The position numbers and the translations under genes are program-made. Of a stretch of 64,000 nucleotides of DNA, positions 1-64,000 are shown piece by piece (within the stretch, counting starts at the first letter, position 1; each line of letters starts with the position of its first letter). The stretch covers positions 3,534,001 through 3,598,000 of the forward strand of contig NC_014734.1 of NCBI RefSeq assembly GCF_000183135.1, in the 5' to 3' direction. This DNA is from Paludibacter propionicigenes WB4 (GTDB lineage Bacteria; Bacteroidota; Bacteroidia; Bacteroidales; Paludibacteraceae). Below the pieces are notes generated by a model. The model did no database searches. It had not been told where the DNA came from and saw only the letters and a program-made list of their open reading frames with translations.

Positions 1-77
1 TAGCCCGTATGTGGCAATTGTTTGGTGACGAAACGGAGGAAATTATTAATGAATTGAATGAGGTGTTAGCAGCGTAA
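1..77 (+). CDS. C-terminal end of an upstream gene, possibly HsdR
   Basis: Only the last 24 codons are visible, read in the frame starting at base 3 and ending at TAA 75-77. The tail reads ...MWQLFGDETEEIINELNEVLAA. An LFG(D) motif followed by an ELNE-LAA ending resembles, from memory, C-termini of type I restriction endonuclease R subunits, and HsdS and HsdM follow 1.6 kb downstream. The identification as hsdR is therefore inference from a short tail plus context; any other protein with an acidic helical C-terminus would fit. Confidence 0.4.
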   Translation, partial: ARMWQLFGDETEEIINELNEVLAA

Positions 78-80
78 TTT

Positions 81-156
81 ATAAGGTTCAAAGCTTATAT
101 AGACTAAATATAAGGTTTATTGCTTATAATTGCCAAATATAAGGATAATTCCTTAT
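81..156. promoter_or_regulatory. Three phased palindromic operators upstream of satD
   Basis: Three copies of ATAAG-N8-CTTAT lie at 81-98, 110-127 and 139-156, starting exactly 29 bp apart. The third extends to a perfect 11-bp inverted repeat with a 4-base spacer (135-160). Half sites read TATAAGG and (C/G)CTTATA. The last copy lies between the -33 and -7 elements of the predicted promoter, which is what a repressor site looks like. The most obvious binder is the helix-turn-helix of the adjacent SatD, but that is inference. Confidence 0.75.
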
Positions 157-161
157 ATTTG
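130..161 (+). promoter_or_regulatory. Bacteroidota-type promoter for the satD operon
   Basis: A TTG at 130-132 is followed after 21 bases by TATATTTG at 154-161, matching the TTG-N19/21-TAnnTTTG promoter pattern of the phylum. Transcription would start near 168, leaving a leader of about 135 nt. The third palindrome overlaps it. Confidence 0.6.
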
Positions 162-303
162 TGGTTGAAAAATAACGAATAGATTAAAGGAAAATATCTA
201 AAAAAACACGACAAATAAATATTGACGCATAAGGAGATGATAAAATTTTCACAAACCTCTCTCTGTACTCCCTTTGGGAGCTAGGAGGCTAAATTATAAA
301 CAG

Positions 304-981
304 ATGAAAATAGCCGTTATTACAGGAGATATTGTAAACTCCACCGAAATGAGTCCTGAAAACAAAAAGATTTTTTTTGTTTCTCTTTTCGCCTACTTTA
401 AAGAATTAGAAGTGTTTTATAACGTAAAAATTGAAATGTTCAGAGGTGATAGCTTTCAATGCATGGTTAGTAACATTCAACATGCATTGCAAATAGCATT
501 AGAAATAAAGACATTTATTCGAAGCACCGTCTCAGAGAAACAGGCTGTAAATCTAAAAATCAAAGACAACCTTTACAAGGCAACAGGACAAATCCGTTAC
601 AATGCAAGAATATCTATAGGCATTGGGGAAATGGATTTTGTACATGATTCTGCATTAACCTCCGATGGCACTGCATTTCGACTTTCAGGCCGACAGTTGG
701 ACGAAATGAAAAGCAAGAAGCAGTTTTTAATAATTTCAACAGATGATAAATATCATAGGGAACTACAAATGGAATCTGTATTGCTGGATGTGATAATGAA
801 CAATAATACGGTTCAACAAAGTGACGTAATAAATAAAAAACTTAGGGGTTATATAGAAAAAGACATAGCCGGGATGTTGAACATCAAACAACCTGCTGTT
901 AACCAACGATTGAATGCCGGAAACTGGCATGCCATAGATACTATGTTGAAGCACTTTAAATTACTGTACAGCAATGGATAA
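304..981 (+). CDS. satD: SatD family protein: cyclase-like domain plus C-terminal HTH
   Basis: A 225-residue protein starting at ATG 304 (MKIAVITGDIVNST); the longer reading from 274 adds ten residues (MGARRLNYKQ) without family character. The N-terminal half carries motifs in the order seen in class III nucleotidyl cyclases: GDIVNST (8-14, candidate metal Asp9), RGDSFQ (47-52, second candidate Asp49), ARISIGIG (101-108) and GTAFRLSGRQLD (122-133). Residues about 184-206 look like a helix-turn-helix. I recognise the whole as SatD family, known by name from streptococcal acid tolerance; its biochemical activity is not established to my knowledge. It overlaps the next start by 8 bases (ATGGATAA), so the two are translationally coupled. 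Autoregulation through the three upstream palindromes is inferred. Confidence 0.8.
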   Translation: MKIAVITGDIVNSTEMSPENKKIFFVSLFAYFKELEVFYNVKIEMFRGDSFQCMVSNIQHALQIALEIKTFIRSTVSEKQAVNLKIKDNLYKATGQIRYNARISIGIGEMDFVHDSALTSDGTAFRLSGRQLDEMKSKKQFLIISTDDKYHRELQMESVLLDVIMNNNTVQQSDVINKKLRGYIEKDIAGMLNIKQPAVNQRLNAGNWHAIDTMLKHFKLLYSNG

Positions 982-1702
982 ATCATGGCTTATTTTTACC
1001 TCCGAAGAAGGTAATTTTCTTATTCGTTTGTTGCTGGCACATTTTCTGGCCGATTTTGCATTCCAAACCCGGAAAATGGTTGAGCATAAAAGATGGTTCT
1101 CCTTACAGATGCTGTTGCATATTGCCATTGTGTTTGCATTAACATTCATATTCACTTTTTCATGGAAAATAGCCATCATCGTATCTGTATTGCACTGGTT
1201 GTTAGACGCCCTAAAGAAACAGTTTGAGAATAGCAGTTGGAATAAAGCCCTGTTGTTTTCCATCGACCAACTTTTACATCTGCTTGTGCTACTGTTTGTA
1301 TGGCTGATCAGATTCAACCTGCTGGATAAAATACAGCAAGCCATCGTACTGCCTTTTACAAATTACAGAATAAGCCTTATTTTGCTATCGTATGTAGTTG
1401 TTTTCTGGCCTGTTGGGTATCTTATCGGATTTTTGCTGAAAAAATTTAATCATCCCGGGCAGTCGGACAAAGCAGGACAGATGATAGGGCAATTTGAACG
1501 CGTTATTATCCTCACGTTGGTGTTGTTGCAACAATACGAAGCCATAGGTTTTCTGATTACCGGCAAAAGCATTATCCGCTTTTCAAGTACCAATCAGGAT
1601 GCTAAAAGTGAATATGTTCTGCTCGGCACCATGCTTAGTTACGCGCTGGCCATAGCAATGGGTGTGGTGGTGCGGATCATGTTGGATTTTCCTGTAAAAT
1701 AA
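974..1702 (+). CDS. DUF3307 family membrane protein
   Basis: A 242-residue, strongly hydrophobic protein with six or seven predicted membrane segments (roughly 14-31, 45-66, 67-83, 96-117, 130-155, 173-196, 210-232). The N-terminal signature H23-FLAD27-FAFQ31 and a later HWLLDALKK segment match the DUF3307 family as I know it; the conserved His, Asp and Gln inside membrane segments suggest a functional polar site. It starts inside the last codons of satD, so the two products are probably made together, consistent with a cytoplasmic sensor/regulator working with a membrane partner. Only 19 bases separate it from hsdS. Function unknown. Confidence 0.8.
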   Translation: MDKSWLIFTSEEGNFLIRLLLAHFLADFAFQTRKMVEHKRWFSLQMLLHIAIVFALTFIFTFSWKIAIIVSVLHWLLDALKKQFENSSWNKALLFSIDQLLHLLVLLFVWLIRFNLLDKIQQAIVLPFTNYRISLILLSYVVVFWPVGYLIGFLLKKFNHPGQSDKAGQMIGQFERVIILTLVLLQQYEAIGFLITGKSIIRFSSTNQDAKSEYVLLGTMLSYALAIAMGVVVRIMLDFPVK

Positions 1703-1721
1703 AGTATCAGTAAAAACATAA

Positions 1722-3596
1722 ATGAGCGAACTAAATAATATACCAAAACACTGGCAAGTAAAAAGACTTTTTGAAATAGGTAAAGTTATTAATGGTGATA
1801 GGGGTAAAAACTATCCATCTAGGGCACATTATGTTGAATATGGCGTTCCATTTGTATCTGCTGGTAATATTGAAGAATACTATATAAATAGTAATAACCT
1901 TAACTTTATTTCAAAAGATAAATTTGAAGCACTAAACAATGGGAAGTTACAAAACAGAGACATTATTTACTGTTTGAGAGGTTCTTTAGGTAAATGTGCA
2001 ATTTCAAATTTGAATGAGGGTGCAATATCATCTTCATTATGTATTTTAAGATTAGATCAGACCATTGAAGAAAGGTATGTGTACTACTATTTGTGTAGTC
2101 CATTTGGTAGAGCAGAGATTCTTAAGCATGATAATGGCACAGCACAACCTAATTTGTCTGCAAAGAATTTCTCAAATTATATTATCCCTATTCCCCCTCT
2201 CCACGAACAACTCTCCATAGTCTCCAAAATAGAAGAACTACTGAGCGACCTCGAAAACGGCAAACAACAACTCCTTACCGCACAACAGCAACTAAAAGTG
2301 TATCGACAGAGTTTGCTGAAGGCGGCGTTTGAAGGGCGTTTGACCAATAAAGAGGTGAAAGATGGGGAATTGCCTGAGGGGTGGAAATGGGTGACAATTA
2401 CTGATTTGGCTGAAAATAATAAACACGCTTTAAAAGCTGGGCCATTTGGCTCTGCTCTTAAAAAAGAGTTTTATGTTGAAACTGGATATAAGATTTATGG
2501 TCAGGAACAGGTTATTATTGATAATCCTAACTTTGGAGATTATTATGTAAATGAGGAAAAATACCAAGAATTAAAATCGTGTCGTATTAAGCCATTCGAT
2601 ATTTTAATTAGTTTGGTCGGAACTGTTGGCAAGGTACTTATTTTACCAGAAAATTGTATGGATGGAATTATCAATCCTCGACTTATTAAGATATCATTAA
2701 ACAGACAGAAATACTTGCCTAAATTTTTCAAATATTATTTTGAAAGTTCTTCAGTCAAAGCACATTATAAATCACAGGCTCAAGGAACAACGATGGATGT
2801 GTTGAATCTGGGTATTATAAAGAAAGTACCTTTTCCATTAACCACACTTGAAGAACAACAAAGAGTTATTGATGAATTAGAAAGCAAACTCACCGTTTGC
2901 GATAAGATAGAAGAAACCATCAACCAAAGCTTGCAGCAGGCTGAGACATTGAAGCAGAGTATATTGAAAAAGGCGTTTGAAGGGAGGTTGGTAAAACCTC
3001 AGCCGACAAAGGTTGTAGCGAAACCAAAAAATGAGTATTTCTATCAAATGCAGCTTTTAGCTCTTATTGCCAAGGCTTCAAAAGAACATAACATTGAGCA
3101 TGGAGAAATGACCTTAGCTAAGTATGCTTATTTGTTAGATAAAGTATATGGTATTCCTACTTACTACGATTATAATCGTTGGCATTTAGGTCCATATCCT
3201 CCTGAAATGAAAAAGGCAATAAATAACAAACAATATTTTTCTCGAAAATCTAATCATATCATTGTTGTTAATGAAGATAAACTATTGAAATATACTAATT
3301 CATACGAAACAAATGTTATAGATGCAATTGATGATTTAGCTTCTATTTTTGAAAAATATCCGGTTAAAGAAAGAGCTGACAAGACAGAACTATTAGCTAC
3401 TGTTTGTAAAGTTGTTGAAGATATAAAAACGACTGATATTACTGAAGTGCGTAAATCCATGCAAGACTGGAAAATAGAGTTAGATAACTGCCCTTTCAAA
3501 AACAAGGCAGAGAAATTCAGCATCGAAGAAACCGAAAAATGTTTGAAGTTCTTAGTTCAACGTGAATGGATAGCAAAACTAATAAACAAAAATTGA
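1722..3596 (+). CDS. hsdS: Type I restriction-modification specificity subunit HsdS with C-terminal extension
   Basis: 624 residues, longer than the usual 400-450 of HsdS. It has two target-recognition domains (about 5-165 and 215-375), each followed by the conserved coiled spacer: EEL-LSDLENGKQQL...LLKAAFEGRL around 165-208 and ELESKL...ILKKAFEGRLV around 385-426. Each recognition domain should contact one half of a bipartite DNA site, the spacers setting the distance and binding HsdM. Residues about 430-624 are an extra domain with a YLLDKVYGIP...WHLGPYPPEMKKAI segment reminiscent of the Panacea/SocA-like (DUF4065) fold. The recognition domains are visibly more AT-rich than the spacers. It overlaps the longest hsdM reading, and the order S before M is less common than M before S. 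Confidence 0.92.
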   Translation: MSELNNIPKHWQVKRLFEIGKVINGDRGKNYPSRAHYVEYGVPFVSAGNIEEYYINSNNLNFISKDKFEALNNGKLQNRDIIYCLRGSLGKCAISNLNEGAISSSLCILRLDQTIEERYVYYYLCSPFGRAEILKHDNGTAQPNLSAKNFSNYIIPIPPLHEQLSIVSKIEELLSDLENGKQQLLTAQQQLKVYRQSLLKAAFEGRLTNKEVKDGELPEGWKWVTITDLAENNKHALKAGPFGSALKKEFYVETGYKIYGQEQVIIDNPNFGDYYVNEEKYQELKSCRIKPFDILISLVGTVGKVLILPENCMDGIINPRLIKISLNRQKYLPKFFKYYFESSSVKAHYKSQAQGTTMDVLNLGIIKKVPFPLTTLEEQQRVIDELESKLTVCDKIEETINQSLQQAETLKQSILKKAFEGRLVKPQPTKVVAKPKNEYFYQMQLLALIAKASKEHNIEHGEMTLAKYAYLLDKVYGIPTYYDYNRWHLGPYPPEMKKAINNKQYFSRKSNHIIVVNEDKLLKYTNSYETNVIDAIDDLASIFEKYPVKERADKTELLATVCKVVEDIKTTDITEVRKSMQDWKIELDNCPFKNKAEKFSIEETEKCLKFLVQREWIAKLINKN

Positions 3597-3604
3597 AAGA
3601 AAAG

Positions 3605-5080
3605 ATGACAACTTCCTCCATAGTCTCCAAAGTATGGTCATTCTGTAATCCGCTACGCGATGTGGGTGTGGGTTATGGTGATTACCTGGAGCAACTCACC
3701 TATCTGCTGTTTTTGAAAATGGCCGACGAATACAGCAAGCCACCTCACAACCGTAAGCTGAATATCCCTAAGGAATATAACTGGGAAAGTCTCACGGGCG
3801 TAAAAGGTGCTGAGCTGGAACTGCATTATGCCACGCTGCTACGCGAACTCAGCACTCAGAAAGGCATATTGGGTCAAATATTTACCAAGAGTCAGAACAA
3901 GATACAAGACCCTGCTATGCTGGCTAAAATCATTGATATGATCGACAGCGAACAATGGCTCGTAATGGGAGCCGATGTAAAAGGTGATATCTACGAAAAA
4001 CTGTTGGAGCAAAATGCGCAGGATGTGAAAAGCGGTGCCGGTCAGTATTTTACTCCGCGTCCACTGATTCGTGCTATGGTAGAATGTATTCAGCCCCAGC
4101 CCCTGAAAACCATTGCCGATCCGGCTTGTGGTACGGGTGGATTCTTTCTGGCAGCGTACGATTATCTGGTAGCAAACAATAAACTGGATAAAGACCAAAA
4201 TAAGTTCCTGAAACTGGAAACGTTTTACGGTAACGAGATTGTAGCTAGTACCCGCCGATTGGCGTTGATGAATATGTTTCTGCACAATATCGGTGATATC
4301 GATAGCGATAACTTTATTTCACCTGCCGATGCGTTGATAGCTGCTTCGTCCACTACTTACGATTATGTATTAGCCAATCCGCCTTTCGGTAAAAAGAGTT
4401 CACAGACTTTTACCAACGAAGAAGGCGAACAGGAAAAAGACGATTTGACCTACAATCGTCAGGATTTCTGGGCAACTACCAGCAATAAACAACTGAACTT
4501 TGTGCAGCATATCCGCTCCATGTTGAAAACAACCGGCATGGCAGCAGTTGTTGTACCCGACAATGTGTTATTCGAAGGTGGTGCCGGTGAAACAGTCCGT
4601 AAAAAATTGTTGGAAACAACCGATTTACACACCATCTTGCGTTTACCCACGGGTATCTTCTATGCCAATGGTGTAAAAGCAAATGTCATTTTCTTCGACA
4701 ACAAACCTGCCAGTAAAACCCCATGGACAAAAGAAGTGTGGGTGTACGATTACCGCACCAATGTGCATCACACCTTGAAGAAGAACCCATTAAACATTGA
4801 TGTTTTAAAGGATTTTATTGCATGTTATAATCCGGCAAATCGTTTTAAACGGACGGAAACTTATAACGCCGAAACCAATCCCGAAGGGAAATGGCGTAAG
4901 TTTTCTTACGATGAAATCGTAGCCCGAGACAAAACCAGTTTGGACATAACGTGGCTAAAAGACAAATCATTGGCAGACCTCGATAACTTACCAGATCCGG
5001 AAGATCTGGCAACGGATATCATTGAAAATCTGGAAGCTGGCTTGGCAAGTTTCAGAGAAATAATGGTGAAATTGAAATAA
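3605..5080 (+). CDS. hsdM: Type I restriction-modification DNA methyltransferase HsdM
   Basis: N6-adenine methyltransferase subunit that with HsdS protects host DNA. I take ATG 3605 (MTTSSIVSKVWSFCNPLRD), which starts like known HsdM proteins and gives 491 residues; ATG 3566 would add a 13-residue basic leader overlapping hsdS. The HsdM N-terminal helical domain (DGYGDYLEQLTYLLF-type segment near 20-40) is followed by the SAM-binding motif DPACGTGGFF around 174-183 and the catalytic NPPFG around 258-262. It lies 8 bases after the hsdS stop, so the two are one operon. No restriction subunit follows; if the gene ending at 77 is hsdR, the system is complete but split by satD-DUF3307. Confidence 0.95.
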   Translation: MTTSSIVSKVWSFCNPLRDVGVGYGDYLEQLTYLLFLKMADEYSKPPHNRKLNIPKEYNWESLTGVKGAELELHYATLLRELSTQKGILGQIFTKSQNKIQDPAMLAKIIDMIDSEQWLVMGADVKGDIYEKLLEQNAQDVKSGAGQYFTPRPLIRAMVECIQPQPLKTIADPACGTGGFFLAAYDYLVANNKLDKDQNKFLKLETFYGNEIVASTRRLALMNMFLHNIGDIDSDNFISPADALIAASSTTYDYVLANPPFGKKSSQTFTNEEGEQEKDDLTYNRQDFWATTSNKQLNFVQHIRSMLKTTGMAAVVVPDNVLFEGGAGETVRKKLLETTDLHTILRLPTGIFYANGVKANVIFFDNKPASKTPWTKEVWVYDYRTNVHHTLKKNPLNIDVLKDFIACYNPANRFKRTETYNAETNPEGKWRKFSYDEIVARDKTSLDITWLKDKSLADLDNLPDPEDLATDIIENLEAGLASFREIMVKLK

Positions 5081-5381
5081 TACGTCCTCTGCTTTAAGCT
5101 AAAAATAAATCTGTTTAAAGCAAATATCAAAAAGTCCTGATTTAAAGATGATTCGTTGTGTGGCCGTTTAATCTAATATAAGTCTGATTTAATTAGGTTA
5201 GTTCGAAAAGTGTCGATTCTTTTGTCAGTATATTTTATAGGGGTTATCTGTCACATACAAAACGATTACTTGACTTTGTACTCAATGTTTAAGCATTGAA
5301 TATAAATGTATTATAGAATACTTTGTGAATGAATGTTCATTATCTTCTTTAATTGAACCTCTTTTAATATTCTCTATTTTA
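5081..5381. other. Intergenic stretch after hsdM
   Basis: AT-rich, with no open frame I would support. A weak inverted repeat (GCTTTAA / TTAAAGC, about 5092-5119) lies just after hsdM but has no T-run, so it is only a poor terminator candidate. hsdM and the leftward gene at 5382 converge here. Confidence 0.5.
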
Positions 5382-5753
5382 TCAGTATTTTGCCAACCAA
5401 TTTACTGCTGATTCCAGGTCTTTAAACATTCCCGTCTTAATACCATGATTAGTCCAAGTAGTTTCAACAAAATGGAAAAAATTTTCATTTTCATTATTTG
5501 CAATATGAGCTGTAGGAATTTTCCTAAACAACATATTTATTTTATCTAAATGATTTGTAAACCAAAAATATGCTTCACCCATACCTATAGTTACAGCGGC
5601 TTGCGAGAAATCAAAAATTATTTTATAATTGAGATTAAATGCCAACATGCAAATTTCTGCATCCAGTTTTGCAAAGTTGGCTGCATTTACATCTCCTACA
5701 ATAATCACAATAATAGTTTTGTTGATATCGTTTACGCTGTATGAGTGTTCCAT
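5382..5753 (-). CDS. Small STAS/SpoIIAA-like protein
   Basis: 123 residues from the internal ATG at 5753 (MEHSYSVND); a start at 5798 would add 15 lysine-rich residues and cannot be excluded. The pattern of a short strand, then IIVIIVGDVNAANFAKL, IIFDFSQAAVTIGMGEAYFWF and a C-terminal FKDLESAVNWLAKY helix resembles SpoIIAA-like/STAS-like single-domain proteins of the Bacteroidota, which bind partners or small ligands. No signal peptide, so cytoplasmic. It lies 134 bases downstream of the OmpA-family gene in the same direction and could be the last gene of that operon. Role unknown. Confidence 0.55.
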   Translation of the reverse strand: MEHSYSVNDINKTIIVIIVGDVNAANFAKLDAEICMLAFNLNYKIIFDFSQAAVTIGMGEAYFWFTNHLDKINMLFRKIPTAHIANNENENFFHFVETTWTNHGIKTGMFKDLESAVNWLAKY

Positions 5754-5887
5754 ACTCTTAGATTTAAAGTGGTTTAAAATTAACTTTTTTTTTATCAAGT
5801 CATTCTTATCTCCATTGAATCAGAATTTTTTATGCTTATACACATCTGCTAATCATACATATTTTTACGAATCTATTGAAACATTAG

Positions 5888-7684
5888 TTATTCAAATGTC
5901 ACGTTAAACTCAACACGTCTATTTAGTGTCCTTCCTTTTACTGTTTTATTCGTCGCAACAGGCATCTTATCACCATAACCTACTGATTTAATCCGGTTTC
6001 CATCAACTCCTCTTCTAATTAAATAATTCCTGACAGCAGAAGCTCTAAGTTCTGAAAGTAATTTGTTTGCTCGTGAATTACCTTTACTATCTGTGTGTCC
6101 GTGTACTTCGATGAAATAAGCCGGATTTTTAATCAATTCTTTAGCTATTTCATTCAAAATAGTGTAAGATCGTTTTTTAAGTTTATCCTTACCACTGTCA
6201 AACTTAATGCCTGTAAGTGCTTTAATAAATAACAATATAATTCTTCGACTTATTTCCGGACAGCCCCGATTGGATGCTACTCCTGCTAAATTTGGACACA
6301 TATCTAGATTATCCGGAGTTCCATCGCCATCCGAATCAACATTTACAGAATTCTCAACAACCTTATTCCCTTGTGTACTTGAACTTACATTAGCAATTGA
6401 AATATCGACAGGAAGACGGCTTGCGGTCTTATTCACTGAATCAACTGTAGAAACTTTCTCCGACTGACCTGAGGATGCAGTGCTTGTGTTTGAAATTACT
6501 TTAGGGCTGTTATAATTTTCAACAATGGACTTTGAGCCTGATTGTAACTTATTAGATACCGTATCTGATTTTATGTTCGGGCTAATCGTTGATAAGCTTT
6601 GATTGTTCTTATTAAAGTCGTTTTCGGGAATCGCAATTTGTTGCTCAGGAGTTTTAATTACTGAACTTACAGCTATTGAATTCGGTGGTAGTGCACTCGT
6701 ATCAATTGATTTGGATACAGAATCCCGAACTTTGAGTTTATTCGATTCAACAGTGCCTACATTCTTGTCTGCAATTTCTACTATCTTAGCCTGTGGTTTT
6801 TTCTTTAAGTTCGCTTGAACTGGTACTATCGATTGAATTTCAGGCACCTCTTTTACCGATTTTGGATTCCTTATCACTTTCCAGTACATCCCAACCTTCA
6901 CACCAAATGCAATAGGTGCTACCTTTTTTAGTCTGTCGGAACCAAAAAAGCCATTATACATGCCATCTGGTTCATAAACAGACTTTGTTCCTGTAGCTAT
7001 AATGTTGTTCAGTCCATAATTGATGTACCCTCCGGCATAAAGTTCTAGTTTTTCAGAAAGTTTATAAAGACAACCAAAGTCTGAAATAGCCAAATAAGCG
7101 GTTTTTAATGACAAGTTATCTTTATAGTTATTGGTATAAGTAGTAAAACCGTATTGAGGTAGATCGTGTAATACTGCATTCCACTTACTGTAATAACCTG
7201 TAGTCACCATTTCTCCTCCAACGGTTTTGTAGCTCGCTTGCATTGGAATAGATATTTTAGCTCCGGCAGAGAGCATTATACCTGTTTTACTATTAATATA
7301 ATGACGGTATTGAGCCAGTAAAGGAATATCTAGAAACAAGGCTTGTTGCTTTTCCTTCCAATCCTTATAATTATCACGAAACTCATAAACATCACCAACC
7401 ACATCAGTGATATTTGGAATACTGGCCTGATAGTTCAACGTAGATAGGGTTGAAAACGACTGTGCTCCTAATCCAATCTGAAGCCCCCAATTTTTTGTAA
7501 GAAAGTGACTGTAAGCTACATTTATAGTATAACCCAACTGTGCATCGCTTGTACCATCTAACAATTTATAATCAAAACTTTGCCTTCCTGCCCCAATGCT
7601 CAAATGAAAGTAATTGTCATTTTTTTGTGCATGGATAAATCCGGCAAGAAGCAAGCTAAGCGCTATAACGATTTGTTTTTTCAT
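5888..7684 (-). CDS. OmpA-family outer-membrane protein with N-terminal barrel-like domain
   Basis: 598 residues. A signal peptide (MKKQIVIALSLLLAGFIHAQ) is followed by about 270 residues of alternating hydrophobic strands with aromatic girdle residues, consistent with an outer-membrane beta-barrel. Then comes a Ser/Thr/Val/Asn-rich linker of about 150 residues, a thrombospondin-type-3-like calcium motif (DSDGDGTPDNLDMCP), and a C-terminal OmpA peptidoglycan-binding domain (EVHGHTDSKGNSRANKLLS, then SVGYGDKMPV and LNRRVEF). It starts 88 bases after the end of the giant MBG protein in the same direction, so it probably anchors or assembles those surface proteins. OmpA-like proteins with calcium repeats are common partners of T9SS cargo in this phylum; the pairing here is inference from position. 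Confidence 0.88.
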   Translation of the reverse strand: MKKQIVIALSLLLAGFIHAQKNDNYFHLSIGAGRQSFDYKLLDGTSDAQLGYTINVAYSHFLTKNWGLQIGLGAQSFSTLSTLNYQASIPNITDVVGDVYEFRDNYKDWKEKQQALFLDIPLLAQYRHYINSKTGIMLSAGAKISIPMQASYKTVGGEMVTTGYYSKWNAVLHDLPQYGFTTYTNNYKDNLSLKTAYLAISDFGCLYKLSEKLELYAGGYINYGLNNIIATGTKSVYEPDGMYNGFFGSDRLKKVAPIAFGVKVGMYWKVIRNPKSVKEVPEIQSIVPVQANLKKKPQAKIVEIADKNVGTVESNKLKVRDSVSKSIDTSALPPNSIAVSSVIKTPEQQIAIPENDFNKNNQSLSTISPNIKSDTVSNKLQSGSKSIVENYNSPKVISNTSTASSGQSEKVSTVDSVNKTASRLPVDISIANVSSSTQGNKVVENSVNVDSDGDGTPDNLDMCPNLAGVASNRGCPEISRRIILLFIKALTGIKFDSGKDKLKKRSYTILNEIAKELIKNPAYFIEVHGHTDSKGNSRANKLLSELRASAVRNYLIRRGVDGNRIKSVGYGDKMPVATNKTVKGRTLNRRVEFNVTFE

Positions 7685-7772
7685 CTTTTTATTTTCTGTA
7701 AGATTATTACATTAATTTGTTGAATTACAGATTCACTACGATTTCCACGCAGTGAATCTGTATTTAATAAGA

Positions 7773-10700
7773 TCATTTAGTTACAATTACTTTGAATACA
7801 TAGTCTGTTCCATTGGCCGTGACAACATGACCTGCATAAACTCCAGAAACTGGAGGCAGACTCAATGAATTAGAAGCTTCTACTTTATTTGAACGATGTA
7901 TTAAATTACCTTTCATATCAACAACAGTTAGCTTAGCTCCTTTTAGTTCTATATTATCAAATCCACTCATTTGAACCGTAACCTCTTGATTTATTTGAAC
8001 CGGATTAGGATATGCTTTTACACTCTTCTTTACCGGACTGTTGAATGGTTTTTGGCAAGTCTTGATTTTTTGTCCATCTTTCGTTGTGACTTCAACAGAA
8101 TAGGAGCCAACCAATCCAGCCGGATCGCAATAAAATTGCTCTGTTGCACCCTGAATAGCAATACCATCTTTATACCATTGATAAGCTGTAAAGCGATTAT
8201 TACTATTATCACATAGTACAACGTCGTCAAACTTCTTAACTATATAATCTGAGCTTACATTGACAACAAACTGGAACTCATAAGCTGCACTTTCAATACC
8301 AAATTCATCTTTAAATTGTAAAGTACCTTTGTATACCCCATCAGGTATTCCATTTGGAATGGCAAATGAGAGTGTTCCTGTATTTGATGATGTAGGCAAA
8401 TTCGTATAATCAATGTTATGAATGCCTACAGCTATTGCAGAAACAGCAAAAGTAATCTTGTATTGAGTCGGAGTTCCTGTTAATACGGAATACCCAAACA
8501 TAACATTCGTATTTTCACAACCCTCTATCGGAGTGGCATTATTGATAGCATCAATTGTAATGGCTGGGATATCTGAAGAAGTAATTTGACCATCTCCATC
8601 AGAATCACCCGCGATTTCAGTTCCATCGATTTTTCCATCTCCATTAGTGTCTCCTACAATTTCGGGAGAAGTGACTTTACCATCTCCATTGGTATCACCG
8701 GCGATTTCAGGAGAAGTAATCTTTCCATCGCCATTCGCGTCACCTGCTATTTCAGTTCCATCGATTTTACCATCACCGTTAGTGTCTCCTGCTATTTCTG
8801 GAGAAGTGACTTTTCCATCTCCATCCTTGTCTCCTGCTATTTCAGTTCCATCGATCTTGCCATCTCCATTAGTGTCTCCTCCAATTTCGGGAGAAGTGAC
8901 TTTTCCATCTCCATCCTTGTCTCCTGCTATTTCAGTTCCATCGATCTTGCCATCACCATTGGTATCACCGACTATTTCAGGAGAGATAATCTTTCCATCT
9001 CCATCCTTATCTCCTGCGATTTCAGTTCCATCGACCTTGCCATCACCATTGGTATCACCGGCTATTTCGGGAGAGGTAATCTTTCCATCGCCATCCTTAT
9101 CTCCTGCGATTTCAGTTCCGTCGATCTTGCCATCACCATTGGTATCACCGACTATTTCAGGAGAGATAATCTTTCCATCTCCATCCTTATCTCCTGCGAT
9201 TTCAGTTCCATCGACCTTGCCATCACCATTGGTATCGCCGGCTATTTCGGGAGAGGTAATCTTTCCATCGCCATCCTTATCTCCTGCGATTTCAGTTCCG
9301 TCGATCTTGCCATCACCGTTAGTATCACCGGCGATTTCAGGGGCAGTAATTTTTCCATCACCATTAATGTCTCCGGCTATTTCTGGAGCTGTAATCTTAC
9401 CATCTCCATCTGCATCTCCAGCTATCTCTGGGGCAGTGATTTTTCCATCGCCATTCGTGTCACCAACGATTTCAGTTCCGTCGATCTTACCATCACCATT
9501 AGTATCACCGACTATTTCAGGGGAAGTGATTTTACCGTCACCATTAATGTCCCCAGCTATTTCTGGATCTGTAATCTTACCATCACCATCTGCATCTCCA
9601 GCTATCTCTGGGGCAGTGATTTTTCCATCGCCATTCGTGTCACCAACGATTTCAGTTCCGTCAATCTTGCCATCACCGTTAGTATCACCGGCGATTTCAG
9701 GGGCAGTGATTTTTCCATCACCATTAATGTCTCCTGCTATTTCTGGAGCTGTAATCTTACCATCACCATCTGCATCTCCAGCTATCTCTGGGACAGTGAT
9801 TTTTCCATCGCCATTCGTGTCACCAGCAATTTCAGTTCCATCGATCATACCATCACCGTTAGTATCACCGACTATTTCAGGGGAAGTGATTTTACCGTCA
9901 CCATTAATGTCTCCTGCTATTTCTGGAGCTGTAATCTTACCATCACCATCTGCATCTCCAGCTATCTCTGGGGCAGTGATTTTTCCATCGCCATTCGTGT
10001 CACCAACGATTTCAGTTCCGTCAATCTTGCCATCACCGTTAGTATCACCGGCTATTTCAGGGGCAGTGATTTTTCCATCACCATTAATGTCTCCGGCTAT
10101 TTCTGGAGCTGTAATCTTACCATCACCATCTGCATCTCCAGCTATCTCTGGGGCAGTGATTTTTCCATCGCCATTCGTGTCACCAACGATTTCAGTTCCG
10201 TCAATCTTGCCATCACCGTTAGTATCACCGGCTATTTCAGGGGCAGTGATTTTTCCATCACCATTAATGTCTCCGGCTATTTCTGGAGCTGTAATCTTAC
10301 CATCACCATCTGCATCTCCAGCTATCTCTGGGGCAGTGATTTTTCCATCGCCATTCGTGTCACCAGCAATTTCAGTTCCAACGATCATACCATCACCGTT
10401 AGTATCACCGACTATTTCAGGGGAAGTGATTTTACCGTCACCATTAATGTCTCCTGCTATTTCGGGAGCTGTAATCTTACCATCACCATCTGCATCTCCA
10501 GCTATCTCTGGGGCAGTGATTTTTCCATCGCCATTCGTGTCACCAACGATTTCAGTTCCGTCGATCTTGCCATCACCGTTAGTATCACCGGCGATTTCAG
10601 GGGCAGTAATTTTTCCATCACCATCCTTATCTCCTGCGATTTCAGTTTCGTCGATCTTGCCATCACCATTGGTATCGCCGGCTATTTCTGGAAAAGTGAT

Positions 10701-13700
10701 TTTTCCATCTCCATTTGTATCACCTGCAATAACAGGAGCTTCACTAATCCTTATATTCAATGTAAAGCTTGTACTACCGGTTGCATTAGTAGCGGTTACC
10801 AAATAATTGGTAGCTGCACTGGCTGCTGTCGGTGTTCCACTGATGGTTCCGCTTGATGCGTTGAGCGTCAATCCTGAAGGTAAAGCTGTGTTCAAACTGT
10901 AACTGTCTACGCTGCCTGTTACACTTGGAGTCAGGCTAACGGAACTGCCTACGCTGTACACTACCGGAGTAGCATACTTCAGATTGCTTGGGGCAACACC
11001 CGTGACTCCGCCTGCGGCATTCACCGTTATGCTGATTATAGCACTGGTACTGCCTGTCTCGTTGCTCGCTGTTACAGTATAATTTGTGGCTCCACTCACT
11101 GCTGTTGGAGTGCCTGTGATAATTCCTGTTACGGCATCGAGCGTTAAGCCATTTGGTAAGGCAGGACTAACAGAGTAACTGCTTACACTGCCTGTTACGG
11201 TCGGACTTAATGCTGTGATAGCGGCTCCTACGGCATAAACGGACGGTGAAGCATAGCTCAGATTACTTGGAGCAATACCTGTGATTCCGCCTGCTGCGTT
11301 AACCGTAAGGATGACATCAAAGCTGGTACTGCCATAGCTGTTCGTGGCTGTGATCTGATAAACAGATACCGCTGTGGCTGCGGTTGGAGTGCCTGTGATA
11401 CTTCCTGTCACGGCGTTCAATGTCAAACCACTTGGTAAAGCAGGACTTACTGTGTAACTGCTTACGGCTCCTCCGCTTACCGTTGAGGTCAATGGAGTGA
11501 TAGCGGTGCCTACGGCATAAACAGCCGGGGAAGCATAACTCAAATTTGCCGGAGCAACACCCGTGGTGACACTACCACTGTTGATAGTGATATTAACCTC
11601 AAAAGCTGTGTTCCCATAACTATTTCTGGCTGTAATTTGATAACTTGATTCCGAAGTAACTGAAGTTGGAGTACCACTGATAACTCCTGTAGTATTGTCA
11701 ATGGTTAAACCCGTCGGCAATGCAGGAATCACACTATAGTTAGTTGCTGCACCACCTTCAATACTTGGAGAAAGAGCTGTTATAGCCTTCCCTTCAATAT
11801 AAACAAGCGGAGTAGTATAGCTTAAATTACTTGGACCTACACCTGTAGTTATTGTTGGATCATTAACCGTAATATCTACAGAAAAAGTTGTACTTCCATC
11901 GTCATTGCTTGCTGTAACTAAATAGGTTGATTCAGCACTTACAACCGTTGGAGTTCCGCTAATAACACCTGTATTACTATTAATTGATAAACCTGTAGGT
12001 AGAGCAGGGTTTATGGTATAATTTGTTGCAATCCCGCCACTAACACTTGGACTCAAAGCAGTGATAGCTTTACCTGCTACAAAGACGAGTGGTGTAGCAT
12101 AACTTAAATTAGCCGGGGGCACTCCAACTGTTACTATCGGATCATTTACAGTGATGTTCAAAGAGAAAGTAGCACTTCCTTCCGTATTGCTGGCTGTAAC
12201 TGTATAATTAGAAGCAGCGACTGTGGCTGTTGGAGTTCCACTGATAATGCCGGTTGCATGATCGATACTTAAACCAACGGGTAAAGCAGGACTGACACTA
12301 TAATCTGTCACATATCCACCTTGTACAGTAGGATTTAATGATTTTATAGATTTACCTGCAACATAAACAACCGGTGAAGTATAAACTAAATTACTTGGAG
12401 TTATATTCGTTACGGTCAGCGATTGCGTAACATCAGTCGCTGCGTTATAATTGGCATCCCCTTCTTGTTTGGCGGTAATACTGGCGTTGCCTACTCCAAC
12501 AATTTTCACTGTACTGCCTGTGATTGTTGCTATAGCAGTGTTGCTGCTCGTATAAGCTACCGGAAGTCCTGAGCTCGCTGTTGCTGTAAGTTCAAAATCA
12601 GGATCAATATAAGTCTTAGACGTTAATGCATTAAAGGTAATTGTCTGATTACGTTTCGCAATGGTCAAATCTTTAGTTACAAAAGTTTCTGCATAATTAC
12701 CGCCATAAGTATATGTTCCCTGATTAATAGCATAAGTACCAGCATTTTCTCCTGCCGCTCTTGTTAATGAACCACTTGCAGCATCACTACCTTGAATTGT
12801 TCCAGATGTTACCTGAGCAGTTAATGTAGGATCAGCATCACCATACATCTTGTTTTTTGCATCAGCAGTAATCGTGATAGCTCGTTTTTGTATGGACAAA
12901 TTATTGTTTACAAAAGTTTCAGCATAATTGCTACCATAAGTGTAAGTATTTTTATTGATAGAATAAGTCCCTACTGCTTCGCCCGTCAATCTGGACAAAG
13001 AACCTGTAGCAACATCCGAACCCTGAATAGCCCCTGATGTTATTTGAGCAGTAAATACAGGATCGGTATCGCCATACATTTTAGATTTTGCATCGGCGGT
13101 AATGGTTATTGTACGTTTTCCAATGGTCAAATCCTTACTTACGAAGGTTTCAGTATAGTTGCTTCCATAAGTATATGTTCCCTGATTGATGGCATAAGTA
13201 CCTACATTTTCACCGGGAACTCTGCTCATTGAACCTGTGGCAACATCCCCCGTTTTAATCGTTCCTGAAATTACCTGAGCTGTAAATAGAGGATCAATAT
13301 CTCCATATGTTTTAGATTTTGTATCGGCCGTGATGGTAATAGTTTGTTTAGCAATTGTCAAATCCTTACTTACAAAAGTTTCTGTATAATTGCTTCCGTA
13401 TGTATATGTTCCCTGATTGATAGCATAAATGCCTACATTTTCACCGGAAACTCTGGTCATTGAACCTGCGGCAACATCACCTGTTTTAATTGTACCTGAA
13501 GTTACCTGAGCACTAAATGCCGGATCAACATCGCCATATGCTTTGGATTTTGCATCAGCAGTAATGCTTATTGTACGCTTTCCAATGTCCAAATCGTTAC
13601 TTACAAAAGTTTCTGTGTAGTTGCTTCCGTAAGTATATGTTCCCTGATTGATAGCATAAGTACCTACATTTTCGCCCAAAACCCGGGTCATTGAACCTGT

Positions 13701-16700
13701 AGCAACATCACCTGTTTTAATTGTACCTGAAGTTACCTGAGCAGTAAACAGAGGATCAATATCACCATATGTTTTAGATTTTGTGTCGGCAGTAATGGTA
13801 ATAGTTTGTTTAGCAATTGTCAAATCCTTACTTACAAAAGTTTCTATATAATTACTACCGTAACTGTAAGTCCCTTGATTGATAGCATAAGTGCCTACGT
13901 TTTCTCCTATAATTCTTGCTAACGAGCCGCCTGCGACATCACTTCCTTGAATTGCACCAGAAGTTATTTGGACTGTAAATACTGGATCAACATCACCATA
14001 TATTTTAGATTTTGCATCAGCAGTTATGGTAATAGCGCGAGCTGTTATGTCAGCGGTCAAACCACTTGGTTGTCCAGACAATAGATAATTATTTTTATCT
14101 GTACCACCTAAAATATATCCAGTTACACTTACAGGTATTGCCATTCCCACGTTTTTATCTGCAAACATAGCTATACCACCATCCAAAGTCACATCGTCTG
14201 AACCTGCGACTTCACTCAAAGTTGCACCATTCAATGTAGCAGTAGTTGTAGCATCATAAGGTTTATTAGCTACTGTGGCTCCCGTTATTGTCAATGTTCT
14301 TTTTATTATGTCAGCAGACAAACCACTTGGTTGGGCTGATATGACATAATTCCCAGCCTTGGTTCCTGTCAATGAAAAACCACTGGCAGTTACGTTTTTC
14401 GATGTACCAACATTTTTATTGTCAAATACGCCGGTTCCCCCTGTCAGAGTAACATCATCAGAACCAACTTTACCTGTTAATGTAGCGCCATTCAAAGTCG
14501 CTGCGTTTGTTCCATCATAAACTTTGTTTGGTACAGTTATCCCTGATATAACCAACTCTTTCTTATTTACAGTCAGCAATTGACTCACCTGATTTGCAGC
14601 ACTGTAATTTGCATCCCCTTCTTGATTAGCATATATTGTACAACTTCCAGCCGCAATAATTGTGATTATGGATCCATTTACTCCGGTACATGTAGCTATA
14701 GTATTATCTGAACTACTGAATGTAACAGGTTTACTCGAAGCCCCACCAACAGCTGATACATCATAAGGAAGATCCCCATAAGTCTTGGTAGTGAGCGCCC
14801 CAAAGGAAATAGATTGCGTATTTACTCCAACTATTAAAGTTGCTGTAGTAGATACTGCTGCATAATTATCATCAAAACCTTGATTTGCAGTTAATGTTGT
14901 TGTACCAGTTCCTACAATTGTCACAATATTACCAATTATAGATGCAACAGAAGTATCACTACTGTTATAAGTGAATGATCCGGTACTAGAAGAAGACGCA
15001 TTTAAAGTGAAACTAGCATCACCATAATTCTTTGTGAGATCATAAAAATTAGTAATCATTGGAGTGGCTTTACCAACCGTTAACGTTTGAGTTGCATCAG
15101 TTGCAGGGTTCCAAGCAGCATCACCGGCTTGCGAAGCTTTAATAACAACAGCACCTGCACCAGTAATGGATAATTCGGTACCCGATATTGTTGCAGGACC
15201 ACTAACAACCGTATAACTAATAGCTAGAGGAGAATCTGTCGTAGCTTTTCCAGCTAAATCAACATTCAACCCCGGAGAATAAATAACACTACTTAACGCA
15301 TTAAACGTGATTGTTTGATTTGACTTTACAACATCAAAAGTATAACTTTCACTTTTCGAATTGTAATTATCGTCACCTGCCTGATTAAGGTTTATAACTA
15401 CAGTTCCTGTTTGTCCGATACTTACCAACTGATTGCTCCCATTTAATGTTGCAGCGCTACCAGAACCCAGTGAAATGGATACAGGTAATCCTGAAGAAGA
15501 AATTGCTGTCACCTGAACCGGCGTTGAGTTAAAATCTTTAAGTGGTAATGTTCCTACAGGCAATGGACTTAATGTAAGTACCTGGTTAGCCTTTCCTACA
15601 GTTAAAGTTCGTACTACATCTGTTGCAGCAGTATAATTTGAATTACCACTCTGACTGGCTGTTATGTCCGTACTCCCTGCACTTACAATGGTTACTGTAT
15701 TCCCCGAAATTGTTGCAACAGATGTATTACTACTAACATAACTTACCGGAAGACCTGAACTTGCTGTTGCTGTCAGGTTAAAATTCGGATCATTATAAGT
15801 CTTCGTTGGTAAAAGATCAAAAGTAATAGTCTGTGCCTTTGAAGTGATATCTAATGTGCCATTGACATAGTCGATGTCATAATTTGTAGAAGTAAGACCA
15901 CTAGGTATGATGGTATAATTTGTTCCTACATTAGTTGCAACTCTCGCAGTTCCATTGTACACCAACGTACCCCCTAAGCTAGATGTATCATCTCCTGTTG
16001 CAAAACCACTATAAGTTACAGTAAACGGACTATAAACTGAACCATCATAGACTTTTGTTTTATCTTCAGCAGTAATGGTTAATGTCTTCTTAGTTATGTC
16101 TAACTTACCAGCCACAAATGTAATGGTGTAATTGGAAGATATTACTCCCTCAGGTATTATCACATATCCTATTCCTACTGCTGTAGCGGTTGTGGCTGTG
16201 CCCGAATATGCAAGAGTTCCACCTAAATTACCGACACTCTCTCCACTGATAAATCCTGAATAAGTTACCGTAAACGGACTGAATACCGAACCATCATACA
16301 CCTTACTCTTATTATCGGCTGTTACTGTCAACGATTTCTTGTCTACGGTAAAGCTCTGACTTACGTCACTGGCTGCACTATAATCTGCACTGGCTGCCTG
16401 ACTTGCGGTGATTGTCGTTGTTCCGGCACCCACAATATGAATCTGACCTGATACAATAGTGGCAACAGCGGTATTAGAGCTTACATAAGTTATGGCATTT
16501 ATACCTGAGGTTACTGAAGTGGCACCGGGACCAAAATCTGCATCGCCATAAGTTTTGTTTGACAAAGCACCGAAAGTAATGCTCTGAGTTGCCTTGGTAA
16601 TATCCAATGTTCCATTGACAAAACTGATAGCATAATTACTTGATGTCAATCCTGAAGGAGTGATAACATATCCTGTACCCACTGCTGTAGCGGTTGTGGC

Positions 16701-19700
16701 TGTGCCCGAATATGCAAGAGTTCCACCTAAATTACCGACACTCTCTCCACTGATAAATCCTGAATAAGTTACCGTAAACGGACTGAATACCGAACCATCA
16801 TACACCTTACTCTTATTATCGGCTGTTACTGTCAACGATTTCTTGTCTACGGTAAAGCTCTGACTTACGTCACTGGCTGCACTATAATCTGCACTGGCTG
16901 CCTGACTTGCGGTGATTGTCGTTGTTCCGGCACCCACAATATGAATCTGACCTGATACAATAGTGGCAACAGCGGTATTAGAGCTTACATAAGTTATGGC
17001 ATTTATACCTGAGGTTACTGAAGTGGCACCGGGACCAAAATCTGCATCGCCATAAGTTTTGTTTGACAAAGCACCGAAAGTAATACTCTGAGTTGCCTTG
17101 GTAATATCCAATGTTCCATTGACAAAACTGATAGCATAATTACTTGATGTCAATCCTGAAGGAGTGATAACATATCCTGTACCCACTGCTGTAGCGGTTG
17201 TGGCTGTGCCCGAATATGCAAGAGTTCCACCTAAATTACCGACACTCTCTCCACTGATAAATCCTGAATAAGTTACCGTAAACGGACTGAATACCGAACC
17301 ATCATACACCTTACTCTTATTATCGGCTGTTACTGTCAACGATTTCTTGTCTACGGTAAAGCTCTGACTTACGTCACTGGCTGCACTATAATCTGCACTG
17401 GCTGCCTGACTTGCGGTGATTGTCGTTGTTCCGGCACCCACAATATGAATCTGACCTGATACAATAGTGGCAACAGCGGTATTAGAGCTTACATAAGTTA
17501 TGGCATTTATACCTGAGGTTACTGAAGTGGCACCGGGACCAAAATCTGCATCGCCATAAGTTTTGTTTGACAAAGCACCGAAAGTAATGCTCTGAGTTGC
17601 CTTGGTAATATCCAATGTTCCATTGACAAAACTGATAGCATAATTACTTGATGTCAATCCTGAAGGAGTGATAACATATCCTATTCCTACTGCTGTAGCG
17701 GTTGTGGCTGTGCCCGAATATGCAAGAGTTCCACCTAAATTACCGACACTCTCTCCACTGATAAATCCTGAATAAGTTACCGTAAACGGACTGAATACCG
17801 AACCATCATACACCTTACTCTTATTATCGGCCGTAACTGTCAACGATTTCTTGTCTACGGTAAAGCTCTGACTTACGTCACTGGCTGCACTATAATCTGC
17901 ACTGGCTGCCTGACTTGCGGTGATTGTCGTTGTTCCGGCACCCACAATATGAATCTGACCTGATACAATAGTGGCAACAGCGGTATTAGAGCTTACATAA
18001 GTTATGGCATTTATACCTGAGGTCAATGAAGTGCCACCGGGACCAAAATCTGCATCGCCATAAGTCTTGTTTGACAAAGCACCGAAAGTAATGCTCTGGC
18101 TTGCCTTGGTAATATCCAATGTTCCGTTGACAAAACTGATAGCATAGTTACTTGATGTCAACCCTGAAGGAGTGATAACATATCCTGTACCCACTGCTGT
18201 AGCGGTTGTGGCTGTGCCCGAATATGCAAGAGTTCCACCTAAATTACCGACACTCTCTCCACTGATAAATCCTGAATAAGTTACCGTAAACGGACTGAAT
18301 ACCGAACCATCATACACCTTACTCTTATTATCGGCTGTTACTGTCAACGATTTCTTGTCTACGGTAAAGCTCTGACTTACGTCACTGGCTGCACTATAAT
18401 CTGCACTGGCTGCCTGACTTGCGGTGATTGTCGTTGTTCCGGCACCCACAATATGAATCTGACCTGATACAATAGTGGCAACAGCGGTATTAGAGCTTAC
18501 ATAAGTTATGGCATTTATACCTGAGGTCAATGAAGTGCCACCGGGACCAAAATCTGCATCGCCATAAGTCTTGTTTGACAAAGCACCGAAAGTAATGCTC
18601 TGGCTTGCCTTGGTAATATCCAATGTTCCGTTGACAAAACTGATAGCATAGTTACTTGATGTCAACCCTGAAGGAGTGATAACATATCCTGTACCCACTG
18701 CTGTAGCTGTTGTGGCTGTGCCCGAATATGCAAGAGTTCCACCTAAATTACCGACACTCTCTCCACTGATAAATCCTGAATAAGTTACCGTAAACGGACT
18801 GAATACCGAACCATCATACACCTTACTCTTATTATCGGCTGTTACTGTCAACGATTTCTTGTCTACGGTAAACGTTTGTCCAACCTGAGCCGCTGCACTG
18901 TAATTGGTATTACCTGCCTGATTTGCATAAATGGTACAACTTCCTGCAGCAATTATAGTTATTGTAGAACCATTTGTTCCTGTACAAGTAGCTACATTAT
19001 TATCCGAACTGGTAAATGTCACCGGATTACCTGATGCCCCCCCTGTAGCTGAAACAGTAAAGGATGCATCTCCATAAGTTTTGGATGATAAGCTGTTAAA
19101 GGAGATCGACTGAGTTATCTGATTTACAACAAACGCTCCAGATACAGCACTCGTTAATGTACCACAATCTCCGTTTACAATACAGTAGTAATAAAGTGTT
19201 CCAATTGTATTAGCTTGTGGTGTATAGCTATTAGTTTGCGCACCATTGTCAGTTCCAAGCGAAGTTCCTCCGGTTGTACTTGCAGAGCTATTGCTATACC
19301 ATTGGTACGTTAATCCCGAACCCGTTGCTGTAACCGATATGGAGGTGAAAGTACCTCCATAGGTTATAGTTTGGGTATCAGTTGACTGACTACTTATTGC
19401 GAATGCTGGTTTAAGGGTAACGTTTGCCGTTCCGGTCATATCTGTTGTACCTAACGGACTGCTACCTTTGACAGTATAAGTACCAATCAGTTGATTACCG
19501 AATGAGATAGCTGACCCCGTACCGTCAACGGTAGGTGTCTGAGCAACAGCTCCTTTATATAGCGTATAGGTAACGCCTGTTTCTGATCCTGCAAGTCCAA
19601 CTGCAACTCCTGTACCACCTGTGCAGTATGAGCCGGTGCCGGTTACAGCAAAGGGTGCCGGAGGATCACCCCCGGGACTTTGTGCCACAACACTAAAATT

Positions 19701-19751
19701 AGCTAACATCGTAAAGGCTAATAGCAGGAAAATTGTCTTAAATTTGCTCAT
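7773..19751 (-). CDS. Giant T9SS-exported MBG/YDG/Ig-like/EF-loop repeat protein (3992 residues)
   Basis: I choose ATG 19751 because it gives a good signal peptide (MSKFKTIFLLLAFTMLANFSVVAQ); ATG 19796 would add 15 residues ahead of it. Order from the N-terminus: Ig-like region; six MBG-type units alternating with five Ig-like units, forming 504-bp DNA repeats; further Ig-like units; two YDG domains (KVYDGTNAATLNGA, PYDATTTATLNGA); six MBG units of about 78 residues (ITITADAKSKxYGDxDP); six putative-Ig units (SPALPxGLxxxxxTGxISGTPT); about 48 EF-hand-loop repeats of 15 residues; a short globular domain; and a T9SS type A sorting domain (VKAYPNPVQINQEV... ending FKVIVTK). This architecture indicates an extracellular rod or adhesin. 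It lies 64 bases after the preceding giant gene, so the two are probably cotranscribed. Ligand unknown. Confidence 0.9.
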   Translation of the reverse strand: MSKFKTIFLLLAFTMLANFSVVAQSPGGDPPAPFAVTGTGSYCTGGTGVAVGLAGSETGVTYTLYKGAVAQTPTVDGTGSAISFGNQLIGTYTVKGSSPLGTTDMTGTANVTLKPAFAISSQSTDTQTITYGGTFTSISVTATGSGLTYQWYSNSSASTTGGTSLGTDNGAQTNSYTPQANTIGTLYYYCIVNGDCGTLTSAVSGAFVVNQITQSISFNSLSSKTYGDASFTVSATGGASGNPVTFTSSDNNVATCTGTNGSTITIIAAGSCTIYANQAGNTNYSAAAQVGQTFTVDKKSLTVTADNKSKVYDGSVFSPFTVTYSGFISGESVGNLGGTLAYSGTATTATAVGTGYVITPSGLTSSNYAISFVNGTLDITKASQSITFGALSNKTYGDADFGPGGTSLTSGINAITYVSSNTAVATIVSGQIHIVGAGTTTITASQAASADYSAASDVSQSFTVDKKSLTVTADNKSKVYDGSVFSPFTVTYSGFISGESVGNLGGTLAYSGTATTATAVGTGYVITPSGLTSSNYAISFVNGTLDITKASQSITFGALSNKTYGDADFGPGGTSLTSGINAITYVSSNTAVATIVSGQIHIVGAGTTTITASQAASADYSAASDVSQSFTVDKKSLTVTADNKSKVYDGSVFSPFTVTYSGFISGESVGNLGGTLAYSGTATTATAVGIGYVITPSGLTSSNYAISFVNGTLDITKATQSITFGALSNKTYGDADFGPGATSVTSGINAITYVSSNTAVATIVSGQIHIVGAGTTTITASQAASADYSAASDVSQSFTVDKKSLTVTADNKSKVYDGSVFSPFTVTYSGFISGESVGNLGGTLAYSGTATTATAVGTGYVITPSGLTSSNYAISFVNGTLDITKATQSITFGALSNKTYGDADFGPGATSVTSGINAITYVSSNTAVATIVSGQIHIVGAGTTTITASQAASADYSAASDVSQSFTVDKKSLTVTADNKSKVYDGSVFSPFTVTYSGFISGESVGNLGGTLAYSGTATTATAVGTGYVITPSGLTSSNYAISFVNGTLDITKATQSITFGALSNKTYGDADFGPGATSVTSGINAITYVSSNTAVATIVSGQIHIVGAGTTTITASQAASADYSAASDVSQSFTVDKKSLTVTADNKSKVYDGSVFSPFTVTYSGFISGESVGNLGGTLAYSGTATTATAVGIGYVIIPEGVISSNYTITFVAGKLDITKKTLTITAEDKTKVYDGSVYSPFTVTYSGFATGDDTSSLGGTLVYNGTARVATNVGTNYTIIPSGLTSTNYDIDYVNGTLDITSKAQTITFDLLPTKTYNDPNFNLTATASSGLPVSYVSSNTSVATISGNTVTIVSAGSTDITASQSGNSNYTAATDVVRTLTVGKANQVLTLSPLPVGTLPLKDFNSTPVQVTAISSSGLPVSISLGSGSAATLNGSNQLVSIGQTGTVVINLNQAGDDNYNSKSESYTFDVVKSNQTITFNALSSVIYSPGLNVDLAGKATTDSPLAISYTVVSGPATISGTELSITGAGAVVIKASQAGDAAWNPATDATQTLTVGKATPMITNFYDLTKNYGDASFTLNASSSSTGSFTYNSSDTSVASIIGNIVTIVGTGTTTLTANQGFDDNYAAVSTTATLIVGVNTQSISFGALTTKTYGDLPYDVSAVGGASSKPVTFSSSDNTIATCTGVNGSIITIIAAGSCTIYANQEGDANYSAANQVSQLLTVNKKELVISGITVPNKVYDGTNAATLNGATLTGKVGSDDVTLTGGTGVFDNKNVGTSKNVTASGFSLTGTKAGNYVISAQPSGLSADIIKRTLTITGATVANKPYDATTTATLNGATLSEVAGSDDVTLDGGIAMFADKNVGMAIPVSVTGYILGGTDKNNYLLSGQPSGLTADITARAITITADAKSKIYGDVDPVFTVQITSGAIQGSDVAGGSLARIIGENVGTYAINQGTYSYGSNYIETFVSKDLTIAKQTITITADTKSKTYGDIDPLFTAQVTSGTIKTGDVATGSMTRVLGENVGTYAINQGTYTYGSNYTETFVSNDLDIGKRTISITADAKSKAYGDVDPAFSAQVTSGTIKTGDVAAGSMTRVSGENVGIYAINQGTYTYGSNYTETFVSKDLTIAKQTITITADTKSKTYGDIDPLFTAQVISGTIKTGDVATGSMSRVPGENVGTYAINQGTYTYGSNYTETFVSKDLTIGKRTITITADAKSKMYGDTDPVFTAQITSGAIQGSDVATGSLSRLTGEAVGTYSINKNTYTYGSNYAETFVNNNLSIQKRAITITADAKNKMYGDADPTLTAQVTSGTIQGSDAASGSLTRAAGENAGTYAINQGTYTYGGNYAETFVTKDLTIAKRNQTITFNALTSKTYIDPDFELTATASSGLPVAYTSSNTAIATITGSTVKIVGVGNASITAKQEGDANYNAATDVTQSLTVTNITPSNLVYTSPVVYVAGKSIKSLNPTVQGGYVTDYSVSPALPVGLSIDHATGIISGTPTATVAASNYTVTASNTEGSATFSLNITVNDPIVTVGVPPANLSYATPLVFVAGKAITALSPSVSGGIATNYTINPALPTGLSINSNTGVISGTPTVVSAESTYLVTASNDDGSTTFSVDITVNDPTITTGVGPSNLSYTTPLVYIEGKAITALSPSIEGGAATNYSVIPALPTGLTIDNTTGVISGTPTSVTSESSYQITARNSYGNTAFEVNITINSGSVTTGVAPANLSYASPAVYAVGTAITPLTSTVSGGAVSSYTVSPALPSGLTLNAVTGSITGTPTAATAVSVYQITATNSYGSTSFDVILTVNAAGGITGIAPSNLSYASPSVYAVGAAITALSPTVTGSVSSYSVSPALPNGLTLDAVTGIITGTPTAVSGATNYTVTASNETGSTSAIISITVNAAGGVTGVAPSNLKYATPVVYSVGSSVSLTPSVTGSVDSYSLNTALPSGLTLNASSGTISGTPTAASAATNYLVTATNATGSTSFTLNIRISEAPVIAGDTNGDGKITFPEIAGDTNGDGKIDETEIAGDKDGDGKITAPEIAGDTNGDGKIDGTEIVGDTNGDGKITAPEIAGDADGDGKITAPEIAGDINGDGKITSPEIVGDTNGDGMIVGTEIAGDTNGDGKITAPEIAGDADGDGKITAPEIAGDINGDGKITAPEIAGDTNGDGKIDGTEIVGDTNGDGKITAPEIAGDADGDGKITAPEIAGDINGDGKITAPEIAGDTNGDGKIDGTEIVGDTNGDGKITAPEIAGDADGDGKITAPEIAGDINGDGKITSPEIVGDTNGDGMIDGTEIAGDTNGDGKITVPEIAGDADGDGKITAPEIAGDINGDGKITAPEIAGDTNGDGKIDGTEIVGDTNGDGKITAPEIAGDADGDGKITDPEIAGDINGDGKITSPEIVGDTNGDGKIDGTEIVGDTNGDGKITAPEIAGDADGDGKITAPEIAGDINGDGKITAPEIAGDTNGDGKIDGTEIAGDKDGDGKITSPEIAGDTNGDGKVDGTEIAGDKDGDGKIISPEIVGDTNGDGKIDGTEIAGDKDGDGKITSPEIAGDTNGDGKVDGTEIAGDKDGDGKIISPEIVGDTNGDGKIDGTEIAGDKDGDGKVTSPEIGGDTNGDGKIDGTEIAGDKDGDGKVTSPEIAGDTNGDGKIDGTEIAGDANGDGKITSPEIAGDTNGDGKVTSPEIVGDTNGDGKIDGTEIAGDSDGDGQITSSDIPAITIDAINNATPIEGCENTNVMFGYSVLTGTPTQYKITFAVSAIAVGIHNIDYTNLPTSSNTGTLSFAIPNGIPDGVYKGTLQFKDEFGIESAAYEFQFVVNVSSDYIVKKFDDVVLCDNSNNRFTAYQWYKDGIAIQGATEQFYCDPAGLVGSYSVEVTTKDGQKIKTCQKPFNSPVKKSVKAYPNPVQINQEVTVQMSGFDNIELKGAKLTVVDMKGNLIHRSNKVEASNSLSLPPVSGVYAGHVVTANGTDYVFKVIVTK
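8575..10735 (-). repeat. About 48 tandem 45-bp repeats encoding 15-residue EF-hand loops
   Basis: Inside the giant gene, units such as GDTNGDGKITAPEIA repeat head to tail. Each contains a canonical 12-residue calcium loop: D1, N3, D5, K7 backbone position, I8, E12. Four units form a 180-bp higher-order repeat (TNGDGKI, ADGDGKI, INGDGKI, TNGDGKI types) that recurs with identical phase at 9361, 9541, 9721, 9901, 10081, 10261 and 10441. A second 180-bp pair lies at 8941-9300. There are no flanking E/F helices as in classical EF-hands. Confidence 0.9.
10740..12420 (-). repeat. Six putative-Ig (He_PIG-like) units in the giant protein
   Basis: Six tandem units of roughly 80-85 residues, each with the sequence order NLxYxxPxVYxxG, then SPALPxGLxxxxxTGxISGTPT, then ATNxxGSxxFxxxITVN. 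The C-terminal three are more alike at DNA level and more GC-rich than the N-terminal three. Such units are usual extracellular spacers. Confidence 0.8.
12640..14040 (-). repeat. Six MBG-type units of about 234 bp
   Basis: Six tandem units of about 78 residues beginning ITITADAKSKxYGDxDPxFTAQ and ending with YGSNYxETFVxxDLxI. Similar but not identical at DNA level, so older than the 504-bp array upstream. Confidence 0.8.
16345..18864 (-). repeat. Five near-identical 504-bp tandem repeats
   Basis: A landmark (ACGGTAAAGCTCTGAC on the + strand) recurs at 16345, 16849, 17353, 17857 and 18361, and the related unit starts at 18865: a constant 504-bp pitch. Each unit encodes 168 residues, an MBG-type domain (KVYDGSVFSPFTVTYSGF) plus an Ig-like domain (ITFGALSNKTYGDADFGPG). 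The copies differ at only a handful of bases, pointing to recent duplication or ongoing homogenisation. Confidence 0.92.
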
Positions 19752-19815
19752 AATCGTATCTTTTATATCGTTAACGATCGGGATTATTGTCTTCATCTTG
19801 TTTCAGTTCAGTTGT

Positions 19816-22800
19816 TTATTGTATAATCAGATTTTTAGTCACCACCACTTTGTTATTGACCACAGCTTTCGCTACATACACACCGGGTAATAAGCTCGTA
19901 GGCATTGTTGTAATGGCACTTGCGCTGAACGGTAGTTTTTCAATAAATCTTCCGGCAATGTCATACAGCATCAAGTCGCCTTTATCGCTCGTATTGTTTT
20001 GCACAAAGATGGTATTCTTCGAGCTGAACACGGTTACTACAGGATCAGTTGTCACATCGGGTAATCCGGTAACAGCACTTGTGGTGGATATGATTTTAAA
20101 ACGATTAACTGACGGACTGCCAGAACCTGCTGTAAAGAAATACTCGGTACCACTTGCTGTTATATCGGTAGTAGTACCGGTCACCTTATCGAGTAGATAG
20201 AGTTTATCGTAAACTGTTCCGACATTGTTGTGTGTAAAGCGCAATTTGTAATTGGTGTCCGTTCCGGCCTGGAATGCCAGTTCGGTATTGTTCATATCAT
20301 TTACCGAGTTCACCTGATAATCACCGTCTGCTTCACTGGCGTAGAGTTGTGGAACCAAGGCAGAACCCAACATTTTGCGTCCATCCCAACCGTTATCAAA
20401 CTTATGGCTACAGCTTGCATCGGTAAACAACCACATGCGGTCACCACCGGTAGTACCCACCACATCAATAATAGTGTACACTTTATCTAATGAGGTGTTT
20501 GATGACTTAACACGCTGCTGATTTGTATTCTTGGTTACTACAGCACTGTACGGAATACCGAAAGTGGCATTCACATCATTGCTCAACGCTTTTACTACAA
20601 AGCCCTGCATACTTGGTATCTGAGCAGGAATACCGCCCACACCTGCAGTGGCTTTTGGAGCCGCAGTGTATTGACCAGGATTAGAGCCATCGGTTACTCC
20701 CGTATAATTAGCCCAGTCATTGACTGTACCGGTATTGTACAGGTAAACTGTAGCATCGGTTTGCGTACCAAAGTTGAGCTTGGTAATATCGATAGCAGCT
20801 GTGTAAGGATTGGCAAGCAAGTGGCTTCCTGCATTGACAGCTCCTGTTGAATAAACCAGATTTTTTGAAATATCTGCATTTACCAGATCGCCTGTAATGG
20901 TATATGTTTTGGCCGATTCTTGTGCTATCTCGTAGCCTGTAAACGGATCAAGCGTAGATGATGAATTCAAGGCAAACCAGTTAGATGTTAGTTGTGATTC
21001 ATCGTAACGGCGAACCAAAGCGCCATCCAATGTCGGAGAAGCTACCAACGTGCGAACAGGAACACCAAAGAATTGCCATTTATATTTGTTACCGGTTGTA
21101 TTCGTCAGATTCCACGATGCTTTTGAGTACATTTCTACAGTAGCCTGTACCGGTGCATTTTGGGCGTTATTAAAAATAAGCGTTCCATTCGGTAGCGAAG
21201 CACTCGATTTTACTATGATCCCTGACACTCCTGCATTATTGGTAATAGTACCCACCACTGTCAGCGACTTACCGGCAGGAATAGTAATCACCCCACCTGT
21301 GTTTATCTTTAGGCTCTTGCAAATAGAATTATCTCCCACAGTCGGTGAGTTAACAACACTTCCAACAACCACATCTACAGCACTTGTAGGCACTACATTC
21401 GGCGTCCAGTTAGTAACATCGCTCCAGTCGGTACTGGTCGCGCCGGTCCAGACACTTTGTAGAATATCATAAGCGCCCATAGTAGGAGTTGTACCTCTTG
21501 TTGTTCCGATAAAGTCTGTCGCAATTCCCGTACCGGTAACTCCATCCAGTTTAGCACTCGGCTTATAATCCGCTGCAGCGGCTCCACCCGAATTGGCAAA
21601 CGCTGGGTCAATAGCAAGACTATTTGCATCAAATCCCGTGATTAATGGTAACGAACCAGGATAGGTGGAATTGAAATATCCAAGCTTTCCTCCTGTTCCC
21701 GAAACATAGTAATCGTTGTAATTCAGGGTTAAACTTCCAACAGTAGTTGGAACAAAATACGCTGCGTAATGCAGATTTGAGCCACCCGTTGTAGAACGGA
21801 CATTGCTGAAGATATTATTTCTGAAATTTCTAGTATTAGTATTTGTGGCACTGTACAGGGCGTACGATTTATTCGTTGCCCCTGACCCTAAACTTCCGGC
21901 AATATACACCGTATTGAAGTACAAATTATTGTTATGACCCGATGATCCCGTTTCATAGATACCATACAAGGTTGTTTTACTGTTTCCACCCAAACTAATG
22001 ATATTATTGGCATACGTTGTGGCTCCAGCGTTTATCTTTATTCCATAAATACTCGCTGTTGTACTGCTTGCCCCGGTTACATTCAAATCGTGTATAAAGT
22101 TTCCTGTAACAGTGCTGGCTGTAGTTGAACCGTTATAATACAGTCCGGTAACAGCACCTGCAAACGTTGCAAAATCATTCGTAAGATTATAAATGGTATT
22201 ACCGGTTATAGTCTGGGCTACAGCCGAAGTAGCGTTCTGTACGATACCCGCAACTGATGGTTGATAGGTAGCATCTGTATTAGCATTGGATATTTTTAAA
22301 TCCCGTATTACATTATTAGATACTGTATTTGTACCTGCATTTGTCTGAATCCCGATTGTGTAACCATAGGTAGACGTTCCTGTACTGGTAGTGGCATTAG
22401 TCAGTTTTGCTATGGTATTACCTGATATCTGCACTGCGCCGCTTCCATAACTATATATACCTACAACTGTTTGTGCACTACCTGTAGATGTAGAAGAAGC
22501 ATTAATACTATTCGTCGTACCTTCATCCGAGCTTCCTATGACGTTACCAGAGATAGTTGTTGTGCCGGCACCCGATACTTTATAAATACCATAAAAGTTC
22601 ATTGGTGCTGTAGAAGCTGAACAGGCTGTTGTTATGGCCCCTATGGTATTGTTTTGCACACTTACCGTTCCTGTACTCTGGATATTAATACCGTACAGCA
22701 CGCCACTACTTCCTGCATCAGTTACACTTACAGAACCATTGCCTGTTGGTGCTCCTATCGTGTTTCCGGTTACCGTACCCACGTTGACATCACCGCCATA

Positions 22801-25800
22801 GACATTGATAGCATACCAACTGGCAGAACTACTATTGCTCCATGCAAGGTTTTTGATGGTATTTCCCTGAACATTGCTGGCTGTACCGGTAGCAGTACTT
22901 ACATAAATCCCTGTAAATGTATTATCAAACGCATTGGTTTTAGTCCAGGCCGTGCCTGCACAATTGGCAGCACTACCACCTATATAGTTACCTGAAATAG
23001 CAAAATTACTTCCAGATGCATTATTAACGTAAATTACATTATAAGCAACACTAGCCGTTGGCACAAAAGAAGTGGTTTCGTAAAAGCTATTGCCTGTTAT
23101 TGTCCATCCACTGTTGTATGACAAAATATTGATACCGTAAGAGGCTGTTCCTCTGTTCAGAAAATCATAAATCACATTGTTGCTAATAATGCCTCCGGTG
23201 TTCACCTTACCTGAAGTGCCATTTGAGAAAATAGCATTAACCGGTCTGGACATTCCTCCAGCATTTGTAATACTATTATGGTCTATAGTATTATTACTAT
23301 TCCCCATTGTACCAGTTGTGGTGCTAAAGAATATAATACCTGATGAAATATCCGCCGTGCTACCTTTGATAGTACAATACTTAACGGTATTGGTGGACGC
23401 ATCATTGATAAACCGTATGGTGGAAGTTCCGGCAGTAGAAGCAGTCGATGCATTGTAAATCAGCATATCCACATCAGCTCCTATAGCATTTACACGCCCG
23501 TCAATCGTTACATTTTTAGCTCCATTCAGATCTATCAGCGGAGTGGTGAGGTTACCTACAATACTCAACCCCGATGTGGTAGGATAAATTGTCAGGTCAG
23601 TATAACTGGCACTGCTGCTACCACTGGCATTCAGCACTGCTGCCGAACTCAGGATTTGATTGGCTGTAACTTTCAGCGTGATGCTACCTGTATGGGTTCC
23701 CAGATTAATGGCATCAAAAGCTGCCTTTAGGTCTATATACGATGTTTGCAATGTTCCGCCGACATAAGCATCTACGGTAGTAGCAGGTGCCGGTTGTACG
23801 GTACTGTATTCAAAAGCTCCTAATTTTGGTGTTGTTATACTTCTTACGTTCTGCAGGTAATCGGTCAAAACACCTGTTCCCTGTGCCCCTGTTAATGCTT
23901 CGGAGAAGGCATAATCTACGGCTGCCGTTCCTGCAGTATTGGCAAAGGTAAGATTGGTGGCCGTACTGTGGGCATCAAAGCCGGGTACTATCGGAAGCGA
24001 TGTTCTGTTCGTAACATTAGAAAAACCTAAAGTTCCCCCTGAACCGGATACATAGTAATTATTATAATCCAGTTCCAGGTAGCTGTTATTTACAGTATAA
24101 TTAAACATCGCTCCCAGATGCCGGTCGCTAGCCGCTGGTGTTGAGCGTGCATTTACAAGTACATTATTGTACACCTTTCTGTAACATGTTGGTGTCTGCC
24201 AACTACAATAAGCTGCAGAATATTTAAAGCTTCCGCCTGCATCGTTCCCCCCAATATACACTGTATTGTGAGAAACATTAATGGTTGCCCCCGAAGGAGC
24301 AAGATCCCATATTCCCCACAAAGAGATATTCGGTATATCATTTTTAAGCGTAACTACATTGTTGATACAAGTTGTACTACCTGTTGTTCCCAGAGTAATC
24401 CCTGCAATTGTACTATTTGAACCAATAAATAAATCATGTACATAGTTGCCGGATACTGTACTGGATGCACTGGTGCAAATACCAAATACATTACCGGCTC
24501 CGGTATTCGTATTGGTCAGGTTATAAACCGTATTGCCTGTAACGGAAGAACCCGATCCGCCAATGGCAATTCCCACCATTGAGGCTGTGTAATCTATTGC
24601 TGTAGCTCCTGAGGCAGTTGTCATATCTCTTACCGTATTGTTAGTAATAGTTGCCGTACCGCTACTCATACAAATACCAGCAGTCTGGCTTAAAGAAGAA
24701 GCTGCATTATTTATCTTTGAAATCACATTTCCTGTGATAGACAGTGTTCCAGTAGCAGCATTGTATATTCCATACACTTTCTGTATGCTACCTGAAGATA
24801 TAGAAGTTGCCGTCAAACTGTTGTTTGTGCCACTGTCTGTACTTCCCACAGTATTATTGGCAATAGTGGTTGTTCCTCCACTTTGTCTCCAGATACCATA
24901 TAAATTGGTGGAAAGCGTACTCACCGTATTAGCTGCTGTCAGAGCTCCTATCACATTGTTTGCTATATTAACAACCCCTGAGGAAGTGGTATATATACCG
25001 CACAATGATCCGTTAAACGCACTATTAGTCAATTTTATTGATCCGTTTCCTGTAGCTGCCCCAATTACATTCCCTGTTATCGTACCTATATTGACATTTC
25101 CTGCTACTACATTAATCCCAAACCAATCAGCTCCATTAACATTGTAGAAGTCAAAATTAGTAATTATATTTCCCTGAACACTGCTCGCCGTGGTTGTACC
25201 AACATTCATAGTAATAGCCTGAAAAGTATTTCCTGAAGTACCTGCAGTCTTCGTCCACGGACTGCCGCCGCAATTTGCTGCCGACCCCCCTATATAGTTG
25301 TTCGACACATTGAAATTCACACCGGATGTATTATTGATATAGATCACATTATATTGACCTGTAGCCGTAGGAGTAAACGACGCGGTTTCGTAAAAACTGT
25401 TTCCGGTTATGTTCCAATCGCTGGTATTATTATAGAGGTTAATACCATAAGAGTATGAAGCTGCCGGGGCTCTATGGAAGAAGTTATAGATATTATTGTT
25501 ACTTATGGTATTACCGGTATTTATTTTACCGGATGTACCTACCGAATAAATTACGTTTATTGGTCTGTTGGCATCAGTGGCACAGCTGATATCATTGTGA
25601 TCTATCGTGTTGGTATTATTCCCTGTAGTACCTGTGGAAGTACTAAAGAGTAATACGCCCGTACCTGTATTTGTTGCCGAGCCTTTAATAGTGCAGTATT
25701 TCACCGTATTGTTCGAGGCTCCGTTGATAAACTGTATGGTTGCAGTAGTAGCTACGTTATCCGCAATGGTATTGATAATGCTGAGGTCTTTTGTTGTTCC

Positions 25801-28800
25801 TGTTGCATTTACCCGTCCATCAATGGTCACATTACTGGCACCGTTCAGATTAATAAGCGGTGCACCGGGCAGGTTACCCGTAATGCTCACGCCGGCAACT
25901 GTAGGATAAATATTAATGGAAGTGACACTACCGTTGGCATTCAGCACCGCTGTACTAAGTTCAGTCGTACTGCCTTTCACCTGAACAGTTATAGCTCCTG
26001 TATATCCACCACTGTTTATAGCCGCAAAAGCACCACCCAGATTCTGAAACTCACCACTGTTTATCCCGTCGGTAACTGTTACATTGCCTGGAGGAGCAGT
26101 TACCGGATAATCATAAGCCCCCATAGCCGGAGCAGTGGCACTACGGGTAGTACCTACATAATCTGTAGTTACTGAGGTTCCGGTTACGCCTAACAAATAA
26201 CCGTTAGCCGGCAGATAGTCGGAAGCATTTGTTCCACCTATATTGATAAATTGCGGATTAAGCATTACGCTGTTGCCGTTCGTCCCGGTCAGCCCTGCTG
26301 TTGAATAGAAGGCAGATCCACCAATACCACTCGCATAATAGTCGTTATAATCGAGTGTCAGATTCGCGCTTGTACCATAATTAAAGTACGCTGCATAATG
26401 AGTACCCGTGCCTCCATTGTTGGTTCGTGTATTGTTGAATATATTGTTTCTGAAATTCCTTATATTACTGGTAGATTGACTATAGAAAGCAAACGAGTTG
26501 CTGCTACCAGAAGCAACCGTACCACCAACACTGACCGTATTAAAATAGATGTTATTGGTAGTGGATGACCCTCCATTCTCGTATATTCCGTACATTGTGC
26601 CGGGCGTATCGCCCTGTATGCTCACAATGTTATTAGCATAAGTGCCACTTCCTGCACTAATCATAATACCTTCCAATATAGCAGTATTGGTGGCATTCAC
26701 CGACAGACCATTTATGAAATTATTGCTGACCGTGCTGGCAGTAGTACCTCCATTGTAATACAAACCATATATCTGCCCTGAGAAACCACTGTAGGTATTG
26801 GATAAGTTGTAAATCTTATTCCCTGAAATGGCGTTTGACACAGCCGTTGTGTTCTGGAATTGCAATCCGTAAATCGAAGCACCGGCACTATTTGATGTTG
26901 CAATATCTCTTATCGTATTATTGCTGACCGTACCAGCACCTCCGGTACCCACAAAAATACCCGTTACAGAACCACTTGAATAAGTTGATGCATTGGTAAG
27001 TTTGGCCACCGTGTTACCTGAACAGGTTAATGTGCCCCCCGTTCCTCTGATACTGATCCCCAGTATTGATTGTGCATTGCTCGATGAGGTAGAGCTGGCA
27101 TAAATGCTGTTAGTAGTACCGGAATCGGTACTGCCTACCGTATTATTACTGATAGTACACAATGTTGTACCGTTACCATCTATCCCTGTAATACTGGATA
27201 TACCTGCAGATGCCGTGGAATTCGCCACCGTGATAGCTCCCAATACATTGTTTTGTATCTTTATTGTAGCACCCGACCCACTAATACCTGTAAAAGAACC
27301 CCCAGCACTGCTGTTAGTTAGAGTAATGCTTCCATTTCCGGTAGAAGATCCTATCACATTACCGGTGGTGGTGCCTATATTATAATCGCCACCAGCAGTC
27401 CAAATCGCATTCCAGCTACCATTCAAACTGTTGGCATAGCTGAAGTTTCTAATGGTATTGCCCTGTATATCACTGGCTGTGCCGGTACCGGCTGATATAT
27501 ACATACCATAATAATTATTGTTGAATGCATTGGTCTTCGTCCAGGGTGTGCCGCCACACTGTACATCCGATCCTCCTATATAGTTATTTGATACCGTAAT
27601 AGTTCCAGATGTGTTAGAAAAATTGACAATCTTATAATCGACTGAAGCCGTTGGTGCAAACGTGGTAGTTTCATAAAAACTATTACCAATAATGATCCAC
27701 GCAGTTGAATTAGACGGGAGGTTGATACCATACGATGCCACACCCCTGTTCAGAAAGTTATATATTTTATTATTGCTAACTACATTACCAGTGTTTACAG
27801 CTGAAGCTGTACCGTTTGAATAAATGGCATTTACCGGTCTGAAGGCATCCATATAATTGGTAACACTGTTGTTATCAATGGTATTATTGCTATTGCCCGT
27901 ACTGCCTGAAGTGGTGCTAAAAAACAGAATACCACCAGTTGCATCCGCCGTAGAACCTTTTATCGTACAGAATTTCACAATATTGGATTGTGCATCGTTA
28001 ACCCATCGGATAGTAGATGTACCTGCCGTGGATGCTGTGCTGGTATTTATAAGGGATAAGTCGATAGCACTGCCTGTGGCATTCACTCTTCCATCAATAG
28101 TTACATTTTTTGCACCGTTTAAGTCGATAAGGGGTACGGCAAGGTTTCCTACAATGCTTAAACCTGTTCCGGTAGGGTAAATGGAGATATCAGTGTAACT
28201 GGTACTGCCACTACCGCTTGCATTTAGTACTGCACTGGCTGATAACACCTGGCTTGCTGTGATCTTCAATTCTATACTGCCGGTCAGAGCACCGTTGTTG
28301 ACAGCTGTAAACGCTGCCGTCAGGTCTTTAAACGACCCCTGCAAAGTTCCGCTAACATAAGCATCCACCGTAGTTGACGGCGGTAGGGTTGTGGCTTCAA
28401 AAGCACCCATCTTTGGGTAGGACATGCTACGAATATTACTCAGATAATCATTAATAACGCTCACAGGAGTACCGGCAAGAGTGGTATTTGTCGAAAAATA
28501 ATCGGTAGCAGTTCCGCTCCCTGCATTAGTTAATGCAGGATCAACAGTCATACTGCCTGCATCATATCCTGCTACAAGTGGAAGGGATGTCACATCAGCA
28601 CCTGAATATCTGCACAAAGCACCTCCCGTACCTGTCACATAATAATCGTTGTAGTTCATGGTAAGGTTTGCCAGTGTAACGGCATTAAAGTAAACTGCAT
28701 AATGCAAACTACTTCCGCCTGTGGTAGAGCGTGTATTAATCAGTATATTATTTTTTAAATCAACCTTTTGTGAACTTGTTGCATGATAAACTGCATAGGA

Positions 28801-31800
28801 CTTGTTCGTCGCACCTGCTGATAAATTACCACCTATATTCACAGTGTTGTAATATATATTATATATATCCGAACCGGAATTCGAAACATAAAATCCGGAA
28901 AGAGTGGTTGGTGTGTTACCTCCCAGATTGATTATATTATTGGAAAATGCATTAAAGCCGCCACTACACATTATGCCATTTATACTGGCACTTGTGCTAC
29001 TTGCTCCCGTTACTGATAAATCATGTATAAAGTTTCCGTTTACATTGCTTGCTACCGTTGTTCCGCTATAAATATACATACCCGTCACTAAGCCTGCAAA
29101 TGAAGCGTACGTGTTACTTAGATTATAAATGGTATTCCCGCTTACGCTTTGTGAAGTGGTGGTGCCACTGTATTGTACTATACCCACTACTGAATGCAAA
29201 TAGTTGCTGGCATTAGTACCCGCACTGGCATTGGTTAAGTCATGTACCACATTGGAGTTAATTGTACTGATCCCTGATGTGGATAATATACCCATCACAT
29301 ATCCATAGGTTGAGGTTGAACTATTCGTCGAACCATTTGTCATGTTAGCTATCGTATTATTCGTAGCTATAAAGGTACCTCCACCAGAATTGATTATACC
29401 TGCTACTTTTTGGGCATTAGAGCTAGATGCCGAAGTAGCATTGACGCTGCCGACAATATTGCCCCCAATGATATTGCCGTTTATGGTACTCACACCGGCT
29501 CCCGCATTGTTTATTCCGTAGAAATGAGTCGCATTGGTTGCTACACTGTTGGCAACCGTAATGCCGGCTATTGCATTATTTTGTATTGTTACACTACTAC
29601 TGCTGCTATTGTATATTCCATTGAAAACACCATCAGTTGTAGCATTGGTTAACACAATAGAACCAGTGGATGTAGTCGAACCGATAGTATTGGCGGTAAT
29701 CGTTCCAATATTCAATAACCCTGCAAAATTATATATCCCGTTTAAACTTCCGGCACCATTATTAGCCCAGCTTATGTTAGCCATGGTGTTGCCCTGTATG
29801 CTACTCGCTGTACCCGTAGCAGCTACATTCAAGTATATGCCGTAGAAAGAATTGTTATTGGAGCTTGTTTTGGTCCAGGCACTGCCACCACAAAGGGGTG
29901 CACTACCACCTATAAAATTATCGTTTATTATAAATCCGTTTCCATTTGCTCCTAAATTTATTGCATAATAAGTAGTTGCACTCGTTGGAGCAAACGAAGT
30001 TGTTTCGTAGAAGCTATTTGCACTAATGCTCCAGGTAGCATTGTAGGATGACAGCATAATACCTACAGAAGAACCGGTTGCTGGATGCATATAATTGTAT
30101 ATATTGTTGTTACTGATGGTATTGCTGCTGTTATAGTATGATGAAGATCCATTTGAATATATCAAATTTACCGGACGATTTCCGGCAGCATTCGTGATAT
30201 TATTATGATCTATTATGTTATTCAAAGATGCTGTATTTATGCCTGCACCAAAGAAAATAGCACCTCCATTCGTGTCGGTTGATGAACCCTGTACCGTGCA
30301 GTATTTTACAGTATTACCGGATGCACCATTGACAAAGCGTATGGTAGAAGTCCCCGCCGTAGAACTGGTTGAACTATTCACAAAAATTAGATCGACAGCA
30401 CTTCCTGAACCATTCACACGTCCATCAATTACCACATTGCTTGCCCCGTTCAAGTCAATAAGTGGCGCAGTAAGATTACCTGCTATACTCAGCCCCGTTA
30501 CCGAAGGGTAAATGCTTACAGCGCTATAACTAGTATTGCCACTACCGTTAGCATTTAATACTGCGCTGCTATTTAGTATCTGGTTGGCTGTAATTTTTAA
30601 TTCAATATTTCCACTAATATTTCCATTGTTGATGGCATTAAAGGCAGATACTAAGTCTGTATATGATCCTTGTAAAGTTCCACTTACATAAGCATCTACA
30701 GTGGTGGCAGGAGGTGTGGTGGTAGCTTCAAAAGCACCTGCTTTGGGGTAAGTGACGCTACGGTTATTATTTTTATAGTCGTTAAGAACACTCACCGGAG
30801 TAGCAATCAAAGTGGATTCTGTTGAAAAATAATCGGTTACCGTTCCACTACCTGCATTGGTTAAGGCTGGATCAATATTTTTACTATTGGCATCCTGCCC
30901 GCTTATAAGCGGCACGGTAGTTACTCCTGTACTATTGTAATAACCCAATACTCCTCCTATACCGTTTGCATAATAATCGTTGTAGTCTAGGGTTAAATTT
31001 GTACTTGCCGCGTAGTTAAACCAAGCGGCATAATGCAAACTGCTACCACTTGTGGTAGAACGGGTGTTCATCAGGATATTATTTCTGAAATCTCTTGTAT
31101 TGGTACTTGCAGCACTATATAATGCATATGATTTATTTGTTGTTCCCGCTGACAAACTACCTCCAATATACACTGTGTTATAATATAGCTTGTTATTGTG
31201 ACCGCTTGCTCCGGACTCATATAGTCCGTATAATGTGGTTTTTGTATTACCTCCCAGACTGATGATATTATTGGCATACGTTGTTAATCCGGAAACTATG
31301 TCAATTCCGTAAATATTCGCCGAAGTACTGCTCGCCCCTGTTACTGACAGATCATGTATAAAGTTTCCCGTTACTGTACTCGCCGTCGTGCCGCCGCCAT
31401 AATACAATCCAACAACACTCCCGGTAAACGAGGCATAACTGTTCGACAAATTATAAATCGTATTACCGGATACATTTTGTGCAACTAATCCTGTTGTGTT
31501 TAGTCCAATACCCACTGCCGATTGTTGATACCCATTTCCTGTACTAGCATTGGCTATGGTCAGATCGTGTACCACATTTCCACTGATAGTGTTCGCACCG
31601 CCAGTAGTTAATATCCCCATAACATAGCCATAACTGCTCGTCGTAGCGTTGGTCGTTCCATTTACCATGTTTGCAACTATATTATTCGTAGCGGTAAATA
31701 TTCCTGAAGAAGAGTTATTTATCCCCACTACCTTTTGAGCATTAGAGGTGGCACCTGACACTGCGTTAATACTACCGACGGTATTGCCACCGATTGTATT

Positions 31801-34800
31801 CCCACTTACAGTTACTACACCACCGGATGCAGCGTTGGTTATACCATAAAAATGAGTGGCATTGGTTGCGACACTGTTAGTAGCAGTTATACCCGATATC
31901 GCATTGTTTTGTACCACCACGCCATTGGCACTGTTATTATATATTCCATAGAAATTGCCATCTGTTGTCGCATTGGTCAATACAATAGAACCTGTGGTTG
32001 AGGTTGAACCAATGGTATTGCCGGTAACTGTTCCGAAATTAACAATTCCGCTATTGGCATTTATACCATACCAGCTTGCATTGCCATTATTTGTCCAGTT
32101 GATATTGGCTATCGTATTCCCCTGCACACTGCTGGCCGTTCCGGAGCTAGCCGTACTTAAATAAATCCCTGAAAAGACATTATTGTTATTAGTTTTGGTC
32201 CAGGCACTGCCGCCGCAAGCAGGCGCACTACCGCCTATATAATTACCAATAATTGTAACATTGCCGTTATTCCCTGCATAGATTCCATACAGACTAATCG
32301 AAGAACTTGGTGCAAACGATCCTGTTTCATAGAGGCTATTACCGCTGATAGTCCAACCATTATTATAAAAATCAAGATAAATACCTGAAGAGTTTCCGAT
32401 AGTCAAACTAAGGAAATTATATATATTATTGTTGCTTATCGTATTATTGAGATTATAGTAAGAAGAATGCCCTCTTGAATTGATAGCATAATAAGGACGA
32501 TTGCCTCCTGCATTGGTAATATTGTTATGATCTACGGTATTATTGCTGTTGGCAACATTTGTGCTGGAAGTTCCAGAGCTAAAAACAACAATTCCTCCGC
32601 TTGGGTCGGTTGACGAGCCTGACAGGGTACAATACTTCAGAGTATTGTTTGAGGCACCGTTATTAAATCGAATAGTAGAAGTACCACCTGATGCACCTGT
32701 TGAATTGTTCACTATCGTCATATCCACAGAACTTCCTGTAGCATTCACGCGTCCATCAATCACCACATTATTGGCACCACTCAGGTCGATTAGCGGTGCG
32801 GCAAAATTGCCTGATATGCTCAGACCCGACACGGTAGGATAAATGCTGATTGCCGTATAGTTAGCTCCGCCTGTGCCGCTTCCGTTTAATACTGCACTGG
32901 TACCCAATACCTGACTGGCAGTTATTCTCAATTGAATATCTCCTGTGAGTATTCCGTTATTAATATCATTAAAGGCAGTTCTCAGATCGCCATACGATTT
33001 CTGTAAAGTACCGTTTATATAAGCATCTACGGTGGTAGCCGGAGTAGTGGCCGCTTCAAAGGCTCCTATCTTGGGGCTACTTGCGCTGCGGTTGTTGTTC
33101 AGGTAATCGAGAGTGGTGCTTACCGGTGTACCGACCAGGCTGGCATTGGAAGAAAGATAATCCAAAGCTGTAGCACTGCCGGCATTAGTTAAAGTAGGGT
33201 CGGCATTTTTACTGTTTGCATCCTGTCCGCTTATAAGTGGTATAGAGGTAACAGAGGTACCACTGTAATAGCCCAATGCACCTCCGGTACCACTAACATA
33301 ATAATCGTTATAATTAAGTGTAAGATTCGAATTTGTAGCATAATTAAAATAAGCTGCATAATGCAAATTGCTACCACTGGCTGTAGAACGTGTATTTACC
33401 AGAATATTGTTTCTGAAATCTCTGGTGTTGCTACTTAACGCACTGTATAAAGCATACGATTTATTCGTTACTCCGGCCGACAAGCTACCACTAATATAAA
33501 CAGTATTATAATACAAGCTGTTATTGTTGCCTGAATTACCTGTTTCGTATATACCGTATATGGTGGTGGCTGTATTTCCTCCCAGACTGATAATGTTGTT
33601 GGAATAGGTGGTTAATCCACTACTAATCTGTATACCATACATGCTTGCTCCGGTTACCGATAAATCGTGTATAAAATTATTGCTTACCTGGTTGGTTGCA
33701 CTTGTTCCGCCACTGGAGTAAACACCCATTATATAACCTGCAAACGCAGAGTATGTATTACTCAGGTTGTAGATGTTGTTTCCCGTGATAGTCTGCACAC
33801 CCGATGTTGTACTGTATTGCGCAATACCTACCATCGATTGCTGATTGGTATTATTAGTATTCGCATTAGCTATGGTTAAATCATGTATTACATTGTTGCT
33901 AATAGTATTCACACCGTTAGTGGTTAATATACCCATGGTGTAACCATAGGTAGTAGTCGTGGCATTAGTCGTGGCATTTATCAAATTAGCTATCGTATTG
34001 CCGGCAGCGGTAAACGTGCCTATACTCGGACTGTATATACCCACTACGGTTTGGGCATTGCTTGTTGAAAGGGATGAAGCATTGATAGTGCCCACTGTAT
34101 TGCCCCCGATAGTATTGTTATTTACTGTTTGCAAACCGCTTGAAGCTCCGGCATATATGCCATAAAAATTGGTTGCATTTGTACTTCCAGAGTTAGCTGC
34201 TGTGATACCTGCTATCACATTATTCTGTATTATTACAGCATTGTTGCTGGAATTGTAGATTCCCTGAAAGTTTCCACCGCTTGTTGCATTAGTGAAAACG
34301 ATAGAGCCTGTACCACTCGCCGATCCGATTATATTTCCGGTTGCCGTTCCAATGTTGTAAACTCCCTGATTGGTATATATTCCATACCAACTAGCACTGC
34401 CATTATTAGACCAGTTTATATTGGCTATTGTATTGCCTTGTATGTTATTCGGTGTTCCTGTACTTGAAGTTGAGCTGTAAATTCCATAAAAAACATTACT
34501 ATTTGCATTGCTTTTAATCCAGGCACTGCCGCCGCATGTTGCTGCGTTACCGCCTATATAGTTTCCGTTCACTGTAAATCCGCTACCGCTTGTTACATTT
34601 ATATTTATGCCGTAATATGTGCCCGAGCTGCCTGGAGCAAATGTTCCGGTTTCGTAGAAACTATTGCCGTTTATAGTCCACGCTGTATTATAAGTTCCCA
34701 GATTAACACCATAAGAATTACTTGCCGTACGGTTAAAGAAGTCATAAACATTATTGTTGGTAACAGAATTACCACTATTGAGGTAACCCGTTGTTCCATT

Positions 34801-37767
34801 GGAGTACAAAGCGTTGATTGGGCGATTACCCTCTGCATTGGTAATATTGTTGTGATCTATTGTGTTGTTGTTATTGGCCACACCCGAAGTGGTGGTGCTA
34901 AAAAACACCACCCCACTAGTGTTATCCGCTCCCGATCCCTTGATGGTACAATATTTTACCGTATTGCCTGTAGCTCCGTTAATAAACCGTATGGTAGAAG
35001 TTACACCTGCTATGGCATTACTGGTGGAAGTATTTACTATGGTCAGATCTGCTGCACTGCCTGTGCCGTTTACCCTACCATCAAGCACCACATTGTCGGC
35101 TCCGTTAAAGTCGATAAGCGGTGCAGTAAGGTTGCCCGAAATGTTCAGACCCGTTACCGTTGGATAAATATTGATACTGCTGTAACTGGCACTACCACTA
35201 CCGCTTGCATTTAATGTGGCACTAGTGTATAGCACCTGATTCCCTGTTATTTTCAACACTATGTCGCCTGTTACACTACCGTTATTAATAGCAGAGAAGG
35301 CATCTCCCAGGTCTTTATACGATCCCTTCAGGGTAGCACCCACATAAGCATCGACCGATGTGGCGGAAGCAGTGGATGATTCTAAAGCGCCCATCTTAGG
35401 GGCAGTTGTACTGCGACTGCTGTTCATGTAGTCGGTCGTTATACTCATCGGTATGGCAGCAATTGTAGCATTGGATGCATAATAATCAGATGCAGTTCCA
35501 CTACCGGCATTGGTGAAGGCGGGATCTACATTTTTACTATTGGTATCATAAGCAGTAATCAACGGAAGCGATGTTACATTTGCATTATTGTAATAGCCCA
35601 ATACACCACCGGTTCCAGCGGCATAATAATCATTGTTATTCAGGGTTAGATTGGTGCTTACAGTATAGTTAAACCATGCAGTATAATGTAAATTACTGCC
35701 ACCGGTAGTAGAGCGGGTGTTTATCAGAATATTGTTTCTGAAATCCCTTGTATTGGTACTTGCAGCACTGTATAAGGCATAAGATTTATTTGTTACACCC
35801 GAAGACAAACTTCCCGATATATTTACGGTGTTATAAAATAAGTTGTTGACGCCCGAAGATCCTGGTTCATATATTCCATATAGAGTGGTTGCTGTATTTC
35901 CACCAAGGCTTATGATATTATTAGCGTAAGTCGCTGATCCACCATTGATCTGTATGCCATATATGCTGGCCCCCGTACTATTTGTACCGGTTACCGACAA
36001 ATGGTGAATAAAGTTTCGGTTAATACTGCTGGGTACTGAGGAAGGACCACTGAAGTAAATACCCAGTACATTACCCACAAACGATGCATAAGTATTGCTC
36101 AGGTTGTAAATGGTATTCCCGCTTACATTTTGTGCATAAGACATACCACTGGCTTGCGCAATACCCACCACCGATTGCTGATAACCGCTACCCGGGTTGA
36201 GATTGGATATGGTTAAATCATGAATCACATTGCCGCTAATTGTATTCGCACCATTTGTTGTCAATACTCCCATCACGTAACCATAGTAAGCTGTTGCATT
36301 TGTAGTTCCGTTTATCAGGTTGGCTACGGTATTATTGGCGGCATTGAAAGCACCTGTACCATCGCTGTATATCCCCACCATCGTTTGAGCAGCGGAAGTA
36401 GATGCCGATAAGGCATTGATACTACCGGCCGTATTGCCACCAATAGAATTACCATTTATGGTTAACGATCCTGCCCCTTTATTGCATATTCCATAGAAAT
36501 TAGTTCCGTTGGTAGCTACACTGCTATTGGTGGTAATACCGGATATTGCATTATTTTGGATTACCACACTACCTGTACTATAGTTATATATTCCACAAAA
36601 GCCATAAGCACTGGTTACTGCATTCGTTAACACGATAGAGCCTGTTGTAGTAGTCGATCCGATTATATTTCCACTAACTGTTCCTATACCGAAGACTCCG
36701 CTAATGGTAGATATCCCGAACCAATTACCGGAGCTGTTGTTAGACCAGTTTATATTGGCTATTTTATTGCCTTGTATGCTGTTCAACGTTCCAGAGTTAG
36801 TAGCACTTACGTAAATTCCGTAAAAATCATTGCTATTGCTACTGGTTTTGGTAAAAGCACTACCACCGCATAAAGGAGCTGTACCCCCTATATAATTATT
36901 TGTTAATACAAATCCTGCTCCTGTTGAACTTATATTTATCGCATAATAAGCATATGCTCCACCGGGTGCTAGTGAGGTTGTTTCGTAAAAACTATTAGCA
37001 TTGATGATCCATGCATCGTTGTATGTCGACAGATTAATACCAGAAGACTTAGCTCCCTGATGAAAGAAATTGTATATATTGTTATTACTTATCGTATTGC
37101 TGACGTTCATGAGATTCAACGAACCATTTGAGTATAATACATTGAACGGACGATTTCCTCCCTGATTCGTGATATTATTATGGTCTATCGTATTATTGCT
37201 ATTGGTAATACCTGAGATAGTAATATCAAAAAAAACTATTCCACTTTCGGTACTGGTTGTAGAACCTTTGATAGCACAATATTTCACTACGTTATTTGTG
37301 GCTCCATTGACAAACCGTATAGTGGAGGTTCCTGCCGTTGAGGCGATAGAGCTGTTCGCTATCGCTAAATCCACGTCCGTACCCGAACCGTTTATGCTAC
37401 CATCTATGGTTACATTAGCTGCTTTGTTCAGGTCTATGAGCGGAGCACCATCCAGACTCCCATTAATACTAAGCCCTGTTGCAGTAGGATAAATCTTTAC
37501 ATCCGTGTAACTGGCACTACCGCTACCACTGGCGTTGAGAGCTGCTGAGGCTGTTTCGGTCGTGCTTGCCGAAAGGGCAATGCTAATACTACCCTTGTGA
37601 GTACCGGCATTGATGGCATCGAATGCGCCTTTCAGCGTGCCATAAGTACCGGTAGTAGTGCCACTAGTGGCTGTTACCGACACACCACCTGCAGCCTGAA
37701 GCGTGGTACTTAATAAGAAACAACTAATTGCTATTAAAGCAAGCTTGATGGGGTAAAATGTTTTCAT
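19816..37767 (-). CDS. Giant T9SS-exported beta-helix-like repeat protein (5983 residues)
   Basis: Start chosen at ATG 37767, which begins a clear signal peptide (MKTFYPIKLALIAISCFLLSTTLQA); ATG 37824 would add 19 residues. The body consists of seven tandem modules of about 770 residues. Each has a head (VDAYVxGTLQxSYxDLxxAFxAINNG, then AVLNASGSGSASY and IYPTVxGLSI), followed by many short strands rich in N, G, S and T with NNTIDHNNITN, GNTIxNL and NNTVYIGG patterns typical of parallel right-handed beta-helices. A module ends around PKMGAFEATT. After the last module come a non-repetitive domain of about 330 residues (WTGATSTDWSDVTNW...) and a T9SS C-terminal domain (LMLYDIAGRFIEK...PGVYVAKAVVNN). 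Predicted to be a very long secreted filament or adhesin. It is the first gene of the giant operon, 64 bases ahead of the next. Confidence 0.88.
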   Translation of the reverse strand: MKTFYPIKLALIAISCFLLSTTLQAAGGVSVTATSGTTTGTYGTLKGAFDAINAGTHKGSISIALSASTTETASAALNASGSGSASYTDVKIYPTATGLSINGSLDGAPLIDLNKAANVTIDGSINGSGTDVDLAIANSSIASTAGTSTIRFVNGATNNVVKYCAIKGSTTSTESGIVFFDITISGITNSNNTIDHNNITNQGGNRPFNVLYSNGSLNLMNVSNTISNNNIYNFFHQGAKSSGINLSTYNDAWIINANSFYETTSLAPGGAYAYYAINISSTGAGFVLTNNYIGGTAPLCGGSAFTKTSSNSNDFYGIYVSATNSGTLNSIQGNKIANINWSNNSSGNWFGISTISGVFGIGTVSGNIIGSTTTTGSIVLTNAVTSAYGFCGIYNYSTGSVVIQNNAISGITTNSSVATNGTNFYGICNKGAGSLTINGNSIGGNTAGSINALSASTSAAQTMVGIYSDGTGAFNAANNTVANLINGTTNATAYYGYVMGVLTTNGANTISGNVIHDLTISNLNPGSGYQQSVVGIAQASGMSYAQNVSGNTIYNLSNTYASFVGNVLGIYFSGPSSVPSSINRNFIHHLSVTGTNSTGASIYGIQINGGSATYANNIISLGGNTATTLYGIYEPGSSGVNNLFYNTVNISGSLSSGVTNKSYALYSAASTNTRDFRNNILINTRSTTGGSNLHYTAWFNYTVSTNLTLNNNDYYAAGTGGVLGYYNNANVTSLPLITAYDTNSKNVDPAFTNAGSGTASDYYASNATIAAIPMSITTDYMNSSRSTTAPKMGALESSTASATSVDAYVGATLKGSYKDLGDAFSAINNGSVTGDIVLKITGNQVLYTSATLNASGSGSASYSSINIYPTVTGLNISGNLTAPLIDFNGADNVVLDGRVNGTGSAADLTIVNTSTSNAIAGVTSTIRFINGATGNTVKYCTIKGSGADNTSGVVFFSTTTSGVANNNNTIDHNNITNAEGNRPINALYSNGTTGYLNSGNSVTNNNVYDFFNRTASNSYGVNLGTYNTAWTINGNSFYETGTFAPGSSGTYYGININVTSGSGFTVNGNYIGGNAATCGGSAWIKSNANSNVFYGIYSSTSSTGTPNNIQGNTIANINWSNNGSASWYGIYTNQGVYNIGTATGNIIGSASGTGSIVFTNATSGGNFQGIYNSSNNAVIIQNNVIAGITAANSGSTNATNFYGIYAGASSGLQTVNNNTIGGNTVGTINASSLSTSNAQTVVGIYSPSIGTFTAAGNTIANLINATTNATTTTYGYTMGILTTNGVNTISNNVIHDLTIANANTNNTNQQSMVGIAQYSTTSGVQTITGNNIYNLSNTYSAFAGYIMGVYSSGGTSATNQVSNNFIHDLSVTGASMYGIQISSGLTTYSNNIISLGGNTATTIYGIYETGNSGNNNSLYYNTVYISGSLSAGVTNKSYALYSALSSNTRDFRNNILVNTRSTASGSNLHYAAYFNYATNSNLTLNYNDYYVSGTGGALGYYSGTSVTSIPLISGQDANSKNADPTLTNAGSATALDYLSSNASLVGTPVSTTLDYLNNNRSASSPKIGAFEAATTPATTVDAYINGTLQKSYGDLRTAFNDINNGILTGDIQLRITASQVLGTSAVLNGSGTGGANYTAISIYPTVSGLSISGNFAAPLIDLSGANNVVIDGRVNATGSSVDMTIVNNSTGASGGTSTIRFNNGASNNTLKYCTLSGSSTDPSGGIVVFSSGTSSTNVANSNNTVDHNNITNAGGNRPYYAINSRGHSSYYNLNNTISNNNIYNFLSLTIGNSSGIYLDFYNNGWTISGNSLYETGSFAPSSSISLYGIYAGNNGNVTIIGNYIGGSAPACGGSAWTKTNNNNVFSGIYLSTASSGTASSVQGNTIANINWTNNGNASWYGINANSGIVNFGTVTGNTIGSTSTTGSIVLTNATTDGNFYGIYNNSANGVVVQNNAISGITATNSVATNATHFYGITNAASGGVVTVSGNTIGGNTVGSINAVSGATSNAQKVVGINNSSSGIFTATNNIVANMVNGTTNATTSSYGYVMGILTTGGANTISGNVVHDLTIANASTGNGYQQSAVGIGLNTTGLVAQNVSGNTIYNLSNSYASFTGSVVGLYYGGGTTASTVTGNFIHDLSVTGASSTSANIYGIDIVSGLTTYANNIISLGGNTKTTLYGLYESGASGHNNKLYYNTVYIGGSLSAGTTNKSYALYSAASTNTRDFRNNILMNTRSTTSGSSLHYAAWFNYAASTNLTLDYNDYYANGIGGVLGYYNSTGVTTVPLISGQDANSKNIDPALTNAGSGTVTDYFSTESTLIATPVSVLNDYKNNNRSVTYPKAGAFEATTTPPATTVDAYVSGTLQGSYTDLVSAFNAINNGNISGNIELKITANQILNSSAVLNANGSGNTSYSAVSIYPSVTGLSIAGNLTAPLIDLNGASNVVIDGRVNGSGSAVDLIFVNSSTSSTAGTSTIRFVNGASGNTVKYCTVQGSSTDTNGGAIFFGAGINTASLNNIIDHNNITNAAGNRPVNLIYSNGSSSYYNSSNTISNNNIYNYMHPATGSSVGIMLSSYNATWSISANSFYETTSFAPTSATTYYAINLGANGNGFIINDNFIGGSAPLCGGSAWTKTSSNNNSFYGIYLNVAATGTASSIQGNTMANISWANNGAGSLNGIYNFAGLLNIGTITANTIGSTTSTGSIVLTNATTDGVFNGIYNSSSSSVTIQNNAIAGITVANSVATNATHFYGINNAGAGVSTINGNIIGGNIVGSVNATSASSSNAQKVAGIINSGGGTFIATNNTIANMTNGSTNSSTSTYGYVMGILSTSGISTINSNVVHDLTNASAGTNASNYLHSVVGIVQYSGTTTSQSVSGNTIYNLSNTYASFAGLVTGMYIYSGTTVASNVNGNFIHDLSVTGASSTSASINGIMCSGGFNAFSNNIINLGGNTPTTLSGFYVSNSGSDIYNIYYNTVNIGGNLSAGATNKSYAVYHATSSQKVDLKNNILINTRSTTGGSSLHYAVYFNAVTLANLTMNYNDYYVTGTGGALCRYSGADVTSLPLVAGYDAGSMTVDPALTNAGSGTATDYFSTNTTLAGTPVSVINDYLSNIRSMSYPKMGAFEATTLPPSTTVDAYVSGTLQGSFKDLTAAFTAVNNGALTGSIELKITASQVLSASAVLNASGSGSTSYTDISIYPTGTGLSIVGNLAVPLIDLNGAKNVTIDGRVNATGSAIDLSLINTSTASTAGTSTIRWVNDAQSNIVKFCTIKGSTADATGGILFFSTTSGSTGNSNNTIDNNSVTNYMDAFRPVNAIYSNGTASAVNTGNVVSNNKIYNFLNRGVASYGINLPSNSTAWIIIGNSFYETTTFAPTASVDYKIVNFSNTSGTITVSNNYIGGSDVQCGGTPWTKTNAFNNNYYGMYISAGTGTASDIQGNTIRNFSYANSLNGSWNAIWTAGGDYNIGTTTGNVIGSSTGNGSITLTNSSAGGSFTGISGSGATIKIQNNVLGAITVANSTASAGISSITGIDGNGTTLCTISNNTVGSTDSGTTNSIYASSTSSSNAQSILGISIRGTGGTLTCSGNTVAKLTNASTYSSGSVTGIFVGTGGAGTVSNNTIRDIATSNSAGASIYGLQFQNTTAVSNAISGNKIYNLSNTYSGFSGQIYGLYYNGGTTASTVSNNFINGLSVNATNTAILEGIMISAGSGTYANNIVSIQGDTPGTMYGIYENGGSSTTNNIYFNTVSVGGTVASGSSNSFAFYSQSTSNIRNFRNNIFNNTRTNNGGTGTHYAAYFNYGTSANLTLDYNDYYASGIGGSAFYSTAGLTGTNGNSVMLNPQFINIGGTNASDYLPANGYLLGVTGTSVTTDYVGTTRSATAPAMGAYDYPVTAPPGNVTVTDGINSGEFQNLGGAFAAINSGGYTGAITVQVKGSTTELSTAVLNANGSVTSINIYPTVAGVSITGNLPGAPLINLNGASNVTIDGRVNATGTTKDLSIINTIADNVATTATIQFINGASNNTVKYCTIKGSATNTGTGVLLFSTSTGTTGNNTNTIDHNDISCATDANRPINVIYSVGTSGKINTGNTISNNNIYNFFHRAPAASYSYGINLYNNTSDWNITGNSFYETASFTPTATGQYNVIYINNTSGVNFNVSNNYIGGSAANCGGSPWTKTAGTSGNTFQAITMNVGTTTASSVQGNIITNFDFYNVNGADWFGINVVAGNVNIGTITGNVIGAATGNGSIKLTNSAFNGSLCGIYTTSSGVVNIANNVIGALTAANTVSTLSTNLYGIWRQSGGTTTIANNTVGSTDSGTNNSLTATSISSGSIQKVYGIYNAATGTLSITGNVISKINNAASSLSQTAGICMSSGTATITNNTVRDMTTASGATAIDYTASMVGIAIGGSGSSVTGNTVYNLTNTNTGAGNVFGICTSASSTVSGNYVHDLFIGSNSTIAGITLGTTGSTTCINNVVTLKNDIPNISLWGIWDLAPSGATINVSHNTVYIGGNDAGGSFKYSAAYCSWQTPTCYRKVYNNVLVNARSTPAASDRHLGAMFNYTVNNSYLELDYNNYYVSGSGGTLGFSNVTNRTSLPIVPGFDAHSTATNLTFANTAGTAAVDYAFSEALTGAQGTGVLTDYLQNVRSITTPKLGAFEYSTVQPAPATTVDAYVGGTLQTSYIDLKAAFDAINLGTHTGSITLKVTANQILSSAAVLNASGSSSASYTDLTIYPTTSGLSIVGNLTTPLIDLNGAKNVTIDGRVNAIGADVDMLIYNASTASTAGTSTIRFINDASTNTVKYCTIKGSTADISSGIIFFSTTTGTMGNSNNTIDHNSITNAGGMSRPVNAIFSNGTSGKVNTGGIISNNVIYDFLNRGTASYGINILSYNSGWTITGNSFYETTSFVPTASVAYNVIYVNNASGSNFAISGNYIGGSAANCAGTAWTKTNAFDNTFTGIYVSTATGTASNVQGNTIKNLAWSNSSSASWYAINVYGGDVNVGTVTGNTIGAPTGNGSVSVTDAGSSGVLYGINIQSTGTVSVQNNTIGAITTACSASTAPMNFYGIYKVSGAGTTTISGNVIGSSDEGTTNSINASSTSTGSAQTVVGIYSYGSGAVQISGNTIAKLTNATTSTGTSTYGYTIGIQTNAGTNTVSNNVIRDLKISNANTDATYQPSVAGIVQNATSAVAQTITGNTIYNLTNDFATFAGAVTGLYYNGSTTASTVTGNFIHDLNVTGASSTTASIYGIKINAGATTYANNIISLGGNSKTTLYGIYETGSSGHNNNLYFNTVYIAGSLGSGATNKSYALYSATNTNTRNFRNNIFSNVRSTTGGSNLHYAAYFVPTTVGSLTLNYNDYYVSGTGGKLGYFNSTYPGSLPLITGFDANSLAIDPAFANSGGAAAADYKPSAKLDGVTGTGIATDFIGTTRGTTPTMGAYDILQSVWTGATSTDWSDVTNWTPNVVPTSAVDVVVGSVVNSPTVGDNSICKSLKINTGGVITIPAGKSLTVVGTITNNAGVSGIIVKSSASLPNGTLIFNNAQNAPVQATVEMYSKASWNLTNTTGNKYKWQFFGVPVRTLVASPTLDGALVRRYDESQLTSNWFALNSSSTLDPFTGYEIAQESAKTYTITGDLVNADISKNLVYSTGAVNAGSHLLANPYTAAIDITKLNFGTQTDATVYLYNTGTVNDWANYTGVTDGSNPGQYTAAPKATAGVGGIPAQIPSMQGFVVKALSNDVNATFGIPYSAVVTKNTNQQRVKSSNTSLDKVYTIIDVVGTTGGDRMWLFTDASCSHKFDNGWDGRKMLGSALVPQLYASEADGDYQVNSVNDMNNTELAFQAGTDTNYKLRFTHNNVGTVYDKLYLLDKVTGTTTDITASGTEYFFTAGSGSPSVNRFKIISTTSAVTGLPDVTTDPVVTVFSSKNTIFVQNNTSDKGDLMLYDIAGRFIEKLPFSASAITTMPTSLLPGVYVAKAVVNNKVVVTKNLIIQ
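21450..37690 (-). repeat. Seven modules of about 2.3 kb in the giant beta-helix gene
   Basis: The module head (VDAY-type motif, reading leftwards) occurs near 37680 (divergent first copy), 35360, 33040, 30705, 28370, 26085 (divergent VTVTDG variant) and 23775. The spacing is about 2.28-2.34 kb. Copies are clearly related but diverged, unlike the 504-bp array in the next gene. Confidence 0.82.
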
Positions 37768-38118
37768 AACCTTAGGAGTATTATGTGTTGTAGTAAAATT
37801 GTTCTTTTTATATATTACCTTCAACCTCTAAAGGGGGGAGGTGAGTTTGTTACTATGATATCGGGGCTATGCCCCTAGTATGATTGCAGGGCTACGCCCC
37901 TATGTTTATTCTATCTTTGTTTTGTTCGAATGATTACCGGGCTACGCCCCTTGCTTCATTTACGTTACTCTATCTTCACTTTTGTATTGACAACATCGAG
38001 ATAGAGGGGCTATGCCCTCTACCTCTTCTGTTGTCTTTTTCATACCTCTTTTGGGGCTTAGCCCCTGTTAACCCAATCAATCAATTACCCTAATAATCAA
38101 TTTCTTTGTGTCTTAACC
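37768..38118. repeat. Intergenic region with five short palindromes around GGGGCTAYGCCCC
   Basis: The gap between the giant operon and the small genes to its right holds five copies of a 13-14 base palindrome: 37863-37875, 37888-37901, 37939-37951, 38003-38020 and 38053-38065. Each pairs (A)GGGGC with GCCCC(T) around a TAT, TAC or TTA loop, and the spacers are pyrimidine-rich (CTATCTTT, CCTCTTTT). The stems are conserved while loop and spacers vary, so they are likely REP-like elements or folded RNA. No TAnnTTTG promoter was seen on the minus strand here, leaving the promoter of the giant operon unidentified. Confidence 0.8.
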
Positions 38119-38454
38119 TCATGTAGGAAAATGTATAGACAATATCATTTTATAGTCGTCGCTGATAGCTTCATTATGTAATAAGTATTGCTCATAAAAC
38201 TCGCTCAGCTTTTGTTGAAATTCCAGCCAACTGATGTATAATTCCGAATCAAAACTGGTACACAACAAATGCTTTCCTCCGAGTGTATGAAAAAATACGT
38301 ACTCAAATCGATCGCGTTTCTGAATTATTTCCTGTATAGCTTCGCCGGGTATATTCCAATCGGTGGCATAAACATTCAGCAGGTAAATAAGTGTGCTCTC
38401 AAAATCAAAGAATTCATCTACATCTATCGGTATGGTGTATTTCTTATTTTTCAT
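38119..38454 (-). CDS. Small hypothetical protein, paralogue of the next gene
   Basis: 111 residues from ATG 38454 (MKNKKYTIPIDVDEF); the start at 38481 adds nine residues not matched in the paralogue. No signal peptide or membrane segment. Its pattern YTIP...FE..LIYLLN...W.IP......IQ....YEY...WLEFQQKLSEFYEQYLLHNEAIS matches the N-terminal 110 residues of the gene at 38599-39270, so the two arose by duplication. It is mostly helical and acidic. It lies upstream of the giant operon in the same direction. I do not recognise the family. Confidence 0.65.
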   Translation of the reverse strand: MKNKKYTIPIDVDEFFDFESTLIYLLNVYATDWNIPGEAIQEIIQKRDRFEYVFFHTLGGKHLLCTSFDSELYISWLEFQQKLSEFYEQYLLHNEAISDDYKMILSIHFPT

Positions 38455-38598
38455 AGCAGGTTTAGATTGCATTATTGCCACAAGCCCCTGAAAATGAAAA
38501 ACCTTTCATCCCTTAAGTGGGATATTGTTAGTTTTGTCTTCAACCCATTGTTCACATGTCTTTCGGGGGCTTGGGCGTAAATTGGGGTCATTTCAGTA

Positions 38599-39270
38599 TT
38601 ATGGAATAATTGCCGACACCATATTGCTCCACGGACCGAACTTTCCGTTTTTATTCATCCACCGGGCATAAGCATATATGGTCTTGCTTCGCTGTTCGGG
38701 TGCAAACACAACGGCATCGTGCGACCGGGGTATGTTATAGCGTTCCGTACATTCATATATATCTGTGGGAGCCGGATCGCCTATTTTGCAAATCAATTCA
38801 CAAAAAGCCACATTGGCAGGTTTAGCACGCACTCCGGGAGTAGCCGAGTCCGAATAAACCACATGCAATACCGAAATTTCTTCGGCTACAAAATTTATAA
38901 TAGGTGTGGTGGCAGGAGCCGGACTTGGCGACCCTCCACCGGTTATATAGTGTATTTGCAAAGCATCCTTATCGGCGGCAGATATCAACTGATTATTCAG
39001 CAGATACTCATTGTACAAAGACGATAAACCAGCTTTTAGGGCATCCCACGCCGCATTGCGGGCAGTGGTAGCGGCCGGGCTTTGCGTGCTCCGGTTGTTG
39101 GCCACACTGTATTTCTGCTCATAATCCGTTTGCAACGGTATAAGTCTGTTGGGCAAATCCATAGGAATTTGCCACTGCTGGCAATTTGTCTGAAGCAGTG
39201 TGATAGCATTGCGCTGAAATTCAAACTGACCACTTTGTGTCGACGGGATGGAATACGTTTCTTTGTTCAT
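38599..39270 (-). CDS. Hypothetical protein with paralogous N-terminal domain and FN3-like C-terminus
   Basis: 223 residues (MNKETYSIPST). Residues 1-110 are a helical domain paralogous to the 111-residue neighbour (YSIP, W.IP, YEQKY, WDALKAGLSSLYNEYLLNNQLIS). A Gly/Ser/Pro/Ala-rich linker near 111-125 leads to about 95 residues of beta character ending TIYAYARWMNKNGKFGPWSNMVSAIIP-like, reminiscent of fibronectin-type or other beta-sandwich domains. There is no signal peptide, so if it acts with the giant surface proteins it would do so from inside the cell. It is 144 bases upstream of its paralogue, so a two-gene operon is likely. Function unknown. Confidence 0.72.
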   Translation of the reverse strand: MNKETYSIPSTQSGQFEFQRNAITLLQTNCQQWQIPMDLPNRLIPLQTDYEQKYSVANNRSTQSPAATTARNAAWDALKAGLSSLYNEYLLNNQLISAADKDALQIHYITGGGSPSPAPATTPIINFVAEEISVLHVVYSDSATPGVRAKPANVAFCELICKIGDPAPTDIYECTERYNIPRSHDAVVFAPEQRSKTIYAYARWMNKNGKFGPWSNMVSAIIP

Positions 39271-39429
39271 AGATAAATCGATTTTTAAGAATTAGTATTA
39301 GAAAATATATGTTTCGCTTTCGTTAGTGTTGCCAATAAACACTATATATCAATAGGTTAGTTTCAAATAATCATCCTTTGTCTTTTAAAAGCGACTTACA
39401 GAGTCTGGTCTCTTACCCCTACTCTTTAT

Positions 39430-39668
39430 ATCCCTTTTAGCCTTCTTGCATCACTCAGCCGCCTTCTTGCATCATGTAGCCGCTCTCTTGCATCACCTAA
39501 CCGTCTTCTTGCATCACCTAGCCGCCTTCTTGCATCACATAACCGCTCTCTTGCATCACCCAACCGCCTTCTTGCATCACATAACCGCTCTCTTGCATCA
39601 CGTAGCCGCTCTCTTTCGTCGCTTAACTGCTCTCTTGGGTTACTCAACCGCTCTCTTGCATCAAGCAA
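39430..39668 (-). repeat. 21-bp tandem repeat encoding possible heptad coiled coil
   Basis: About eleven copies of a 21-bp unit (+ strand CTTGCATCAC-type followed by CTAACCGCCTT). On the minus strand it is open without a stop for 80 codons and reads DARRRLGDARERLCDAR..., an exact seven-residue period with Leu at one position, as in a coiled coil. The only in-frame start is TTG at 39668, and no ribosome-binding or promoter signal was seen. The + strand is also open (LHHLAAFLHH...), as expected for a repeat whose unit is divisible by three. I treat it as a minisatellite with uncertain coding status. Confidence 0.6.
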
Positions 39669-39896
39669 GCGTTCATTTGAGTCGTGGAATTTGCTACCTG
39701 AATAATCAAAGAGCGGACCTATATATATAGGTCGGGCTGTGCACTCAGATTAAAATATATTTACATATAATAACAGTCAGGTTAATTCACTCAGCCAATC
39801 TGCTACCGAATGTTTCAGAGCCTCCCAAAATCTCATATTATTGATCAATACATAAAGCGCAGACACAATAGATTGAAAGCAAAGACTTTACAAACA

Positions 39897-39935
39897 CTAC
39901 AAAAAGCACTACAAGCTATGTAGCACTCTTTGTAG
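39897..39935. promoter_or_regulatory. Imperfect inverted repeat (17-bp arms)
   Basis: Arms 39897-39913 and 39919-39935 pair CTACAAA...CTACA with TGTAG...TTTGTAG with a few mismatches around a 5-base loop. A T-rich run follows, so it may be a terminator for a transcript from the left. It may instead be a binding site, because its core recurs at 40475-40499. Confidence 0.45.
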
Positions 39936-40058
39936 ATTAATTTTGGTTTTTTGCTTTTAGCACCGAACGCTTTCAGTGCCTGTCTTTATTGAAATATTAT
40001 TACATTATTTATGTGAATAATACTTATCAAATTTAAGAACATGTTACCGGAGATATTA

Positions 40059-40121
40059 TTCAAAATCGTACTTCATTATTTCAAAATCTTACTTCCTTGT
40101 TTCAAAATCATACTTCCTTAT
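40059..40121. repeat. Three 21-bp direct repeats (TTCAAAATCnTACTTCCTTAT)
   Basis: Copies at 40059-40079, 40080-40100 and 40101-40121, with a partial fourth start (TTCAAAAAAG). They differ at two to four positions. They are non-coding as far as I can see and may be a regulatory or slippage array upstream of the TPR-AraC gene. Confidence 0.75.
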
Positions 40122-40474
40122 TTCAAAAAAGAGAATTATTACTACAAATGAGTTATTTTTGTATTGGTTGTGATAAAAAAATAAACTTTCATGTCAATTC
40201 ACACTCTTTGAGTTGGATTTTCAGGGTCTATTTAAGATGAGTTTCCAGTTGTTGCAGAGTTTAGGCGCAAAATTGGAGACTAAATTGGATAAAAAAGGGA
40301 TATTGGTGGTGATATTACAGAAGAAATCTTGCTTTATTCAATCCGAACCAACAACAAAATATGAAACACATATTTCTATATATCAAACATATACGTGCAT
40401 TTATTTCATTTTGAATACAGAAAAATGAATATAGAGCGATTATTCTGGCTAAACTGTTTTTGATTAAATTTTAT

Positions 40475-40499
40475 AAACTACTACACTATGTAGCAGTTT
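40475..40499. promoter_or_regulatory. Inverted repeat upstream of the TPR-AraC gene
   Basis: AAACTACTACA (40475-40485) pairs with TGTAGCAGTTT (40489-40499) with one mismatch around a 3-base loop. It shares CTATGTAGCA with the hairpin at 39897-39935. It lies 137 bases before the start codon at 40637, so an operator is possible. Confidence 0.45.
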
Positions 40500-40636
40500 T
40501 TACAAAAGCAAGATTTATCAAAACCGAAAGAGGCTAAGATAATACAGCAATAGAGAGCACCTAAGCTCTCAAGGGGATGAAAGGAAAGAGAGTAGAACTT
40601 ATCGTGTAACTTTAAATTTAAACCACTATAACCTCA

Positions 40637-42400
40637 ATGAACACTATAGGCCTTAATTGTTTAGCAAAAAAAGGATCACTTATCTTATTATTGTTTGTTT
40701 CCGTTTCGATAGGGGCACAAAAAACGGTTACAGACACGCTGCTAGAAGGGCGAATGACCCGCTACGATTACGAGGGTGCGGCCAATACTGCCAGAACCAG
40801 ACTACGTATCACCAACCTGAGCATTCACGAAAAACTATACTACACCAACCGCCTGAGCATGGCTAAATTCCGCCTTATGCATTTGGAAGAATCAATGGCA
40901 CTGGCTATGCAAGCATTAAAACTCAGCAAGCAAGCAACTGACTCTGCATTAATTGTAAACGCATGGAAGGTAGCCGCCTACAGTTATAACTACACAGGCA
41001 AGCTGGATAGTGCCTTAGTATATTCGGAAAAAATAATGATGTACGGCAAGCGTCATGGAGATATACGAGCTACACGTGATGCAATGTGTTCAGTTGCCAC
41101 CATACTGGCTCAGAACAAACGTTTTGAGGAAGCGCTGAAATACTACAGAGATGTAGAGAAACTAAGTATCAAAATGCGCGATGTTTCCTATTATCCATCC
41201 AACGAGTACAACTTAGGATTGATGTATCTGGAACTGGAGAAATACGATAGCTGTGTGGTGCGGCTAAAAAAAGCAGCTGTATTGGCCCGCAAGCGCAACA
41301 ACCTGGATTTGCTGTCGCTCGTGTACGGTGTATTGTCGGACTGTTATATGCACACCAACAATAAAACAGAATGGAAAAGAAATCGGATGCTTTCTTTTGA
41401 GCTTTCCCGTAAAATCGGCAATATGCGCTACCTGGCTATGGATTACTGCGCCTTTCTCGACTTTGAACTCCGAAACAAAAACTACAAAGAAGCACTGATG
41501 TACGGACGGAAAGCTATCGAAATTCTAAAGAAAACCCCCTACCCCGTATTAAACATACGCCTGGACAGCATGATGTACATGGCTAGTAAAGGCGCCGGGC
41601 TTTATGCCGACGCGCTTGCCTACCACGAGTCATTTGTAAACAGGCGAAAAGCTGTTGACAGCGAGAAAGAAAAAGGAATGCTGCATGAACAGATGGTAAA
41701 ATACAATGTAATGGAGAAAGACCATACTATAGAACTTCAAAAGGCGCAGATAGCGCAGAACCGTAAAATAGTAATAATATCTATCATAGCCAGAGCGCTG
41801 GCAATTATTATTGTCATCGTGGCGATTAAATATAGCCTGAGAACTCGCAAGTTCCGGCGAGAACTGTACCTGAAAGAAAAAGCAATCGATGCGCAAATGA
41901 AAGAAATGCAAGACTGGGTAGAATGGAAACAAAATAAGGAAACGGAGAGCGAAACAGACACGTCCGGCAAGGAATCGGAACCTTTAACCCAAGAAAAAGG
42001 CACACCGAGATCAGCACAGATTTCGCTCTACAATGAGCTGCATGAGCTGTTTAATACTAAAAAACTACATTTGAACCCCGACTTAGACATAGAAGCGGTG
42101 ATAAAAGTGCTTGGCACCAATAAAAAATACCTTTACCATGCCATAAGCGAGAATAGCGAAGATAATTTCAGAAATTTCATTAATCGCTACAGGGTGAATG
42201 ATGCTAAGGAAATTATAGAGCAAAAAATCATGGATAAGGCATCGTTTAATATCTCTGATATATACACCCAAACCGGTTTCAACTCCTCGGTAACATTCTA
42301 TAGGGCATTTAAGTCCGTAACAGGGCTTACACCCAAGGAATATAGTATTGAGTTTACGAAAGATAGGGAAGAGAAAAGGATTAAAAATATTTATACATAA
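40637..42400 (+). CDS. TPR-transmembrane-AraC family regulator
   Basis: 587 residues. The hydrophobic N-terminus (LILLLFVSVSIGAQ) looks like a signal peptide, placing the TPR domain outside the cytoplasmic membrane. Residues about 40-350 are helical repeats with TPR spacing (ALKYYRDVEKL, ALMYGRKAIEIL). A membrane segment (IVIISIIARALAIIIVIVAI, about 376-397) leads to a charged coil and a C-terminal AraC-type double helix-turn-helix (about 475-575: GTNKKYLYHAIS, then FNISDIYTQTGFNSSVTFYRAFKSVTGLTPKEY). This architecture is a known Bacteroidota one-piece transmembrane regulator. Its target is not evident; the hairpins and repeats upstream are candidates for autoregulation. Confidence 0.88.
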   Translation: MNTIGLNCLAKKGSLILLLFVSVSIGAQKTVTDTLLEGRMTRYDYEGAANTARTRLRITNLSIHEKLYYTNRLSMAKFRLMHLEESMALAMQALKLSKQATDSALIVNAWKVAAYSYNYTGKLDSALVYSEKIMMYGKRHGDIRATRDAMCSVATILAQNKRFEEALKYYRDVEKLSIKMRDVSYYPSNEYNLGLMYLELEKYDSCVVRLKKAAVLARKRNNLDLLSLVYGVLSDCYMHTNNKTEWKRNRMLSFELSRKIGNMRYLAMDYCAFLDFELRNKNYKEALMYGRKAIEILKKTPYPVLNIRLDSMMYMASKGAGLYADALAYHESFVNRRKAVDSEKEKGMLHEQMVKYNVMEKDHTIELQKAQIAQNRKIVIISIIARALAIIIVIVAIKYSLRTRKFRRELYLKEKAIDAQMKEMQDWVEWKQNKETESETDTSGKESEPLTQEKGTPRSAQISLYNELHELFNTKKLHLNPDLDIEAVIKVLGTNKKYLYHAISENSEDNFRNFINRYRVNDAKEIIEQKIMDKASFNISDIYTQTGFNSSVTFYRAFKSVTGLTPKEYSIEFTKDREEKRIKNIYT

Positions 42401-42575
42401 CATTAAGTTAGTGCCACGTAGTTTTTTATATGTTGCTGTTTGCAGAGAAACTTTTGCGCTGTTTGCGCAGAGAAAAAAATGATTTTTTAGTTTAATTTGC
42501 CGAAATATAGGCGATAAGAATTATGGATATAAGTTGTTTTAAATAATCGTTAATTATCACAAACCTTGAATAACC

Positions 42576-43397
42576 ATGTACGATTTTATTCATAATCTAA
42601 CAATACCAACAGCCATTTGCACTTTTGATGGTGAGTTTATAGATGTAAATCAGGCACTGTTAGATGATAGTAAGGCAACGTCCAAGCCTCATTTATTTAA
42701 TTATAGTTCAGGTGAATTATTGGATGATAGTTCAAATCATAATGCTATTATAGATCATCTACTTTCGGGTAATAAGGTCATAAATCAGAAGATATTGATA
42801 AAACTTGTTGGGAATAACAATATAGTACTTAGGTCAACTAATGTTTCATTACTATCAGATGGAAAAAAGCTTATGATTATCCAGAATCACACATTAGATA
42901 GTAATTATCATTTACCCGCCGACAAAATCGAATTTATATTAAAAGAACAAGCAAAAATCAGTCAGCATCTTAATCCATATCATATTGAAGCCTTAAAGCA
43001 AATCTATGACCAAACGCTAGCTGTCTTAAACAAGGAACATCTACAAATAGAAGCAGAATACCCTCATCTCAATTTGGATCCGCATAAATTCATGCATTCT
43101 ATTAAGAGCACCTTGGAAATAATTCAAGGCAAATGGACGTTTTCAATAGTACTAGCTTTGATGAAAGAAGTCACACTAAGATTTAATGAGCTAATAAAAA
43201 TACTGGAAGGCAGAATTAGCGCACGTATTTTATCTAATGAATTAAAACTTCTGGAGAATAATGGACTAATCGTTCGACAAGTATTCACTACTGTACCTCC
43301 TACTGTTGAATATAGCCTGACTGAGAAGGGTAAATCTCTAAACTCTGTATCAATCGTTCTCAGAGATTGGGGACTGTATTACGGGAATAATAAATAG
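42576..43397 (+). CDS. PAS domain fused to HxlR-type transcription regulator
   Basis: 273 residues. Residues about 5-105 look like a PAS sensor (IPTAICTFDGEFIDVNQALLDDSK, a typical PAS start with an FxxVNxAxxxL-like helix). A helical linker leads to an HxlR-family winged helix at about 185-270: IIQGKWTFSIVLALM, LRFNELIKILEGRISARILSNELKLLENNGLI, TVPPTVEYSLTEKGKSL and LRDWG are family hallmarks. HxlR proteins are normally about 110-residue stand-alone regulators, so the N-terminal PAS suggests ligand- or redox-sensing built in. No target operon is intact beside it; the region to the right seems decayed. Confidence 0.87.
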   Translation: MYDFIHNLTIPTAICTFDGEFIDVNQALLDDSKATSKPHLFNYSSGELLDDSSNHNAIIDHLLSGNKVINQKILIKLVGNNNIVLRSTNVSLLSDGKKLMIIQNHTLDSNYHLPADKIEFILKEQAKISQHLNPYHIEALKQIYDQTLAVLNKEHLQIEAEYPHLNLDPHKFMHSIKSTLEIIQGKWTFSIVLALMKEVTLRFNELIKILEGRISARILSNELKLLENNGLIVRQVFTTVPPTVEYSLTEKGKSLNSVSIVLRDWGLYYGNNK

Positions 43398-44029
43398 TCT
43401 TTGGAAATGAACAGTTCCGGGAGAAGAAACATCTTTGTCAATAGGTATCAGATACTTTGCTAAGGAGTATCTGACATATGAAGTAATTAACCTTGACATG
43501 TCACAGAAGTTTGCCCAATTAAATAAGATAAAAAAGGAACAAAAGACTAGGTGGTAACAAGTATAAAAAAAGAAGTAGTGTAAAAACTGTTTAATGAATT
43601 TTGAAATGACAACTCTGAGAATATCGGATGAGGAAATTAATGTAAATTGAATGTAGTGGACGAAGTATACACGGAATTTGAAACAATATTTGCTTGGAAT
43701 GACAATAACAGATCAAATTGCACTGATAACCAAAATATCATAGGAATTGAATATTTTACAGAAGAAAGATTGAAAAATAACATGGAGATACAAGAAATGC
43801 TATACCTATCACAAGGAAGCTATAGAGGTTGAAGATTCATGAAAATTGTCTAACCCTCTTTCCTGCAATTTGAATAATAGAAACCTTAGAGACTGATGAC
43901 GTGATTTAGAAAGTACGCTTATTAGTAGTAGCCTGAACTAACTTTGTTGCTATAGTTCTAATGGATCGGACAAAAAACAGAGTTGGTAATTGAATTTTTG
44001 CCAGTATTTTTGCCAGTATTTTAAAATAA
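43398..44029. other. Apparently decayed region between PAS-HxlR and tRNA-Arg
   Basis: No convincing gene. Short open stretches (for example about 43460-43555, ending in KIKKEQKTRW, and 43647-43832 from a TTG) lack starts, ribosome-binding sites or recognisable motifs and look like gene remnants. A tandem TTTTTGCCAGTA pair lies at about 43996-44019. Its position beside a tRNA gene fits a degraded insertion. Confidence 0.4.
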
Positions 44030-44060
44030 AATCCGCTATAATATTTATTTATAGCGGATT
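44030..44060 (-). terminator. Rho-independent terminator of tRNA-Arg
   Basis: A perfect 12-bp inverted repeat, AATCCGCTATAA (44030-44041) and TTATAGCGGATT (44049-44060), with a 7-base loop. Read leftwards it is followed by TTTTATTTT. It sits 15 bases beyond the 3' end of the tRNA. Confidence 0.8.
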
Positions 44061-44074
44061 AAATGCAATATAAG

Positions 44075-44148
44075 TGACCCCGTCGGGATTCTAACCCGAG
44101 ACCTTCAGAACCGGAATCTGACGTTCTATACAGCTGAACTACGGAGCC
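44075..44148 (-). tRNA. tRNA-Arg (CCG)
   Basis: The minus strand folds as a cloverleaf: acceptor GGCTCCG/CGGGGTC with two G-U pairs, anticodon stem TCAGA/TCTGA with loop TTCCGGT (anticodon CCG), and T-stem TCGGG/CCCGA with loop TTAGAAT. Discriminator base A; CCA is not encoded. Confidence 0.93.
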
Positions 44149-44161
44149 TTTTTTGTGGCTG

Positions 44162-44169
44162 CAAAGGTA
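44162..44169 (-). promoter_or_regulatory. -7 element upstream of tRNA-Arg
   Basis: TACCTTTG on the minus strand, matching TAnnTTTG, 13 bases before the tRNA 5' end. No clear -33 TTG was found. Confidence 0.5.
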
Positions 44170-44295
44170 ACAAATTATTCGAGTTCTGAAAAGAATACAC
44201 GAGGGCAAATAATGCAAAATGAGGAAATAATTTCTTATTCCTCATTTTGCTATTATTCTTGTGCCGATTACTACCGACCAGGGATTACTCTTTGT

Positions 44296-44982
44296 TTATC
44301 TTCTGTTTCCACCCATGAAAATCATGATGTAGTACACCAGCGTAGCCAATGAACCCAAAGCTGCTACCACATAGGTGTAGGCGGCTGTTTTGAGGGCATC
44401 TTTAGCCTGGTCGTGTGTGTCGTAGTTGGTAATGCCTGCTGTGTTAAGCCAAGCCAACGCACGTGCACTGGCATTGATTTCTACCGGCAGCGTAACAAAG
44501 CTAAACAGGGTGGTGGTAGCAAACAAACAAATGCCGGCAAATAAAAGATTCGGACCCAATGTGTTTATCAACAAGATTCCGGCCAACAGTACCCACTGCA
44601 TCCAGCTGGATGCGAAATTGACCACCGGAACAAGTTTCGAGCGCATGGTAAGCGGTGCATAAGCAGTGGCATGTTGCACGGCGTGTCCGCATTCATGAGC
44701 TGCAATGGCTGCAGCAGCCACACTGCACGAAGCGTACACGTTTTCGCTCAGGTTTACGGTTTTGGACAGGGGATCGTAATGGTCGGTCAAGTGACCGTTT
44801 GTAGAAACTACCTGAACATCGTAAATGCCATTATCGCGCAGCATTTTCATCGCTACGTCTTTTCCTGTCATTCCGCGTGGAATCGGAATTTTTGAGTAGC
44901 GCTCAAATTTTGATTTTAGATTGCTCGAAATTAGCCAGCTAATTAAAGCAAATACTCCGAAGATGATATAAATTCCATACAT
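44296..44982 (-). CDS. Membrane zinc metallopeptidase (Zn_peptidase_2/YugP family)
   Basis: 228 residues. An N-terminal membrane segment (IYIIFGVFALISWLISS) is followed by a soluble part with the zinc-binding HECGH motif at 96-100 (AAIAAHECGHAVQHA), then hydrophobic segments at about 125-165 and 200-224. EINAS near 168-172 may supply the third ligand. This matches the widespread DUF-type neutral zinc metallopeptidases related to B. subtilis YugP; the substrate is unknown and a role in membrane protein turnover is presumed. It appears to be a single-gene unit in a housekeeping stretch. Confidence 0.9.
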   Translation of the reverse strand: MYGIYIIFGVFALISWLISSNLKSKFERYSKIPIPRGMTGKDVAMKMLRDNGIYDVQVVSTNGHLTDHYDPLSKTVNLSENVYASCSVAAAAIAAHECGHAVQHATAYAPLTMRSKLVPVVNFASSWMQWVLLAGILLINTLGPNLLFAGICLFATTTLFSFVTLPVEINASARALAWLNTAGITNYDTHDQAKDALKTAAYTYVVAALGSLATLVYYIMIFMGGNRR

Positions 44983-45170
44983 ACGATTCTAATTTAAATG
45001 TTTGTCTTTATTTTTCTACAAAATCCTTGCCACGCGACAATGTGTCAGTGTTTTTTGTTTGAGATATAAGAAACTAACTTCCGAATGCAGGGAAATGTTC
45101 GGATAGATTGATAAATTGACGTGAGTTCGATATAAGCAAACAAGTTACGAACGATAAGGCTGAGTTTTAA

Positions 45171-45360
45171 AATCCTGAAAGGATTCAATTTTAATAACCG
45201 CGGGTGTAACCCGTGGTATGTGTATAAAATAATCAGAACTCTGAATAGGGTTCAATATCATGGATTTACAGATTGAACCCCGTTCGGGGTTCATATTCAC
45301 GTTTAGTCTTATCCACGGGTTACACCCGTGGTTATTTACATTCAAGTCCTTCGGACTTGA
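45171..45360. repeat. Cluster of palindromic repeats (REP-like)
   Basis: Five stem-loops: AATCC/GGATT at 45171-45185; CCGCGGGT-GTA-ACCCGTGG at 45198-45216; GAACCCCG-TT-CGGGGTTC at 45275-45292; CCACGGGT-TAC-ACCCGTGG at 45313-45331; TCAAGTCC-TTC-GGACTTGA at 45342-45360. The second and fourth are near-identical copies in inverted orientation (TAACC[G/A]CGGGTGTAACCCGTGG), so the block from about 45195 to 45334 is itself a larger inverted repeat. Confidence 0.85.
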
Positions 45361-45430
45361 GAGAAATAAAGTGGCTGAAGTTCGAGAGCTTTATCTTGAA
45401 CTCACATTAAATTACAGTTGCTATAAATGC

Positions 45431-45469
45431 AAACGTTCCGCACCTTGTTTGCAAGTGTGCGGAACGTTT
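45431..45469 (-). terminator. Strong stem-loop after purA
   Basis: A 13-bp perfect stem AAACGTTCCGCAC / GTGCGGAACGTTT with an inner CTTG/CAAG extension, 24 bases beyond the purA stop. No long T-run follows in either direction, so it may act as a 3'-end stabiliser rather than a classical terminator. Confidence 0.55.
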
Positions 45470-45492
45470 ATATCGGTTGTATTGAATAAGAA

Positions 45493-46761
45493 CTACTCCT
45501 GATAGCGAATAATTGTCTGATCTCTGTCTGGTCCTACCGATACAATTTTGATAGGCACTTCCAGTTCTTCTTCCAGAAAACTGATGTATGCATTAAACTC
45601 TTCGGGAAATTCATCCTCACTTTGCATTTTTGTCATGTCGGTTTTCCATCCCGGAAGCTCAACGTAAACAGGCTCAGCCCCATCGTTGAGGTCGTAAGGA
45701 AATTGTTCCACTTCTGTTCCATCTATTTTATAAGCTACACAGGCTTTGATGGTATCAAACCCGTCCATAACATCACTTTTCATCATGATAAGTTGTGTGA
45801 CGCCGTTGATCATTACCGCGTATTTTAAAGCTACCAGATCCACCCAGCCACAACGGCGTGGACGTCCGGTAACCGAACCGAATTCGTAACCTATCTTGCG
45901 CATGTTGTCGCCGGTTTCGTCGAACAGTTCGGTAGGGAACGGACCGCTACCCACACGAGTACAATATGCTTTGAAAATACCGAATACATCGCCTATGCTG
46001 CGCGGAGCAATACCCAGTCCGGTACAGGCACCAGCACAAATTGTGTTAGAAGATGTAACGAATGGATATGACCCGAAATCAATATCGAGCATGGTGCCCT
46101 GAGCGCCTTCGGCCAATACTTTCTTTCCGGTTTTCAACGCATCGTTTACAAAATGTTCGCTGTCAATCAGCTCAAAACGTTTGATACATTCGATTCCTTC
46201 AAACCAGGCTTTTTCCAGTGCAGGTAAATCGTATTCAAAATCGTATTGTTTCAGTATTTCTTTGTGGCGGGTTATAGCCGTGTTATATTTTTCTTCGAAG
46301 TTGTGAAGGATATCGCCTACACGTACACCGTTGCGGCTCACTTTGTCAGTATAGGTAGGGCCTATTCCTTTTCCGGTAGTTCCGATTTTGCCACTTCCTT
46401 TAGCCGATTCGTAAGCTGCATCCAGCAGGCGGTGAGTTGGCAAAATTAAATGTGCTTTCTTCGATATTTTTAAACGCTCTGCGAGTGGATGACCCGATTG
46501 TTCCAGTGCTTCTACTTCTGCTTTAAACAAAGCCGGATCGAGCACTACACCGTTGCCGATAACATTTACTTTGTCGCCCTGAAAAATTCCTGAAGGGATG
46601 GAGCGCAATACAAACTTTTTACCTTCAAACTCCAGTGTGTGACCGGCATTGGGGCCGCCCTGAAAACGTGTAATAAGATCGTAATTGGGAGTAAGAACGT
46701 CAACTACTTTTCCTTTACCTTCATCTCCCCATTGGAGACCTAATAAAACATCAACTTTCAT
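45493..46761 (-). CDS. purA: Adenylosuccinate synthetase
   Basis: GTP-dependent conversion of IMP and aspartate to adenylosuccinate, the first committed step to AMP; cytoplasmic homodimer. 422 residues, normal for the family. The GTP-binding/catalytic start WGDEGKGKVVD (11-21, catalytic Asp13) and GPNAGHT (catalytic His41) are intact, as are GTTGKGIGPTYTDK (IMP binding), GAQGTMLDIDFGSYPFVTSS and the SVTGRPRRCGW segment. It lies 47 bases after fur on the same strand, a pairing I know from other Bacteroidota, so cotranscription is likely. Confidence 0.97.
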   Translation of the reverse strand: MKVDVLLGLQWGDEGKGKVVDVLTPNYDLITRFQGGPNAGHTLEFEGKKFVLRSIPSGIFQGDKVNVIGNGVVLDPALFKAEVEALEQSGHPLAERLKISKKAHLILPTHRLLDAAYESAKGSGKIGTTGKGIGPTYTDKVSRNGVRVGDILHNFEEKYNTAITRHKEILKQYDFEYDLPALEKAWFEGIECIKRFELIDSEHFVNDALKTGKKVLAEGAQGTMLDIDFGSYPFVTSSNTICAGACTGLGIAPRSIGDVFGIFKAYCTRVGSGPFPTELFDETGDNMRKIGYEFGSVTGRPRRCGWVDLVALKYAVMINGVTQLIMMKSDVMDGFDTIKACVAYKIDGTEVEQFPYDLNDGAEPVYVELPGWKTDMTKMQSEDEFPEEFNAYISFLEEELEVPIKIVSVGPDRDQTIIRYQE

Positions 46762-46808
46762 TTATTTTAAATCTATATTATTTTGTAAACTTTCGATATC
46801 GTACATTA

Positions 46809-47264
46809 TTATAAGTTTCTGAGAGCTACTTTACACTTGTGACAAAGTCCGTAAATATAAAGCGAATAATGAGAAGTGTGGAAACGCGGAAACTTCCGTT
46901 TTTGAATAGACATTCGCAATTGCTCGTCCGAAAACTCTTTTACATTCCCGCAGTTGGTACAAATCAGGTGATGATGTGTACTGCTTCCAAAGGTCTTTTC
47001 GTATTGGGCAAACTGACCGCCCAACTGATGCTTAATAATCAACTTGCATTCCTGCAATAAATCAAGGGTATTGTAAACCGTAGCCCGGCTAACCCGATAT
47101 TCTGCCCTCATGGTATTAAACAAGGCATCAGCATTAAAATGACCTTCGCATGAATAAATTTGCTCCAGAATAGCATAACGTTCGGATGTTTTCCGGTGAT
47201 TATGCTTTTTAAGGTATTCTGTAAAAAGCTCTTTTATTGATTCGTATGAAACTTCTTCTTCCAT
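46809..47264 (-). CDS. fur: Fur family metal-responsive regulator
   Basis: 151 residues. The N-terminal winged helix includes the recognition region YRVSRATVYNTLDLL (56-70). The C-terminal domain has the HHH metal cluster (97-99) and two Cys pairs, C102-x2-C105 and C141-x2-C144, forming the structural zinc site. This makes it a Fur/PerR/Zur-type regulator; which metal or peroxide it senses cannot be told. It is followed by purA at 47 bases. Confidence 0.92.
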   Translation of the reverse strand: MEEEVSYESIKELFTEYLKKHNHRKTSERYAILEQIYSCEGHFNADALFNTMRAEYRVSRATVYNTLDLLQECKLIIKHQLGGQFAQYEKTFGSSTHHHLICTNCGNVKEFSDEQLRMSIQKRKFPRFHTSHYSLYIYGLCHKCKVALRNL

Positions 47265-47283
47265 TTAATAAAAATGTGACCAA

Positions 47284-47291
47284 CAAAAGTA
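47284..47291 (-). promoter_or_regulatory. -7 element upstream of fur
   Basis: TACTTTTG on the minus strand (TAnnTTTG pattern), 20 bases before the fur start. No -33 match at the usual distance, so this is a moderate call. Confidence 0.45.
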
Positions 47292-47313
47292 CAACTTTTA
47301 GCTTGTTTCTTTG

Positions 47314-48000
47314 CTATAAAATGTTTAAAAATAATATTTCTTGTTTCACTTCTTTATGGATGTAGCGTTGGGCTGTTGACGAACTGTTAGAAAAAGAGTC
47401 AATTTCTTTCAGAATGTAAGTTGCTGTATGTTTGTCTTTTCGGGCACATCGGCTCAGGCACAGCGCAATTGCTTTATAGAGATGCAGCTCGTTGGTGTCC
47501 GATAGGGTTGAGGCCTGTTGAGTTATTGTGCCTATTTCATTTTCATTAAATCTGTTGGCTATGCGGGCAGCCAAAATAAATCCACTGATTTGTACCCAGG
47601 GTCTATCAGACTCAATCCACTTTAGCGACAACGAAGCGGCAAAGCTTAGTTTGCTGAATAGGTTCATGCAGGTTTGCTCTACTATTTCAATTTGGCTGAA
47701 TGTTTCAACCCATTGTTGTGCCAATTCTTCGGTAAATTTCTCTACCGGTTCCAGCAGCGTTGCCATAATCATTGTTTCCCTGATTTGAAGATTCCACAGG
47801 CGTTGTGCCAAATCATGATTTTGGGTGTAGAGTTTGGCTATTTCTTTAATGCGGGGAATGTCTACACCGTAGTTTTTTTTGTAGGAAATTCCGTTTTGAG
47901 TCATTTTGTCTGCCACAATTCCATTCATCGACAGGCGAATTTTAGCTCTTATTTCCTTAATTTGTTGGTCTAATTCGGGGTTGGCAATGTAATATTTCAT
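47314..48000 (-). CDS. AlkD-like DNA alkylation repair (HEAT-repeat) protein
   Basis: 228 residues, all helical. The segment GISYKKNYGVDIPRIKEIAKLY near 37-58 matches the start of the DNA alkylation repair family (AlkC/AlkD superfamily), and repeated helix pairs (LAQRLWNLQIRETMIMATLL, WVQISGFILAARIANR, LYKAIALCLSRCARKD) fit its HEAT-like solenoid. The proteins act as alkylpurine glycosylases or damage binders; catalytic residues cannot be confirmed by eye, so a non-glycosylase relative is possible. It lies 49 bases before fur on the same strand, though fur has its own likely -7 element in the gap. Confidence 0.72.
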   Translation of the reverse strand: MKYYIANPELDQQIKEIRAKIRLSMNGIVADKMTQNGISYKKNYGVDIPRIKEIAKLYTQNHDLAQRLWNLQIRETMIMATLLEPVEKFTEELAQQWVETFSQIEIVEQTCMNLFSKLSFAASLSLKWIESDRPWVQISGFILAARIANRFNENEIGTITQQASTLSDTNELHLYKAIALCLSRCARKDKHTATYILKEIDSFSNSSSTAQRYIHKEVKQEILFLNIL

Positions 48001-48069
48001 TTTGTTTTAGTTTTTAAATGTTGGCAATTAGCCTATTGCAAAAAATCCGCGTTTTTTTCGGGTAAATAG

Positions 48070-48100
48070 TTGCAAATAATCATTAGCTGTATTATCTTTG
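48070..48100 (+). promoter_or_regulatory. Promoter of tRNA-His
   Basis: TTG at 48070-48072, 20 bases, then TATCTTTG at 48093-48100: a full match to the phylum pattern, ending 14 bases before the tRNA. Confidence 0.75.
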
Positions 48101-48114
48101 CACCCGTTAAACAT

Positions 48115-48189
48115 GGTGGTTGTAGCTCAGTTGGTTAGAGCGTCTGATTGTGGTTCAGAAGGTCGCGGGTTCGAGACCCGTCTCCCACC
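48115..48189 (+). tRNA. tRNA-His (GTG)
   Basis: Anticodon stem TCTGA/TCAGA with loop TTGTGGT (anticodon GTG). The D-arm (GCTC...GAGC) and T-loop (TTCGAGA) are normal. An extra 5' G (48115) can pair with the discriminator C, the tRNA-His identity feature. CCA is not encoded. In the acceptor stem GTGGTTG faces CTCCCAC, giving two non-pairs (U-C and U-U). Confidence 0.93.
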
Positions 48190-48206
48190 CACCGGTAAAT
48201 TTTTAG

Positions 48207-48238
48207 AAAAAGGAAGAGCATTTTAGTTCTTCCTTTTT
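48207..48238. terminator. Bidirectional terminator between tRNA-His and the GH9 gene
   Basis: AAAAAGGAAGA (48207-48217) pairs with TCTTCCTTTTT (48228-48238) around a 10-base loop, with A/T runs on both sides that serve both directions. The stop codon of the leftward GH9 gene lies inside the loop. Confidence 0.8.
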
Positions 48239-50880
48239 TGTTTTTTATCAACTGTAACGGCACTGTTGCTGAACATATTGGTGGCAGTGAATAAATCCAC
48301 AAATTCATACCCGCTTTTCGCAATGGTTGAAAGAAGCATGTGTAACTTTGTATAGAATTTATCTTTCCTTTTGTTGTCGGCTCCCATGTGGAAAACCAGA
48401 ATATTCCCGTTTAGTCCTTGCGACGACTCCAGCTCCATGATATTATTGTAGATTTCTGTGCTCGAAAGGTAATTATCGCGCATATCAGGCGTACTGACAT
48501 CGTAGTTCGACATTGTTTTTGGGGTCGGACTGATAAGCTGTAACCCGAATTCATTACACCACTGGCTGATGGTATTGTTGTACCATTCACTAGGAGGCAG
48601 GAAGAACGGAGCTTTGCTTTTGGTTATGCCGAATTTTTCCATTTCCAGGTAATTATTCTTTAAATCGTTCAGAAATTCATTTTTGGTAACAAATAACGAA
48701 TCTCTTTTCAGGAAGGAACAGTAAAGTAGGTTCTTGTCGGAATTTGCTCCCAGATAATATCCTTCTTTCTGAATTTCTTCAATGTATTGCTTGTTGTTTT
48801 TATTTCGATAAAAATCGCCGGTAAAGAAGAACGAAGCTTTTATTTTCAAACTTTTTAGGGTGTTTAATATCGTTCTTGCTCCATCGGAAAACTCGCTTCC
48901 GGCAAAAACAAGTGATATTTGCTTTTTGCTCATATCCGTATTGGTTATTGCCCCGAATTTATATTTGTTGGTTTCAGCAACAATGTCCGGACTTGCTTCC
49001 ATCTGTTTACTGGAAAGTAGGTAGGCTAAGGCCGCAGTTCCGTCTATGGTAGGCTCATTGGTGGCATAGTCGGCATTATCATCGTGGTACACCGCCCAAT
49101 CCGACTGCACCTGATCATACATGTCATCTTTAGAGAGCTTATCTCCTATAAGTGTCTTAAATGTACTTGCGTTCACCGGACCATTGACCAACGCACCCGA
49201 AAGCGGTACATGGCTGTTATGCGCCAGAGTGGAATGTGGATCGGATGGATACACGCCCAGTTGCGGCAGACCTATAACCATGCTGGTTCCCCACGGATTG
49301 CATCCGAATAGCCAATCTATTAGTGACGTTTCCAGACTCAGGTAAGTTGAATCGTTAGTCAGTGCCCGGTACAAACGACACTGGCTGGCAATGGCCGTAA
49401 CCATATTGTTTGACCCCAACACCATTGGTACGGCTATGTTGAACGGGTTGTCGGCAGCTGCATTGTTTACGCGCTGTATGCCGCTGAGGAGGTTCTGCAA
49501 AAACTCTTTCCGGTAGCCCGGATTTTCTACATTGGCTATCACGTAATGCCCCAGATTCAGGTACGGATACCATTGATGATAGGTGGTGGTGTCGGTGCAC
49601 ATCCAGGGTGATATTGGCTCAATCCTGCCGAATTCGGCTGCTTCTCTGAGGTAACTCCCATCGTACGTTAGTCGGTAAAGTTGCGCTGCAGCCAGCTCCA
49701 TATCATCTTTCCAGTTTTCTTCTTCGAAATAGTAAGGCGATCTGCCCGGCACGGACTGACACACCCCGGGATTTTCTTTGCCATACTGATAAGCTTCCAC
49801 AGCTTTCGCTTTCAGGCTGTCGGCAAAAGTGGGATAGTATACGCTCAAAAGCTCAGCTCCCAGACTGAAAGCTGAGGAGTATTTTCCGGCAATGGATGCA
49901 ATGCCCGTAGAATTGTTTTTATATCCGAATAATCCCTGCGGTCTACCTGTCGCAGTATACACCGGACGGCTTATGGCTTCATCAGACTCAGCATCGGCCG
50001 TCTCAACTTTCGAAGTCCCGAATTTTTCGTGCTTAAAGTCATTGGCTATTTGATGATACAAAACATCTTTGGTGGGATACATCTTCATTAGCCAGTCCAG
50101 TCCCCATTTTGCTTCATCAAGAATATCGGGGATGTCATTCGGTTTATTGTAACCGTATGCATCATATTTATCAGAAAAAGCCGTAGGATTGAGCTGATAA
50201 GCAAACAGCAATTGTAATACAGCTGTAGATGAAGTTGCTCCGTACTGAAGAAAATCTGTTGATTCCAACCATCCACCTCTGACATCCAGCGATTTGGGTT
50301 TGACGGGTTCTGGGGTTGTAACCGGCAGATGGATATTCCGGTATCTGCTGTTTTTAGCTTTGAGAGATTTTAAAAAGTCCTGATCGTAAGAAGTCTCTGA
50401 TGTTTCTTTTTTTGCAGGAATAATATCTTCAGCATCGTAGGTGTTGTACTGATGAACCTCGGAGTACAAGTCGGGATTGTAACCATTTCGTTGCAACCGG
50501 AGAAAGTTTAATATAAAATCGGCTGTTCCCTGATAAATGTTGTTATTTATGTAAATAGTCGGAGAATATGCCGTGCCTGCCTTGATGTAGAAAGCACCTT
50601 GCTGTTTGAAAGAAGAGAAATTAAGAACATAAGTGCTTTTGAAATTTTCGAATTCTTCTTTGGAAACAACGGTATTAAATGTTGCCAATTCCTGATTGGT
50701 CAGCGCATCGTAGATTGAAAATTGTTTGATGTCTTGGGCTGATTCGCTAATGAATACAGCCTTTTTTAGAGCATGGGGCAGATAGCCCATCTGATTGATT
50801 CTAATCCAGGCATCGATGCCATAAGTACACATACTTATGCAGAAAAATGACAAGAATACCAAAACTATCCTTTTTCCCAT
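48223..50880 (-). CDS. Secreted GH9-type glycoside hydrolase fused to a degenerate NodB-like domain
   Basis: 885 residues. Signal peptide (MGKRIVLVFLSFFCISMCTYG), an N-terminal Ig-like CelD_N domain (AWIRINQMGYLPHALKKAVF), then a GH9 (alpha/alpha)6 domain of about 135-650. The usual DAGD catalytic-base motif reads GGWLESTDF (202-210), so the first Asp is Glu206 while Asp209 is kept; the Glu near the end (YATNEPTIDGTAALAYLLS) fits the catalytic acid. Residues about 655-880 resemble a polysaccharide deacetylase (NodB) fold (KASFFFTGDFY, FFLPPSEWYNN, ILVFHMGAD), but the metal-binding DD and HxxxH motifs are missing. An active glucanase is plausible; the deacetylase part is probably inactive or binding only. 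Own promoter at 50901-50931. Confidence 0.85.
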   Translation of the reverse strand: MGKRIVLVFLSFFCISMCTYGIDAWIRINQMGYLPHALKKAVFISESAQDIKQFSIYDALTNQELATFNTVVSKEEFENFKSTYVLNFSSFKQQGAFYIKAGTAYSPTIYINNNIYQGTADFILNFLRLQRNGYNPDLYSEVHQYNTYDAEDIIPAKKETSETSYDQDFLKSLKAKNSRYRNIHLPVTTPEPVKPKSLDVRGGWLESTDFLQYGATSSTAVLQLLFAYQLNPTAFSDKYDAYGYNKPNDIPDILDEAKWGLDWLMKMYPTKDVLYHQIANDFKHEKFGTSKVETADAESDEAISRPVYTATGRPQGLFGYKNNSTGIASIAGKYSSAFSLGAELLSVYYPTFADSLKAKAVEAYQYGKENPGVCQSVPGRSPYYFEEENWKDDMELAAAQLYRLTYDGSYLREAAEFGRIEPISPWMCTDTTTYHQWYPYLNLGHYVIANVENPGYRKEFLQNLLSGIQRVNNAAADNPFNIAVPMVLGSNNMVTAIASQCRLYRALTNDSTYLSLETSLIDWLFGCNPWGTSMVIGLPQLGVYPSDPHSTLAHNSHVPLSGALVNGPVNASTFKTLIGDKLSKDDMYDQVQSDWAVYHDDNADYATNEPTIDGTAALAYLLSSKQMEASPDIVAETNKYKFGAITNTDMSKKQISLVFAGSEFSDGARTILNTLKSLKIKASFFFTGDFYRNKNNKQYIEEIQKEGYYLGANSDKNLLYCSFLKRDSLFVTKNEFLNDLKNNYLEMEKFGITKSKAPFFLPPSEWYNNTISQWCNEFGLQLISPTPKTMSNYDVSTPDMRDNYLSSTEIYNNIMELESSQGLNGNILVFHMGADNKRKDKFYTKLHMLLSTIAKSGYEFVDLFTATNMFSNSAVTVDKKQKRKN

Positions 50881-50900
50881 GAATCGAATCCTTTTTTTTG

Positions 50901-50931
50901 CAAATGTAGCTGAAATTATCGAAATAACAAA
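50901..50931 (-). promoter_or_regulatory. Promoter of the GH9 gene
   Basis: On the minus strand TTTG (50931-50928), 19 bases, then TACATTTG (50908-50901): an exact fit to TTTG-N19-TAnnTTTG. The -7 box ends 20 bases before the start codon, implying a very short leader. Confidence 0.78.
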
Positions 50932-50956
50932 TGGAAAATTATTGAGAAAAAAATAT

Positions 50957-50964
50957 TACTTTTG
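50957..50964 (+). promoter_or_regulatory. -7 element upstream of lysC
   Basis: TACTTTTG on the + strand fits TAnnTTTG. No TTG occurs at 19-21 bases upstream, so only the -7 is supported. It lies back to back with the GH9 promoter. Confidence 0.45.
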
Positions 50965-51006
50965 TGGCTAATTTTATTTTGTACAATTACTATTAACACG
51001 AAAGAA

Positions 51007-52320
51007 ATGAAAGTATTAAAATTCGGTGGAACGTCCGTAGGTTCTGCCGCTCGTATGAGAGATGTTGCCAAGCTGATATGCGATGGGGATCAAAAAATAG
51101 TAGTGTTGTCGGCTATGTCCGGAACAACAAACAGCCTGGTGGAAATCTCGGATTATTTTTATAAAAACAATACTTCAGGTGCATTAGAGCGTATCAATGC
51201 ATTGGAACAAAAATACTTTGATGTAGTTGAGGAATTGTTTTCAACTGCTGAGGCTAAAAAAGAAGCCGTGTCTGTTGTAAAATCGCTTTTCGAATATCTT
51301 CGCTCATTCTCGAAATCTGTTTTTACATTGTTCGAGGAAAAAGCGATTCTGGCTCAGGGCGAATTACTTTCTACTACCATATTCCAACTTTATTTGAATG
51401 AAACAGGAGAGAAGAGCGCATTGCTTCCGGCTTTGGAGTACATGCGTATCGATAAAAATTCTGAGCCTGACACCAACTACATAGCAGAACATTTGGCAAT
51501 TCAGTTGGCTGAGCAACCAGGAAATACCATTTACATCACTCAGGGCTTTATCTGTCGTAATTTCTATGGCGAGATTGATAATTTGCAACGTGGTGGTAGC
51601 GACTATACCGCTTCGCTGATTGGTGCTGCGGTAAAAGCCGATGAAATTCAGATTTGGACGGATATTGACGGTATGCACAATAACGACCCCAGATTTGTGG
51701 AAGGTACTAAACCGGTTCCGGTACTACACTTCGAAGAAGCTGCGGAGTTGGCTTACTTTGGAGCTAAAATTCTTCACCCAACCTGTATTCTTCCTGCTAA
51801 GCTGAATAATATCCCGGTTCGTTTGTTAAATACTATGGAGCCTAAAGCTCCGGGAACATTGATTTCTACTCAAAGTAAAAAAGGTAAAATTGAGGCAGTT
51901 GCAGCAAAAGATGGCATTACCGCTATCAAAATAAAATCCGGACGCATGTTGTTGGCTCATGGTTTTTTACGCAAAGTGTTTGAAATCTTTGAATCTTATC
52001 AGACTTCTATCGATATGATTACGACTTCGGAAGTAGGTGTTTCAGTATCTATTGATAATGCAAAGCGTCTGGATGAAATCGTAAACGATTTGAAGAAATT
52101 CGGAACGGTAACGGTTGATAAAGATATGGTTATCATTTGCGTAGTGGGTGATATGCCTTATGAAAACGTTGGTTTTCAGGCTAAAGTGGTGAGTGCAATG
52201 AGCGAAATACCTGTTCGTATGATTTCTTACGGTGGTAGTAATTATAATATCTCATTCCTGATCAAAGGTGAAGATAAAAAACGTGCTTTGAACGCTTTAA
52301 GCGCGGCATTGTTTAATTGA
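51007..52320 (+). CDS. lysC: Aspartate kinase
   Basis: Phosphorylates aspartate, the entry step to lysine/diaminopimelate, threonine and methionine. I use ATG 51007, where the protein begins MKVLKFGGTSVGSA, the family start; the longer reading from 50962 adds 15 hydrophobic residues of untranslated leader. 437 residues: kinase domain with KFGGTSVG (5-12), RGGSDYTASLIGAAV and WTDIDGMHNNDPR, then two ACT domains from about 300 that would mediate amino-acid feedback. No homoserine dehydrogenase is fused. It is followed by lysA after 96 bases, so it most likely serves lysine and cell-wall diaminopimelate synthesis. Confidence 0.95.
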   Translation: MKVLKFGGTSVGSAARMRDVAKLICDGDQKIVVLSAMSGTTNSLVEISDYFYKNNTSGALERINALEQKYFDVVEELFSTAEAKKEAVSVVKSLFEYLRSFSKSVFTLFEEKAILAQGELLSTTIFQLYLNETGEKSALLPALEYMRIDKNSEPDTNYIAEHLAIQLAEQPGNTIYITQGFICRNFYGEIDNLQRGGSDYTASLIGAAVKADEIQIWTDIDGMHNNDPRFVEGTKPVPVLHFEEAAELAYFGAKILHPTCILPAKLNNIPVRLLNTMEPKAPGTLISTQSKKGKIEAVAAKDGITAIKIKSGRMLLAHGFLRKVFEIFESYQTSIDMITTSEVGVSVSIDNAKRLDEIVNDLKKFGTVTVDKDMVIICVVGDMPYENVGFQAKVVSAMSEIPVRMISYGGSNYNISFLIKGEDKKRALNALSAALFN

Positions 52321-52416
52321 TGATAAATTGTTTTCAACTATTGAATTCAAGTCTTGTTTCAGGTCTGTTCTCAACAACATACCTGTAACTTGTAACTAAA
52401 TACTCGTAACTTTTTT

Positions 52417-53580
52417 ATGATAAAAGCTAAATATCCGATAGAGAAATTCAGCAAAATAGAAACTCCATTTTATTATTATGATCTGGAAGTACTTCGTAAA
52501 ACGCTGGAAGAAATAAATATCCAAAGTAAGAAAAGTGATTTTCATGTGCATTACGCCATGAAAGCCAATGTAAATCCAAGCGTTTTAGCAGCGATAAAAG
52601 ATGCCGGACTTGGTGCCGATTGCGTGAGTGGTGGCGAAGTGCAGGCGGCTATTGATGCCGGAATTTCACCTTCAAAGGTGGTGTTTGCAGGTGTAGGAAA
52701 AGCCGACTGGGAAATTAATCTGGGGCTGGATAATGATATTTTTTGCTTCAACGTGGAATCTATTCCGGAGTTGGAAGTAATCAATGAACTGGCAGCTGCT
52801 AAAAATAAAGTGGCCAAAGTGGCATTGCGTATTAACCCGAATGTAAGTGCTCATACACACCATTATATCACTACCGGACTGAGCGAAAATAAGTTTGGAA
52901 TTAATATGTCGGAATTGGATCAGGTGGTTGATTTGTTCCCTACGCTGTCCAACGTAAAACTTATTGGAATCCATTTCCATATTGGTTCGCAAATTACCGA
53001 TTTGACTTCGTTTCAGGGATTATGTGTTCGTGTAAACGAACTGCAGGAATATTTCCAGTCACGCAATGTGGTTCTTGAGCATATCAATGTTGGCGGAGGT
53101 CTTGGTATTAATTACGAACATCCGAACCATTTCCCTATTCCGGACTTTGATGCTTACTTCAAAGTATTCCGTGATCATTTGCAATTACTCCCAAATCAAA
53201 CTCTGCATTTTGAATTAGGACGTGCTGTTGTAGCGCAATGCGGAAGTCTGATTTCGAAAGTGCTGTACGTTAAACAGGGTAGTTCCAAGAAATTTGCGAT
53301 ACTCGATGCCGGATTTACCGATTTAATCAGACCGGCTTTGTATCAGGCTTATCATCATATTGAAAATTTGAGCTCCGATCTTGCTGTAGAGCCGTACGAT
53401 GTGGTTGGACCTATTTGTGAGTCGTCGGATACATTTGCTAAAGGCTTTGAACTGAATCAAACTAAGCGCGGTGATTTAATCGCTTTGCGTTCGGCAGGAG
53501 CTTATGGCGAGATTATGGCTTCGCAATATAATCTGCGTAAACTACCGAAAGCTTATACGTCTGACGAACTGCTTGCCTGA
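52417..53580 (+). CDS. lysA: Diaminopimelate decarboxylase
   Basis: PLP-dependent last step of lysine synthesis. 387 residues. The PLP lysine is Lys49 in HYAMKAN; other family signatures are HFHIGSQI, NVGGGLGINYEH, ELGRAVVAQCG and GPICESSDTFA (active-site Cys), with SAGAYGEIMASQYN near the C-terminus. Same strand as lysC, 96 bases downstream, with GTAACTTGTAACT-type repeats in the gap just before its start. Confidence 0.96.
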   Translation: MIKAKYPIEKFSKIETPFYYYDLEVLRKTLEEINIQSKKSDFHVHYAMKANVNPSVLAAIKDAGLGADCVSGGEVQAAIDAGISPSKVVFAGVGKADWEINLGLDNDIFCFNVESIPELEVINELAAAKNKVAKVALRINPNVSAHTHHYITTGLSENKFGINMSELDQVVDLFPTLSNVKLIGIHFHIGSQITDLTSFQGLCVRVNELQEYFQSRNVVLEHINVGGGLGINYEHPNHFPIPDFDAYFKVFRDHLQLLPNQTLHFELGRAVVAQCGSLISKVLYVKQGSSKKFAILDAGFTDLIRPALYQAYHHIENLSSDLAVEPYDVVGPICESSDTFAKGFELNQTKRGDLIALRSAGAYGEIMASQYNLRKLPKAYTSDELLA

Positions 53581-53655
53581 TTTTTTGACTTATTGAATAA
53601 TAAAACTTCCTTCGACCGAATATAACCGGTAATTGCTTACTGATAACTGAAAATA

Positions 53656-54822
53656 ATGGAATTTTACGGATTTTATTTTTCTTTGATTGAATTGATAGCC
53701 TTTGGCTTGTTGTTTCTGGCATTCATATATCAGCTCTATTTTTATTTACGCTATATGAATGGTGTTTTGAGATGGAAAAACAGAATAAGTAAAGACAAAG
53801 TTATATTTCAGACAGAACAACCTCCGGTCTCGGTTGTTATTTGTGCTAAAGATGAATCGGATAACCTTCGTAAGTTTCTTCCTTTTGTTCTTCAGCAGGA
53901 ATATCCTGATTTTGAAGTGATTGTTATCAACGATGGTTCTACAGACCAATCGGATATTTTGCTCAACGATTTGAGTGTGGAATATCCAAATCTGAGAACT
54001 ACGTTTGTGCCTGTAGGAGCCAATAATCTAAGTACAAAAAAACTTGGATTGACATTGGGTATCAAGGCTGCTAAGAATGACTTGTTGCTATTTACCGATG
54101 CCGATTGTATGCCTGAAGATAAATTCTGGATAGCCCGCATGGTTAGAAACTTTAGTCCTGAAACCGAATTTGTATTGGGGTACGGAGCATATTTCAACAA
54201 GAAAGGCTTATTGAACAGATTGATTACCTACGATACACTTTTTATCGGATTGCAATACCTGGGTATGGCTGCGGCACGCAAACCGTACATGGGTGTCGGT
54301 CGAAATCTGGCCTATCGCAAAGAGACTTTCTTTGCTCATAAAGGATTTGCATCTACGCTTCATTTGAGTTCAGGTGATGATGATTTGATGGTGAATAAAG
54401 CCTGTGATAAAAAAAATACACGGATTGAAGTTTCTCCTGATAGTATTACCTGGTCTGAGCCCAGCAAGACGTACAGAGATTGGTTTTACCAGAAGTTGAG
54501 ACATCTCTCTGTCTCATCGTATTATAAAAGCTCAAGCAAGTTTAGACTGAGTCTTGAACCTTTGTCTCGCGGATTATTCTATCTGGCATTTATCCTTACG
54601 TTGGTGTTTGGTGGTTTAATCCTTCAGATTGCTGCGGGTGTTCTTTTTCTGGCCAGATTCATTTTGCAACTTTGTGTGATAAACGGCTCTTCAAAACATT
54701 TTGGAGAAAGAAAGTATATTCTCACACTCCCGTTTTTCGATATTTTCTTACCGTTGGTAAGCCTTTATATTCTTACTTTTGGTAGATTTGCTAACCGCAA
54801 GCGACCTCTGAGATGGAAATAA
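53656..54822 (+). CDS. Membrane glycosyltransferase, family 2
   Basis: 388 residues. An N-terminal membrane helix (IELIAFGLLFLAFIYQLYFYL) is followed by a GT-A domain with VSVVICAKDES, VIVINDGSTDQ, LLLFTDADC (DxD-like metal site), SSGDDDLMV and a QKLRH motif in the position of the QxxRW of processive enzymes, then two or three C-terminal membrane helices (LAFILTLVFGGLILQIAAGVL and FFDIFLPLVSLYIL). Likely makes or extends a surface polysaccharide or glycolipid; the sugar is unknown. It follows lysA after 75 bases and ends at a strong terminator. Confidence 0.9.
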   Translation: MEFYGFYFSLIELIAFGLLFLAFIYQLYFYLRYMNGVLRWKNRISKDKVIFQTEQPPVSVVICAKDESDNLRKFLPFVLQQEYPDFEVIVINDGSTDQSDILLNDLSVEYPNLRTTFVPVGANNLSTKKLGLTLGIKAAKNDLLLFTDADCMPEDKFWIARMVRNFSPETEFVLGYGAYFNKKGLLNRLITYDTLFIGLQYLGMAAARKPYMGVGRNLAYRKETFFAHKGFASTLHLSSGDDDLMVNKACDKKNTRIEVSPDSITWSEPSKTYRDWFYQKLRHLSVSSYYKSSSKFRLSLEPLSRGLFYLAFILTLVFGGLILQIAAGVLFLARFILQLCVINGSSKHFGERKYILTLPFFDIFLPLVSLYILTFGRFANRKRPLRWK

Positions 54823-54840
54823 CAGGAAAGTTTTAAATAC

Positions 54841-54876
54841 AAAAAAAGGATGCAGTTAATTTGCATCCTTTTTTTT
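54841..54876. terminator. Bidirectional terminator between GT2 and GH31
   Basis: A7-GGATGCA pairs with TGCATCC-T8 around a 7-base loop (54855-54861). Both convergent genes end here. Confidence 0.9.
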
Positions 54877-54890
54877 GTATCAATTACTAC

Positions 54891-57296
54891 TTATTTGCTC
54901 TTCTGAAATTTCCATTTCAGGTTGATTGCCGAATCACTCCAGTCGAGCACTGCACTTTGCGTTTTTCTAACGCTTGAGACTTTTAGCTCACCGACTGATG
55001 AACGGAGGGAGTTGATGGTGTCAAAACCATGCAGTATCAGACATACTTTTTTGAATCTTCCATTGAGACTACCTTTCTTTTCGGAAATATTGAGTTCGTT
55101 TTTTGTCGGATCAAAATTTATCGTTCGTTCATACGAAGCCATTTTTTCATACTCGTATGTAGTTCCATCGTCTTCGTAGTAGAGTAATTGTGTCGGTTTA
55201 ACTCCGGCAAATACATGTAACTTTAATGTGTCTCCGGCACTTTCAGTTGTGTTTTGCACCGTGTTCTGCATAGGAATAATTGCTCCTTCGCGGGCAAATA
55301 CCGGTAAATCGCTCAGCGGAGATGCGACATGGTAGTCTTTACCGCCATCGAAAGCCTCATCGTTGGAGAAGCGATACCAGCGTCCTTCCGGCAAGTATAC
55401 CCGAGTGTAACTGTCAGTACTGCGAGCAGGACAAACCAACAATCCATCTCCGAACATGTATTGATTTTCAAAATCTTTCAGGAAGACATTCTCATCCTTT
55501 GTATAGTCGATAGCTAGTGTTCGTACCAGTGGTAATCCTGTTCTTGAAGCTAACAAGGCATTTGAATATATATACGGCATCAACTGATAACGCAGGTTGA
55601 GATAGTTGCGTACAATGTCCTGATAATCTTTGGGCAATATCCAGGGTTCACGATAGTTGACATCTACGGCGCTATGATTGCGATAAAAAGGTGTAAATGC
55701 ACCCAGTGACATCCAACGAACCATTAGTTCTTTGGTTGGCTCACCTATGAAGCCGCCTACATCGGGACCGGCAAAAGAAAACCCAGCCAGACCCAGATTT
55801 GCAACAAGTCTTGCACCTAATAACATGTGGTCGTCTGAAGCAAAGTTATCACCTGTCCAGATGGTAGAATAACGTTGGCCGCCGGAATATGTCGCTCTTG
55901 TAATTGTCAGCGGCCGACGTCCTTCCATTAGGTTTCTTGTGCCTTCGTAAGTAGCCCTTACCATTTGCATTCCGAATATATTGTGTCCTTCTTTCATGGT
56001 TGTTTTGTTTCCTTCAAAACCAAATTCAACCATGTCCGGAATTTTTTGCCCCCAGGTTGCGGGTTCATTCATATCGTTCCAGAAGCCTTCAACTCCTTTG
56101 TTGGTTAGCGTCGTGAATTTCTGACCCCACCAACTACGAACTTCAGGTCGTGTGAAATCAGGAAAATGCGACCTGCCGGGCCATACGCTTCCGATATAGG
56201 GTTGTCCGTTTGGATAGGAAAGGAAATAATTGTTTTTTACCCCTTCGTCGTAAGCAGAATATCCCTTTTCAACTTTCAAACCCGGATCGATAATTACAGC
56301 CAAATGGAAACTCATGTTTTTCAGTTTGTCGATCATTTCTTTGGGCTGCGGATAGCGCTCAGGATTCCATGTGAATACTTTATAATTATCCATATAATGA
56401 ATGTCCAGGTAAAGTACATCGCAAGGAAATTTCTTTTCGCGAAAGGTTTGTGCAACATTCAGCAACTCCTTATCAGGGTAGTAACTGTACCGACACTGTT
56501 GATAACCCAGACTCCAGAGTGGTGGAAGTTTAGGGCGACCGGTGAGCCATGTATACTGCTCAATAACATTGCGAACGCTGCTTCCAGCAAAGAAATAATA
56601 GTCCATCTCACCACCAACAGCCCCAAAATGAGACATTTCATCATCTGTGGATGCACCGAAGCTGAAAGTGCTTTTATAGGAGTTATCAAAGAAGATTCCA
56701 TAGCTTATTCCGTTGTGAATTCCCATGTAAAATGGAATGGATGCATAAAGCGGATCTTTGTCCAACGCATAAGCCGGAACATCGGAGTTCCAATTTTCAT
56801 AAGCCAGACTCCGTTTGTTGAGCGGTCCGGTTTTTTCGCCTAGCCCAATGAATTTTTCGTTGGAAAGTATCTTCTTGAAACAAGTGACATCATTGCCGAG
56901 CCAGGTCATTCCAAATCGGGAATCATCTGCATTGAGCAATTTGCCTTCGGGGCTGTAGAAACTAATGCGAATGGGCGATTTGGTTATCTCAATTTTCAGA
57001 CTGCCGGTTTTCAATACCAGTTTAGTTGCATCGTCTGTTACCGACTCAAATTTGCCTGTTGCCTGTTTCTCCACTGCATACGAAAATGTCCTCAGTGGTT
57101 TTTCCCTGTAGGCTCTTACTCTTATGATATCGTCCCTGAATGCGGAAATTTGTACTGTGGCGTTGTCGGCTTCAATGTTAATCGTGTTTTTTTCTTGTTT
57201 AAACGTCTTTAAGTTCCCTATTGATACTGATGTTTCAGACCAAGTATTGAATAAAGATAGCATTAAACAGCATGAAATAATGAGGATTTTTTTCAT
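54891..57296 (-). CDS. Secreted glycoside hydrolase family 31 (alpha-glucosidase/xylosidase type)
   Basis: 801 residues, a usual GH31 length. A signal peptide (MKKILIISCCLMLSLFNTWS) predicts export to the periplasm or surface. Galactose-mutarotase-like N-domain, then the catalytic barrel with PLWSLGYQQCRYSYY, DVLYLDIHYMD, the nucleophile Asp408 in GFWNDMNEPA and a probable acid/base Asp483 in IWTGDN, followed by the AGPDVGGF motif and a C-terminal beta domain (DUF5110-like, LLYYEDDGTTYEYEKMASYERT). Acts on alpha-linked glucosides or xylosides; which one cannot be told. No SusC/D pair is nearby. Confidence 0.94.
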   Translation of the reverse strand: MKKILIISCCLMLSLFNTWSETSVSIGNLKTFKQEKNTINIEADNATVQISAFRDDIIRVRAYREKPLRTFSYAVEKQATGKFESVTDDATKLVLKTGSLKIEITKSPIRISFYSPEGKLLNADDSRFGMTWLGNDVTCFKKILSNEKFIGLGEKTGPLNKRSLAYENWNSDVPAYALDKDPLYASIPFYMGIHNGISYGIFFDNSYKSTFSFGASTDDEMSHFGAVGGEMDYYFFAGSSVRNVIEQYTWLTGRPKLPPLWSLGYQQCRYSYYPDKELLNVAQTFREKKFPCDVLYLDIHYMDNYKVFTWNPERYPQPKEMIDKLKNMSFHLAVIIDPGLKVEKGYSAYDEGVKNNYFLSYPNGQPYIGSVWPGRSHFPDFTRPEVRSWWGQKFTTLTNKGVEGFWNDMNEPATWGQKIPDMVEFGFEGNKTTMKEGHNIFGMQMVRATYEGTRNLMEGRRPLTITRATYSGGQRYSTIWTGDNFASDDHMLLGARLVANLGLAGFSFAGPDVGGFIGEPTKELMVRWMSLGAFTPFYRNHSAVDVNYREPWILPKDYQDIVRNYLNLRYQLMPYIYSNALLASRTGLPLVRTLAIDYTKDENVFLKDFENQYMFGDGLLVCPARSTDSYTRVYLPEGRWYRFSNDEAFDGGKDYHVASPLSDLPVFAREGAIIPMQNTVQNTTESAGDTLKLHVFAGVKPTQLLYYEDDGTTYEYEKMASYERTINFDPTKNELNISEKKGSLNGRFKKVCLILHGFDTINSLRSSVGELKVSSVRKTQSAVLDWSDSAINLKWKFQKSK

Positions 57297-57327
57297 AAAG
57301 TACTGCGAGTTATATATAAATTAATCA

Positions 57328-57356
57328 CAAATTTAATCGATTTGCGCCAGATTCAA
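57328..57356 (-). promoter_or_regulatory. Probable promoter of the GH31 gene
   Basis: On the minus strand TTG (57356-57354), 18 bases, then TAAATTTG (57335-57328). The spacing is one short of the usual range. Confidence 0.55.
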
Positions 57357-57420
57357 TAGCATGACAGTTTAGTATGTTGCTATATTTTTCGCAAACGTTT
57401 GCGACTATATAGAAATACAT

Positions 57421-57463
57421 AAAAAAACAAAGACCGGCTTCAGATTCATAGAAGTCGGTCTTT
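57421..57463 (-). terminator. Terminator of the greA-HIT operon
   Basis: A 13-bp stem with one G-T wobble, AAAGACCGGCTTC (57429-57441) and GAAGTCGGTCTTT (57451-57463); read leftwards it is followed by GTTTTTTT. It lies 17 bases beyond the HIT gene stop. Confidence 0.88.
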
Positions 57464-57479
57464 CATTATTTTGTGTTGG

Positions 57480-57875
57480 TTATCCTATTTTCTGACGAAT
57501 GTGCTCAGCAATTTCATTCATTTCTTCAACACTGAGTTTCAATTTCGGATTTTTGAAGTTCATATCCGACTCCTGATTTATCGGGATTAGGTGAACATGG
57601 GCGTGAGGAACTTCCAGTCCGATTACTGCTACTCCGATTCGCTTACACGGAATTGCTTTTTCAATTGCATGAGCCACCTTTTTTGCAAAAAGCATCAAGG
57701 CGCTGTAGGTTGCTTCATCCAAATCAAAAATATAATCTTTCTCTGTTTTAGGAATAACCAACGTATGTCCTTTTGTCATAGGGTTAATATCCAGAAAAGC
57801 GAAGAAACGGTCATCTTCTGCAATTTTATAACAGGGAATTTCTCCGTTTACGATTTTTGTAAAGATTGTTGCCAT
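57480..57875 (-). CDS. HIT family nucleotide-binding hydrolase
   Basis: 131 residues. The histidine triad HAHVHLIP (His91, 93, 95) is intact, preceded by FLDINPMTKGHTLVIP. Members are AMP/ADP-ribose-type nucleotidyl hydrolases (HinT-like purine phosphoramidases); the exact substrate is open. 46 bases after greA on the same strand and ahead of a clear terminator, so the two are an operon, an arrangement I know from other Bacteroidota. Confidence 0.93.
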   Translation of the reverse strand: MATIFTKIVNGEIPCYKIAEDDRFFAFLDINPMTKGHTLVIPKTEKDYIFDLDEATYSALMLFAKKVAHAIEKAIPCKRIGVAVIGLEVPHAHVHLIPINQESDMNFKNPKLKLSVEEMNEIAEHIRQKIG

Positions 57876-57921
57876 ATATAAATAGTGAAAAGAAAATCAG
57901 AAACTGAGTTAGCCTTGTAAC

Positions 57922-58392
57922 TTAAAGTGAAATTTCCATTACTTCAAATTCAAGCATGCCCGATGGAACAGATACGGTGGCTCTTTCACCAACTTTTTTC
58001 CCCAGTAAACCTTTGGCAATAGGAGTTGTAACCGATAGTTTGCCTTCTTTGAAATTGGCTTCACTTTCCGATACAATCATATAAGACATGAGTTGATTTG
58101 TTTTTGTATTTTTAATTTTTACGCGTGTCAGAATCTGCACTTCGTTGGTGTTTATTTTCGATTCATCAATCATACGTGCCGAGGCAATCATGTCTTTAAG
58201 GTTGGAAATTCTCATTTCGAGCATGCCCTGCGCTTCTTTAGCTGCATCGTATTCGGCATTTTCGGACAAATCGCCTTTGTCACGAGCTTCTCCAATTTGT
58301 TTTGAGATAGCTGGGCGTTGTACACTTTCCAGTTCGTTGAGCTCTTCAACTAGTTTTCTATAACCTTCGGCTGTCATATAATTTATTGCCAT
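57922..58392 (-). CDS. greA: Transcription elongation factor GreA
   Basis: 156 residues, typical. The N-terminal antiparallel coiled coil carries the acidic tip GDLSENAEYDAAKE (about 40-53) that rescues backtracked RNA polymerase, and the C-terminal FKBP-like domain ends SVPSGMLEFEVMEISL. First gene of the greA-HIT unit. Confidence 0.96.
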   Translation of the reverse strand: MAINYMTAEGYRKLVEELNELESVQRPAISKQIGEARDKGDLSENAEYDAAKEAQGMLEMRISNLKDMIASARMIDESKINTNEVQILTRVKIKNTKTNQLMSYMIVSESEANFKEGKLSVTTPIAKGLLGKKVGERATVSVPSGMLEFEVMEISL

Positions 58393-58494
58393 AGCTTTGT
58401 TTTCTTTTAGGTTTTTTTTAAGTATAAAACAAAAAGAATTCCGACTATACTCGCCGGAACTCTGATTCTGTTGTGTTTTTAATTATTTATAGTA

Positions 58495-58502
58495 CAAAAA
58501 TA
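58495..58502 (-). promoter_or_regulatory. -7 element upstream of greA
   Basis: TATTTTTG on the minus strand fits TAnnTTTG. The nearest TTG (58528-58526) is 23 bases away, slightly too far. It would give a leader of about 95 nt for greA-HIT. Confidence 0.4.
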
Positions 58503-58675
58503 CTCGTTTTTTTTTAGTTTAAAGCCAATATATTTGTGTTTAATAGCATTTTTATGTGGAATATGTTCTTGTTGAGTTATTAAAGTATCTGTTTTTCGGT
58601 TATTTGCAACGTGTTTCTTTATATTGCGTTTTCAAAAAAATACTTTGGCGGATGGATCTTCGGTAGAGGTTTTAT

Positions 58676-58711
58676 ATAAAAAACAATGGGTAACTTCACA
58701 GCCACCCATTG
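58676..58711 (-). terminator. Orphan leftward terminator hairpin
   Basis: CAATGGGT (58684-58691) and ACCCATTG (58704-58711) form a perfect 8-bp stem with a 12-base loop. On the minus strand the stem is followed by TTTTTTATATAAAA, a classic terminator tail. No minus-strand gene is seen upstream, so a small RNA ending here is possible. Confidence 0.6.
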
Positions 58712-58735
58712 CACATTTTAACCTAAACCTTAACT

Positions 58736-58786
58736 ATGAAAAATTTATCTGTTTGTTTACTCTGCAAAATTGAGAATAATTTTTGA
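58736..58786 (+). CDS. Possible 16-residue leader peptide
   Basis: ATG followed by MKNLSVCLLCKIENNF and TGA. The upstream ACCTAAACCTTAACT context resembles the start region of exported-protein genes in this phylum as I remember it, and the peptide looks like the beginning of a signal peptide. It could be a leader peptide, the remnant 5' end of a lost gene, or chance. Confidence 0.2.
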   Translation: MKNLSVCLLCKIENNF

Positions 58787-58950
58787 AACGTGCAAATTAT
58801 TTGATGATATTTTTTCAATAAAAATGATTTTTTTTTATTGTCCGCCATTTTGAGCTTTATATTTATTTGAATATTAGGAATATAAGTGTTGTCTGTCTTA
58901 TGTGTTAAATAATCAAAATTCTAGAATTTTCGTATTTTGATTATATAATG

Positions 58951-58958
58951 TACTTTTG
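58951..58958 (+). promoter_or_regulatory. -7 element upstream of miaB
   Basis: TACTTTTG fits TAnnTTTG, 24 bases before the miaB start. There is no good -33 partner. Confidence 0.45.
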
Positions 58959-58982
58959 TACGACTAAAAAAATCTCTAAAAA

Positions 58983-60353
58983 ATGAATACAAACGAACAA
59001 TCTGTCACTTCAACGGACTTTAAATCCGCTTTGAATGACAAGAAACTTTTTATTGAAACCTACGGGTGCCAGATGAACGTGGCCGATAGCGAGGTAGTGG
59101 CATCGATTATGCAAATGGATGGTTTTGCTTTGACGGACAAAATTACCGAAGCAGACGCTATTTTTGTGAATACCTGCTCAATAAGAGATAATGCAGAGCA
59201 GAGGGTGATAAACAGGCTCAAATACTTTGAGACGCTTAAGCGTAAAAACAAAAAGCTCATAGTGGGAGTAGTAGGTTGTATGGCTGAGCGTGTGAAAGAT
59301 GAGCTGATAAATGAGTATGGGGTCAATATAGTGGTAGGACCGGATGCATACATGGATATTCCAAACCTGATTGGAAGCGTGGAGCAGGGTAACAAAGCCA
59401 TAAATGTTGATTTGTCAACGACAGAAACATACAGTGACGTACTGCCAACTCGTATCAGCAAGTCTATTTCAGGGTTTATCTCTATTATGCGTGGTTGCAA
59501 TAACTTTTGTTCATATTGCATTGTGCCATATACACGTGGTCGGGAGCGTAGTCGCGACGTGGAGAGTATTCTGACCGAGTTGAAAGATTTGCAAGCGAAG
59601 AACTATAAAGAGGTAACGCTTCTTGGGCAGAATGTAAATTCGTATCGTATGGAAAAAGACGGCGAAGTGATTGAATTCCCCGATTTGCTGGCTATAGTGG
59701 CCGAGGCAGCTCCTGAGATGCGATTCAGATTTTCTACTTCGCATCCTAAAGATATGAGCGACCGTACACTCGAAGTGATTGCTCAATATCCTAACCTGTG
59801 TAAATCGATACATCTGCCGGTGCAATCGGGAAGCAATAAGATATTGAAGCTAATGAACCGAAAATACACCCGTGAGTGGTATTTGGAAAGAATAGCGGCT
59901 ATTCGTAGAATTTTGCCGGAAGCTTCAATCAGTACCGATGTATTCTGTGGATTTCATGGCGAGACGGAAGAGGATCATCAGGAAACACTATCCTTGTTAC
60001 GTGAGGTGAATTTTGATCTGGCCTTTATGTTTAAATACTCTGAGCGTCCTGGAACATTTGCAGCCAAAAACCTGCCTGACAATATCTCCGAAGAAGAAAA
60101 ACTCCGTCGTCTGGCAGAAATTATTGACCTTCAGCGTGAACTTACCAATCAGGGAAATCAGCGCGATGTGGGTAAAACATTTGAGGTATTGGTTGAAGGT
60201 TTTTCTAAAAGATCAAAAGAACAGCTTTTCGGACGCACTTCTCAAAATAAAGTGGTAATTTTCCCCCGCTTAGGCAGACGTATCGGGGAGACTATTCAGG
60301 TTCGGGTTTTAAGTGCCAGTTCAGCTTCGTTAATTGCAGAAGTTGTGGAGTAA
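58983..60353 (+). CDS. miaB: tRNA-i6A37 methylthiotransferase MiaB
   Basis: Radical-SAM enzyme adding a methylthio group to isopentenyl-adenosine 37 of tRNAs reading U-starting codons. 456 residues: N-terminal UPF0004 domain with three cluster cysteines (ETYGCQMN, NTCSIRD, VGCMAE), the radical-SAM CNNFCSYCIVPYTRGRE motif, and a C-terminal TRAM domain (about 390-456). The TRGRERSR sequence after the SAM cysteines fits MiaB better than MtaB or RimO. Confidence 0.95.
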   Translation: MNTNEQSVTSTDFKSALNDKKLFIETYGCQMNVADSEVVASIMQMDGFALTDKITEADAIFVNTCSIRDNAEQRVINRLKYFETLKRKNKKLIVGVVGCMAERVKDELINEYGVNIVVGPDAYMDIPNLIGSVEQGNKAINVDLSTTETYSDVLPTRISKSISGFISIMRGCNNFCSYCIVPYTRGRERSRDVESILTELKDLQAKNYKEVTLLGQNVNSYRMEKDGEVIEFPDLLAIVAEAAPEMRFRFSTSHPKDMSDRTLEVIAQYPNLCKSIHLPVQSGSNKILKLMNRKYTREWYLERIAAIRRILPEASISTDVFCGFHGETEEDHQETLSLLREVNFDLAFMFKYSERPGTFAAKNLPDNISEEEKLRRLAEIIDLQRELTNQGNQRDVGKTFEVLVEGFSKRSKEQLFGRTSQNKVVIFPRLGRRIGETIQVRVLSASSASLIAEVVE

Positions 60354-60405
60354 TACATTGATAAATAAAGAGTTGTCCTAATTAAAGAATTTTTTCCGTA
60401 ATAAC

Positions 60406-60436
60406 TTGCAGTATCAAAATCAAAATACTAATTTTG
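60406..60436 (+). promoter_or_regulatory. Promoter of the fumarate reductase operon
   Basis: TTG at 60406-60408, 20 bases, then TAATTTTG at 60429-60436. This leaves a leader of about 95 nt before frdC. Confidence 0.7.
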
Positions 60437-60536
60437 TGGTACTCTGCAAGAATGCTTTTGATTGCCGTAACTTGTTGAATGAGTATATTTTAAAATTACA
60501 AACTACTAAATAAATTTCAAACTAAAACAAAAATCT

Positions 60537-61217
60537 ATGTGGTTAATTGATTCCTCTATTGGGCGAAAGCTTATTATGAGTATTACGGGGGTATTCCTCG
60601 TGTTGTTTTTACTGTTTCACAGTTGCATGAATATCGTGGTGATTATTTCGCCTGCGGGATATAATGCGATTTGTGCTTTTTTAGGAGCTAACTGGTACGC
60701 CCTTTTAGGTACTTCAGTGTTGGCTGCGGGTTTTGTTATTCATATTTTGTATGCACTGCTTTTGTCATATCAAAATATGCGTGCGCGCGGATCTGAGCGA
60801 TATGCAGAGACAAGCAGTCAAAAAGGTGTTTCGTGGTCATCTCGCAACATGTTACTGTTAGGAGCTATTGTTTTCGGATTTTTGGCTTTGCACATGTACA
60901 ACTTTTGGTTCAAAATGCAGTTTGCTGAAATATCAGGAATGAAAATCGGAGATTTTGAACCTGCTAATGGTGCTGCTTACGTATCACAATTGTTTAGTTC
61001 TAAGATTTATTGTGGAATTTACATCGTTTGGTTAGCCGCATTGTGGTTGCACCTTACACATGGTATCTGGAGTGCATTGCAAACTACCGGTTTGAACAAT
61101 AAAAAATGGTTACCGCGTGTAAAATGTATTGCTAACATTGTATCAACGATAGTGATTTTGATGTTTATGTCAATCCCTGTGTATTATCTGTTAGGATGCG
61201 GTTCTTGCAGCATTTAA
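60537..61217 (+). CDS. frdC: Fumarate reductase/succinate dehydrogenase cytochrome b subunit
   Basis: 226 residues, five predicted membrane helices. It starts MWLIDSSIGRKLIMSITGVFLVLFLLFHSCMN, the start of the Bacteroidota single-subunit di-haem cytochrome b. Haem-ligand His candidates are in LLFHSCMN, FVIHILYALL, LALHMYNFW and LHLTHGIW. It carries electrons between menaquinone and the flavoprotein/iron-sulfur pair. First gene of the operon, 68 bases before frdA. Confidence 0.92.
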   Translation: MWLIDSSIGRKLIMSITGVFLVLFLLFHSCMNIVVIISPAGYNAICAFLGANWYALLGTSVLAAGFVIHILYALLLSYQNMRARGSERYAETSSQKGVSWSSRNMLLLGAIVFGFLALHMYNFWFKMQFAEISGMKIGDFEPANGAAYVSQLFSSKIYCGIYIVWLAALWLHLTHGIWSALQTTGLNNKKWLPRVKCIANIVSTIVILMFMSIPVYYLLGCGSCSI

Positions 61218-61285
61218 AATGGTAAATTCTTGGCAAGCCTTTTGGCAAGCCGATTAGTAAATCAAAAAAATAGTAAATTTAGAAT

Positions 61286-63262
61286 ATGGCAAAGAATCAA
61301 GAATCTACTTCGGTAGAAGGAGCTAAAATAGATGCTAAAATCCCAGCGGGACCATTAGCCGAAAAATGGAGTAATTATAAAGCTCACCAGAAACTGGTGA
61401 ACCCTGCTAACAAACGCCGTTTGGATATCATTGTAGTAGGTACCGGTCTGGCCGGAGCATCAGCTGCTGCATCGCTTGCAGAGCTAGGATTTAATGTATT
61501 GAACTTTTGTATTCAGGATTCACCTCGTCGTGCACACTCAATTGCTGCACAGGGTGGTATCAATGCTGCAAAAAACTATCAAAATGATGGTGACTCTGTT
61601 TACCGTCTTTTTTACGATACCATCAAAGGTGGTGACTACCGCGCTCGCGAAGCCAACGTGTATCGTTTGGCCGAAGTGTCGAATGGTATTATCGACCAAT
61701 GTGTGGCTCAGGGTGTACCTTTCGCACGCGAATACGGTGGTTTGTTAGACAACCGTTCGTTTGGTGGTGCTCAGGTATCGCGTACTTTCTATGCTAAAGG
61801 ACAAACCGGACAACAATTGTTGTTAGGCGCTTATTCTGCTTTAAGCCGTCAGATCGGTAAAGGTTCTGTGAAATTGTACTCTCGCTACGAAATGTTGGAT
61901 GTAGTTGTAATTGATGGTCGCGCCCGCGGTATCATTGCACGCAATCTGGTAAGTGGAAAAATTGAGCGTTTCTTTGCTCATGCAGTTGTAGTAGGAACCG
62001 GTGGATACGGTAATACGTTCTTCCTTTCTACCAACGCTATGGCTTCTAACGGTTCGGCTGCTATTCAGATGTATAAAAAAGGGGCTTATTTCTCTAACCC
62101 TGCTTACGCTCAGATTCACCCTACCTGTATTCCTGTTCACGGAGAATTTCAATCGAAACTGACTTTGATGTCAGAATCTCTTCGTAACGATGGTCGTATC
62201 TGGGTGCCTAAGAAAAAAGAAGATGCAGAAGCTATCCGCGCCGGAAAGAAAAAAGCTACCGACCTGAAAGAAGACGAACGTGATTATTATTTGGAACGTC
62301 GTTATCCTGCTTTTGGTAACTTGGTTCCACGCGACGTGGCTTCACGTGCAGCTAAAGAACGTTGCGATGCAGGATTTGGAGTAGGTAACACCGGTTTGGC
62401 CGTTTATCTTGACTTCTCGGCAGCTATCGAGCGTCTGGGCGAAAATGTAGTTCGCGCACGCTATGGTAACTTGTTCCAGATGTACGAAAAAATTGTTGAT
62501 GAAAATCCGTATAAAACACCAATGATGATTTATCCTGCTATTCACTACACTATGGGTGGTATCTGGGTTGATTATGAACTACAAACTTCTGTAAAAGGAT
62601 TGTTCTGTATTGGTGAAGCTAACTTTTCTGACCACGGAGCGAACCGCTTAGGTGCTTCGGCGTTGATGCAGGGATTGGCAGATGGATATTTCGTATTGCC
62701 ATATACTATCCAGAATTATCTGGCAGATCAGATTCAGGTACCTCGTATGAGTACAGATTTACCTGAATTTACTGAAGCTGAAAAAGCAGTAGAAGAAAAA
62801 ATCAAGAAATTGATGAGTATTCAGGGTAAGAAATCGGTTGATTCTATCCACCGTGAACTTGGTTTGATCATGTGGGACTTTGTAGGAATGGGTCGTAATA
62901 AAGCCGGCTTAGAAACAGCATTGGAAAAAATTAAAGAAGTTCGTAAAGAATTCTGGACCAATGTTTTCATTCCCGGTAAAGACTCTGATTTGAATAATGA
63001 GTTGGAAAAAGCACTTCGATTGGCTGACTTTATCGAAATTGGCGAATTGATGGCACGTGACGCGTTGATGCGCGAGGAATCGTGTGGTGGTCACTTCCGT
63101 GAAGAGTATCAAACTCCCGAAGGTGAAGCATTGCGTAACGACGAGGAATTCTCATTTGCTTCTTGCTGGAAATTTACCGGCGAAGGTAATGAGCCTGAAT
63201 TGTTGAAAGAAGCGTTGGATTATGAATTTATCCACCGTCAACAACGTAATTATAAAGCATAA
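61286..63262 (+). CDS. frdA: Fumarate reductase/succinate dehydrogenase flavoprotein subunit
   Basis: 658 residues. The FAD-binding Rossmann motif is [15 protein letters not shown] (50-64); the covalent FAD His is His84 in [11 protein letters not shown]; active-site segments include [15 protein letters not shown] and [13 protein letters not shown]. In an anaerobe of this phylum the complex most likely runs as fumarate reductase in succinate/propionate fermentation. Codon use is strong and regular, as expected for a highly expressed gene. Normally frdB follows directly; here a four-helix-bundle ORF intervenes. Confidence 0.96.
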
Positions 63263-63265
63263 TTA

Positions 63266-63294
63266 GTTACGGGTTTCAAGTTACGAGTTACGAG
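63266..63294. repeat. GTTACGAG-type direct repeats before the four-helix-bundle ORF
   Basis: GTTACGGG, then AAGTTACGAGTTACGAG: three copies of a GTTACGRG unit. The reverse complement (CTCGTAAC) is related to the GTAACTT repeats on the other side of the inserted ORF. Confidence 0.65.
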
Positions 63295-63355
63295 ACGGAA
63301 GGACAAACGTGTTCTCGAGTAATAAGTAATCTTGAGATAGATATAAGATAAGAAT

Positions 63356-63730
63356 ATGACCAGTCATAAAGATTTGAAAGTTTGGCAAAAAGGAATTGAA
63401 TTGGTGAAATCTATTTATGAAATCACCCAATTATTTCCTTCTAACGAACAGTTCGGATTGGTATCGCAAATGAGAAGAGCTGCAGTTTCAATTCCTTCAA
63501 ACATAGCTGAGGGTTGTGGACGAAATTCCGATAAGGAGTTGATTCATTTCCTATATATTGCTTTGGGTTCAGCTTCTGAATTGGAAACGCAAATAATTAT
63601 TTCACAAGAATTAGGCTTCATGCAAATTGAGAAATCAGAACAAATGCAAAGCTTGATTTTTGAAATTATTAAAATGACTTCTTCGCTTATTAAATCTATT
63701 AGAATCCGTGATGAAAAATCAATCAACTAA
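63356..63730 (+). CDS. Four-helix-bundle protein (23S rRNA intervening-sequence type)
   Basis: 124 residues. It starts DLKVWQKGIELVKSIYEITQLFP and contains SQMRRAAVSIPSNIAEGCGR and ELIHFLYIALGSASELETQI, all hallmarks of the small four-helix-bundle family first known from intervening sequences in 23S rRNA genes and often found as scattered intergenic ORFs. It forms pentamers in known structures; its function is unsettled. It interrupts frdA-frdB and is bracketed by short GTTAC repeats (63266-63294 and 63761-63787), which suggests it moved in as a small mobile or passenger unit. Confidence 0.9.
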   Translation: MTSHKDLKVWQKGIELVKSIYEITQLFPSNEQFGLVSQMRRAAVSIPSNIAEGCGRNSDKELIHFLYIALGSASELETQIIISQELGFMQIEKSEQMQSLIFEIIKMTSSLIKSIRIRDEKSIN

Positions 63731-63760
63731 TATACTAACAACGGTTACTGTTCGGTTTTC

Positions 63761-63787
63761 GTAACTTGTAACTTGTAACTTGTAACT
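63761..63787. repeat. GTAACTT tandem repeats before frdB
   Basis: Nearly four copies of the 7-bp unit GTAACTT end 9 bases before the frdB start. The same unit occurs before lysA (52384-52397). Confidence 0.85.
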
Positions 63788-63795
63788 AAAAAGAT

Positions 63796-64000
63796 ATGGA
63801 CAAAACGATAAATTTAACGCTGAAAGTTTGGCGTCAAGCTGGTCCAAAAGCCAAAGGCAAATTTGAGACCTATAAAATAAACAATGTTTCTACTGATAGC
63901 TCATTCCTTGAAATGATGGATGTGCTTAACGAGCAATTAGTGTCTGAACGTAAAGAGCCGGTTGCTTTTGATCACGACTGCCGCGAGGGTATCTGCGGTA
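63796..64000 (+). CDS. frdB: Fumarate reductase/succinate dehydrogenase iron-sulfur subunit, 5' part
   Basis: The first 68 codons are present; the gene runs off the right edge. It begins MDKTINLTLKVWRQAGPKAKG and reaches the plant-ferredoxin-type cluster motif CREGICG, the start of the 2Fe-2S site. Same strand and operon as frdC and frdA, displaced by the inserted four-helix-bundle ORF. Confidence 0.94.
   Translation, partial: MDKTINLTLKVWRQAGPKAKGKFETYKINNVSTDSSFLEMMDVLNEQLVSERKEPVAFDHDCREGICG

Follow-up and report, generated by a model that had tools for sequence, protein, structure and literature searches.

Palindrome arrays with a 28- or 29-bp pitch before SatD-like and DUF3307 genes as predicted SatD operators

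Related systems and the Paludibacter locus

Autoregulated two-gene modules of the toxin-antitoxin type are operons with tandem operators. Tandem operators for a cognate helix-turn-helix (HTH) protein are an already known kind of arrangement, and satD loci share with these modules an HTH gene in first position, a second gene that usually overlaps it, and palindromic candidate operators over the promoter. The satD arrays differ by a fixed 28/29-bp pitch combined with highly diverse half-sites, and toxicity of the second gene product, DUF3307, is putative. With the class III nucleotidyl cyclases and the Cas10/GGDEF palm domains, SatD shares the fold and two aspartates (D9 and D49). It differs from class III cyclases by its fused HTH and perhaps also by the transition-state Asn/Arg residues, whose presumed positions (126 and 130) are not conserved. 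In Pycsar (pyrimidine cyclase and membrane effector) a gene for a cyclase-like protein likewise adjoins a gene for a membrane protein. SatD differs from this system by its HTH and operator array; its cyclase activity is putative and DUF3307 has no clear fold match.

The SatD family itself (PF16264) is linked to the sat operon of Streptococcus mutans. The available passages of the published work on SatD assign it no tested molecular role, and a table in one paper labels it a 'DNA-binding protein', with no operator given there (PMC12005413). The initial annotation of the locus knew of no operator for SatD-family proteins, and a search of the open literature, with most subscription journals outside its scope, likewise found no description. 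Three things are new here: the family, the persistence of a 28/29-bp pitch through Bacteria and Archaea despite changing letters, and a cyclase/Cas10-type palm that has an operator array of its own. The palindromes are predicted to form an operator array read by the SatD-like protein encoded just downstream (probability about 0.85).

The window analysed is a stretch of 64,000 nucleotides from Paludibacter propionicigenes WB4. The features at its start are:

1..77, + strand: 3' end of hsdR, type I restriction subunit (named by eye), a 928-aa ORF starting before the window
81..98, no strand: candidate operator 1, ATAAG-N8-CTTAT (pattern match)
110..127, no strand: candidate operator 2, +29 bp from operator 1 (pattern match)
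130..132, + strand: candidate -33 element (TTG), assigned by eye, 21 nt ahead of the -7 box
139..156, no strand: candidate operator 3, +29 bp from operator 2, within the -33/-7 region (pattern match)
154..161, + strand: candidate -7 box TATATTTG (TAnnTTTG), starting 6 bp past the axis of operator 3
304..981, + strand: SatD-like protein, 225 aa, cyclase/Cas10-palm fold (about residues 1-145) and C-terminal helix-turn-helix
883..921, + strand: recognition-helix codons, residues 194-206 (Q196, P197, A198 and Q201 covary with the half-site)
974..1702, + strand: DUF3307 multi-helix membrane protein (PF11750, E 3.6e-17), its start overlapping the satD end
1722..3596, + strand: hsdS, type I specificity subunit, a neighbour outside the array system
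from 3566: hsdM

The gene at 304 had been called satD, a name that fits by kinship only. The window protein matches no Pfam family at E 0.001, nor up to E 10 as far as the HMMER filters pass, and a search of its own genome with the PF16264 model was empty but carries little weight, its 14 control genomes being equally silent. The protein nevertheless joins the family through its relatives, as PF16264 matches 47 of 63 aligned homologues (alignment A3, full-length, E 0.01). Since there is no direct match, the gene is named "SatD-like".

ATAAG-N8-CTTAT had been placed at 81, 110 and 139, with a different N8 in each copy. The three starts are exact, and the spacers (GTTCAAAG, GTTTATTG and GATAATTC) are all different. 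The array begins 3 bp past the hsdR stop codon, which ends at 77. The window contains 5 exact matches to the pattern, against 0.12 expected from shuffles (0/100 reach 5). Single palindromes are not rare in the genome and carry little meaning, because the reversed control pattern occurs 15 times and the palindrome itself at 8 places in 3,685,504 bp. A paired-operator pattern with a 29-bp pitch and at most 3 mismatches has 2 genome matches, both perfect and both in this array. Its reversed control also has 2 matches at the 3-mismatch tolerance, and the weight therefore rests on the perfect match and the third copy, not on the count. The unusual feature is three copies in step, and the satD array is the sole such array found in the P. 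propionicigenes genome.

Two single palindromes, at 50821-50838 of the window and at 2994564-2994581 of the genome, have the form ATAAGTANACATACTTAT, longer than the satD half-site. These may be sites of a different regulator.

Arrays at other satD loci and on plasmids

Relatives were collected with a ten-sequence profile, which matched 115 of 395 sampled phylum genomes and 36 of 300 family genomes, some of them partially. Closer alignment gave 80 loci in named records of Bacteroidota, Gammaproteobacteria, Planctomycetota, Verrucomicrobiota, Chloroflexota, deltaproteobacterial groups and archaea. To find arrays with no motif supplied, the 250 nt ahead of each gene were scored for ungapped similarity to themselves, over all lags between 15 and 60. 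For the first 58 satD genes the best lag was 29 in 30 and 28 in 19; a score of at least 10 at lag 28/29 was reached by 49 of the 58 upstream regions vs 6 of 676 stretches taken from other parts of these loci. Among 195 satD genes, before redundancy removal, 81 scored at least 10 at lag 28 and 65 at lag 29 (together 146/195), a different lag was found for nine genes, including lags of 56, 57 and 58, and the other 40 stayed under a score of 10.

Dropping proteins at least 75% identical left 140 satD genes, and 645 regions upstream of other ORFs of at least 150 aa in the same loci served as controls. A palindrome array with a 28/29-bp pitch (score at least 10) is found upstream of 105 of the 140 genes, as against 17 of the 645 controls; at a score of 20 the numbers are 63 and 5. 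At least 7 of the 10 control matches listed at a score of 12 or more are the same loci's own arrays, just before or behind the DUF3307 gene. Similar palindromes upstream of other satD genes, whose absence would have counted against the initial annotation, were found; TATAAGG-N6-CCTTATA, offered there as the motif to search for, is not the conserved feature, which is instead the pitch and the palindrome geometry.

In eight loci that have no array before satD (L113, L117, L127, L158, L176, L181, L184 and L205) there is one between satD and DUF3307. The array of L127 is weak, and that of L184 (Opitutaceae) consists of perfect GCAACC/GGTTGC palindromes. In total 113/140 loci carry an array before satD or before DUF3307, and the lag scan detected none in either place in 27/140. 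A DUF3307-like ORF follows satD on the same strand in 134/140 loci. The Pfam DUF3307 model matches 125 of the 132 next ORFs scanned, and 8 of the 140 have no ORF of 150 aa there. By group, assigned from record titles and with redundancy kept, upstream arrays occur in 13/14 Gammaproteobacteria, 3/4 Planctomycetota, 2/4 archaea, 0/3 Verrucomicrobiota and 0/4 Desulfobacterota-like genes. The best lag of the remaining two archaeal genes is also 29, below the threshold. L158 in addition has a strong repeat of 28 bp, with a score of 80, ahead of another ORF, within the 250 nt before position 1844 of the + strand.

The 29-bp pitch is exact in the window, but elsewhere 28 bp is as common (55 vs 53 of 108 non-redundant arrays). 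Three copies are commonest (63/108), two occur in 26/108, and the maximum is 13. Both pitch classes can be read as 5-mer-N8-5-mer, in which case they differ by one base in the spacing from operator to operator (N10 or N11), with the caveat that arrays were placed on the even axis with the best agreement at offsets k4-k9 and the N8 reading outside the window is partly imposed. In 29-bp arrays parity fixes the even axis, and for 28-bp arrays a rule was needed to pick between two axes. A first, circular palindrome score, by which only 58/149 arrays passed their own 99% control, was replaced by a fixed-axis measure. In 138 arrays of 2 to 5 copies, identity between copies of the same array is 86-91% at k5-k8, 72% at k4 and 78% at k9, vs 52-55% at offsets 0-3, 10 and 11 (N8 and outside); within the N8 the range is 53-55%. 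From the identity at k5-k8 compared with N8, the half-sites look selected. They are also diverse, with 35 distinct 5-mers among 89 arrays and ATAAG in 25. Across loci the geometry is kept while the half-site letters vary.

Ten plasmid records outside the discovery set, seven from the SatD search and three added later, were tested in the same way and the array was present in 7/10. Among the first seven it was found in five: L225, L227 and L229 (lag 28; L227 and L229 are close kin), L228 (lag 29) and L224 (lag 28, with the start corrected). The lag scan detected no array in L226 and L230. Of the later records, Escherichia coli pEC34A has lag 29 with a score of 11 and a Haloplanus archaeal plasmid lag 29 with a score of 14. 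L235, close kin of pEC34A, also shows lag 29 at a score of 9, below the threshold. DUF3307 is annotated beside SatD in 7/7 of the first plasmids and in L231, L232 and L235. The Haloplanus relative is named 'SatD family protein' by NCBI and is followed by DUF3307. In pEC34A (L231, 3,770 bp) the SatD-DUF3307 pair is the main cargo beside Rop, MobA and one hypothetical gene (PLSDB gene table, incomplete).

The pair makes up nearly the sole annotated cargo of L231 and L235, very small E. coli and Klebsiella plasmids. In L226, the Sphingomonas insulae plasmid without an array, it adjoins genes of a Pycsar effector family, a cyclase and a TIR-domain protein. No SatD relative was confirmed in viral contigs and none was found in phage records, nor was DUF3307 found in phage records with the window query. 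One phage paper lists a DUF3307 ORF.

If the pair were a mobile two-gene cassette, the arrays could be its ends or recombination sites. Own-motif arrays do occur downstream of DUF3307 as well (L064 and L021; by lag scan L020 and L063), and the pair is embedded in other operons, flanked by hsdR and hsdS in the window and by hyf/nuo-like genes in L020 (by eye). Of 124 loci tested, however, only 4 showed own-motif arrays outside the upstream region, in two cases at the satD end, and the commonest offset to the promoter box is fixed, which makes the cassette highly improbable.

The downstream same-motif 29-bp arrays lie at about 2883-2980 in L020 and about 2960-3110 in L063 and L064. The two genes flanking the L020 pair resemble, by eye, hydrogenase/NADH-dehydrogenase subunits. 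A link of the pair to restriction-modification was considered and rejected. With the window hsd proteins as queries, an hsd-like ORF was found in only 6/139 loci, a lower bound as the flanks examined span about 1.2 to 5 kb, and L014 and L018 were added by eye. The restriction-modification setting looks mostly incidental.

Covariation of half-sites with the recognition helix

Mutual information between SatD residues and half-site positions was computed for 89 arrays whose SatD proteins are less than 75% identical. The top pairs are Q196-k8 (z 13.1), A198-k5 (12.3), Q201-k4 (11.9) and P197-k7 (11.3). Nine of the top 10 pairs fall within residues 194-206, that is, in 13 of about 195 residues tested, and the order of residues along the helix parallels the order of bases along the DNA. 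Half-site distance correlates with recognition-helix distance (Mantel r 0.53, p 0.0025, the minimum for 400 permutations). The correlation is still 0.52 with palm distance removed, and that of the palm given the helix is -0.07. An earlier run, in which the 28-bp axes were unresolved, gave a weaker but like result (Mantel 0.36, and 0.39 given the palm).

The pattern recurs in subsets of the data. Seven of the top 10 pairs lie in the recognition helix for 29-bp arrays alone, six for 28-bp arrays alone (here with a residual palm association of 0.19, p 0.01) and five for proteins below 50% identity. Certain tendencies can be read off: Q201 goes with G, K201 with C, A198 with A, S/T198 with G and Q196 with A. 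The window fits these with Q196, A198 and Q201 beside ATAAG. A natural swap is provided by L096 and L090 (82% identical), in which residues 194-206 differ only at 195-196 (NQ to KR) and the half-site changes from ATTAC to GTTAC, at its outer base. The change of N195-Q196 to K-R goes with ATTAC to GTTAC in relatives that are 74-82% identical. In nearest-neighbour prediction of the half-site, the recognition helix recovers 3.38 of 5 bases vs 3.28 for the palm and 2.28 at random; below 50% identity the values are 3.07 for the helix and 3.12 for the palm. The helix predicts hardly better than the palm, and kinship therefore explains part of the match.

The covariation ties the array to SatD itself. 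The arrays would otherwise have to be sites of another host-encoded regulator, or a structural DNA element, with satD a mere neighbour. Single palindromes elsewhere in the genome, no rarer than their reversed control, would suit that explanation. It is very unlikely given that the recognition helix of SatD, unlike the palm when all arrays are taken together, covaries with the half-sites, and that arrays precede satD or DUF3307 in Bacteroidota, Gammaproteobacteria, Planctomycetota, one Verrucomicrobiota and archaea. The proposal in the initial annotation that the palindromes could be the recognition site of the SatD HTH is thus supported by both the 105/140 arrays and the covariation. As a large natural collection of HTH helices paired with their half-sites, the arrays could also reveal a recognition code.

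Promoter position and proposed function of the gene pair

The -33 TTG and the TAnnTTTG -7 box were assigned from the Bacteroidota promoter consensus. The last palindrome had been described as filling the gap between them. It does sit between 130-132 and 154-161, yet it also reaches into the box, whose first three bases are shared with its right half-site (152-156). A TAnnTTTG box is present nearby in 45 of the 108 non-redundant arrays. Its commonest offset from the last axis is +6 bp, as in the window (12/108), and the next commonest is +8 (5/108). The last axis lies 156 nt from the satD ATG, above the usual distance (median 36 nt in the 108 arrays), and 142 nt separate the TATATTTG box (154-161) from the SatD-like gene (304).

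SatD dimers would use the C-terminal HTH to bind each palindrome. Dimers on adjacent operators, at the fixed 29-bp pitch, would probably touch and may bind cooperatively. Because the last operator overlaps the promoter, repression of the satD-DUF3307 unit is the most likely effect of the array and would keep DUF3307 low. Most of the weight given to SatD as the reader of the array falls on repression. SatD could also bind the array as an activator, recruited upstream, with the last copy overlapping the promoter by chance. Most operators do stand upstream of the promoter box; activation is still unlikely, as the window's last operator runs into the -7 box, an overlap with the same +6 offset in 12/108 arrays, and the median distance to the start codon of only 36 nt is often close for an activator site.

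The palindromes might also act in RNA, as transcribed hairpins, since a stem is possible for each copy. This is the least probable alternative, because the window copies lie upstream of or in the box at 154-161, outside the transcript from that promoter, and the half-site letters covary with a DNA-binding helix. The RNA leader at 168-310 is not special in its fold (z -0.84), and an Rfam search gave a single match under its gathering score (E 0.46). Just ahead of the satD start the leader contains a stem-loop, CTCCC-TTT-GGGAG with outer pairs (window 257-288), and is no more stable than shuffles.

Fold matches place a cyclase homology domain (cyclase/Cas10-palm) in SatD in addition to the HTH, and include the cyclic UMP synthase 7r65, the uridylate cyclase 8jsz and the cytidylate cyclase 8jsf, presumably all Pycsar enzymes. 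D9 and D49, assigned by motif as the two metal-binding aspartates of class III cyclases, are invariant in alignment A3. The columns at residues 126 and 130, aligned by eye and presumably the transition-state Asn/Arg positions, are variable there. With both metal-ligand aspartates kept, the N-terminal palm probably binds (or makes) a nucleotide that alters DNA binding. A nucleotide- or metal-dependent change in the palm would then open the promoter of its own operon, joining a cyclase/Cas10-type palm domain to direct transcription control. The array thus offers SatD a testable role as a DNA-binding autoregulator.

DUF3307 is the probable controlled output, as the arrays found before DUF3307 where they are missing before satD also suggest. 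Pfam lists it as a protein of unknown function, and at E 0.001 no PDB structure matches its model. Invariant polar residues in its alignment A5 (H74, D78, D98, Q99, H102, E175, R176, K198, S199, R202 and E213) would suit an active or ion site better than a simple anchor. A pangenome study reports satD as an essential gene of Streptococcus pyogenes strains belonging to three emm types, although it is carried by only 178/249 genomes (PMC11323703). An essential yet accessory satD could resemble the repressor of a harmful partner. Together with the pEC34A cargo and the Sphingomonas pair beside Pycsar-effector, cyclase and TIR genes, this hints that DUF3307 may be a harmful or defensive effector, a suggestion we hold tentatively and at less than even odds.

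The recurring spacing with differing letters before related gene pairs points to an undescribed, widespread self-regulating gene switch. In a broader picture, held at well under even odds, SatD-DUF3307 might be a nucleotide-sensing membrane-effector module of the defence or addiction type, widespread in Bacteria and Archaea. The palm protein would coat the array as a filament with a rigid 28/29-bp step, keep the DUF3307 gene shut and release it when the palm binds or makes a nucleotide signal, with half-sites re-coded in each lineage and no cross-talk.

Two further observations concern the rest of the window. HsdS (1722-3596) is long at 624 aa, with about 190 additional residues at its C-terminus that by eye resemble a Panacea/SocA-type domain. 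On the minus strand, a 4007-aa ORF (7773-19796) is rich in near-identical internal repeats and includes a long tract of DGDGKI-type repeats.
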